A stretch of 58,596 nucleotides of DNA from the NCBI GenBank assembly GCA_964035545.1, contig CAXIUT010000243.1, positions 1 to 58,596 of the forward strand. The letters run 5' to 3'. Of the stretch, positions 1 through 58,596 are shown piece after piece. The position numbers and the translations under genes are program-made. Each line of letters opens with the position of its first letter. Position 1 is the stretch's first letter. The DNA is from Bugula neritina (taxonomy: Eukaryota; Bryozoa; Gymnolaemata; Cheilostomatida; Bugulidae). The notes beneath the pieces are model-generated. The model did no database searches. It saw only the letters and a list, made by a program, of their open reading frames with translations, and was not told where the DNA came from.

Positions 1-77
1 CCCAACCCCAACCCCAACCCCAACCCCAACCCCAACCCCAACCCCAACCCCAACCCCAACCCCAACCCCAACCCCAA
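1..77. repeat. Left telomere, (CCCCAA)n
   Basis: Twelve full CCCCAA units preceded by a partial CCCAA, with no variant unit. The C-rich strand reads 5' to 3' from the end, as expected for a left chromosome end in ciliates with the G4T2 repeat. The next gene's stop codon is only 26 bp away. Confidence 0.98.
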
Positions 78-103
78 ATACATATCATCAATACAAATAA
101 AGA

Positions 104-2602
104 TCATGAATTTTATATCTAACTATATTGGTTAACTTTCTGTTTTTAGTAGTATAGTGATGTTCCAACAACAAGAAACAAAGTTGTCAGAGTAATCAAA
201 CTAACAAGAACAAGCACGGGCACACAAACAACAGTAAACAATATTTTTTAGTTGTTATACATAGTAGTCCATATACTAGATATCAGACCCAACAGCAACA
301 CTCCCAAATATCTCATATTATTACTCTACAAATGATTCACATACTCTTTACTAAACGCCTTAGACTATATATTCTAGTCATCTCCATTCAGATCAGTCAA
401 ATTCACATGACTACCATACGAACTGTCTGACAACTTGACCTCAAGTCGACTCCTCTGCTGGATCATCCTGCAATTAAGCATAGTAAAAGTCATAATAAAT
501 GGAGCATTCAAATACACCATCAAACTAACACCATTCAGTACGATTGCGTAACTCTAAGAATATACATAGGTTTTAAGAATATCAACTCCAGAATATTCAT
601 AGCGATTGCCTAGCCACCACCAAATACACTTAGATAGCAAACTCATCATGATTGCGTAGTTATAGCAATGACAAAAATATCTTTAAATGTAAAAACATAT
701 TCCGAATATTATAGGAAAGTATAAACCCATGAATAATGATAAAAAATTTATTACTAAAAATTTTATATCACCCGCTAAATCTCTCTACCGACGCGTACCT
801 TCAGTCATCTTCAAAGCAACCAAATAACATACAATTGCAGTCGTTTGAAGAATACTAACCTGATATATAGGATTTTTGACCAAATGAGTAAAGAAGTAGT
901 TAGTATAACTCAAAGTACAGATAACTGTTCTTGCATAAAGAAATTGTAGTTATTGATTTGATGTTTTTTTCTTTAACATTTTAAATTAAAAAAAAGAATA
1001 TTTCAGATATAATATAAATTGGATCGTACCTACCAATATTTGAAACCATTTGTTGGTTATTATGGAATTAGCAGTTTATAGTCTCAAAATACTTGGTTTG
1101 TAGTCATTGGATTTATCAGGTTAAATTTGAGATAGCAAATAAACAGCAATAAATATTTATAGAATTGCATATGTTTTTTATTTGATAGCACTGTTTAATA
1201 GTATACCGAAGATGATGGCAATAGAAAAGCCCATAAGAAGAGCATTAGATAGATTTTGCATGATTCCCCAACTAAAATAAGCAATGAATAAAGTAAACAT
1301 CGGAAATCCTTAACAAAATATCAATAAAAACAATCTAGCCTAGCACAGAGAAAAAGCTCTTATTATTTAAACAGAAAATACATAAAGAATAATCCCAAAA
1401 GCCAATAGAGTCAACACACATGAAATAGTCAATACGCTAGTAGTATCAGGAGAAGAATATTTCAAAAAAGTCAATTTCTGACCAACAAATTACAAAGTTA
1501 TCTCTTGGTCATCGACCAGTACCTCCTCCTTGATCTTATTCTAGAACTTACTAGATTAGTCACTAGACAACGGATAATTGTAGAAGTTAAGCATCGTGTT
1601 GAAATGTCGATAGAGTTGTCGGTTGATATCTGTTATTTCTTTCTTAGATATCATCGATGCAGGCAGCATGTTTAATATTGGGTATCCTGTTGCGTCATTT
1701 GGCAAAGGAATATCTAACAGTAAAGCTAGAGTTGTTGTTATATCGCTGTGAGTGACTACACTCTTTCGTTTCTATGTGTATAGATCTTGAGCTTTAAGAT
1801 AACCAAAAATAAAGGTTTATATTTATTATTGACTACTTCCTCCGTGATTACCATCTGCTCTCATGCCATGATCTCCAGTAACCAAAAAGATAGTATTATC
1901 ATCGGCACTATCAAAAACTGTCTGCAAAAAATGTGAAAACTATTTGATTTTAACTTCCATGTGAGAATCAGTGATAGAACTAGTAGAATGTCCAACATGA
2001 TCAATTCCCAATAGATGTGCTACAATAAATTTTTATCCAATATGATGACTTTCTTTAGAATTAAGTGCTTGAGGTAAATTTTAATAGACAACTTTATCAC
2101 AAGTATCAAGATCATGTACGTCAAAAGTATTAATACAAACTTACTAACGTGTAAAATCAAATAATTTAGTCCATGTATTATCCCCTAAAATAAGTGATGT
2201 TTTATTGATTCTATTCAATTGCGATATTATGTTATCAGAATCGACTTTAGAAGCCAAAAAGGTCTTAAGAATATTCCCAGATGAAAATATCTATGATCCA
2301 GTCATCAATGACTCAATACGTTGAGTTGTCATTGTGGGATTGCCCACTCGAGATTTAGCCAAAAAAGTTTTATTAGGATAAATCTATCTTAGACTTTTTA
2401 TTATTGGAAAACGGTCCATGTAACTGTAACGAAGGGAGTCGATTATTATGAGAACTACTTGGCTGGGAACTCCTTTTGGATTTTATAGAAGTTTATTGTT
2501 TGATTGAGATGGTAGATGAGGATAAACTGAGAATTATACTTTGAAGAAGATGAAGAGGAAAAGTAAGAAGAGAACGAAAAAGATTTTTATCAATGAAATC
2601 AT
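104..2602 (-). CDS. PIGO: GPI ethanolamine-phosphate transferase, PIGO-like
   Basis: This ER membrane enzyme adds phosphoethanolamine to the GPI anchor. The N-terminus has one hydrophobic segment (IKIFFVLFLLFLFIFF) and then the alkaline-phosphatase-fold core: IIIDSLRYSYM, the PTMTTQRI motif around the usual catalytic threonine, a GDDTW-like GDNTW, and GDHGM followed by HGGSS. TAA/TAG codons follow HGGSSQ exactly where PIGO has glutamates. The rest carries many membrane helices. I chose the ATG at 2602 because it gives the transmembrane start in the same frame as the core; an ATG at 2690 needs a splice. One intron is likely near 940-1030. The TGA lies 26 bp from the telomere repeat. PIGO fits better than PIGG or PIGN, but the three are similar. 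Confidence 0.8.
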
Positions 2603-2766
2603 AGTTTATAATATCAATATCCAAGTAAAATAATATAATATTAAAGAAGCTAATAATAAAGATAAAACTATTGACTAATAAGCCAATCATATTTGATCTT
2701 CATTTACTTAAAAGTATAAAGAATGATTCATAATACTGAAATAATAGATATAAATAACATTCTAGA

Positions 2767-3784
2767 TCATTTATTTTTGAAAAGAACAGCATAAATACTT
2801 CCCAAAACCAACAACGCCCCAGCAAACATATCAGATTGACTTATTAATGATACCTAATCGTACTATAAAAATATCCAATCAGCACATTCAACTGAATCAT
2901 TATAGTAGATACTCCAGAATTAGTACCAATCAGCAACCCGAAATTAAACGTCAAATTGGCAAAAGCAATCACAGATCCACTATAAATATAAAGATATATA
3001 TCGAATTACTAAGATCTAGTAAACAAAGGTATCTTATTGTCATTAACATTAGATAGTGTCATACTCATGCATGAAAAAAAGAAATATCCTATAAGCGTAT
3101 TAACTAGCAACAACTAAGTAACAGAAGAATGGTGTTTGCTAGTAATAACAACTCCATAAGCAAATATTAAATTCAACACTATCACTCCCAAACAATTGGC
3201 CACAAACACAACCAACTAGTCAGAACTGTAGTCAAAAGTACTAGTAAAAGATGAAGTTCCCTCGATCAAACTATAGACATATCGACCATTAATCACAAGA
3301 ACCAGTCCAACGATAGCAACGGCAACAGCTTTAGCCTGTCCAGCAGTCACAGGCGTATGATATAGATAATGATTAAACATAAAAACAAATATGATGGAGC
3401 TGCTTGACAGGGTATAGAAGACAGGGAGAGGAAGATACATTTGAAAGAAAGCAACAAATAAACCATTAATCGATGATATCATTGCCCTTACCACCAGTAT
3501 TTTAAAATCTTTAGAATGAGTTAAATTAAATGATCGAGTACTTAGCATTATTATCGTTGTCTGGATAAATATTTGAGAAGTATAGCGAGAATAGTTCATC
3601 TATATCGGACTCGTCTTCTGCTCATTTGCATATATGTAACCTGATACCCATAGCAAACAAGATATTGGCATGCAAATAAAATTTGATAAATTTGTATTTG
3701 ATATAAATGGCAACACCTGAGCCGCTTGTATTGGTCCTGGTTCTTCTAGGACGAAAGAGGAAGGAATTTGTCTTTTTTAGGCAT
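2767..3784 (-). CDS. EamA/DMT-family multi-spanning transporter
   Basis: The protein has about ten hydrophobic segments with the drug/metabolite transporter pattern: a first half with 'MYLPLPVFYTLSSSSIIFVF' and 'AVAVAIVGLVLVING', a second half ending in 'FAGALLVLGSIYAVLF'. It resembles SLC35/EamA carriers; the substrate cannot be told. Two 23-nt introns (3618-3640 and 2863-2885) bring all the pieces into one frame. The start is uncertain. The ATG at 3784 leaves 61 bp after the V-ATPase stop. An alternative ATG at 3849 with a 40-nt intron would overlap that stop codon. The TGA at 2767-2769 is the only stop in frame. Confidence 0.65.
2863..2885 (-). other. 23-nt intron in the EamA transporter gene
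   Basis: A GT...TATAG segment. Removal gives IQLNYDEVSLISQSDMFAGA and the normal last membrane helix. Confidence 0.75.
3618..3640 (-). other. Probable 23-nt intron near the start of the EamA gene
   Basis: A GT...GCAG segment. It joins the exon starting at ATG 3784 to the main frame. The segment can also be read through in another frame, so confidence is lower. Confidence 0.5.
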
Positions 3785-3845
3785 TTAAATCTATTATTTG
3801 CTCATTATTTTTATATTATTAAATCAATACGCTAATTATATTGAA

Positions 3846-6329
3846 TCATGTAAATTTTTTAAAAGTAAAAACGTTGAATAGATAGCCTTTTCCTTCATAA
3901 AATTTGTTTTGAAACTAGACCCAATGCAACCTCAAAGAATGCAAAAAACATTCCAAACTGTCCATGCAAATCAATACTCCAAAAGTAACCATCAAATAGA
4001 AAGGAAACACCAAAAACAACTACATAAACATACACTTACACTAATAAGACCAGAATATCCTTTCTCCAATTGTTTCAAAACAGTCAACTGAAAGATAACC
4101 GATGATAGCTGGGCATGGGCAAGCGAAAGAGCCCACAAACGAAGATAAGAAGCCGTATTAGATACACTTCCCAGCACAAATTCAATAGTTTCTATAAACT
4201 GATGGACTACTATCTACTTGAACTATTCTTCTTAGTGCTATTCAGCTATATTATCAAATATTTACGTAACTTTCTATCATCATATTTTTTTAGTTACTAA
4301 CTAGAGTATTTGTCTTCTTTTATTTCTTACATTTCTATCTAATCATTCTATTCAGCCAACTATGATGACTGAACACGTTCTCTTCTTTTCTATTGCTCGC
4401 CTCTTTGAAAGTAAATGATGAGAGGTTTGGCTGCCAGCATGAGGAATACACAATAGGGCAACTAGGATAACAGTTCTTTATAGACTTCTTTCAGCAGGCC
4501 AGAAAAGTAGTTAATTTTATTTATCTTTAGCCATATTGACATAGATAGCAATCATAGTGGATATGATGGATGGAGCTTGATCAGTTTTTCCAGTATAATC
4601 AGTATTCCACTTATAGACAATAATAAAATCCATATAGACAAAAGTACAAGACATGAATATAATTTGCGGGATGGCAAGAGTAAACAAATCGACCCATTTA
4701 GACTGTCTAAAATTGTTATATATTTTCAAAAACAACCCCAACATCATATGAACCACCCCGAATATCACAGCCAACTTCATCTTAAGACTATTAGTAAACG
4801 ACATCTCATTGAATGCCACCTTCCAAATAGAGTCAATTCCGATAGGAAAGATACAGTTATCAAATTGCTACACAAATGATTTCTCTCCCTCTACTATAGT
4901 ATAGCAACTACTAAACACTCCAAGGTTTAATCCAAAAAACTAATTATAGATCAACCCGCAATATCCCATAAAAAATATAACAGTCCAAAACCATAGATTA
5001 GCCTTCAGTATTATCAACATAGGTATCGCCAGTAACATATGACCGATATCTCCAAACATAACTCCAATAAAAAAACCAAATGTCACGATATAAAACGGAG
5101 CAGGATTTATCTACGTATAAGATGGCACTCCATACGTGTTGACTATCTCCTGAGGAACCATCATCATGCAATTTGTATCAAATTTACTCGGAGGCATCTT
5201 CGGACTCTACAGCACATTCAAAGTCAAAGGAGGCAGGTTCTTTTTTGTTGAATTATCAGTGGCAACTACTTGGTAGGTATATATAGTCTAAAACGGGCGA
5301 GGGTCTTTGTTACTTATGTTGTCGATAGGGCACGATATATCTATCTTTCCTTTTTGGTGTAGAGTTCGATCTAAGAGAGCCAACTAGTGGCCGATCCCTA
5401 TCTTACTTCTGTCATTTTGAAGATATGTTTTCTTATGCCTTAGAAAGTTAGATCTTACATAGATTAGATATCGCTTATTCTTTGTTCTTTTCTTTGAAGT
5501 TCTTGTTTGAAATTACTCTTTTTTTGAACCATAACCGTACAACTCAAACAAGATAGAAGTTTATCATTTTAGATATAATTACTCCTCTTTCTCCTTTAGG
5601 AAAAACTACCAAACAAGCAACCTGATCCTTCAAAGCCTACTCCGCCAAAGCACGATGCTTCCTAGAAGTAAAATATCTATTTATCTAATCAATAGATATA
5701 TCAAGTTCATGAACCCAACAATTGCCCCTTGTTATCCTGAATATACTTCTTTTAAGCATAAGTAACTCCTTCCTTTTTATACCTACACACTTACTCTCGA
5801 ACATTGCACTTTTGTCATGCTCATCAAAACTTTCATACAGAGGATTCGCATCTCCTTGCAATAGCTGGATATTATCATGTTTGTCAAGAGTCACCAATAG
5901 ACTCATCTAAAGAACCAAATCGCTTATTTTCTTAGTAAAGTTTTAAACCTAGTGCATCTGGCTAGACAAATAGGCATGAGTATTAAGAACCTCCTCTTCA
6001 ATATGGTTGATATATAGATATCCTTATATCTTATTTTAAGCTATTATCCTCCGAAATGATCTCCATACCGGTCTGGTATCTTAGACTCCTTTCAGTTAGA
6101 AATTGATCCAACTTTTGCACTGACCAAGAACCACCTTGATTGCATCAATTTTAGCTAATAACTACTCACAACGCCGATAGTTTTTGATGAAGGGGTTTTC
6201 GTAGTTGATTAGATTAGATTCAAAGGCGATCTTTTAATCTTAGCCGAGCTGGTTAAGAACATCCCATGCTATTTCAGTAGGAACCAAAGCTTCACAGTAC
6301 GTCATCTTCTAGGGAAAGAAATATGCCAT
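3846..6329 (-). CDS. ATP6V0A: V-type H+-ATPase subunit a (V0 membrane stator)
   Basis: This is the 100-kDa subunit a of the proton pump that acidifies vacuoles and endomembranes. The N-terminus ([19 protein letters not shown], then RRCEEL) matches the soluble half of the family. The C-terminal membrane half contains [20 protein letters not shown], which holds the essential proton-path arginine, and ends near [17 protein letters not shown]. The glutamate in HWVEFQNKFY is a TAG codon and that in RRCEE is also TAG, supporting UAA/UAG = Glu. A 20-nt intron (4020-4039, GTAAGTGTATGTTTATGTAG) restores the frame just after the [12 protein letters not shown] region. At least one more frame change lies between 4.8 and 5.7 kb. 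Length is about 820 residues, normal for the family. Confidence 0.92.
4020..4039 (-). other. 20-nt intron in the V-ATPase a gene
   Basis: GTAAGTGTATGTTTATGTAG. Removal joins GYSGLIS to the last membrane segment of subunit a. Confidence 0.92.
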
Positions 6330-6439
6330 TTTGTTTTTAAATATTGAAATTACAGATTCAAAAATATCTATCTTAAAAGTTAACGATTAATACAAAACAA
6401 TAGCTGATTGATAATCAATTAAAAGATATTCACTTTCAG

Positions 6440-9435
6440 TCAAAACAAATTATAAAAGTAGTTGAAGACATCTTCACTCTATTTCTTTTCTTCCTAGTAT
6501 TTCTTTATTATCCCAGCCTTCTACTTCTTAATACTCTTTTATCTCTCTTGCCTTAGAACCTAAGAACCCTTAAATGCATAGTTCGATAATGAAAACCCAA
6601 GAGGTTTCTATTTAGAATCCACTAACTTCAGTTTCTTTTTTTGCTCAGAAGATTATGATGACTAAATACTCTCAAATCCAGGCTTCCAGTTGTATTGTTT
6701 AAGGTCCTTAAATCTACTGACTTCAACTTTATTTATTCTCTTCTTTATTAGCTAGTCATCATCCGAATCAGATGCCTCAATCTTTGATCTTCTTCTAAAT
6801 TTTTAAGGCAGAACTAATTGCTGACCTTTGTTACCTTTTTGAACTGGTTTAGTCAACTCTTGGTCTATTTACCAATTATTAGTTCCATTTTTATTTTGAT
6901 CCTTTAATTTTTTAATAGTAGTATCCTTTTTAGTTTATTTTTTCTTATTATTAGCTTGTTTGTTATCATAGTTTAGAGAAGTGCTTCTTGTTTTCTCAAA
7001 AGAAAGTTAAACTTGTTTCTTAGCTGGCTCTAAACTTTTCCTCTGGACATTATCTTTCAACCCACTAGGTTAAGTATCAAATTTAAACATCTTATCTCCC
7101 TTCAATTTATAAAACTAATCGAATCCAATAATACCTTCTTTGACAAGTCCTATCTTATACTCTTCATAATGATTTTTAGGAAAATAAACCATAATTTATC
7201 TACAATTCTGATGCATATACTTATAGTAATAAAGATAGTTCTTATGATCTCCAACACATACAGTCACACCCTTATACTTCTATGTAAAATTTTAAACTAC
7301 TATCACCTTCAAAATCACCTTCCCCGTCATACTGTCATGCTCAATACAAGTTCGAATACTATTTCGATATATCTACACATCTTTTTTGTTGTATTCATCT
7401 AACCACCTCGATGAAGCCAGTTCTACATCTCAATTGATTCTTGTAATGGCTAGACAGACCTAACTCCTTTTAAATTGGTTTATTTTGCATTACTATTGGA
7501 TTTTACAAGGTTTATGTCTTTTTATGAATATTACCATTGTTTATTTGCAAAATAGTTTTGATATTTAACTGCCCAATAATACAACCAAAAGTTTTTCAAC
7601 TAAAATCCTAAAGTCTTAACACAATTATTTAACCTTTTAAGAAGCACCAAAATATCTGAAGCTTGTCTTCTCATTTCCCAATACTCAATATGAAATTTCG
7701 ATAACTAAGCCTGAACCAATACAAAAGCCTTTCTCTATGCAGTTGAAATAGCCTCCTTTATAGCATACTTATTTCTCTAGTTAATTTGTTTTAAAGTTTT
7801 CCTCTCCTCTATCTTCGATGTATACTTTCCAATTTCTTCACATTTACATAGAGTCATTAGAAAATGTCTAGGTGATTCCATTTCTGCTATTTCAGATATG
7901 ATCAGAGATATCGATCTAACTTCTACTGCATTTTTGGATATACTAATAGAAAGAGGTCTAGGAGAAACTCTATTACTATCTTCTGTAAAATTGACAATAT
8001 TGAGATTTGAAAGTGTTCTAGCTGCTTTAAGGCAATTAATTTTGATAAACTGTTATATTTATCCAGTAATTCCATAAGTTTTAGGAGATTTTTTCATTCT
8101 AATATAGCAAAAACTATTAAAAAAGTAAGTCTAAATATCTTATAATGATAAAATAGAACCCAAAGATATTTAGGCATTGATGTGTTCAAGCATATGGTTG
8201 AATAGTTGAGATTAAAGATTCTAGAGTTAAAGTTTTGAATTATATCGATTGTAATTTGATTTTTGAGTCATTATTACCACTGTTCCTTACGTATCGAAAC
8301 GTGGTCGTCCTGCTCTTCCCATCATCTGCTCTATCTCTATTCTTGTATACTATTCATAGCCTTTAGCTGATCCTCGATAGCATTGAGTTGATTTGATAAT
8401 AACAAGTCGAGCTGGTAAGTTTATACCCATTGATAGTGTACTAGTTGTACAAAGAACCTTTATCTTCAATTAAAGAAATAGTTTTTATACAATATTGCGG
8501 TCCTGAAATGAAAGACCAGCATTGTGAAAGGCAACTCCTTGAGGAAGCATTGTTTGAAGTTTTGAATTAACGACATTTTTTGAAGCCTGAATCAAAGACA
8601 TCAACTGCTTGTCATTTTATATGAATTATCTCTATCGCATTTGAGTTATTATTTGTTCACAAGCTTGTTGAGTTCCTTTCTGAGTTGGACAAAACACTAA
8701 AGTTCCCTTCTTTTCACTGTATTGCCTCACTGCTTCAAGAAGTTTATAGTTAAGAAGTCTTTCAAAGGTAAATGGATTGCCTGAATGAGCAAATCCAGCA
8801 ATAACAGTTTTAATTTGAACTGGTCTATACTCCTAGCCAAAAGTACAAATCGTTGATTTTGGACATCTGAGCCATTGACCTACTTAATTGATATTAGGAA
8901 TAGTAGCTGATACAGCAATAATCCTCACTTAGGAATTCAAGCTCATAATTCTGCTGACAATTGCTTCAAGAGTAGCTCCTCTTTCTTCATAATTAAGCAT
9001 ATGAATTTAGTCAATCAGAAGTAATTTTATCTGTTTGAGATAATCCAAGTTCTGTCTCGAAAGGTAGTCTATCTTTTCAGGAGTTCCAACAGCAATGTGA
9101 CTGTAAAGAAACTTATCCATTCCATTTTCCAAAGAATCACCAGTCACTTCTGACACTGAAAGAGATTTTGAAAATTTAGAATTCCAATCTGTATATTTTT
9201 CATGACATAAACTTTTAATTGGAGCTAGATACAGGCATATAGGACTAGGCAACTCTTTGTATTTGAGAATAGACATCTAGAATATAGCTGTTTTTCCTGA
9301 TGAAGTAGGTGCTGAGACTATCATGTTGTAGTCTGTTTTCATAATTTTAGGAAGACATGCTTTTTGAATAGGATTGAAGTCTTGGAAGTCAAAGAAGCCC
9401 TGTAGTGAAGGATACTCTCTTAGAATACTTTGCAT
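6440..9435 (-). CDS. HFM1: Meiotic crossover helicase HFM1/MER3
   Basis: This is a superfamily 2 (Ski2-like) DNA helicase needed for meiotic crossovers. In order: a Q-motif-like start (REYPSLQGFFDFQDFNPIQ), Walker A SAPTSSGKTAIF, motif Ib, Walker B/DExH LLLIDEIHML, motif III VSATIPN, motif IV LVFCPT, motif V STLSMGINLPA and motif VI QMMGRAGRP. A winged-helix/Sec63-type region follows and then a C-terminal part (VILKVIVVENF) that aligns with HFM1 rather than with ASCC3 or SKI2. The catalytic glutamate of DEIH is a TAA codon. Under the Gln reading it would be the dead DQIH form, so this residue supports the Glu code. The C-terminal 170 residues are basic and low-complexity. A frame change near 7.43-7.50 kb is probably a short intron that I could not place. 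The N-terminus is much shorter than in vertebrates. Confidence 0.88.
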
Positions 9436-9535
9436 TTAATTATAGAGTCAAACAGTCACAACTCTTTTGAGTCAGATTCAGCCAAACATTTATAATATTA
9501 ATTTTTAAGGTATGATAATTATAAGTTAATTGAGA

Positions 9536-10839
9536 TCACAGCCGAAGAAATATCTTAAATTTGAATAGAAGTCCTCCAGCTAAAGTCAAAACAACTCCAT
9601 AAAAGAAAGTATAAATCAAAGTACCCATATATGCTCCCATCCAAGAAAAAACAGCATCATATAGAGCAATAAAAGGAGTACGATCATCTCCCCATGATAT
9701 CCATCCATTAAGAATATCACCAGTTAGCTGGAGCAAAATAAATACTGCCAATGGATTGAGACCAAGCCAGTTGAATGGCTGAATAATTGTTTGAATTTTT
9801 CCTTTGGCTGAAGGATAAAGTTTAGGTAAAATATCGATGGTTATCATCAAAAAAGAAAGTATTACGGCACAAGAACCCAAAGTTATAAACACAAATGTTG
9901 TTGTGTATAATCTTTTGTTGAAAGGCATGACTAATGAACTTGGATATACGCATAGAAAACAGATAAAAGCAAAAACTAACCAATTTTTAACCAATTTTTA
10001 TGGTTATTTTTTCAACTTCATCACCATAATGCCAAATAAATATCCGATATAGGTAGTAAAAGCAGCTGTAATAGTTGAAATAAGACCCTAAGGATCAGTT
10101 TTTTACATAATATGATCTTCTGTAAAGACAGCCCGATCCACAAAACCAGCAAAATTACAAAAAGGTTAAAGATTATTTTATTTTTTGCAACCAATCGATT
10201 CGTCAGACCAAGTAAGCATCAAAACAACATAAAGAAGAACAAATGCTATCATAACTAAACCTGCTATCGTTCTTTTTGTAATATTAGTTCCATACTACGT
10301 AACCCAATGAATGAAAAGATTGATCCCGTAGCATAGAGCCAATCTCTGCAAAATACCTAATATTCTCACTAAATAACGATATTTTTACAATGAGGAAAAT
10401 CGAATGATTAAATGATATTAAGGACAAGTCCAATAGCAAATAAAGCAAATACTCTTATAACGTTTTTTCTTTGTATAGGTCTACCTTTACTCACAGCTAG
10501 CGGAATAGCCATACCCATAATAAACAAGAAAGCAGGAAAAACAAGATCAGCGCATGATAGACCATTCCAATCAGGATGAATCAACCACCACACAGCTCCA
10601 TCTATCCTATACGTCTGATCCGCCAGTATCATTCCAAATACAGTCAGACCTCTGTAGACGTCAAGAGACAGAAGTCTTTATTTTGTTGATGCTGATGGTT
10701 TCTTTTCTTCTTCGTTATTTTGTTCTATCTTTTAGGGATTTAAACTCGATTCAGGATTATTAATTTGATCTTCAAGCAGTTGAGAGTTTAGCTCTTTTAT
10801 TTTTTCACTCTACTATACCTATGAATCCTTATTTAGCAT
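9536..10839 (-). CDS. HGSNAT: HGSNAT/NagX-like transmembrane acyltransferase
   Basis: The protein resembles heparan-alpha-glucosaminide N-acetyltransferase, a lysosomal membrane enzyme that passes acetyl groups from cytosolic acetyl-CoA to glucosamine ends. After a Glu-rich cytoplasmic leader, the signature LSLDVYRGLTVFGMIL is followed by PDWNGLSCADLVFPAFLFIM, including the conserved WNG...ADLVFP stretch. Then come RILGILQRLALCYG and a run of membrane helices with PFNWLGLNPLAVF and WGDDRTPF. The active-site histidine of the human enzyme lies in the LxHAxWNG segment; here IHPDWNG keeps H. A 20-nt intron (10369-10388, GTAAAAATATCGTTATTTAG) joins the two frames. Ciliates digest polysaccharides in food vacuoles, so a lysosomal role is plausible, but the substrate is not proven. 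Confidence 0.85.
10369..10388 (-). other. 20-nt intron in the HGSNAT-like gene
   Basis: GTAAAAATATCGTTATTTAG. Its removal gives HLRILGILQRLALCYG, which matches the family; retention breaks the frame. Confidence 0.85.
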
Positions 10840-10933
10840 TTTTAACAATAATAAAATTATGTCGACTATTTAACAATAATAAATCTTAAAAGAATGCTAG
10901 ATTATTTATTTGTTGGAAATCAAGAAGGTTTTT

Positions 10934-12712
10934 TCAATTATTGTCTACTTTAATTGAACTTTCAAGTTTATAATTAGACTATTCTGCCTGAAGGTGTTTC
11001 TTCAATAATGAATCATTGTCTTTTAAATCAAAATTTCCACCTAACTCATTTAAAGCTTTCTTCTTTTATTTCGATCTTTCCTCTCTCTCCTGATAATTCC
11101 TCTCTTAAATACTTTCCTGATGTATGATTTTTGCATCTTGATGAGTTTTATAATGAGGATCTTCTTTTAGTGAAGCACTATTCGATAAACCAATCGATTT
11201 GTTATCTTATTTTGATTAATTTTATATTTTTCTACTCATTTGACTGGGATAGTTAGTCTGTATTTTATTTTTAGTGTCAGATATCAAATCAGAAAGAGTA
11301 TTTTTAGAGATAGCCTATGGATTTTAAGCCATATGAAATGGTTTTTTATGTCTCAGATCATTAATATTAGAATACCCAGTAATTCTATTTTTGAAGACAG
11401 ATGAAGTATCTTCAGCCTCTTTTAAATATTTACTAAATTGATTTTTATGATGATTATGTTCTATAGGTTTAAAATATCTATTATTAGCTTTAGAAGGCAA
11501 AATAGGTAAAGAACATTTTCTCCTCTGAAGTTGCTGTGATCTCTATTTAATCTTAACTTCTTTGGGTAAGACCTGACTCATGCTCTAAGAATTATAAACC
11601 TTTATCTTATCTTAATGAACTATTTTAGATTAATTAACAACAGACTAATTATTAAAATGAGGATTATTGAATAGAGATAACTTTCCATGACTAAGTTGTT
11701 TTTTATGAAGCGATTTATGAATGATATCTTTATAGCAATTATAGAAATCACTAGAACTATACTTGATTGCATGAGATTGCAATTTAGCTACAAATTAATG
11801 ATAATATTTAACATGCAAAGCATTAAGCAAAAGCTAAATATGAATCAAACTTCTAGGATCGATATTTTAATGTACTTTAATAGCAACATAAACCAATGCC
11901 AATAGAAATGATTAATAGTTCATGTATTTTTGTAAATATGATGTTTTCCTAAACACATTCAATAGTATGCTTTTGCTTATATTGTTATTATGCTAGGTTT
12001 TTCTTTTGAATTATACCATTTTTAGAAGATCAAAATCTCTACAAAATAACATAAATCTATTTAATGTCAATATGTCCAAAGATTGAGTTACATCGTCAAA
12101 TGTATTTGTTCTTTTATGCTAGTTTTATATCACAAATCTGCAATAGTGTTTATAAACTATTTTCAACTGGTTTTTATACATATGAACCATCTATAACGAC
12201 TTTTTCATTACGTTTTATTGCTATTATAATGACAATTCTCCAAACACTTTTTTACCTTTATTGCTTATCTATGGCTTTTTGACTTATGCCAAAGAAGTAC
12301 CTTTAGCTAACTAAAATTAGTTAATATTCTAATACTATTAGTTTGGGTGTTAATTGACTCTTGATGATGACATATCTTCATTGATCCATCTCCAGATTTC
12401 AAGACAATCAGAAAGATCAAAGGATTTTTGTTATTAATGAATAAAAGGTATTTAACCTTTAGATAGACTTCCTAGCTATTTCTGTTGAATATATTTAAGA
12501 ACAAAGCTATGAATTTTTTATTTGAATTCTTTAGTATTAGTTTGAAGAGTTTATTGATTTGAGTATGGCTTTAGTTTTTCATTTTTTTGAGCTACAAGCA
12601 ATACAAATTATTTAGTTTTAGGCAGTGATATTTTCAATTCGTTATTAGGATTGACAATTTGCCAACTTTTATCCACAATAAAAGAATTCTATGAGTAAAG
12701 ACTATCCTTCAT
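10934..12712 (-). CDS. Unknown, largely helical protein with basic/acidic tail
   Basis: I do not recognise this gene. It is one intronless frame of about 592 codons. The frame is also open upstream as far as the stop of the giant ORF, so the start is uncertain: ATGs at 12754 and 12799 are also in frame, and 12373 is a shorter choice. Residues about 20-130 are mixed alpha/beta (VDKSWQIVNPNNELKISLP). Residues 150-330 are helical, with the pattern LTLNRFMLFCRDF followed about 45 residues later by YESFLLALVYVAIKV, reminiscent of helical repeats in ciliary proteins. The C-terminal 250 residues are low-complexity, rich in K, E, N and S. It sits 94 bp from the HGSNAT-like start. Confidence 0.7.
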
Positions 12713-12976
12713 AAATTTATTAACCTTCAAAAATATAATCAAATCAAATATCATATCAACCAATTAGTCATGAAATAAAATAATCACTAAATTGATCATT
12801 AAATCTATAAATATCTCAATCAATTGAATAAAACTCAAAAATACTATAAATAATATAAAATACTATAAAATATGATAATAATCAAATAAGTTAATATTGG
12901 TATGATTAGAAGAAAAAGAGGAAAAGATGTGTTAAAAGAATGATAAAATAGTAAACTAGATCATTATTCTAGATAA
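12713..12976. other. AT-rich spacer between the unknown gene and the E2-E1 gene
   Basis: Very AT-rich, with short tandem variants of 'atactataaaata'. No separate gene is convincing. It could hold the promoter of the unknown gene, or an N-terminal extension of it, since the frame stays open here. Confidence 0.5.
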
Positions 12977-15900
12977 TCAAGGTTAAAGTAGTACTCTCAA
13001 AGTAGGTGCATGTTTGATCAAATTGTCTCCAACTCCCATCACTAAAGTAAAATCAATAAACTGGCATCCCTATTCTCCTATCTCCTCTGCTATCAATGAA
13101 TGAATAGTCTTCTTAAACAACTTCTGCTTCTCCTCTTTCTTACTCTACAAACTCATCACAAAATCAGAATATATCTGAGGACCCTAAGATAACGTTAAAC
13201 CCTTCACCTTTATCTCGTATTTCTACTCTATACCATCAATCAACTCTCCAATCATCTTATCTTTAGCCAAAGGACCTATACTCCATCTCTACCATATATT
13301 AGTATCCAACTTATCATGAACTTTTATCTTCTAAACAGGACCAGGTTCACCCATAGTCAAAGACGGGACAGCTAAATTAAGAAAAGCATTTCTTAGTTAT
13401 TCTAAAGGACATCCTCTCAGATATTTTACCAGTTAAATAGTTTGAAGAGCAGCAACACAACTAGTAGTAGTAGATAATGCTGGAGTAATTCTACCTGCTT
13501 TCAGTTTGACAGTGATCCAATCCATTTAATCAAGTTTATAATTACGAGCTCTTAGGTTTGCCATTGAGTATATCAAATCGATGTGACCATTTTGATCCTA
13601 ATCTTTTTAGAATTATTCAGGTTTTGATTCAATATGTTAGCTATTTTCTTTAATTTATTCGATCATCTTTATGAATTTATGGTATAAATTATGTTCATTT
13701 TCATCTTAGTTAGGTTAAGTCATCAATTCAGCAAGCTATGATTTTTACTTTTTTTAAACCTCCTTTTAAGTCTACTTTCCTGTTGCTTAATTATCAACTT
13801 CACTAGCCAATTATTTAGCCAATTTATCAGAAGGCTCAAATGGTTCTACTTTCATTGAACTAGCAGTTAAAGTGATTTCCTCTCTACGATTATTTTATCT
13901 AAAATCTTTAGGATAAGGAATTCCATATATTTTACTAATAAGCACTGCATAAGATGAGATAAAGGTAGAATGTAGGGGATCTTTGGGTAGAATTTATGAT
14001 ATAGGAACAGGAGGTCTTTTAGGTAACTTCCAAAATGGTTTTCCATCTTTAGTTTGAGCATCAAGGGGATAAGTATAAAGAAGTTGCATTACATCATTTC
14101 TAAACAACTGATAAAAGATCTTGGTAGCTATATAAATAGAATCTTAAAAGTTAGTCGGTCTAGCATCAACAAGTTTAATACAATCCTTCAACATCAAAAT
14201 ATCAGATGGTCCCACTACATACTTACCACTTTCATCTAATAACTTTTTAAGAGCCTTAGGATTCAAAGTAAATTCTTTGCCAAATAGATCTCTAGCCCAT
14301 TCAACACAGTGCAAAGTCTATTAAGGAAACATTTTCAATGTACAATGAGGAATATCGCCTTGAGCGTCATTGGGATCCTGCATATTGCCATAAGTTTAAG
14401 TTTTAAATGGAACTATCACCTGCACATGACCTTTAGAACTAAGAGTACCACTCTATAATAGTGGCCTTTTAGTTTATACGCATCGACTATCCACATATCT
14501 CCTGGCCTATACATTGTCTAAAGCATTTGTAACGATTGTCAACTCCTAGAAAAACTCATTATTGAATACATCCTTTGATGATTATGACACCTTGTCCAGT
14601 CGAGGTTTTATATGACCCTTTAATCTAGGATTCATCTGGGTCACTGCTGCCGATGCTGTTGCACTTTTAGGTTTACGTAGATGTTTTTATCTGAATAAAA
14701 ATTGTCTATTTAAATTTGAATTTTATATATGATCTGGATCAGTTACAGTAATATTGCCATTTCCTGTACCAATTTCTAACATAGCAAAATTTTTCAATAG
14801 CTCACAACCAATAGCACCAGAACCAATCATAAATACCTTTGCATCTTCAAGTTTACCCAGCATATCAGCACCAATAATCTTTCTAAAACCATCTGTACGA
14901 TTATCAACAGGAGCTCTCTTCAAAATATATTCCTTCCATGCCTCTTATTAATCTGGAATAGTTTAGATAATTTATGAAAATTCAGCTATAAAGTACTGAT
15001 TGATAGGAGTATATTTGCCAGTAATAGCTTTGAATGCTTATTGAGCAGTTATTCCTCCATAGAAAGCACAAATAGATCCAAAAGTACCTGAACAAGTATA
15101 ACTAAATGCTTTACAATATTTTATCTATTACTAACTTAGTTATGTCCTTCTTTTCTTGACTAGTTAAATCAATTTATCTGCATCTTTTTTATCCCATGAA
15201 CAAGGCATCTTATGATTTTATTTAGTAAAATCACTTAGAGATAAGAATAGTTGATGTAAAAGTTTTAATTTGTTCATTTTTGACCAGTCATAGATCTATA
15301 AATTGGAATCAATGTTTTGAAGTTAAATGCATTCTTCTAACGACTTGAAATCAATATATTTAGGTGTTTTTATATTACAAACAGTGCCTTATCCTTCATA
15401 AGGAGCATAATCTTAAGTATTACCTATCTCAAAACTAGCACTATTTATCACTTTTATTTTATGTAAAGTATTATTTATGCTCTTATCACTATTTAATGAC
15501 TTCATTCCCTTAACTCCTGTTATTCTGACAGTATCTCCATCTTAGTAAGGATGCCTGAGACCTTTCACAACTCGAACTACTCCTTTCTCACCTATACTGA
15601 TATCCTATATCAAGACATCAACTGTATCTTCTCCATCTTTGTCAATCACTTAAAATTTCTATCCAAAATCATTGAATATTTGACCATAAGGACCATAACA
15701 ATCAACTGATAAGAAATATATTTTGTTTGCTCTACAAAAAGAATTGATTTTGATTTGTTCTTCGAGTGATCTTTCAGTTGTTATGACTACTTGGTAGTTT
15801 TTCAGGTTTTAAAGATCATTATGTTTATATTAGAATTTAGTCATTTTCACATAATGATTTAACTACTGTAATTTAAAGAAAGAACTTTATAATCTTGATT

Positions 15901-18900
15901 TTCCCACATCTGATTCTGATAAAAAGAACTGACCACTAAGATCAGAATAAGACACATTTTTATCATCCCAAACAGCAAACTATCTACACCCACTCAGCAC
16001 AATGTTCTTAGCTATTTCTACGCCCAGAGATCCAAGTCCTAACAACACTATTCCAGCCTTACTTTGTTTAGTTACAGCCTAGACTCCCATAGCTCCAATA
16101 TATCGACTCCACCTATCTTTAACCTTCTCATCATTGATATCTAACTACAACAACTAACCTTTTTATCCATAACTAACATCAATTTCTTATATTTGCAATT
16201 ATTATTTAATAACTTATGACTTTTAAACCTTCTTTTTAGCTTTTTTAGAAGAATTATCTTTTTTAAAATCTCCTTGAGTGGGTGGAGGAAGTTTATTTAG
16301 TTCAGTTTATAGTTATTGAATACATTTAGCCATCATTGTTTTATATTATGTCTTTGATTTCTTAAATGTATTGCACCAGTTGTAGTTATGATCGCTGACT
16401 AAACCATTATATGATGCCTCTCTTTTCTAGGCCAACTTTAACCATCTATTGCATTCATGTAAAATTTATTATTTCTTCAAATAAAAATGCCTTCTAATGA
16501 CTGATTAGAAACCTTTTGGGGGATTCTTTATGTTCTCAAGCATTGCATATTTTACGTTAGAATATCTTACAATATTAGCATAGGCTTCATTCTTTTTCTC
16601 GCCTTCAGGAGTACCTTGTTCATGTTCGAATCCAGGTTCGTTAAAGTAGATATCTTCACTCATAATAATTGATTGAATCGATACTAGAACTTGAAGAAGA
16701 GTTGATACCTTTGCATCCCAGTTTTACATAGCCTGACCTCTCCATGTTCCCAGCAAACTTAAACATACCTTACCACATGCATATAAATTAGGATTAAATC
16801 TGACTTGACCACTACCTGTTGTCATCAAGTTAACTTTTGGAGGACTATTAGGATAAGTATCCTCGAAATAGACATCAAAAAGGAAAGCTCCATGACCATA
16901 AGGAGTACCATTAGATCCCATAATCAATGCCTGCATAAAATCAACTCTTTCCTTATCACATCGAACATAGATAGCATTAGTATGATCTATTGGCAAAGCA
17001 TGAGATATATCTGCCAACTCTTGAGCTAATCTTATTGTTTTATCAACTGGAGGTTTATGTCCTGTTTGGTAATTGCTTGCATAGTGATGTTTACTTATCT
17101 TGTTGGAGGAGTCCTTCATATCGATGTAGTCAAATCTAAGATCTTTCATAAGTAGGGGATATTTCTTGAGCAAAGGAAGTTATAATATTTTTTTATCTTA
17201 TTTATCATCTTGATGATGAGTTGTTTCATATTAAGAAACAGTTTATTCAACTAGTTAGTATGTAGAAATGATTTTTTTGGCAATTTATTCTGAAACTTTT
17301 TCAGAAGCAGAGCCAGTAAGACATGATATGAATATTTTTGAAGTGCTAGCTAAAGTTTTCAAAAGAGAAAGCAAAGATTCAGATTGTTTGGGTTAATAAC
17401 ACTTAGGAATAGACATAAGAATTGATGTAAGACTCTTACATCTAGTTATTACTTGAATGAAATCTAGTTCTCCTTGGAATAACTCTGCATATTTAGATAT
17501 TTAGAGTAGAGATCCTCCTCTGAGAGATGATTATATGATAGGAAGAAGAGAACTTTCAAGTGTTTGATTCAATATCTCAGGAGGGTAGTTGAAGTCGCTG
17601 CAATCGAAAAATTGTTAAAGAATTTTAAGAAGACTTAGTATCTGTTAAGATGTTTACTTTCTAGCTTATTATTGACCAGTAACATCCCACTTTTGATTAG
17701 CTGAACTATCAGTTCCATATCCAACTCCTTGTTTTTTAACCAATTTTGTTTTGAAGTCTTACTCTGATGATTTCTTTTGAAGCATAGCAGGAACCAGTTC
17801 ATCTTATTCGATACTTTATTCTTATATTTTAAATCTTTTAGGTTCCTTAGTGATCATGAATAGTCTTTCTAGCATGATTTTATAAAATCCACTTTTGATG
17901 GCATAATTTCTAACAATTTTAGCTTGTTCTCCTTTAACAGCAAAAACATCTTTGATAATTTAATATAATTCTTTTACTGAAGACTTTTATTTTAGAAGCC
18001 ATTTTTTGTTATCTTGCTTATCTGGTAAACTCAACAATAAATCAAAAAGAAGTAGAACATTTCCTTGCTTATTAATATAGAGAGAACTAAAAACAGGAAA
18101 ACATGAATAACTCTACAACTATTTAAGATATTGACCCCATATGTTAGATTGTTATCGATTCGACCAGTTCTTAACACTGCCAGCAAGAACAGTTATCATT
18201 TTTTATAACCCTTTTTTCTATTCAAAAGCCTTAAAAATAGTTTATTGAGAAATAAAAGAATCAACACTTACATTTTATTTTGAAAGAGTTTCAATACTAC
18301 TACTAGCAAATATTTATGAGGCCTCAATTTATAATTTAATAAAAGGTTATTTTTGTTCAAGAAGTACTTATTTAAGATTGACATTTAGAGAAAGTTTTTT
18401 ATCAGTAAGATAATTTTTAACATTGATTTTTTATAGATCTGCAGAATTGACTTTAAATCCTCCAATATTGATTTGTTTAAGTAATTAATTGATTTTCATT
18501 TATTGAGGTATAAAATAACATCTTTATGTGGTTGATTATTTAATAGGTAAAACTCCTCTATATTTTTAATCTAATATCCAAGGATTATCTAGATTAAGTA
18601 AAGTAGTATTAGTTAATAAATTTTTCTACCATTAGTTCTACTAATAAACCTTATATTATTCAGGCAACACACTGATAGTTTATGTATTTGATACTGATAT
18701 TTTTATTTTTCCATCTTTGAATTCATGCTTTCTTTATTTTTTTGCAACTATGTCCCATAAAATACCTTTACATAACTTATATTTTTTAACATCAGTTGTT
18801 TTTTCAATAAATAGCAAGTTATGTTTCAAGTTAAACTCATCTATACTATCTATCGGTTAATAATGTTGGTTTTAATAGGTAATAACTTTAAGACTACTTT

Positions 18901-21900
18901 TGATAGGTTTGATTTCCAAGATATCAGTAACTTGTTTAAGATATTAATGATTATTTTTCCAAACAAAGAGTAATGGTATTCCATTGAAAGCATTAATCAA
19001 TGGGAAAAAGAAGCTATGAATGAAGAAGTTATGATGTACTGGATTAAAATCATTAATACTGGTCATTAACTGAATTAATATCTAACTGAATTCATCTTGA
19101 CAGGAAGTATCAATACATGTAGTTTGGAAAAAGTTTATAAACAGTTTCATTGTATCATTATTATATTTTATTAAAATACTTGTTGTACTTTTAAGTAATT
19201 ATGCTATTTTAATTGGTGCTCTTTTCTCTATCAATTGTTATTTAGCATTTTTATTCAATATAAAAGTACATAATAGTTTCAAATGATGTAAAGGTTAGTT
19301 AGATATCGTATTTGCGTTTTGATTTTATGATAAAATCTATAGTAGTTCTTAGAATATTTATACAACATAATTTTTAGATGAACAGTTTTATAATTAAACA
19401 GCATAATAAGGTAAAACAGCAGCCAAAATAGAATAAAATTTACTTCTTTCCGACTTATTCATGATTTAAGTGATTAATTTTCGAATATCATAACGATATA
19501 TAGTAGGAACAGTTAATAAAGAGTTAATCAATGAAAGATAGAGTTATTGTGTATTATTTTTTGAAGTTTAATACTTTTGAAGAAGCATTTTAATATTCTA
19601 AAAGTCAGCAAAACCTTCCTGCATTTTATTTTACACAGAATAACTACATAATCTTAAACTTAATGTGACAATATCAATAAATTCTGAAGAAATACTATTT
19701 AATGTATGAGCTAATAGCTTATTTATATTTTATTTAGTAAGTTTACTCAGAACAAGACTTTTTACTAATTTGGAATTAGTTCCTTTAGATTTAAGTAAAT
19801 GCTATAAAATATTTTATCCTTATTGATTCAAAGCTAACAATAACTCCTAAATCTGTTCATTGGGTAAAAGGTCATTTAATACTTGAATAATCAATTCTAG
19901 TTTTTGGTCAAAATAAGGTGAACTAAGGACTGCTCTCAAGTCTTTTCTATATTTCTTTTGACCCAAAAATCCTAAAAGAGTCAAGTATATTGATGTATAG
20001 TCAGGATCATCAGTAGGAAGAGTATCATATCCATTGATACTGATAAATGAAATGCTATACATTGCTCCTTTTTTACTCTTTTGACTATTTTAAAGGATCT
20101 AACTTGCTGAATTTAATAGTGGATCACTTAATCTGAACTATAAATTTTTTAAAGGAGATAAACCAATAGAAGATAGTTAATTCAGATTCAATCCAAAGAG
20201 CTTTACACCATAAGATAGGTAAAATTGGTCTTCTAAAGGAACCATCTCACCTATTTTCAGTTGTATTTTTTAATTACCTCCAAAAAGATCAACTCTAGAT
20301 GGTAAAATAGCAGTCTTATTTTAAACATGATCATTTAGACAAAAACCAATGACAAATTTAGTTGGAGATTGAGCTGTCTAGCAACTTATTTTGATGTTTT
20401 TGTGGGTAATTGGGACTTTAAAAGCTGGATTTTTACTTCCTCCCTTACCTGTTTGAAGATCTTTGACAGAGGAAACATCTTTAACTTCAAAATGTTCTGA
20501 TAACTAAACTTATTTAGTTGGATTCCATTTATTAGACTTCAATGGTCTTTTGAGTGTACTTGCTTTAAGATCATTGATAATAGTTGAAATAAGAGGATGC
20601 TATCCTCCAACAAGGACAGGAGATAGAGACCCTGGAGTTAAAGTTTGCGAAAGCAAAATTGTAGCTCCATGATGAAGTTGATTAAAAAGAAGATGTCTTT
20701 TAGTCAATGATATTCTTTTGGATTGTTTGATTGATTTTAATGCCTATGAGTATTTACTAAGGACTGAGGCAGGATCAGAATGTTTGACTAGTCTAAGAAT
20801 TTGGTCTATGAGTTGTTTGATAAGGTAGTAGTTAGGAGATTTGTTTGCTGGATTGACTGATATCAGTTAGTAATCATTATTATTGAGATACCAGTTAATA
20901 AAAAGATCTTCATTGGGCAGTTCTGCTCCTTCTGGAAGAATCTATACTACTTTAAGCATTTCAACAGCTGCTTGTAAATTATATAAATTTGAATCATTTG
21001 TCATTTTTGCTCCTTCTATTCCTCCATAATTACATAATTCAGTTATGAATTTTCCTATTGTTTAAAGAAAATCATAATGTAGAGTAGTACACTTATCTCC
21101 CAGAGTTAAAAACAATTTAGCCAGAATATTTTTATTTTTCATGTAGATCTGATCCAAAAAAACAGCAAATTATTCAGAATATTTAGGCTTAGCTGCAGTT
21201 ATAAAGAGAATGCTATGCTGTTGTGCTAGGACCTAAGGAATATCACTATGTAAAAATTGATGCATTATCATGTCAGTAGCTTCAGTACATGAACTAATTA
21301 CTCTTTATAGTTGCTACCAAATCACTTCTTATTGCTGGAATATAATACTCACTACATCAAGATCTACAGGATTACTATCAGAGGCTCTTTCAACTATCTA
21401 CTAGATAAGAATCTACAAGCGAGGTTTAGCACTGGGATCAAGTACAAGTTTGCTGAGGTTTTTGTATGATATAGAGTTCAGGAAATGATGATAGAGATCA
21501 TCAGTAAGAGAGGTAATATAATTAAGAATAACTTTGTTATTTATCCATTTTTATTCTTTGATAAAGTATTCAATGATCTATTTATGACTTTAAGTGAGAG
21601 GAGACATTTTAATAAGAAGTTCTACCCATTTTTATTAATATGGTACTCCTCTTAAAATCAATCTAGTCAAAGATCTACATAAATCACTGTTATTTAAGTC
21701 AAGAACGTTAATTAGCTGTTCATAGGAAAATTAGATATGACCTAGTGATGACATTTCATATTAGATATATGGCAAGCTTTTGATTAAAAGACTTATTTTG
21801 TGAGAAATAGCTTTAAATGCTAAAATTTTAATTGGTCCTTTAGCTACTTCCAAAATAGTGCTAAAAATCGTTTAACAAGTACTATCTTCTACATTAACTT

Positions 21901-24900
21901 TTAAATTTTGAAGTTGTGTTAGAGTCAGAGCTATTACTGTATAGAGATAATCTAGAGTTATTTTAGAACTAAATACTTTATTTTTGAGAAGCTTTTTTTG
22001 AATATTAACGATAGAATCAAGATCATTTCTGTTTATTTTATCTTAAAGAGATGCTTGTAGTATTTTGATATCTTACTTATAGGGTGTATAATAGATATAT
22101 TCAATATTTTTTCCTTTAGAAATTGAATATTTTTTCATATGACTTGATGACAAAGAAGTCAATGATAAGAAAAACATATCTTCAGGATTAAATCCAAATA
22201 ACTCATCAATATAATGTATATTCTAACCTTTTCCAATCGAATACCCATAAATTTAAGGTAAAATATCAACTTGAGACACTTTATTATCACTAATAGAACT
22301 AATAATGCCAGTTTAACTAAAATGTAGTTCTACTTATAGGTATTCAGCTTATATTTGATCAGTATCTAATCCAAACATATTTAGAGATTTATTTATTGAG
22401 CTACTATCTTCTTGATAAGAAATTTTAGCTAGCTGAATCCATTGGTGTTAGTGGATAGTTCCAGAACTTACCAGTTTTTTTCCTTGAGCCTGCAATCGAT
22501 AGATACTATAGTAAACTTTGGATGAATACTATGATTTCTATATTTTAAGAGTAGCATTAGTTATTTGATACTTTGATGGCAATTTCATGATTATTCTTCT
22601 GCTATAGTCACTTTTAAATACAGCTATTTCGCATTTAATCAGTTCCTATTCGAATATTTTATGGCTTTATTCTTTGTTATTCTAGACCAAGTTAAAATAG
22701 TAGTTACTATAGAATTATTTTTCAAAGTAAAGATAAGAATTTTAACTCCCAAGATTTCTATATTATTTAGATCTTTTAGTATTTACTGTTTCAAGAGCTA
22801 ATTTCAAAATCTATTGGAGGATCTAAGGAGATAGCTTTTGAATAGTTTGCTATAAAAACTGGAAAGGTAGAATTGGTACTGAATTAATTGATTTTATAAA
22901 TTAAGTAAGATACTACTGTCCATGTTTATTACTCCATATTTTTTACATTATCGATTTATAGTATTATTTCCCTTAGATATTTTGAGAAATAAAGACCACC
23001 ATATCAATGAACTGTCTCATATATTTTTGTTAATAATTATCCAAAGAAAAAGAACAAGAACGAGATATATATTTCAAAAAAGGCTACATATTTTTACTAG
23101 CATAGTTCGATGATAGATATTTTATGAGTATATTTGGTTTCTTACATTCCATTTACTAGAATATATTGATTTTAGTTGATAAAGATAACTAAGTAGAATT
23201 TAGAATTTAGAATTTATCTGATATATTTAGAGATAAATCTCCTTTCTATGATATTTGAATTGTGTATTATAGCTATATTGTATTAGTTGAGATAGGTTTA
23301 AAAGATAAAACAAAAACTCTTTGTTTTGATGATTAATTTATTAAATTAGATAGTTTTTGAGAATATTCTCTATGATATACTTATTGCGATACTGATGCTC
23401 CATAAATAGTAACTGAACCTAACTAAAATGGTAATTTCTTAATATTAGTATACTTTGGTTCTACAACAATTTCCTTCCAATAAGATTTACTATTAATATC
23501 TATAACAGCTTCTTCTTTATCCTCTTCAAATTTAAAATTATATTTTTGACTTTTATTTCCCCAGCTATCTCTAAAATATATATAACCTTCTTTTATATAG
23601 TTAACATTCTTTCTATTGAGACATCGTTTTAAATTCACTTTCTTTGTCTGAACCAATAGTCCATAGAGATGCTTCAGCCTTATTCCATGAGGATAGTTGC
23701 CTAGAAATGATCCATTAGGTGAAAAAATAGATGAAATTGAATAATTTTTATTAACTCCTGGCGGACCGTGCTAGATAGTAAGAGGAATCACCTCAGAGCA
23801 GTTATTAGGTTGTTCAAGAAGAGATAGATCTATTTTTATGGTTATTTTTTGAACTTGAGATGTCGATGATGAATTTTTATCATTTTTATCAACATTTGAT
23901 GGGATAATTTATCCTTTAATAGATCTAAAAACATCTTTCAATTGAAAAGGAAGCTATCTAGGAGGTTATTTGATCAACAATGATGACTATTTTAAGTATA
24001 AATTGTCTAGTAAGTAGTTAATTTATTGAGAAAAAGGTTTATTATTTTTAAGATAAATGAAATACATATTTTTATTAGATTTTGACAAGAATTATATCTT
24101 TTATTTAACTTCCAAAGAATCTAAAATACTCAAAGAAGGATGATTACTCTAATTATACCATTTTTAATAATCAATATACTCCATCGAAGGTTCATGCTTA
24201 AAAGAATTCAAATCAACAAACTAATTCTTTCCATAATAAACATATTTTCTCAACTACGATGGCACTACACCCAAAACCAATAAAGTATTATTAATTGACA
24301 CCAACAATCTGGTATAAATCGTATTCATTTCTACCATTGACACCAACTCACCACATATTTGAGTTTATTCCTTATTATTCTATTTTTTCTTCAACTCTTT
24401 TCTTTCACTATATATCCATACTAAAGCTTCTTCTATATTACCAGTATTTTAGAGAGCTCTAATAGCTATTTCTTCTTCAATGCTAAAGACTTTGACCAAC
24501 TCTTGTATATCATTTTTACTAGCTACATAATTTTACTCTTCCTTTCTTTTTTGTTAAAGAGATGATGTTAGAATTTTATACAAACAAGATCCATCATTTT
24601 GTAAATACCTCAAATCAGCTTATTGATAGGATTATACCAATACTCTTTTATTTATACTTTTGCTATTTATAGTCTCTCTGAATATCTACCTTATCTATCT
24701 GCCTAGATGATAAATGATAATGGTATTATCTTTTTTAGATAGAAGATAGTTTTAAGTTATTTATTTTATATCTCCTTAAATATTTACTTGATTTGAACCA
24801 CATTGAAGTTACAAAAGTTATTTTTTTATATTTTTGTAGCCTTCAAAATATTAAAGAGCCTATCTATATCTTCCTATATCTAGCTCACAATGCAAACTCG

Positions 24901-26035
24901 GATTAGGAATAGTTACCCCAATCTAATACAAATAAGGTCGAATAATAAATAATTTTAGTAAAAGCAAACGATAAAGGTCAACTCTATCTGACTACTATTC
25001 ATCTAGCTGGCATAGTAAATATCGAATCCATTCGAAACAATTCTGCAAACTAATAAGATGACATAATTAAAATAAACTTTTCTATCCTCTCCAACTTTTT
25101 AGTTGTAAATACTATTCTTTTGAAAATAAATTTAAGACTCCAGATTTATGAACAGCTGTCTGAGGAAAATAAAATTAATAAGTTGAAGGGTTTCTCCTTA
25201 TGAGTTTAATTTTATTATTTTACCAAACCAGTAACATTTTATCTTAAGAAACTTGAATTAATTTGGTTAAAATAGGATCTTTTGGAAGTTACTATTTGAT
25301 TTATTGAACTTTATTTGGTTATTTTAAGTGAAGAAAACCGAAGGGATTGAATGACGATAGTTAGTTGATTTTGGTAGTTAGAAATGGACTGAAAATAAGA
25401 GTATTTCCTTTTTTTTTGATAGAGGCACAAGGAAATATTTTATATTTTTTTATTTAGTTGCTAATATCAACACTATTCTGTTTATTTGGTTTAGTTCCAT
25501 TAATCCAGGCTTCCATCTTATTGTCTTTAATTGTAAAAGAAATGGTTCTAGCAGTTGAAGAATTGAAATTCATGAGTTGATATGACATTATCTGGTTGTC
25601 ATTCATAGTACAGATTCCCAATTCAATTGAAGAAAGAGATTGAGGAGAATACCATTACCAAAATGAACCAGTCTGCACTTCACTACAACTTCGTATTATC
25701 GCCTATTAACTACTCACTGCTGCAATATTGCTCTGCACATTCCGAAGTACCTCACCCTCTATAGTCACCAAATGACCCATCAAGGGAGGACGAGGATCCG
25801 TACTTGACAAATGAATCGACACCTTTTGTTATTCACTGCCAGTAGACTGAACTCTAAGACTCCCATCGCGAAGGAAATAAGTGCGCTGATGACAAGAGTC
25901 AAAGAAGTAGGCCTCCGAGTTGAGTTGAACAGGAAGAGTGGCTTACGGACGGAGCATAGATACGAAATAATTATCAATCATCCAACTATAATCAAAATAT
26001 AGCTCTTCATACAATAAATCAGAATCAATTACCAT
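12977..26035 (-). CDS. Giant E2-E1 fusion: BIRC6-like ubiquitin-conjugating + ubiquitin-activating enzyme
   Basis: One frame of 4,352 codons without TGA; I checked nearly every line in phase. Residues ~1-2950 form a large, mostly helical body with a UBA-like segment at ~505-540 (AIRALENTGNIEEALVWI); no BIR domain was seen. Residues ~2995-3190 are a UBC domain of BIRC6 type (VRCDKERVDFMQALI, VRFNPNLY, GKVCLSLLGTW with catalytic Cys3091) followed by the BIRC6-specific RRHFYLKKEEILHECNRWL. After a Lys/Glu linker (~3250-3300) a whole E1 follows: inactive adenylation half (LGLGSLGVEIAKNI), first catalytic-cysteine half, active adenylation half (IGSGAIGCELLKNFAM, NSNLNRQFLFR), catalytic Cys3898 in IPHCTLK, and a UFD tail. 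Predicted mass is about 500 kDa. Start: ATG 26035 shares one base with the upstream stop; ATG 25981 is the alternative. Inference: E1 charges the E2 in cis. Confidence 0.9.
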
Positions 26036-27222
26036 CACTTAGTCTAGTCCACCTTCACCTCTTCAACCTCGTTCACTGTATTACCCACGATGATTTCCAT
26101 AGCTTTACTAGCAGAGATAAGTAGTGAATCATCTTCTTTGTATTAGTTTTACACCTAGGTGTTCTCTTTATCTTCTTCTTTCTACTTGGAGTCTAAGGCG
26201 ATAGTTTCCTTCTTTTTTGAACCTAGAATAGAAAATTTGTTGTGAATACTTGGCCTCAAAAATCTTTTGTATGATTCTTCAATAGTTAAAGGAGTCTATA
26301 ATTTTTATAAAGGTTTAGTTGGTTTCTTACAACTTTCTAACACCTCAATAGTCAATTCTTAAGGAGCCTTTTTGACTATTTCTTTCGGTTAATCTTTTTT
26401 TTGTTTCATTTGTTCGATAGGTTTATACTTTTTTTTCATTGGGTCTTATTTGATTGATTCTTTGTTTTTTTATTTAACTTGTGAAACAGACCTCCCAGTA
26501 CTTTTTTATCTACTTACTTTATTAGTGAACTGCAGGTTGTAAAGAAAGGTAGCAAGATGAAAGTTGTCCTGATACTTCATCTGTGCTAGTTTATCAATCT
26601 AGATAGCATTTTATGTACTTCAATTGGATAAGAAATGTTCTATTTTTGTAAAGCAGAAGCTAGCATCATCAAATTATTTCTCCTAGCAAACTCATTGTTA
26701 GCTTTAAGGTTTATTTTTTGAGGTCTAATACTGTTCGGCAGAATTTTGTTCAAAATGAAAAGATAGGCTATTCCATTACCTAACTCTCCAAGGTCTTTCA
26801 CTTTAGCCATAGAGCTGGGAAGGGCATCGTTTACCCATGTGATAAGTTATGATTTGGTGGGGTTCTTTTTGGATGGAATAAGAGTGCTTCTCGAGGTGGG
26901 TCGCATATTCAAATAATTAGATATAACTTTAGCCGGTTTATGTAGTAGTCCATGCTGGAAAGAGTCATAAGATGTGTATATTAAATCATAAAGTATCAGA
27001 ATACTGTTGGAGAACAGCTTATAGATCATTCTGCGAAAGATGAAGAGAAGATTTAAGTTTGTCAAAAAGAGCTAACTTCAAAGATGCTGCTACCTTTTTT
27101 TAACTTATCTCCATGTCTATATTTTTGCTGATCTCCTTCCAAGTGTTGCCCAACTTAATTTGTCTTCCCTGATACTCGATTCCATAGTTAGTAACATTGT
27201 TTCTATCTGATGTACCTCGCAT
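26035..27222 (-). CDS. EB1-like calponin-homology domain protein
   Basis: The middle part is a calponin-homology domain of the microtubule plus-end EB1 type: ELITWVNDALPSSMAKVKDL, GIAYLFILNKILP, then IEIDKLAQMKYQDNFHLATF, comparable to EB1 'PVDKLVKGKFQDNFEFV'. The last part requires removal of a 20-nt intron (26599-26618). The N-terminus (IKLGNTWKEISKNIDMEIS) resembles a second, degenerate helical domain; one more splice is needed near 27010-27060. The C-terminal third is charged, with no EB1 coiled coil recognised, so a cilium- or cortex-specific CH protein is as likely as a true EB1. The TGA (26035-26037) overlaps the first ATG of the E2-E1 gene by one base. Confidence 0.7.
26599..26618 (-). 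other. 20-nt intron in the CH-domain gene
   Basis: GTACATAAAATGCTATCTAG. Removal joins YPIE to IDKLAQMKYQDNF, an EB1-like match. Confidence 0.85.
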
Positions 27223-27290
27223 CAATCAACACTTGATTATATTCATACTTTTATCAATGAAGATATTCATATCATCTGTAGCTAAATTCA

Positions 27291-27365
27291 GGGGTTGGGG
27301 TTGGGGTTGGGGTTGGGGTTGGGGTTGGGGTTGGGGTTGGGGTTGGGGTTGGGGTTGGGGTTGGG
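27291..27365. repeat. Internal telomere array, (GGGGTT)12GGG
   Basis: Twelve perfect GGGGTT units plus GGG, 75 nt, in the orientation of a right-hand chromosome end. It lies 68 bp from the start of the CH-domain gene on the left and touches truncated PurB codons on the right. Its length matches the terminal arrays (77 and 69 nt). Translated, it gives meaningless Gly-Trp repeats in the PurB frame. Confidence 0.97.
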
Positions 27366-28682
27366 AATCTGCCCTTATGAAGTACAGGATTATAGTAGAA
27401 TCACAATGGCTTCTCCATATGCTCGAAAAAGGAATCATCAAAGAATAGCCTTCTGCTCCTATATCAATAATTAAACCTCAGCTAGATTGTTTAGTAAATA
27501 ATTTTAATTTGGCTTCAGCATAACAAGTCAAAAAAATTGAAGCAACAACCAATCACGATCTCAAATCCGTTGAATACTACATTAAAAAACAACATATAAC
27601 ACTACAAATAATCTATTCACTTCTGCTGTACGAGCTAAGATATCAATAATCTCTCATATGCACTTATGCTAAAATAATCTCTAAATTCTATTGTTATTCC
27701 TAAAACAAATAAAGTACTCAATACTCTTATCGATGCCAGTCAAAGATGGGCTAAATATCCCATGTTAGCACATACTCATGGACAACCAGCCTCTCCCACA
27801 ACTCTTGGCAAATAGTATGCCAACTTTTCATACCGATTAGCCAAACAAGTACTCAGACTCAAGTAAACACAGATATAAGGTAAATTCAATGGCGCAGTAG
27901 GCAACTACAATGCTCACTACTTTGTCTATCCAGATCACAATTGGAGATAAATATCTCAATCATTTGTATAGTAAAGATTAGGTCTAACTTTCAATCCCTA
28001 CACAACTCAAATATAACCTCATGATAGTCTATGTAGAGCTTTTACTTAGATTGGAGCCTTCAATACTATTCTTTTAGGTTTGTGTAGAGATACATGGTAA
28101 TATATATCGAAAGGCTACATGCAACAAAGAACAAAATAAGGAGAAGTAGGTTCAAGTACAATGCCTCATAAAGTAAATCCAATAGATTTTTAAAACTGCT
28201 AAGGAAATCTAGGTGTAGCCAATTCTTTGATAGATCATTTTAGAAATAAACTACCCATCAGCAGACAACAAAGAGATCTCTCTGATTCTACTGTACTTAG
28301 AAATCAAGGCACTATCCTTGGATATTCATTAATAGCATATGACAGTTTGACTAAAGGTTTAGGAAAAGTAGATGCCAATCATCAGTTTATGAGATAGGAA
28401 TTGAGACAACATTTGGAAGTGATCACTTAAGCCATTCAAACATAATTGAGAAAAGTTTAATATCCTGAACCATATTAACTATTGAAGAAATTAAGTAGAG
28501 GAAAACAATTTGATTAGTAAGTTCGTAACAATTTACTCAAATAACTAAAAGGTAAAATACCTGACTAATCTCTATCTAAAATAAAATAAATAACAGCTTA
28601 AAATTACTTGGGTTAGGCTGTTAATCTTGCTCTTTAAATAGGAAATATTTGTTAAAAAATGTTTAAAAATGACATAAAATGA
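27365..28682 (+). pseudogene. purB: Adenylosuccinate lyase (bacterial-type PurB), 5'-truncated
   Basis: This enzyme makes fumarate from adenylosuccinate and SAICAR in purine synthesis. The sequence follows E. coli-type PurB closely: [100 protein letters not shown] and QRDLSDSTVLRN, so the catalytic His and the flexible SS loop are present. Five TAA/TAG codons fall on invariant Glu positions (QIEPHD, DFEN, CEGNLG, TEAIQT, PYELL). About 30 N-terminal residues, including the usual SPxDGRY motif, are replaced by the telomere array. An A6 run at 27584-27589 carries one base too many for the frame. Either the locus is broken, or both faults are assembly errors in a live gene. Confidence 0.85.
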
Positions 28683-28768
28683 TATAAAAAATGATATTGT
28701 AAATTGATATTTGAATTAATATTAGTTGATATAATATTCAATTAATTTGAGAATTACAATCATTTGTT

Positions 28769-31700
28769 ATGTCAGAACCCGCCAAACAATCTCTCTTCTC
28801 TCCAGTCTAAAACAACAAATAAACCAACAAACAGCCTCCTATGCCCCCTCCTAAAGTTCCAAACAACCTACTAGGAGTGCCATCAAAATAAACTTAAATG
28901 CTTAAAAGTGTGACAGTGCCAAGTACTTTAGGCAGCAAAAAGACAGGCACATTCAATATGTCCTAACAAAAAAAATAAAACAAACTAGAACAATCACAAT
29001 TACTAAATAGTCCTTCATCAACTACTAAAGTAGATAAATAACCAGATACAATAGCAAAATCAAGAATCGCATAAATAAATCCACAATAAATGAGCAAAAA
29101 ACCATAATAGATCAAAAGATAGCCAAAAGATTTATAAATTTTAATGCAAAAGATGTTTTTTAGTGAAAAGATAAAAAATAATGAAGAAATCAAGGATAAA
29201 TAAATATAATATTTTGTTAAAATATTTGCATAAATGACTTCAACATAAACTAAATGTAAATAACATTTAAAAAAACTATCAACTCCTTAAGGGAAAAATA
29301 AAGTGTTAAAAATAAGATATTTTGCCAACTAAAACGACTAAAATATTAAACAATAAATATATTCAGATATAATAAAAGTTGTTGAAGAAATAATAAAAAG
29401 GTGTGGATATCTAAGAGTTTAATATTGTCTTAAATTAATCTAATAATATATTTCTATCAATTAATCTACTTTCTACAATGGTAAAATTATCTACAAAGCT
29501 TTCAAGTAACCTGATACTCTCTTTGAAAATTCTCAAATATTTGCTAAAATGGTTAGATAAATCGTCTACTTGCAACAAAATATCTTTTTGGCCTTCTAGA
29601 CCTCTCTTGATCTGCTGTATAAAAAAAAATTAGATCAATAAAGCAATCCTTTTATGGAAAAAATAGTTAAATTTGATACTTTAAGTGCTAATCTTGGTAT
29701 GGGCATCTGGAAATGTTTCTAAAATGTAGCATAAGCCTAACTATCTCAAGAAAAACGGTCAAAAAACGTTAAATACAGTTTTTAAATCAACATTCTTAGC
29801 AACTGTCTCAACTTGGTATACAACCTAAATCGTTCATTCTTCACTATTTAAAACACTAAAAAGCAAATCCTCCCCATCATATCAACTATAATACCAAAAC
29901 TATAAACAGACGACACTGTTTCCCTATCAGCAATCGATAGCCTGGTTCTCAACCTCCTCCTGAAGCATCCATTTAGCATCTCAACCATTGGAGCCAATTC
30001 ATAGATCAAACAACTCTTTCGCTATCAAGGAATGGCCTCAAGATACTAATATATTCAATTATTATTCACTAACTTGGATTTAAGTATTATACCGCCTTTA
30101 CAAGGAATCCAATAAGCTCTATTTTTATAAAATTACATAAAACTAAATGACCAAATCTCAACCTACTAGCCGTAGAAACATAAATTCATCTTCAATTCCA
30201 TCTGCTCCATCTTCACTCTTCCGGCATCCTACCTTAAAATAAAAAGAAACACCTATCCACATATCTACAGATACATCGACTTCACCACCTAATCGATCAT
30301 GGATGATCAAAATGAATCTTTTAGACAACATTAATACAATAGCAATCAATAAATTCTAAAATGTCTACCCATTTGCCGTCTAACAAAGCTGATCTCATCA
30401 ACCTGTCTATCTTCTAACGAACAACTCAGTGCCCTTCGATTCAGATAGCTGATAAAAAACGATAACTAAGTTGTTAGTATGTTATTCAGAAAGAGTCTAG
30501 AAGTAATCAGTTCTAATTATATGAGTTAGTAATAGCTATAAATATACGATCTTAGTACAGAATATGTTTATTAGTTCTTTTTGAGACTAATAATATCAAA
30601 CGGATGTTACTTCTAATCAAAATAGCATTTGATAAGACAATACTTCCATTCCATGTAGCAGTTCTATGTAGCCCTCTTCACCTCACACATCTTGAAATAC
30701 ATCAATACAGCCAATTATCTACATCTGAATCTACTTGCACTGTCATCCATGATAGAATCATCAGGATGTTTTAGCATATGCCAGTAGATAATATAATAGA
30801 TATCAAAATGGAACAATCAAACTATAGATGTCATCGACTGGTAATACAAATAATCAACTAAAAATAAATTATAATTTGCTGTTTAAATGATCCTCAACTT
30901 CAAATAAAACAAATTCAGTTCACTCACTGCTGCCAACCATCTTCTGTTGACCATTTTGCATAACAACCCTTATTTTTTATAAAACTAATTTATCAAAACA
31001 ATCACTTACCTAATAAAAAAAACAGTAGACAGCTATCATAGTTCAGTCCTATAACCATACGCAAAAACACTAATCCACACCTTAAACTTCCTATACAAAC
31101 ATCCCTCATCACTGAGGATAGTATAACCATACTTCAACTTCAAATTTATAACAATATATCTCACAAATATCCTCTCTTTTGAACAAGTAAATGAGACTCC
31201 TAAAATAATAAATAAATATATGCGGGGAAGAAGGTATGGGTAGATAAGTACAGCCGTTAGATTAATAAAATATATGACTTTGAACTATTTGGAATAAAAA
31301 GATGATGGAAAATAAAGAATACCTTTATAAGTTAAAAGATTAATATAGATGGAAAATAGAGGAGGTAGCTTTCAACTCGTATTCAAAAAATAAGCCACTT
31401 CCTATACTGTAGGACTACTCATTATACTACTCAGCAGATAGTTCAATCTAGATTAAAAACTAAGACTACAACACACAAAACTAAAATAATAAATATACCA
31501 AGTACTAACCAATCTAAATATCATAAACACAAAACTACAACACGACCCCACCCTAAAGATCCATCATCTCTACAACCGCCATCTCTAGATCTAACTGAAC
31601 GACAACTTAAAACTAAAATAGCATACTCTATAGCAGATAAAATACAACCCATCCCACCAAAACCTATAATATCTCATGAGTTGGAACGAATACAGGCCAT

Positions 31701-33853
31701 ATCTTAAGAAATAACTCTTTTATAAATTAAAAAATAAATAACTATCACTAGACACCCTCAAAACTAAAACACATTTCATAAATATCTTCTGGATGAACTA
31801 TCATAACAAACACATCAAAATGAATATCTAAGAGTGCTGGAGCTATACCGATTGGTACATGAAATCCATAGATTTTGCCATCTTAAGTCTAGATCTCTAA
31901 GACAGCTACTAAGTAGTTGAAGATGTGTTTAGAAATTTGGTTAAATTGAGTATCAATATCAAAAAAACATGCATTAAAACCTATCTTAAGTTTATTATCA
32001 ACTATTATTATATATTCTTTTAGTTTGGGTTATACAAAAATATCAAATAAACATCCAACTTCTGGTAATACTACTAATAAGCCATCCTTTACTTTTTCAA
32101 GATAAAATCAATAGTAAGTAGATAATAATTTTCCTTAATGATAAAATAATAAAAAATAGCAAAAACACTCAAACTCTTCCTCATCACCATCATCAACTAA
32201 ATATAAAAAATAAAAAGAACCAAACATTCAGAACTAGCACTCTAAATAGTTGTTTAACATGGCATCTGTCTATTGATTGATCTCAGTTCTAATCAACCCG
32301 TACAACTCAACAACTGGCTAGAATAAATCTTAATAGATTTTATGAATTCTAATATAGAAGGTTAAAATATGACAACAAACTAGATCATTATTGTGATTTT
32401 ATTGCATTCTAAATTAGACAGATAGTTGCCTCATAACTACCTCACCTATTCCAATCCTAATTGGTACCTTCTGTCGAATATAATATAAACCAGTAGCACT
32501 CTTTCTTAACTTCTTTTATACTCTCTACCTTAATCCTATGAAGGACACGCAGTCTTCTTCATCAGTTTGTGTCACTACTTCCTCTCAGCAACCAAAAATA
32601 ACCAGCTAGCCCTCATCTAAAACAAACACCCAAAATTGAAAAAGAATTATATCGAAGTCTTGAATACGTTATTACATAAAGCCATTAAAGACAACAGATC
32701 GTATCATGTTATTTGGATAGTTGAACTTTTATCATAGTTAGTTAGCAACTAAAATTTATAATTAAAATAAAATGTATTTTTTGATATAAAAAATATGATC
32801 TTTTCAAGTTCTGTTCTACATATGAGAATCACAACGCTTATGAACCAACTTGGAGTCAAAGTAGGTTTCAACATGAAATAAACTCTAGGATGCTGGAATA
32901 GCAATCATAATTAGACTAACAGCATAACAATGGCTGCAAAACAGGAACTACTTGCCTTGTTGAGATTACTAACTCTTATTTCATTTAATGGAAATTACCA
33001 AGACATAAATACTTTTAGCCAATCAATACAAGATAACAACAACCCATCTCTAGAACAAGTATAAACATCAATACTATACTCAATGTTGAGCATTGTCCCT
33101 CTTTTATAAAAAATAATAAACCACAAATAAAGCACATTGATAGCAACCACATAAACATAACAAATCATCAACAAAATATCACTTGACACTCTCTACAACA
33201 AAAACATCAACTCAAGTGGTGTCAACTAAATCTCAAAAATGTAAATCCACGAGATCTGGCCCAGAGACACCTCAGCGCTCGACCTCTTCAACGAAATAAC
33301 CAACTACGAACTCATCCACATCTGCTCTCTGTGGATCAGTCGCATAGTATAAACCAACACCCGACACCCTCTCAACCCCATCATCCACAAATACTAGTCT
33401 CTAGATAAAATGCTCAACCACTTGGTGATGTTGATGGTCGAGATAAGTTCAAAGTTATAGAATTATGACACTTTATAAAAAGTAATAAAACCTTTGTTTT
33501 AAAAATATGATAAAAATATTTATCATTCGCTAATAATAAGCAAATAAATGTTATTTACCAACTGTAATACACTCAACTCATGCATTGATTTTACTTTTGA
33601 TGAAGTAGTATAAAAATTAACTCAAACCACTTTCACCTTATATAAAACACTTGATAGGGTATTCAAAGAGTTAGAACATGCTTATATTAGAGTTAAATCA
33701 GCATCTACTTTTAACCAGAAAGTTAGAAATTTACAACCAATTTCAAAAAGATTAATGTCCCAAGATTAGGCCTTTAGCATCAGTGATAAAACAACTATGA
33801 AAAATAGAAGCTAGTTTTTCAGTAATAATCGAACCAGAACCATCCACTACTGA
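28769..33853 (+). CDS. Large all-helical protein of unknown function (1,694 aa)
   Basis: I do not recognise this gene. It is a single intronless frame of 1,694 codons ending in TGA, 86 bp after PurB. Residues 1-130 are a Pro/Lys/Glu-rich, probably disordered leader. The rest is a long series of predicted amphipathic helices (for example IDSLVLNLLLKHPFSIS, TYTVGLLIILLSREFN-like, LLALLRLLTLISFNG), as in HEAT/ARM solenoids or large nucleoporins of the Nup188/205 type. No membrane segment, zinc finger or catalytic motif is visible. The long length and solenoid look suggest a scaffold. A nucleoporin assignment is only a guess. Confidence 0.8.
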
Positions 33854-33939
33854 TACAATTAGCAATCGCATCTATTATTTATATTTAATTTATATCATTT
33901 TATATTAATCAATTCAAACATTTTATATTATTAATTCAA

Positions 33940-35219
33940 ATGAGATCAAACATATTAATATAAAGATAGTTATAATAAGAAATGTCAACGGTTTATAACG
34001 AATTCAGTCTAACAAACTACACCAATCATCGGTACCCCATAAATAACAAAGCCAACTATAATTCTAATTAGTAAAACAACAAGACTAAAACCAAACACTC
34101 CATCTCAAATTATAAAATATATAAAAACTATACAAAAATACCATCCTCCACTATCAATAACAATAACAACAATACAAATTATAAAATCATCAACTACAAA
34201 ACAACATTCAACATAAATAAAATACCATAGAACAAATCGTTCATGCTGTCTAAAAAATTAACAATTAGCTAGATAGCTTTGATAGAATGGGCATCGATCT
34301 TGGACTATCTAAATAATATCAATCTAGCTAAATGGACAATCAAGTGGTATCTTAGTTGTAAAATATATGGAATTGTATATTGATACTTAGTAATAAAAAT
34401 AGTGATCTTTTATTGAAATACGAGAGATAGAGATAGGTCTAGAAAGGTAGTGAAATGTTATACAAAAAGCTATAAAAATAGTTGAAGAATTAGATAGACT
34501 ATTTATCATAATAACTAACAAAATCATAAAAAATAAACTAATCATTAATAAACGAACTCAATCTCCTGAGAAGAGAATACAACGACCACAAAATCCATTA
34601 TTATGAATTATAACGTCAATAAAAACAACCAACTGACAACGAAATCATCGAAGACAATGATTTTACAGTTGATTTACTACACTACCAGAAATAACTATTA
34701 TAAAAGATATTTATAAGGTTGGTATAAAGTATATAAAACGAGAAAACTAATCGTATGCTAGAATAGCTATTTAGTAGTTACTAGAGTATCAGTTAGGTTT
34801 TTAGATAAAAATTACAAATTTAATATGATTTGTAAGATTTGTAAAAATAGTATAAAAAAGATAAAAATAGCAATATCAATTAAAAATTGTTAATCTAGCT
34901 GAGAAAACAAATAGAAGAGTTTAGAAATTAATTGCATAAACAAAAAGATACCCTAGGTATTTATCATCTTATGTAGCTAAAGAATAAATAGGATTATAAG
35001 AAATGTTTTTGTCTTTGAAAGCTTGTTAAAAAGAACAAGAACAAGTTAGAAATTATACAGTTGATATTCAAAAACAACTCAAAAATATTAATACTCAAAA
35101 ATAAACTATCAAATAAACTAAAATCAACAGATAAATCAAAAGAAATTCAGAAGATAGTTCAATAATTAGATAAAGCAGTCAAATTCGATTCAAAGTATCA
35201 AGAAATGGATAAGAAATGA
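33940..35219 (+). CDS. Coiled-coil protein, unknown
   Basis: A Q/E/K/L-rich protein with long coiled coils (LYKKLEKELKNEIDYLSEEL, ELRKQIEEFRNELHKQK). A clear 20-nt intron at 34957-34976 joins KQKDTL to AKEEIGLEEMFLSLKACEKE. The first exon (ATG 33940 or 33982) needs a short splice near 33991-34007, which I am not sure of. The end is also open: one frame stops at 35217-35219, another at 35297-35299. It converges with the minus-strand membrane-protein gene, whose stop is at 35405. A basal-body or cytoskeletal role is possible but unproven. Confidence 0.55.
34957..34976 (+). other. 20-nt intron in the coiled-coil gene
   Basis: GTATTTATCATCTTATGTAG. Removal keeps the coiled-coil frame open for about 85 more codons. 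Confidence 0.75.
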
Positions 35220-35404
35220 TAAAAGAAGTCGTCATGAAAGATAGGTAAAATATTTAGAAAATGTTCAAATAAACTCGATAAAAATACATGCACAACTGAT
35301 ATTTTCATTATTATTGAAATAATTATAAATTACGATAAAGATAATAAATAATATTAAAAACTAATCAATCATAATGATTATTAGTTAGTCAAGATAATGA
35401 ACAA

Positions 35405-38400
35405 TCAGTTGATTCTATACTCCTATCCGTTACTCATATCAACCATAAAGATAATACACCCATTATACTGACTTTCCATTCTATTTTGATAAGAAGCCAC
35501 ATCGTGTCCCAATATAATCTTCCTCTCAATATTATCATCTTTATTGTACTCATCTTCATCATTCACTTCTCTGACTTTATCCGCCGGCATAACATACATC
35601 TGGAAAGGACCTGCACTATGCTTCACTATATACTCTATTGTATCAGGCTACAACTCCTCTTCCTACAACTACACCTACTTCTACACCTACTTCTTAGAAA
35701 TGTATTGGATATTCTATCGACTTCGAGGTGATTCCTGTCTGATCTAGGTAAATCTCTGCATCTAGATACTCTTTGGACTGTTATTTATACTTCTGTACTC
35801 TGTTATCGATTTATGAGAAGTGTTCAACTGGTTATTGTTGTTAGTAGTTCTCACCTATTGCTTGTAAGATGATACATATTTATTTGCTTGACCTTAAATA
35901 TGCTTTTCACTCTCTTTTGAGTCCATTGGCTTTGTTGCCTTGCTCTGAAGAAGAAGAATGTTGCTGTTGGATGCGATTGGAGCTTTTACATCTGCTGACC
36001 TGCGATTGTCTTCTACTGTTCTCTCTATTCTGTGTGTGTTAGTTGTGTAAAGGTTGTTTTGTGGGCTTTGTGGACTTTGAATATTTAGGGTGTTATTTGG
36101 AGGATTGTACATTCTAGTGACTCCTTGTCCTTGTCCATGAGATTATCTGATGTTCTGAACAACAACATTCTGACCTATATTTTGATTTAGCCCTTGAACA
36201 TCACTTTGCCTGATAGTTTGGACAACATTCTATCCTATTCTTTGGCCTTGTCCCTGTCCTAGATATTGTCCATGTCCTACACTTTGATTGATATTTTGGA
36301 TTATTCCCTGTCCAATAGCCTGTCCAACATTATTTCCTCTACTATTTCCTAATCCACTTCTAAAATGATTTCCAACAATTTGTCTAATTTGATCTTAGCT
36401 TTTATTAACTTTTCTCAAAAGCTAATCTTAATTTTGTCTTTTGATAATATTAAATTAATTCTAGCTGACAGTTTTTCTGTTAGAACTATTTCCATTATCA
36501 ACAAGTAGCACTTGCCCTCCACCCATATTTTGCACATTATAATCTCTACTATTCAAATTAACTCTATTATTAAAACTATCCAAAAATGCCCTCAAATAAT
36601 CTTCCTAGCTAAACTTCTAGATCTTACGGCTACCAGTATTGTACATCCTCACCAGATCTCCATCCTCACCGATATTTATATACTCGCTATCTCCAGTCTT
36701 TATCTTCCTGTTCTTCTCAAAGACCACATTATTGTTCCTTATCTCAGGAGATATCTCGCCCTAACTATACACAACTGTCTAACCAATATTAGGCTTGTTT
36801 ATTATCAATGCACGCTATGATTACTATATACTTCGCATCGATGTTGTTAACTCATTGGGATTGACCACTTTTGTCTACTTTGTTCGAAGGTTTCTCAGTA
36901 TTATTCTGTTGTTTTCATCCTCGCCTACCTTCTAATACTACTATCCATTCAAATTATAACGATGAATTACCATCACCTATGTATCTTTTTATGATGGCCT
37001 AAAAGGCAAAAAAGGTTGTGACTTCTCAGGACTACTAGGTTGCTAACTAATTATCACTTGCCTTGGTTAGTTATTCACTCGATATATGTTATTCTAGGAC
37101 TAAATAGAAGTTTGACTTGGCCTGATGTTAGGTTTAGGATAATATTATTGCTATTTACTCGAAATTACATGAATAGCAGCTGGTGATGGTGGCTCAACAT
37201 GCTGGGTAGGCGGGCCTCTATACATAAGCACAAGTCTTCCTTCAGGATCGGTTATTTATCCACTATCGTTAACATACACTCTTGGATATCCTGATATGAA
37301 TTTTCCCTGTTCCTAGTCGAATTCATAAGGTCTTTGTGCATTTTCAGACACATACAGATAATTTCCATTATTTTGAACACGATTGAATAATATTCTATCA
37401 CGACTATCCTCATCACCATTTTGTTCTCTTCTAATATACAATCTATTTTAAGAATCAATAGGATCTTCTTCTTCAGGTCGATTGTTATCCATCTGATCAT
37501 GATGTCCGAAATTACTAGCTATATTAGTTCCAGCTCTCTTAGTCATCAATTTTGATTTATTTGTCCTTTCTCGCATCGACTTCAACCTCTAAGCCTACTG
37601 ATTATCATTATTATTTAATTTCCTATCAGCTAAATTTTATATTACTGGTCTATCCTTACAAAAATAGGAATAAATATTGAAACTAGTAAACCAAACCAAG
37701 TATAAACTAGCTATCAAACTAAGAACTACCAAAGCATAAAGAAAACCTATACCCAAATAACCCAATCCTTACATTCCACATGGTGTAGTCGATACAGTCG
37801 AGCCCAAAGCAGCCAATAAGAACAAGAAAGCCAGAAGTAATACTGAAAACAAGACAAAGAATATTTTAATGATTGTGCTATCAAATTGGCTATTAACTAA
37901 GGCAAAGAAACCAAAAAGAGTGGTAATAAGGATCAAACCTGTTAGTTGCCATGCAAAATTGTTATAGAAGAATGAGGTAAAAAATCCATAAAAAATAGCC
38001 AAATAGAAGACAGAAGCAGCAAATCCATATGATACAGTTTTATCTGATTTTTGAGTCCATAAAGGATCAGTATGAAAACCTCTATTATTACTTAAAGGCT
38101 ACGATGCCAACATCTGCTTGAATACTAGTATCAACTGACTCCCAGAATTAAATTTTGTCTACTTATTGGTCTATTTGTAATAGATATAGGCCAATAACAA
38201 CAAAGGAATCGAACAAGTCAAAAAGAAAGCCAAATATGACATAGCAGTATTGAAAATAGGATACGATTAATTAAATTTAGTATCATTAAGTTGAGCAAAG
38301 AAGAAGAAGCTGACAGGTAAAGCCTGCACCAAAGTATATGCTCCAATCAGTAGAGGTAGTCTTGGTTGTAAATATTAACTGATAATCGGAATATCTTTTT

Positions 38401-41174
38401 TCAAGCATTTATTCATGAGCATATTGAAGCCAACTATCAACAGGTAGAGAATGAATGCCAAGAAAGGAACAAAGAAGAACTGAAAACAATTTTTCATGAA
38501 ATCAATTCCTCTATCGAATCGATTGAAAGCAGGTATATTTCTATATATTTATTTATGATTGACTACATCATTATCCAGATTTCTTCTTTGAGGGTTATAC
38601 AAAATAGATGGATTTCTAAAATCTTAAAAACTAGCCAAGAAAAGATTCAAATTAAGTGGTCTTTGAGCATCTATGTAATTAAGACTCATTATAAATTGAA
38701 GAGTGTACATTAAAGGCATAAACATCCACCCAAAACCAATAAACAAAGGATACTTACCCAGTCCCCACAAAACCTGAACGATTATTGAATTACTATCATA
38801 CAAACTATTAGCATTATTCACATCACTAGCTATATTACATACGTATATCGATATTGGAGCAGAGACAGCCACCACCTGGCTAGCAGTCTAGTTCGATCTC
38901 ACCAACCCAGGATTCTTTAAAGTTAAAGTAGCTGTCTAGTCATAGTATGAACGATCCAGAGCAGCACTCATAAAGAACTGAGTACCTGCTGAATTCGCTT
39001 GATTAGCTGTCATTTTATATGGAATTACATCATCACCTATCTTCAATTATAGATTTCTGGATAAAGCATCGACATAGTTCTGATTGGCTACTGGCCTATC
39101 AACTGATATATTGACTTTTCCATAGGGAATACCATATTGATCTGTATACTGAACAGTTCTCCCTGTCCTTCTTTGCTCTCTATAATACGCCAAATAGTAA
39201 TAATATTGCTAGCTCAATCCCAAATATGAGCCGTTGATATGCTGTATTTTTACCTGAGAAAAATCAAATGACTGTTGAGCACTTTGAGCACCTTCACTCT
39301 AGTTGAGAAGTAAAGCTACTATTGGAACATTTGGAGTCACTTGTTGAACACTTGAGGCTGAATATCCTGATAGAGCTGCATCTCCATCATCATAATAGAA
39401 TTGAGATGACTGACTATCAGATTGACTTTGCTGGCTACTTGACTATTCAAAGCTATAGCCAGTTTAGTTTTAGAAATAATAAAATCTCACATCAGATTGT
39501 GAGAAGGTAAGAGTATAGTTGATAACGCTTTAACTAGTTTAATATTCCCAATCAAATCCTAATCGTCCTTCTTGATCAAAAAGAGAGCTACTAGAAGCAA
39601 GACAAGCTCCAGCCTAGTAAGCCTGATTGCTATTACAGACAGTAAAACATTGTCCATCAGTCAAATAGGTATCAAGATCACAAGCAAGGCAAAAAGTCTA
39701 ATTAAGACATAACAAACAATTAACAGAACATTACAAACAAGGTACAGTGTTATTATATTGTTGAGTTTCATTAACAATAATATAATTAGGATAAAATCCT
39801 AATGTACACTAGCATATTGATAGCACTGAATTTAAGATCATATTCATAGATTTATGACAGGTCAAACACACCTCATTACGAGAGACACAAGTCTCACAAG
39901 GAAAACAACTCTAACACAGAGAGCTGTTCTGAAAAGGATCGAAATATCCAGAAGAACATTCGCATAACTTATTATTTTAGTTTAGTTATCGAGTTACGTT
40001 ACAGGTATCGCAAATCGACGATGAGGTAGAACAAGTTAAACAAGAATAATGGCAAAATTGACATATACCATTAAGAATAAAATTAGGTCTTGGACTTGTT
40101 GTACAGTCACTGTTGTTACAATTGTTACCAGGAAGAGTACATTTTAGACTCTGATACTGGATGTAGTCGTAGTTAGCAAAAGAAACAAAAGTCAACTTCC
40201 AAGTCTCAGAATTAAGAACAAATTGGTTGACATTCGAGTTATCGAAAAAGGTAGGATAAGCCGATATAGATATACTGGCACCTCTCGAACAATCAATTCC
40301 AGATATTCCATAAAATATAACACTATTCTAAAAATCTCCATTCTCTGGCAGAGGCAACAGAGTCTCAGCTTGCGTTGAAGGAGAAGAAGTCCCTCCGAAT
40401 TGGTTGAACTGAGCCACTCCAGAATTCATCAAGTACCTGGCCCATCCATTTTGATTTTCCATCAATGTAACATCGAAATAAACAATAGTGTATTCTACTT
40501 GTGCAATAGTTATATCTCCGAACATACTTTGTACTTGCACTTTAATCGTATAGAAAGGAAGTTCTTCTTTGGTGGCAAACATGTTGAAAAACGTACGATT
40601 GACTGCATATCCATTAAGAGTCAACTCTGAAGTAGCACTGATACCAGTTAGATACACTGACACCCGAATATCCTTGACAACGCTTGCAGTTGATATGATT
40701 TATTTGTAGTTGAACCTGAAACTTTGCTAATTATTTTGAAGACGACGATTCAACTGATCAGTAACTAAATTATCCAAGAGATACTTAAAGGCGGTGGCAT
40801 AAAAATACCCAAGAAGTTATGATCAGTTGCCATATAGATCAAATACAGTCTGTTATTTTGATTGACATTGATGGTGCTTACCTGTAAAACAGTAGATGTG
40901 ATAGTTGTAGCATTTGTCACCTTACAACTAAAGGTCGGACTATACTCGAAGTCCATAGTATAGACTGCTAGTCCTATTCGAGGAATGCTGGAAAAAGAAC
41001 GTTGGAATGATAGACTAAATGATGCAGTTGAGGTATTGAACACCATAGCATTAGAGGTTCCAAATGCTATACGTTCTAGATAAAGGTTAAAGTACTTGTT
41101 TAGATGATACCTGAAACTTGCTGGGCATTTATGGAAGCCAAAAGAAGAAGGAGAATAACCGTCGGTAGAAACAT
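35405..41174 (-). CDS. Secreted-leader, lectin-like and Cys-rich multi-pass membrane protein
   Basis: The N-terminus is a signal peptide (MFLPTVILLLLLASINAQ). After a 20-nt intron (41076-41095), an H-type-lectin-like beta domain follows (FSSIPRIGLAVYTMDFEYS). A second extracellular region contains a furin-like block with repeated CxxC pairs (CQFCHYSCLTCSTSSSICD, PCETCVSRNEVCLTCHKSM). Several hydrophobic segments between about 38880 and 37640 form a membrane bundle. The tail of about 700 residues (37600-35405) is rich in N, Q, R and S, with GQGQGQRIGQNV-like repeats. Total length is about 1,900 residues. Ciliates have families of such large surface proteins with Cys-rich ectodomains; ligand and role are unknown. 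One further splice near 40770-40815 is likely. Confidence 0.7.
41076..41095 (-). other. 20-nt intron in the lectin-like gene
   Basis: GTACTTTAACCTTTATCTAG. Removal joins the signal-peptide exon to the lectin-like frame (RIAFGTSNAMVFNTSTASFS). Confidence 0.8.
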
Positions 41175-41288
41175 AATTTAAATATAAATATATACTGACT
41201 ATTAGAAGTCGTTATTTATTGCAGCTATAGATACTTATACTCTCTCTTTAATATCGATTAATCAATTAAACAACACATCTTTTAACTA

Positions 41289-41888
41289 TCATACAGGGTC
41301 ATCAACTGAAAAATTTCCACCAGCTTCTTATAGCTGCTCATTTATCAAATATTCTTCCTCCTATTCTTAAGTAACCCAGCTCTAATCATCATCTTCTTCT
41401 TCTTATTCTGGTTTAGCTTATTTATTTTTGATAGAAAAAAAAGGAATCTATGATTTTTGTGTTTTTTTAGGATTGTCGATATATCTTTATGCCAGAACTT
41501 GCTTAATTTATTCAGGCATATACTGAGCATTTACTTTTACATTTTCCAAATTATTATAAAAAGGTGACAGATCTTCATTGTAATATTGTTCAAACATGCC
41601 ATCATCTTATGAGTCCTCTTCCTACTCATCTTCCCCATAAGGTCTCCACTACTATTGAGGTATTCCTCCCTAATATTAGTATTCTTATTAATCAAAATCA
41701 TGCTATTTTTATTGCAAATGATGATTTTTCATAAATTGTTGAAGTGTTTGAGGAATATAAGTTCTTATCAATTTTTGATGAATAACTAGCTATCCATCTT
41801 TAGTATCATAGGGGTGTTTACATTGTACTTTTTTATTTTTGTATGATCCAAATAGCACAGTCTAAGCATCTAAATAATTTGACTCCAT
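41289..41888 (-). CDS. Small acidic protein, unknown
   Basis: An intronless frame of 199 codons. The N-terminal 70 residues look folded (ETVLFGSYKNKKVQCKHPYD, KLIRTYIPQTLQQF). The rest is very acidic, with runs of Glu mostly written TAA/TAG (for example RPYGEDEEEEDSEDD). No known domain was recognised. It starts 117 bp from the divergent methyltransferase gene, so the two may share a promoter region (41889-42004). Confidence 0.75.
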
Positions 41889-42004
41889 AATTAATATTTT
41901 ACAATAGTTAGATAAGTTAATTTATGTGTTTGATCTATAAAATTGTTAATTTAAAATGAATATATGATAGTACTTAATTGAGCTTAAATAATAAATATCA
42001 AAAA

Positions 42005-45000
42005 ATGAGCAGAGATAATTCCGACTGGCCCAGTTTAGGTATAAAAGTCCCCCATTCAGATGTTTCTCTAAAAGATGTTGCCCATATTCTTCAAAGTGGA
42101 GGCAGAATAACCCGCAGCAAAAGAAACGTGCCGTCAAAATAAAAGTAATCTAAAATAAAATAAAAAAGTAAAGTACTTATAAAATACGATGGATAGCCAT
42201 CATTTTATAACTACCTTAAATGTTCAAATATCAACTATAATGATTTCATTTGTAATGAATACTTTTTAAATAAGAAGATGAAAAGACTCAATAGAAACAA
42301 TTTGCCATAAAGTTGCATTTTATACTAAAAAAATTATGGAAATAGCTATATAGTAAAATAGGTGCGTTTGATATCAAAAAAATTAAAAGCAACTGATTTC
42401 ATAATCTAGTACATCTAATATAAAATAGATAAAGAGATCAAAATACCAAAATGCCACAAGTTAGAAGTATAAATAGTATAGATCAAGGCATACTAGCTGT
42501 AGCTCAAACCTTAGTCTTATCAATAATAGATTATGAATAATTTGTGAAAGAGTATCAGAATATATTAGTAGAATTAAAAAAGAAATATCGGGTATTAAAG
42601 TTATAAGAAATAGCACAGCAACAACAACTGCTATAGTAGAAATAAAAAATATCACAAAGCTAAATAATGATAGATTAAAATATAATAAACAACTAAAATG
42701 ATATTTAAAAATAAGATAAGAATAAGATAAATATAGATGTATAAGATAAGAATAAAATAGGATCTCTATCATAAATCAAATCAGAACAAGATATCAATAA
42801 TTAAATCAACCAACAATAATCTTTTTAAATCATATAAAAAATAAATAAATAACTAGCATAGTTTGATAAAAATATCTTCAATCGATTCAGTCAATTCAGA
42901 AATTACATCCTTTGGCCTTCTGTAGTATTGCAACCACTAAATGCCTAGAAGAATTAGTTTTAAAAAATTATAGTTAGATAAGAAGAAGTTAGATTTTAGG
43001 ATAAGAAAATTATTAAATATGATAATAGAACCATAAATAATGTCTTCCAAATAGCTTTAGAATAACTATTGAATTAAAAAGGATAAAATTCTGATAAAAA
43101 TATGTAAAATTAATTACTACCATAAAAGGTGTCAAATACTATCAATAACCTCAATAACTTTAGTCATCAAACATCAATAGTTTATTTAATCGGAACAAGT
43201 CAAACTAAATTATTGGAATCAGGTTTTTTGAAATGGTAGTAATTTCAACCTGAATAACTCCATCACTTCATCATGAAAAGTCCCCTAAAAGCACTAGTAT
43301 AAGAACTAAACATCTACACTGCTAGTCTAAACAAATTCAAATCCCTGGAATCAACTTCATTCGATGGAAAACATTCGTTCCATCGAGTCAGTAAATACTA
43401 AAACTAAAGAAATGATCTAGAATTATGTATTCCACTGAGATGCGATCAATCTAGATAAGATAAAAAAGTACTTATTAGATTACTAAATGATGATATCTAA
43501 GAGAGTGAAGAGTTATTGAAATGGATAGACCAAAACAAATTGAAAATCAACTTTACCATTCCAAGACAAACTTAGGAATAAAAAAAGTATTACTACCTCT
43601 TTGAAAAATATCTAACCATAGAAGAAGGAATCAACTACATCTACTCTGATTTCTACTACCAATCCTCAAATTTCATGAAGATCCTCCGCCATTTCTACCC
43701 ATAAAGAGAACTATCCCTCAACAACCCGAAAGTCCCAAAGATGCATTTCCTGCTACTACAGAATGGACAACCTCCCATACTTCAGATGCAAATTTTGCCT
43801 CAAATATTCACATCAAGAATGCACCTCAAACACGAAAATCAACCATTCTTAAGATACCTTTCTCACTGATATCTACCAGACAGACAATGATGATTGCGTA
43901 TGGTAGTGTGAATAATGTTCACCTTGCAATGAATGTCACATGGCTGTTGGCAAAGATTTTCTCAAATGTACGGGATGCGACCATCTTTTCCATCCTATTT
44001 GTGGACGGTTCAAAGGAATAGCTGATAGTTCTGCCTCCTAAAGTAAATATACTTGCTAAAACTGTTTGAAATGCCGCATGTGTTGTAACAAACTCAAAAA
44101 TCAAGAATTTGTAGTTGACCAGAAATACGTATTTTGTTTAAAATGCCACAAAGATTTCAAAAACGACTAGTACTGCGTCATATGCATGAAAGAAGTAAAC
44201 AATATCCGATGGGTGCAATGCGACAGAAAAGAATGCAAGAAATGGATCCACATAACTTGCGATAAATATTTCAAAGACAAATAATCAAAAGTGATAGTAG
44301 ATAAAGCCAATTACAACTGTCCCAACTGCCGCATGAAAGAACGTCGTAGAATATACAAATGGGTAATATAGTAGTTAAAAATGTTTGACTAGTATCAATA
44401 TTTTTACTAGGCATAATATTAATAAATAACAGGGTATTCAGATGTAATCAAACAATCTATGTGTATCTACCAAATGCGATAAAAATCAGTTGATGGGGCC
44501 TATGATTAAAATGGATATCAACTCATCAAAGCTGATCTAGATTTGTTGGTCTATAATGCCACCACCTTCAACATGCCCAAAGGACTAACCTCACTATCGG
44601 GCTAAGATCTTGCTTGTGATTGGGACTAAGTTTTTAGAGGAAATGAAGGATTTACTAGAATGTTCAGAATAGTTTCTTGTTAATGCTAATATATTATAAA
44701 AATTTACTATCAAAAAGAAATAGTTTTATAAATTGCTCTATGAAAAATATCTATTCTATCTGCTTAATTTCAGATCATAAAAAACTATTATAGAAGTCAA
44801 ACGATCGAACTTTGTTCCATGGAAAAAGATTCATAGTTTTTCAATTCAAGGTATATTCTCAATAACTCGTTCGCACATTCTTAGTTTAGACTAAAATTCA
44901 AAAAGAAATCACAAAAAATATAAAATCTCTTCAACATACCAAGACTAGCTGCATCAGGATGGCTACCCATCCGCAATATCGTCTGCTACTACCACCCCAA

Positions 45001-47594
45001 CAACCAAAACTAAATCATTTATGAGTGTCCCATCTGCAGAGAATCATATTGCTGCACTAAAATGTGTCTAAGACATTCTGTTTGCACTTTATGCGGAGTC
45101 AGAGGTTGCGGATGCGATAGGTATCAATGCGGTTGCCCAGCTGTCCGCTAGAAAGATAAAAAACAAATCTAGAATCGAATCAGCCAGGCCTTAAGTCAAA
45201 CAAAATTGGATAAAAAAGAATATACATAATACTATCGTTATTGTTTGAAATGTGTATCGTAAAATATAAAGCATAATTGGTGTTATCTTTGTAAAGAATA
45301 TTGTTTTCATAATTATTAAAAATGTATTTAATGTGGCAAAATATACCATTTGTAATGCTAGAAGAAAAAGAAATGGTAAGAAATGTCTATTTTTTATTAA
45401 AATAAATAATAAGCTAAAACCAATCATACTAATATTAAGTTATCAAATACTTGCAGTAATTGCTCTTTTACCTCTAAAAATTATCATAAATTGAAAGAAT
45501 AAATCATACAATAAATAAAAAGAAAAAGTTCTAAGTTAATTATCGCTAACAAATATGTCAGTGTTCTCAATTTTTTTTATTAAAAAAATGGAATAAAAAT
45601 AACTTCATAATAAATTATGAATCTCATCATTAGTAATTATTCCACTTTTATTAATATGGAATCTTATTTCAGTGATTTTCTTAGAAATTTTCCAATCATA
45701 ATATAAGCTTTAGGCAATAGCAAAATAATAAAATAGTAGTTAAAAATGCCTTTATGACTTAAGTAACAAGAAAAACAAATAATCATAATTTCCATCACTC
45801 ACAATAAAGATACGTCAGCTATGTCTAGAACAAATAAATAAAATAGCTAAAACAAAGTAAAAAATATTATAAAGTATACTCCAAATGGTTCAACAATCTC
45901 TACCTACCCCCTCAATACTTCAACGACAGCTAAATCAAGTACCATCTAGAATTACTCACATATAAAGTAACCAATAATATAGGATTACACTTTCTTAAAG
46001 AAGTCAGACCAGTGTCTCATCACAATGGCATCCATTTCAGCCATCTAACAACTAACCATCTCAAAGAAGAAAGTCATTTCTATCACAAAAGTTTATAAAA
46101 AATAAAAATATAAATAGTTACCTCCTACATTTCTCCTAAAAGTAAAAAAAATGTATATTACACTAGCAAAATATAAAAATTCAAAAACTATCTCAATTTC
46201 TGGGTGTGCTACTATGTATATCGAAACAACAGAAAAAAGCAAAATAAATAGATAAACTGCCTGACCTCAAGAGGCAAAAACTAGTATTAAATCTATCTCC
46301 GCTATCACGCAGATTACTAAAATATAAACTAATGCGTATACAAAGATTAAGGATCAAAATCATTACTAATCGAACGATCTTATCAATAACAATTTTGTCC
46401 ATTTATTTAATGTTGCCAAGTAGTTCGATATACAAGATTAGTCAATCATAAATAATAACATTTTAGCTATATCAATAGCAAAAGCGACGCATTATGTAAA
46501 TATTTATCATAGTATTGTTTAAAAATATTTTAAGAAAATAAAGTCGTATTAAGAAAAGGAAGTACTTGCATTTTAAAAGAGAATAATCATTAATGGAGAG
46601 TTCTTAAAAAATATCAAAAATAAAATATATAAATTAAATTATATAAAAAATAAAAAATTGGATCCTAGAAATTGATTAATAAAAAACCATTGTTAAATAA
46701 ATCAATGATATTATCAATAAACTAAAAATTATATCTCCTGATATCAATAATTTTGAAGATGTATCATAGTTTATGGGCTTTAATCTTAGATACTAAAGTT
46801 TTTACTAACCTAATCATTTTACTTTAATGCTACAAAATCCAATCGATGGGTTAAATAGAAGATAAAGAAAAAAAATAAGTTGGGGCCATTTTGATAAATA
46901 TAATTGGCAAAGAAATGGTATTTATAGTCTTAAAAAATAATAAAATAATGATAATAAATAGTTCAAATGCAATGTTACCAAAAAGTAAATATACTACCTT
47001 AAAAAAAGAAAATAAAAAGAAGAATAATAAATAATATAACCAAAAGTCATTCCATACATCACCTTCTAAGACATCAAAAAAGATCTAGAAGATACTCATC
47101 ATGTAGTCACAAAATAAAAAGATAACTTTGTTATCAAAGAACCAACCAATGATGTCTACGTCGCTCCGTCCAAAATAGATAGATTAGGTCTATTTATCAG
47201 TACTTTTACCAAAAAGAATACAATAGTTACCGAATACATCGGATAGATTATCAGCTAAGCTATGGCAGATGTTAGATAAAAGAAATTTCATTTTGGATGT
47301 TACATGTTTGGCCTGACCAAAAACAACACTCGTTTGTAAATAATCGATGCCACCTTTGTAGGCAATATGGGACGCTACCTCAATCACAGCTGTGATGTAC
47401 TTTTCTATCAAATATAGCCAAACTGCAAAGCCAGAATAGAAATGACAGGATAGAAGCCAAGAATATTGATATATACAATTCGAGATGTGGCAGCCAATGA
47501 AGAACTTACCTATGACTATCAGTTCAAAACTGATGTCAATGAAAGACTCATTTGTAGGTGCAAAGCTCCTAATTGTCAAGGAAGACTCACGTGA
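42005..47594 (+). CDS. Trithorax/MLL-like histone methyltransferase (PHD, bromodomain, SET)
   Basis: A large chromatin enzyme, probably writing H3K4 methylation. In order: a long K/E-rich N-terminus; a zinc cluster and PHD fingers ([47 protein letters not shown]) at about 43.7-44.3 kb; a bromodomain-like helix bundle ([18 protein letters not shown]); a second Cys-rich block ([30 protein letters not shown]) at about 45.0-45.4 kb; and the SET domain ([43 protein letters not shown]) with the post-SET motif CRCKAPNC. A 20-nt intron at 42409-42428 and a 21-nt intron at 47397-47417 are needed. The second sits exactly between NHSCD and PNCKA. One frame change near 43.7 kb is unresolved. FYRN/FYRC domains were not confirmed. 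Confidence 0.87.
42409..42428 (+). other. 20-nt intron in the SET-domain gene
   Basis: GTACATCTAATATAAAATAG. Removal joins the ATG-bearing exon to the long downstream frame ([20 protein letters not shown]). Confidence 0.75.
47397..47417 (+). other. 21-nt intron inside the SET catalytic motif
   Basis: A GTA...TAG segment of 21 nt. Without it the motif reads [14 protein letters not shown], the canonical SET sequence; with it an extra seven residues split the motif in frame. Confidence 0.88.
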
Positions 47595-47695
47595 TTGGAT
47601 AGTTTAGATATTGTTTTATAAGTAGAATTCTTATCGATTCTAGTAAGTTCAGATTTAAATTTGAAATGAATGGTATAGGATATATCAATTAAATT

Positions 47696-48963
47696 ATGAA
47701 GGTTGGAATTCTACTTTGCTTCCTACTATGTCTTGCCATCTGTGACAAGTACGCCGTCCTCGTAGCTGGATCAAACACCTATGGAAACTACAGACATCAA
47801 GCCGATGTCTTCCATGCCTACCAGTTCCTCACTAAAAATGCTGGCTTCAAAACTGATAACATCATCACCATGGCCTATGATGATATCGCTTCCAACAGCA
47901 GAAACCCCTTCCCAGGCAAAGTCTACAACAAACCTACCTACAGCGATGCCGGAGTCGATGTCTATGAAGGTGTCAAGATCGACTATTCTGGAGCAAGTGT
48001 CACTCCTGAAAACTTTATGGCTGTACTCAAGGGAGATTCCACTGCGACACAAGGCAAGAAAGTGCTTGAAGCCACTTCAAAAGATAATGTATTTGTCTTT
48101 TTCTCTGATCATGGAGGAGTTGGACTCATTGCCTTCCCTTCAAAATATCTCTATGCTAACCAGCTTATTCAAACTTTCGAAGAAATGAAAGGCAAATACA
48201 GCAAGCTTGTCTTTTATCTTGAAGTAAATTTTTTGTTATTTAGACCTGTGAGTCAGGATCAATGTTCCAAAAATTGCCAAATGATACTGGAATTTATGGA
48301 CTTTCTGCTTCCAGCCCTTCAGAATCATCATGGGGAACTTACTGCAGTCCTGATGATGTCATCCAAGGAAAGCATGTTGGTTCATGTTTGGGTGATCTTT
48401 TCAGCGTTAACTTCATTGAAGATCTTGATAAAGGAAACTATAATCATGAGACTCTTGATGAACAATTTAAGATTGTTCAAAAATTAACTTCAAGAAGTAA
48501 AGTTATGCAATGGGGAGATCTCTCTTTCCAAGCTGATAACATTGGAGATTATGTTTCAGGATCAACTCCAAGAACTGGAAACTTCAGATGGATCCAACCT
48601 CCCAGAAAAGTGATTCCTCATGATAGATATGCTAAAATGAACAGCAGAACCATGAGATTACAATCCCTATCAGCAGTCTATGCCAGAGATCACTCCCCAT
48701 AAGTATTCCAAGAAATGGTTGAAGAAATGGAATCAATGAAAAAATTAGATTCTATTTTCGAAAGATTTGACAAAACTATGAGCATCAAGGGAGAATACAC
48801 AGTTGAAAACATCAGATTCGAATGCCTCCAAAAGACAGTTGAAGCCTATGAAAACAAATGCGGAAAATTCTCTGATTATGGCTTAAAATACGTAAAGAAC
48901 CTTGCTAGAGCCTGTGAAATTCATGTCTCCGAAGATGTTATCATTCCCAAAATTGAATGCTGA
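47696..48963 (+). CDS. LGMN: Legumain-type asparaginyl endopeptidase (C13)
   Basis: A secretory/lysosomal cysteine protease that cuts after Asn. A signal peptide (MKVGILLCFLLCLAIC) precedes the catalytic domain, which starts YAVLVAGSNTYGNYRHQAD. The catalytic His lies in FFSDHGGVGLIAFP and the catalytic Cys in YLETCESGSMF. The Cys exon is reached only after removing a 20-nt intron (48224-48243). The order AxDVI..GSCLGDLFSVNF and the C-terminal prodomain-like helices fit legumain rather than GPI8, since no C-terminal membrane anchor is seen. Codon use differs from its neighbours: nearly all Glu are GAA/GAG, with only one clear TAA, and GC is higher, as expected for a strongly expressed gene. 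Final length is about 415 residues. Confidence 0.95.
48224..48243 (+). other. 20-nt intron in the legumain gene
   Basis: GTAAATTTTTTGTTATTTAG. Removal creates YLETCESGSMF, the catalytic cysteine motif. Confidence 0.95.
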
Positions 48964-49067
48964 TCATCATGAAAATTATCAATTTATAAATAACTATATC
49001 AAGACGAATAAATCATCAAAAAGGATAGATTTAATAGAATATTATATGTAGTTTATTAATTTTATTC

Positions 49068-50036
49068 ATGTCTATACTTTTGATAGGAGAACGAAATCGA
49101 CATTACTATCCTCAGAGACAAAAAATAACCTTAATGGACAATGATTAGCAATACCAAAAATAAAAGAAAATAACACAGGAACATTATAGACAAGAATTAC
49201 TTGAACAAATGAAAGAACAATATTAACGTAAAAGAAAACAAAAATAGAAATAAATATAATTAGATAGAAAACATTAAAGATAATTTTCATAATTAATACT
49301 CTCACAACAAAACCAACTAGAAAACTAAGATAGAAATCATCAATATAATTCAAAAAGACATCGATATGATCCTCAATTATCATTCTCTACTCCAAAAAAA
49401 TAGTACAAATAGTAACAAACCAGTCAAATACTTCCTCCTATCGATGGATCAAAGTATAAATTTAAAAAACATCATAGATATGATACAGAACCTGCCAATT
49501 ATGATAATTATCATCATAAAAATAATTCGAGAATGAAAACTTAAAATACTTGGGATAGTAATAACTACTAACTCCCTAAAGGACATTTTTATTCACCAGG
49601 ATATTAGGCTTAAAATTTAGAATAAAAACATTAAAAAATGCAAAAATAACTCTATGATAAACTCAACTAAGTCTATACGTTAATGAATTCATCTGTAAAC
49701 ACTTTAAAAAATAATGAAGATCTTAAAATCATCCAGTCTAAATTAGAACCTATCCGTCTACACTTTGATAAAGGCTATAAAGTAAAATATCCTTAAAATG
49801 TATAATCTTCATATTTGAATCCTTAAAACACTCAAGACTACTTTAAATTGCCTAAAATCAGTAAAAGTTTTAACCAGTTATCCAGTAAGTAGATATAAGA
49901 TGATTGGAGAGATTGGTATGCCAAGTAAAAGTTTAGATAGGCATAAAATAGATACAGGAGAGAACTTGATTTAGATGCGAGTGACATAAAATTGAATTTT
50001 CTATCAAAAACACCAAAATTCAATTCTTATTAATGA
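49068..50036 (+). CDS. Charged coiled-coil protein, unknown (322 aa)
   Basis: An intronless frame of 322 codons. The N-terminus carries a K/E/Q-rich helix (YRQELLEQMKEQYERKRKQK), then a Tyr/His/Asn-rich middle and a C-terminal part with 'DDWRDWYAKEKFREAENRYR'. No known domain was found. The spacing to the legumain stop (104 bp) and to the next gene (167 bp) is typical of this chromosome. The composition is similar to many ciliate basal-body proteins, which is only a hint. Confidence 0.75.
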
Positions 50037-50203
50037 TTATGATAAATATGATTGAAACGAAATTAAATTCTATAATATTTCTATTTTTAAACACTCAAAA
50101 CCATGAACATTCACCTCAACGAGTTAAACAGTGAATCAGTCGAGTACCTTTCCTTCGACAGATTAAAAATTCAAAGAAAAGAGTAATATTTTATTAATAC
50201 CAG

Positions 50204-51016
50204 ATGGAACATTTATTAGAAATCATCAAAGATCTAACTTTCAAAAATAAAGAACTTAACAAACTAAATATACAACTAAAACAATAAATCGAAGACGATA
50301 AACATCAAAGACATCTTTATTAAGAAATAAACTCATAAAGAAAATTACTGATAGAAAAGAACATCATGCTTTCGAATTAACTCAGCCAATATAGAGAAAC
50401 TTCTCTTCATCAAGAAATGCTAATAAATTCTTTAAAAGAAGAAATCAATACTTTATGTATATCAGGTAAATATCAAAATGAAAACTATCGTTCTGTTCCA
50501 CAATTTAGTTTTAAACCATAGAACATCAAAGAAAAATAAATAATCTTTTCACAAGAATTTTAAATATTAAAACTACAATATTCAGAACTACAAAGATAAT
50601 ATAGTATTCTATATCAAGAAAAATATTCTCAAAATAAATAAAATAAATAAAATAAAGCTGGACACCTTTATTCTCCTAAAAAAAATATTATTAATAGCAA
50701 ATCACAACAACTCTTCAAACAAAGGTATAATCAAATTGATATTGACGCTTAATAATTCAATTAATAAACCATAAACGTGAATAGAATTAGATAAAAATAT
50801 GTTAAATCTAAAAAAGCTAAGAAATAACTGTCAAAACAAGTAAAAGTATTGGAAGGGGAGCTCATGAGCTGTCAGCTTAGAGAAGAAACTTTAATGCAAT
50901 TAGTAGAGTTGCTTAAAGAGAAGAAAACTAAGATTTGTTCTTGTCATATCAATAAGATAGAAAAACAATTGGAATTAAAATCTACACTCCTTGAACATAC
51001 TCATGCTGATCTTTGA
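50204..51016 (+). CDS. Coiled-coil protein, unknown (270 aa)
   Basis: An intronless frame of 270 codons with heptad-like helices at both ends (LLEIIKDLTFKNKELNKLNI and KQVKVLEGELMSCQLREE). It finishes with a short Cys/His-containing stretch (KICSCHINKIEKQLE). An upstream ATG at 50103 (MNIHLNELNSESVEY) is in another frame and could be a first exon, but no splice joined the two in frame, so I kept 50204. Function unknown. Confidence 0.7.
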
Positions 51017-51331
51017 CCCTTATATTTTCATAATTAATAATTTATTTAATTTATCAATTAAATCTCGTGAAAATTTTGTAAATTTATCAATATTTAAGGT
51101 GAAAAGTACAAATTAAATCATATTAGATCTTTTACAATGTAAACTATTTCATTTTAGTGAAAAAAGAGATCATAAGAAAAAGAATATTTGAAGTTTGATT
51201 TTACAATTTTGATTCCTTTTAGCTGATTTTAAATTGTATAAATATTTCTATATGGTTGTTTAATTGATAAATTTAAAACTAATGCTTTTAATGCTGCATA
51301 TATCTTAGGCGCTAAATTCATTTTTAATTAA
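51017..51331. other. AT-rich intergenic region, no gene seen
   Basis: 315 bp between the coiled-coil gene and the claspin-like gene, one of the longest gaps in the window. No coding frame, structured RNA or repeat is convincing on either strand. It probably holds the 3' end of one gene and the promoter of the next. Confidence 0.5.
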
Positions 51332-54268
51332 ATGCAGGCACTATTATCTCTTCCCATTCAAGTTTCTTCAGATTAAGAGGATGAAGAAGCTCTTGCCCTC
51401 TTCAACAACTTACAAGCTTAAATGCCATCTCATTCTTAATAACTATAAAAAATACCCTCAGATCATGCTTAATAATCTGATTAACCTACTCCTCGCTTAA
51501 ACAGACTTTCTAAGCTGAAAAAAGAAAGCAAACAAGACAGAAAAAAGAAAAAAATTAAAGAAAAGAACAAAAGCAAGAAATCTAAACATAGGAATTTTCT
51601 TGAATCTCCTCTCCCTCGAAAGAAAATCAAAAGATAAGTCAGTACTAAAAGAAAAAGTTCTCTTAAAGAAGATAACTAAAATGAAAACAATGATAAAGGC
51701 TCCTCTTAATATAGTAGTTAGAGTGCTGATTTGAATAGTGAACTTAAAAATTTACATCCTGATTTTTCTAATAGTTAAGAAGCAAAAAGACCAAAAAATA
51801 GATTGATAAAATCAGCAAGAAAGAGTAAGATTCAAAAACGTGAAGGTTTTCTCTTAAAATAACTTGGAAATGACCCTTAAGTAGATTTTTCAAAACAAGA
51901 TGATAAGTCATATTCTGGAGATGTCAAGAGAAAAAGTTTAAAGAAAAAGAAGATAAAGTTACCAGTTCTAACAAATCAAGAAATAATGAATGAATTCAAG
52001 TAACATGGAGTTGTAGAATCTTAAGGTTAAGAATAAGGAAATATCAGATAATATGATAGAGGATTAGATATTCTCAACTCAATGAAAAGCAAATCAAAAA
52101 ATAGTATTAAAATTAATAACCGTCTTTTTGGAGATCTAGAAGCTGATTTGCAAAAATAAGAAGCTCAAGTAGAGATGCCTTAAAATTTTGAATTATAACT
52201 TAGACCTAAAAACTCAATCATGTCATCTCAAAGACATTCTTTTCTTTCTAAAGCTTAAAATATAAAGAAACAAAGAGGTTTATAGGCTGAAGTGAATATT
52301 GAATAGTTTGAGAAGAAAGCTGAGCAAAAGGCTAAATAATCAATGGCTAAAATGGTTTCTTCAATGGCAAGTCAAAATTTTCATGATGATTTAGAATTGT
52401 AGATAAAAGTTCCAACAATCGCAAGAGGTAAATCAGCAGATCTTATAAACAATACAGTCTATCTAAGAAAATTTATAGATAAAAAAGAACCTTAATAAAT
52501 TCAATAAAAAGTCCCTCTGAAACAAACTAAATCTTTTACTTTTATTCCTCAATCAAAAAAAGATATTAAATCTCGATAAGAACTATTTAAAGAAATACAA
52601 TAAGAAACAAGAATGAGAAGATCAAAATATATATCAAATGAACAGTTAAAAAATAGTTTTAAGAAGACAGATTTACAGTAGTTAGAAGATACTAGGAAAA
52701 GGTTAATTGAAAAAAGAAGAAAATAAGCTTTATCTGAAGATTAATAAGAAGATGAAGATTTTGGTGACTAAAAAATAGATTAATTGAATTAGATGTTACT
52801 GAAAGAAGAAATGATTTGTGGAGATATTGAAAAGGAATAAGAAGAAGAAGATAAATAGGAATAGCCAAAATAAAAAATTAATTCATAGTAACCTTTATCA
52901 TAGAAGCAAGGAAGTGAAGAAAAAGATTAAAATAAATAATAAGGTTAAAATAATGAAGAATAAAATATCTAAAATTAATAACTTAATGAGTATAACTAAA
53001 TATTAGATTATCAAGCTGATGTTTCTGATTAATAAGAACCAAATAATTAAGAAAATGAAAATGCTGAATAAGTGTAAGACGATTAAAATAACAGTATTTA
53101 ATAGCAAATTGAAGAAAGTCCATTATAAAATTAAAGCAAATAAGTTTTACCTGATGAATAAATAGATTAATAAAAGTAACAATAAAGAAGAGAACTTTAA
53201 GATGAAGGAATAATGATGAAAAGAAAAAGAAAAAATATCGATAGTTTTGAAAATGAATAGTAAAAACCAATAAAAAACAATGAATTTGAAATGAACAATG
53301 AATAATTTTAAAAATAAAAAGAATAAGTGATCAATGAAGAACTTCAATAACTTCAAAGATAAAGAATGGTTGAATAAAATGGCTAATAATTTAAAAATTT
53401 CAGAAAGCTGAGAAAGATAGCTCAAGTGATAGCAATTAAGAAGAAATAAAGATAAGCAGGTAGACAATTTGCTTCCCAATTTGTTGAAAATTAAGCTGAA
53501 TAAGGATCAGATAACGAAGAACATGATGATTTAGTTAAAAATATAGATGATTAGGCTGAAAACAAGCAATATGAAGGTTTAGATCTTGATGCAGATCTAG
53601 TTTAATTAATTGATAATGCAGTAGATATAAATGAAGAAAATGAACATGAAGCATTTAGAAAATATTTATAAGATGTTAGGATTAAAGATAAATAGGAGAT
53701 AAAAAAGATAGTAAGAGGATAATTTTGGAAAAAACATTAAGATCTTGAAATATAAATGGAATAAGATTAAAGAAATAGACAATAAAGAATGAACTAAGTT
53801 ATGGAATGGATGAAAAAAAGATAAGAATAGTAAGGTTAAGGTATCTACATGAAATCTCCTTAACATTCATAACATGATAGTGATTCTTAATACTAAGCTA
53901 AAAAGAAAGATAAAAAAGAAGAGTCTTAATCCTAAAGCGAATAAATTCCTCATTAGTAATAGATGGCAAAGCTAGCTAGATTTTTATAGGATACAATGCC
54001 TGTAGCAAAGAAAGAGAGTAGGCCAATAGTCTAATTAAATTTGATTCCTTTACCTGAAAACATAAAGAAGGCAAAGACAAAAGGTATCCAGAAGACAATA
54101 TCAATGTCGAAATTCGGTCGTAAAGAGATCACATAAGTCAATCATATAAATCTAAATAATGGTAGAAATACAAGTTCATTGGTAAATCAGATATTAAACA
54201 AAAATAATATAAAACAAAAGAAAATACCAAATACATATTTTAATAAGATGGCATCTAAAAAGAAATGA
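51332..54268 (+). CDS. CLSPN: Claspin/Mrc1-like replication checkpoint mediator
   Basis: An intronless frame of 978 codons, very rich in Glu written as TAA/TAG, so other codes break it into dozens of pieces. Residues 1-300 are basic and disordered; 430-620 are strongly acidic. The C-terminal core has the Mrc1/claspin pattern: GRQFASQFVENEAEEGSDNE, an acidic patch, LDADLVELIDNAVD, then FRKYLEDVRIKDKEEIKKIV, EDLEIEMEEDERNREERMNE, and KLARFLEDTMP. Claspin links stalled forks to checkpoint kinases and speeds replication. The match is by motif order rather than by a strict signature, so this is a family-level call. It lies 74 bp upstream of the chromodomain gene. Confidence 0.72.
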
Positions 54269-54342
54269 TATCTAATGACTAAATTTATCAATTCATTATT
54301 TTTATAATATTTATATCTTAGTATTAATTTTAAATAATATCG

Positions 54343-55202
54343 ATGAAAATCAATAAAAAGAGGAAAGTTTATTTAGTTGAAGATATTCTAGATATGAAAA
54401 TAAAAAGAGGTCAATAATAATGTTTAGTATGGTGGGAAGGATTTCCTAAATAATAAGCTACTTGGTAACCTATCTAAAATATGAAATTTAGAAATTAAAT
54501 GTTAGATAAATATAAATAACTCAAAAAAAATATCTTATTAAACATAATATTGAAGAAGATGTTGTTTCAGAATAAGAAATTATTTAATAAGAAATCGATT
54601 CTGAAGAATAAAATACACCTAATAATAAAATAATCAACTAAATCAAATTAAATAGTCAATCCAAAAATAGTTAAATAGTTAAAGGTACAGCATCATTAAC
54701 AAGAAGTGCAGTAAAATATTCAGCTAATAATTCAGATGAAGATAAATCAGTTAAATTAAATAATACTAATAAGTTATCGAATAATAAAGGTTTTCAACTT
54801 CATAAGTTGAGAGATAAAAGTCATAAAAACTCTTTTTTATATCAAACAATAAAACATAAATAACAATCAAGATAACAATCAGAAGATGAATAAAAAATGA
54901 TAAATAAAAAGAAAAAGCAAATATTTAAGAACTAAAAGACTTAATATGCAATTTTACGAGGTAAAAAGATATAACTGAATCCAGTTCGAGTAGATATAAC
55001 AATAAATCAAGGTAAAAGTTTACCTTTTCTCGATAGATAATTACTATAGATAAAGAGATCTTTTTAAATAAAAGGATAAAAAATGTATTAAGTTTCACTT
55101 GAATCAAATACAATAAGAGATAATGTAATACTTCATCATAGATATTTACAATTATTATGGCCTCGAAAATTATCTGATTATTTATAAAAAACTAAATAAT
55201 GA
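54343..55202 (+). CDS. Chromodomain protein (HP1/Polycomb-type reader)
   Basis: Residues ~9-58 are a chromodomain: VYLVEDILDMKIKRGQEECL, then VWWEGFPKEEATWEPIENM. The aromatic cage positions (Y, W, W) for methyl-lysine are present, and TAA codons supply the Glu of EEATWEPIE. After YKEL the frame must shift at an A8 run (54523-54530); one more A restores a Glu-rich frame (HNIEEDVVSEEE) that runs to the TGA at 55200-55202. Ciliates use chromodomain proteins in heterochromatin and DNA elimination, so such a role is possible. The frame stays open past the TGA (see next entry). Confidence 0.82.
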
Positions 55203-55226
55203 TATGATTACCCTATTTATAATTAA

Positions 55227-55415
55227 ATGAAATTTTACTATAGCAAAAGATTATTTTGGGGAACTCTTATCGGCATCTACTATGGATAAAAAAGACTACC
55301 TTTTCCCATACAATATATCCACAAATAAAATCAAATTGGTGACTTTAAATTGGATCTTTCTGTCATCAATTCAGTAATCAAAGATCTGATAAATCTCATG
55401 CCTAAATCAAAGTGA
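55227..55415 (+). CDS. Small ORF in frame behind the chromodomain gene
   Basis: 62 codons starting MKFYYSKRLFWGTLIGIYYG and ending VINSVIKDLINLMPKSK. It is in exactly the same frame as the chromodomain gene, 24 bp after its TGA, and the codons between the TGA and the ATG also look coding (YDYPIYNE). It may be the real C-terminus of that protein (reached by readthrough or after a base error) rather than a separate gene. No homology recognised. Confidence 0.45.
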
Positions 55416-55425
55416 TATGTCTAGC

Positions 55426-55451
55426 ATCTATCTATCTATCTACTATCTATC
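55426..55451. repeat. Short (ATCT)n microsatellite
   Basis: About six imperfect ATCT units between two convergent genes. A simple repeat, nothing more is seen. Confidence 0.8.
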
Positions 55452-55530
55452 GTAATTTTAATTATATGAAAATAAATAATTATCAAATGATGATGAATGA
55501 GTGAATAATAGCTAATTACAGACAATAATA

Positions 55531-58408
55531 TCACTGTGTATATTTGTCATTAAGTCTAACTAACCTCTCCCTATTCTTCTGTTAGATCAAATTAATGATA
55601 TTCGGGCAATTATCGTTCAAAAACTTAAAAGTATTCAGCAACTCCTTTTCCTCATCCATTTCAATATCTTTTTGCTGCTTTTCAAATTACTTGAACACCA
55701 TCAATTTCTTATAAGTCGATTCTTTTCTTTCTTTCTGATCGTTATCATTCGCTTGCGTAGTAATATTTCTTATATTATACCTTTCTGATGTATTTATAAC
55801 CAAACAGTTCATGATAGTTCCCAATAGCTAAATATTTTGGAAATAACTAAATAAAAATAAAATACTTCAAATATATTGACTTGCAAATCGCAGCAAATAG
55901 ATACTTTCGATCACCTCGCACAGAAAGTGTCTTTACTATATCCAAATTAGCTTATAACAAGTGGTCGAAATACTGTGGACTACACTGATTGATCTAAATA
56001 ACACAACATATACCAATTGAAGAGCATTAACAGTGTCATAGTAAATGATCATTTTACAAACAAACAATAAAGAAGCTTTTCTTCCTTGTATACTTTTATT
56101 TGATATAACTTATCCTCCCTTTACAGCTATATTCATATAACCACGTTTGTAAAACTACTAAAGCGATGTATGATTCATTATAGCCTCAATAAAACGATAG
56201 AACAATGAAATATGATCGATTTCTATTATTTTTGATAATATCTATTCAATGGCACCTTTGTCATCAGTTAATCGATCGGTATGTTTCGATATGAAGGAGA
56301 TAAGGAATTGAATATATGAACTCATAAGCGATTCACTCTATTACTTCCAATTTTATGGCATCAACAAAGAAACATAGATATTTTTGTACTATGAATTGAT
56401 GTTGTTTTATAGCTGCAAGAATATAGCAAGGATCTGTAAACAAAAATTAACCAAATCACTTTTTCTTCTTAATGATTACATAAAAAATTACATTATATCT
56501 TTCTATAAAGTTCCTCTATTTCCACTATTTATTCTAATCAAATGGAAAGTTATTACCCCAATCGTCTCAAACACAAAATGAACACTAGCAAAATCAAATA
56601 CCCCTGTTTTCTTCAACATCTCTCTAATAATTTAAATCTAGTATTTGAAAAACTAGTCATTACTACCTCCCAAAGATTTACTCAAATTATAAAACATCTT
56701 TGCTAAACTTTATTGCAAACTGTTCTATTTTACTGTTCCCTAGTATATCATCTTCAATATATCTACAGCTAAAGGTCTCAGTCTTTATTAGTTAAAATAT
56801 TGAACTAAATTTTTGAAAAGATGATAATCTCCATGTTTCATAATTATAAATCCATTTATAGTCAAATATATTACTTTCAGTAGTGATTTATTTTATGTCT
56901 TTATTGATGTGAAAAAGCTTAGAATAGAATTAAGTTATTATCTTGGTAAAAATATCCTGAAATAGAATAAAAATCTTAGAATAGTTGACACATGAATAGC
57001 ATTAAATTCACTTTCAATATTCTTATCTTTATTTTTTTATATCCAAATTACCATATTATAGATAGACTTCTTCACAATTTATTCATAAGTATATTGAATT
57101 ATGCTTTCTCTGACGAATAGTTGAGTGCAACCATCAACATCTCTGAATCCTTTGCTTGAACCGTCTATTGTTAAACTCAAAATCATGCATTAAGCTTGAA
57201 CATTTCCTTCCATTCCTTTGAAATTACTAAGCTGATTCTCAAGAAAAGGTTCAAAAGCAGTATAATGTCTACAGATAACTCTTAGAAGTTCAAGTGCTGC
57301 AGCTCTTCTAGTTTGAATATCAGTATTTCTAAAGTAGAAGTCAATATAGAGGTCAACTTCATCTTCAAATAGACTTATAAGATTCTTTGTTATGCCAATA
57401 TTCGGCACAATCAAGTTTTGAAAGAGATCGTTCATATGTTCTTGAAAGAAAACTTTCATATCAGGCCAAAGAATCAAACTTTTAAAAAACTTCAAACAAT
57501 TAAACACGATTGAGTCATACTAGGGGTCGTCTGAAGCTCCAGAACATAACTGCCATATTTCAGAACAAAAACCTTGAATTGATGTTTCAACATCTTCTTT
57601 ATATTTACTGGCATAAAGTAAAATAGCATCCAAAGCAGCTCCTTTACATTTGAATGTATTTTAATTAGTATTAGGAATATTCATCAACACTTTTTAGTAT
57701 ATTCATCCATTTGGGTAAACTATCTTCAAACTTAGGATGAAGATCTTGATAGTTCAAATTATAAAACACCTTCATGCAAACTTCAAGTATAACCACCTCA
57801 TCGATGTTATTTGGATTTAAAGTTACTCTCTAAAGCAAACCCGAAGTCAGTTAAAGAAGATAATCATGAACTTCATCACACACCATGATGATTTATTCAT
57901 ATAGGTCATCACTTCTACTCATATAAGTGTATTTATGTGAGATACTTTGGATAAGTTTAAGGACTGCTGTGGTACCACTGGGAACTTGAAGTACATAGGC
58001 TAGTAGATTACTTATAAGATCAGTCCAGTTTTTAGGAAATAGTACTTCAGTCAACCACACTATACCAGGTCTTAAAGTTTTTGATAGCTTTATTGGAAAA
58101 GATAAGTAAGCAAGAAGTGCTCCTTTTTTGATATCTCCAATACTTTGTTCATAATACCCCTTTTAAAACTCTTCAATATTCTAAATAACTAAAACAAGTA
58201 CTTTAAAGTATTAACACCATCGCTTGAATTCGATAGTAGCTCTTAGTTTGTTAGTTTACTGAGTGTTCACATTGTTAATATATTGTAGAAGAGTAATGGG
58301 ATAGAGGTTACTTTTGTTGAGGTGCTGCAGAAGGGCCTATCCCTACTTGATGGCTTGGTTGGTTCCCTGGGAAATAAGATAAAATGATCTATCGAGCTAT
58401 GACTCCAT
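55531..58408 (-). CDS. CSE1: Exportin-2 / CSE1 (importin-alpha re-export receptor)
   Basis: A HEAT-repeat karyopherin that returns importin-alpha to the cytoplasm with Ran-GTP. The N-terminus (TNQAIKEGEALLQHLNKSNL) has the importin-beta pattern. The diagnostic part is LIVPNIGITKNLISLFEDEVDLYI followed by NTDIQTRRAAALELLRVICR, which matches the CSE1 block '[30 protein letters not shown]'. The C-terminal region (57.1-55.5 kb) is helical but less conserved and ends in a charged tail (EKQQKDIEMDEEKELLNTF). Total about 950 residues, normal for CSE1. A few short introns are probable but were not placed. The start codon lies 119 bp from the right telomere. An upstream ATG in the same sequence context opens a five-codon uORF. 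Confidence 0.82.
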
Positions 58409-58527
58409 TTGTTTGCTTAAAGATTGAGAATTATATCAATTAGATGACTCCATTTAGTTAATTACTAATATTTACCGCTTAAAAATCAATCAATATCAAA
58501 TCATAATTATTAAGTTAACAAAATGAT

Positions 58528-58596
58528 GGGGTTGGGGTTGGGGTTGGGGTTGGGGTTGGGGTTGGGGTTGGGGTTGGGGTTGGGGATTGGGGTTGG
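58528..58596. repeat. Right telomere, (GGGGTT)n
   Basis: About eleven GGGGTT units in the correct orientation for a right end. One unit is GGGGATT (58582-58588), the only irregular unit in the three arrays. Confidence 0.98.

What the first reader, a model, noticed from the sequence alone, without database searches (positions are those of the whole stretch)
12977..26035. A single polypeptide joining a BIRC6-like E2 to a complete ubiquitin E1
Seen: with TAA/TAG read as sense, the frame from 26035 to 12977 has no TGA and no intron. The UBC domain (Cys3091 in GKVCLSLL) and its BIRC6-specific C-terminal helix run through a ~60-residue linker into an E1 with both adenylation halves, catalytic Cys3898 (IPHCTLK) and UFD. 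No in-frame Met exists between the end of BIRC6 homology (~16290) and the E1 start (~16110). Known: animal BIRC6 is an E2/E3 hybrid charged by UBA6. Inference: E1, E2 and perhaps E3 functions act in cis, a self-charging ubiquitin ligase. I know of no described natural E1-E2 fusion of this type.
Basis: partly seen in the sequence, partly recalled or inferred. Interest (0 to 1): 0.95.

Follow-up and report, generated by a model that had tools for sequence, protein, structure and literature searches.

The report
Ciliate fused ubiquitin E1-E2/E3 enzyme
In ciliates, the enzyme that activates ubiquitin and the giant enzyme that attaches it to targets, which are separate partner proteins in animals, are one long protein, which suggests a ubiquitin ligase that charges itself and that the partnership is far older than animals.

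Summary
Confirmed: a 4352-residue frame (26035-12977, minus strand) without TGA joins a BIRC6-type E2 (Cys3091) to a complete ubiquitin E1 (Cys3898) through a flexible linker. The contig has ciliate telomeres at both ends; TAA/TAG read as glutamate, the peritrich code. The join is neither an artefact nor peculiar to this organism: 131 of 238 database proteins examined have UBC then E1, among them Tetrahymena, Paramecium, Pseudocohnilembus, Ichthyophthirius, Moneuplotes and a Platyophrya transcript. Both catalytic cysteines are invariant in 125 of 125 complete copies (window included). In a quick tree of 55 E1s the 12 fused ones sampled join UBA6, the E1 of BIRC6 in mammals, apart from UBA1 (100% SH-aLRT). 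One transcriptome seems to hold both a fused UBA6-type and a separate UBA1-type E1. Best reading: the UBA6-BIRC6 cascade became one chain in ciliates and charges its own E2. Charging in cis is inferred, not shown. The window's copy has no BIR domain and keeps only 1-2 of 8 basic InsP6-pocket positions. Open-access searches found no eukaryotic E1-E2 fusion; bacterial Cap2 is the one described. A search of this assembly for a separate ciliate E1 did not complete.

The parts
12977..26035 (-). fused E2/E3-E1 reading frame, 4352 residues, TGA stop at 12977-12979, TAA/TAG = Glu
25373..25675 (-). residues 121-221, N-terminal stretch that aligns in order with Tetrahymena fusion P0001 (177-278); the paralogue P0041 has a sub-threshold SPRY match near its N-terminus
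   Evidence: profile alignment E 1.7e-5, absent in the shuffled control; P0041 SPRY E 0.0058
22238..22786 (-). residues 1084-1266, scaffold stretch shared with other fusions
   Evidence: profile alignment E 2.1e-8
19688..20440 (-). residues 1866-2116, weakly similar, in order, to BIRC6 3138-3407 (Mytilus numbering), roughly where the CBM32 jelly-roll of BIRC6 lies
   Evidence: probability 46%, E 2e-4; CBM32 loop residues 3172-3182 in mouse BIRC6 from passages of PMC10827748; numbering of the two species not reconciled
16280..18142 (-). residues 2632-3252, homology to the C-terminal end of BIRC6 (4108-4782 of 4838, Mytilus), UBC and tail helices included
16655..17029 (-). UBC domain (residues 3003-3127)
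   Evidence: PF00179 E 3e-19
16763..16765 (-). E2 catalytic Cys3091
   Evidence: Cys in 125 of 125 complete fusions
16148..16267 (-). residues 3257-3296, predicted disordered linker
   Evidence: pLDDT under 50 in the model; gap between UBC and E1 envelopes 84-127, median 92 residues, in 125 fusions
12980..16138 (-). complete ubiquitin E1, UBA6 type (residues 3300-4352)
   Evidence: TIGR01408 844 bits, cut-off 750; PDB best match human UBA6; tree; model
14342..14344 (-). E1 catalytic Cys3898
   Evidence: Cys in 125 of 125 complete fusions
12983..13309 (-). ubiquitin-fold domain (UFD), residues about 4243-4351 (bounds read off the model)
   Evidence: AlphaFold model and structural alignment to model residue 1146-1148; not found by Pfam in this protein

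Best explanation
This is a fusion gene widespread in ciliates that encodes one polypeptide: a BIRC6-type E2/E3 (giant scaffold without a BIR domain, UBC and tail helices) followed by a short flexible linker and a complete UBA6-type ubiquitin E1. Proposed working: the E1 part adenylates ubiquitin with ATP, takes it as a thioester on Cys3898, and passes it to Cys3091 of the UBC domain tethered to it; the scaffold presents substrates to the charged UBC. Shown here: the single reading frame, its conservation, both active sites, the predicted flexible linker, the UBA6 and BIRC6 kinship. Inferred: translation as one chain in this organism, transfer in cis (within a chain, or within a BIRC6-like dimer), E3 activity and substrates.
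Confidence: 0.75

Rival explanations
1. The fusion is real, but tethering serves something else: the E1 part charges free E2s or the partner chain of a dimer, and the UBC is also charged by the free UBA1.
For: One transcriptome (prefix GILK01) has a free UBA1-type E1 (P0342) beside the fused one (P0136). Drosophila BIRC6 is trapped with UBA1 in a solved structure (title of 9qgg). The linker is predicted flexible.
Against: The E1 is of the type that works with BIRC6 in mammals, and the UBC-E1 spacing stays within 84-127 residues in 125 fusions.
Confidence: 0.25
2. One gene, two enzymes: a polyprotein that is cleaved in the linker, or an E1 made separately by internal initiation (Met3234/3235).
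For: Disordered, less conserved linker; in-frame ATGs at 3234-3235.
Against: Keeping one frame and a linker of similar length over three classes would not be expected of a cleaved polyprotein, but is seen. Protease sites were not looked for.
Confidence: 0.1
3. The join is an assembly or gene-prediction error.
For: The contig does hold an internal telomere array at 27291-27365 that may mark a chimeric join.
Against: That array lies outside the gene. The same fusion is found in 131 other proteins from many assemblies, transcript-derived ones included.
Confidence: 0.01
4. The E1 half is a ciliate UBA1 that evolved fast, not UBA6.
For: A clade of fused E1s with animal UBA1 was not rejected in the small tree without protist UBA1s (p 0.37), and that test did not finish on the larger tree. 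The window has lost most of the InsP6 pocket. Folds are tied.
Against: With 19 more E1s from the third search the split of fused plus UBA6 against UBA1-type has 100* and a clade with those 19 is rejected. Lys/Arg at the position of human UBA6 K706 is in 0 of 25 UBA1-type, 16 of 18 UBA6 and 11 of 12 fused E1s, the window being the exception.
Confidence: 0.12

Closest known systems
Animal BIRC6 (BRUCE/Apollon), E2/E3 hybrid
   Different: no BIR domain found; an E1 is fused to its C-terminus
UBA6, ubiquitin/FAT10 E1, the E1 that works with BIRC6 in mammals
   Same: domain order, fold, tree placement; 99 of 131 fused copies keep 4-6 of 8 basic InsP6-pocket positions
   Different: fused behind an E2; the window's copy keeps 1-2 of 8; reviews limit UBA6 to chordates and echinoderms (passages of PMC12355090)
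Cap2, bacterial E1-E2 fusion of CBASS (passages of PMC12355090)
   Same: E1-like and E2-like domains in one chain
   Different: bacterial, conjugates cyclic-nucleotide synthases rather than ubiquitin (starts of abstracts); not the eukaryotic two-half E1 with SCCH and UFD (recalled)
UBE2O, E2/E3 hybrid seen with UBA1 in solved structures (titles)
   Same: giant E2/E3 with a related, extended UBC

Membership tests
BIRC6 (E2/E3 of the IAP family) | BIRC6-type UBC with catalytic Cys and BIRC6 C-terminal helices | tested here: met
BIRC6 (E2/E3 of the IAP family) | C-terminal part of the BIRC6 scaffold next to the UBC | tested here: met
   606 columns, E 1e-100
BIRC6 (E2/E3 of the IAP family) | CBM32 jelly-roll and 31-armadillo scaffold | tested here: inconclusive
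   weak match in order at 1866-2116 (E 2e-4); the rest is too diverged
BIRC6 (E2/E3 of the IAP family) | BIR domain (PF00653) | tested here: not met
   no PF00653 among the Pfam hits of the whole protein at E<1. So it is called a BIRC6-type E2/E3, not an IAP
UBA6 E1 | complete ubiquitin E1: two adenylation halves, FCCH, 4HB, SCCH with Cys, UFD | tested here: met
UBA6 E1 | groups with UBA6 and not UBA1 in a tree | tested here: met
   100* split (quick method), AU test; inner order unresolved
UBA6 E1 | basic InsP6 pocket in SCCH (a UBA6 property, taken here as supporting, not defining) | tested here: not met
   window 1 of 8 or 2 of 8; fused E1s 1-7 of 8; UBA6 5-8; UBA1-type 0 of 8 but 0-4; position 800 depends on the alignment
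UBA6 E1 | activates ubiquitin, charges BIRC6 | not testable with these tools
   needs enzyme assay
Cap2 bacterial E1-E2 fusion | single adenylation domain with E2-like domain, CBASS context (make-up recalled) | tested here: not met
   two ThiF halves plus SCCH on a telomere-capped chromosome with a ciliate code

The most novel reading that the evidence does not exclude
Ciliates run a whole ubiquitin cascade (E1, E2 and E3) in one polypeptide that charges itself in cis, insulated from the cell's free E1 and E2s. The fusion records that the UBA6-BIRC6 partnership, known only from animals, is at least as old as the split of ciliates from animals and amoebae, and that the ancestral BIRC6 had no BIR domain and so nothing to do with caspases.
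Probability: 0.5. Interest if true: 0.93.

Novelty: new variant of a known kind. Interest (0 to 1): 0.86.

Why it matters
It is a natural 'Rosetta stone' fusion: two proteins that cooperate in mammals occur as one chain in many ciliates. It would date the UBA6-BIRC6 pairing far before animals, against reviews that limit UBA6 to chordates and echinoderms. It offers single-chain material to study E1-to-E2 transfer and how a giant E2/E3 is charged, and Tetrahymena makes the question genetically testable.

Tried and rejected
Artefact of assembly: rejected by conservation. Reading TAA/TAG as Gln: rejected; of TAA/TAG columns where at least half of 124 relatives agree, 20 are Glu and 1 Gln; with 17 named relatives 17 and 3.

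A viral-contig scan with the E1 alignment gave 3 remote loci (29-38% identity over 66-162 residues), nothing of use. Single-sequence searches of the N-terminal 2500 residues against the other proteins found nothing before residue 2401; profiles then did.

The first trees without protist UBA1s could not place the fused E1s. The AU test of fused plus animal UBA1 on the larger tree did not finish.

The InsP6 pocket count depends on the alignment: position 800 is Lys in 112 of 131 fused E1s in one alignment but Glu in 7 of 12 in another, and UBA1-type E1s, 0 of 8 basic positions in all 8 rows, reach 4 of 8.

Not done because the machine did not answer: search of this assembly for a free ciliate E1 and for its rRNA. 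The UFD family search that was answered found C4 but missed even the window's own UFD, so it shows no absence. The species behind transcriptome GILK01 stayed unknown, so it is not claimed to be a ciliate, and a mixed culture is not excluded.

Print status. Searches for an E1-E2 fusion in eukaryotes: 15 papers; seen as titles and starts of abstracts, plus passages of PMC12355090; the E1-E2 fusions named there are bacterial; 105 papers, 20 listed; 54 papers, 20 listed. The library lacks most subscription papers. Papers: passages only of PMC12355090, PMC9391358, PMC6863627, PMC11354881, PMC10827748; the others as search listings with the start of the abstract; nothing of PMC10292035 (not held).

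Full report
What was checked. The frame from 26035 to 12980 on the minus strand runs 4352 codons to a TGA at 12977-12979, with 179 TAA and 80 TAG and no TGA inside. The other five frames of the stretch carry 91 to 168 TGA. The window is contig C232 of a 215.8-Mb assembly of 295 contigs; it begins with CCCCAA repeats and ends with TTGGGG repeats. Of 20 contigs of the same assembly read at their first 300 bases, C1 (35.6 Mb) has no such start, and 13 of the 19 smaller ones (10-80 kb) begin with CCCCAA repeats. Contig C4 (24.8 Mb) has an intron-split E1 that matches UBA1 best of the four E1s tried. So I take the window as a telomere-capped minichromosome of a ciliate that lived with, or on, the sequenced organism. 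At TAA/TAG codons of the conserved part, relatives have Glu (20 columns) rather than Gln (1), which fits the peritrich code, NCBI table 30.

Not one organism. A search with residues 2950-4352 of the whole protein returned 118 proteins of about 2400-7600 residues; 82 of them, P0001-P0082, have UBC followed by E1. A search with the E1 alone listed its best 120 of 4923 proteins, of which 49 more have both. With the window that makes 132 of the 239 sequences examined; 7 incomplete ones were dropped before the residue counts. In the remaining 125, window included, Cys3091 and Cys3898 are invariant, and so are N-P-N-L-Y of RFNPNLY and S-R-Y-I at the start of the E1. The gap between the two domains is 84-127 residues, median 92. 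Named sources are Tetrahymena utriculariae and malaccensis, four Paramecium species, Pseudocohnilembus, Ichthyophthirius, Moneuplotes crassus (Spirotrichea) and the Platyophrya macrostoma transcriptome (Colpodea). P0006, P0013 and P0136 also bear transcript-assembly names. In 35 of the 77 entries for which a contig length is given, the gene fills at least 90% of the contig, as expected of single-gene nanochromosomes; their telomeres were not inspected. Tetrahymena utriculariae and Paramecium tetraurelia each have three fused proteins, one of the latter (P0066) incomplete.

Which E1. Human UBA6 is the best PDB match (593 bits), then yeast Uba1 (575) and human UBA1 (534). After the fused proteins the nearest named E1s listed are UBA6, from Balamuthia, molluscs and amphioxus among others (P0178 and P0204 were typed against the PDB as UBA6 and UBA1). 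A third search, with an oomycete and a dinoflagellate E1, supplied 120 more E1s, of which 19 were used. In a quick tree of 55 E1s the 12 sampled fused ones join 18 UBA6 against 25 UBA1-type with 100% SH-aLRT; a clade of fused plus those 19 is rejected (p 9e-6). Whether the fused clade is sister to the other UBA6 or lies within them is open (support 66). UBA6's InsP6 pocket (residues from passages of PMC9391358): at the position of K706, Lys/Arg is in 0 of 25 UBA1-type, 16 of 18 UBA6 and 11 of 12 fused E1s; the window has Ile. Over eight basic positions the window keeps 1 or 2, fused E1s 1-7, UBA6 5-8, UBA1-type 0 in one alignment and 0-4 in another, so the count is only supporting evidence. 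This copy is predicted to be insensitive to InsP6.

How it probably works. In mammals UBA6 and BIRC6 act as E1 and E2/E3 in one pathway, shown for LC3B (passages of PMC6863627), and UBA6 is highly enriched in purified BIRC6 (passages of PMC10827748). In ciliates the E1 is joined to the C-terminal end of the BIRC6-type chain, next to the UBC it must charge, with a flexible tether. The simplest mechanism is ATP-driven loading of Cys3898 and transfer to Cys3091 of the same chain or of its dimer partner, then transfer to substrates held by the scaffold. All of these steps are inference from kinship and conserved active sites.

Novelty. Open-access searches found no eukaryotic E1-E2 fusion; the described one is bacterial Cap2. 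Both halves belong to known families, so I class it as a new variant of a known kind, although a single chain with a full E1 and its giant E2/E3 is highly unusual. [quoted passage not shown] The tree and the database names here say that it is older.

Noticed in passing
window 27291-27365 (+): Internal array of about 12 TTGGGG telomere repeats within a contig that is already capped at both ends: a chimeric join of two minichromosomes, or an alternative telomere-addition site. The left part, 1-27365, holds the fusion gene whole.
   Followed up: partly
window 28751-33850 (+), 35408-40822 (-), 51227-54265 (+): Long TGA-free frames of 1700, 1805 and 1013 codons without any Pfam match at E 0.01; all read TAA/TAG through.
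   Followed up: partly
window 7330-9447 (-): Helicase piece with DEAD, Helicase_C, winged helix and Sec63 domains, perhaps a MER3/HFM1 or Brr2/Slh1 relative (the relatives are recalled).
   Followed up: no
P0178, P0183, P0188 and other rows: UBA6-type E1s, by name, in an amoeba (Balamuthia), molluscs, a nemertean and amphioxus, against papers that limit UBA6 to chordates and echinoderms or to vertebrates and sea urchin.
   Followed up: partly
P0093, P0104, P0106, P0111, P0113, P0115 and P0117: Unfused BIRC6-like giants, three of them named as non-animals (Planoprotostelium, Hondaea, Durusdinium), four unnamed, whose Pfam lists hold SPRY, ZZ or F5/8 domains in various mixes but no BIR: BIRC6 may have begun without BIR.
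   Followed up: no
P0083, P0084; P0252, P0253: Oomycete proteins annotated with an E1 joined to myosin-head and FYVE (and, in two, ankyrin) domains; a real fusion or a gene-merging error.
   Followed up: no
assembly G000, contigs C10 to C290: 13 of 19 sampled small contigs start with CCCCAA telomeres, so the assembly probably contains many ciliate minichromosomes.
   Followed up: partly
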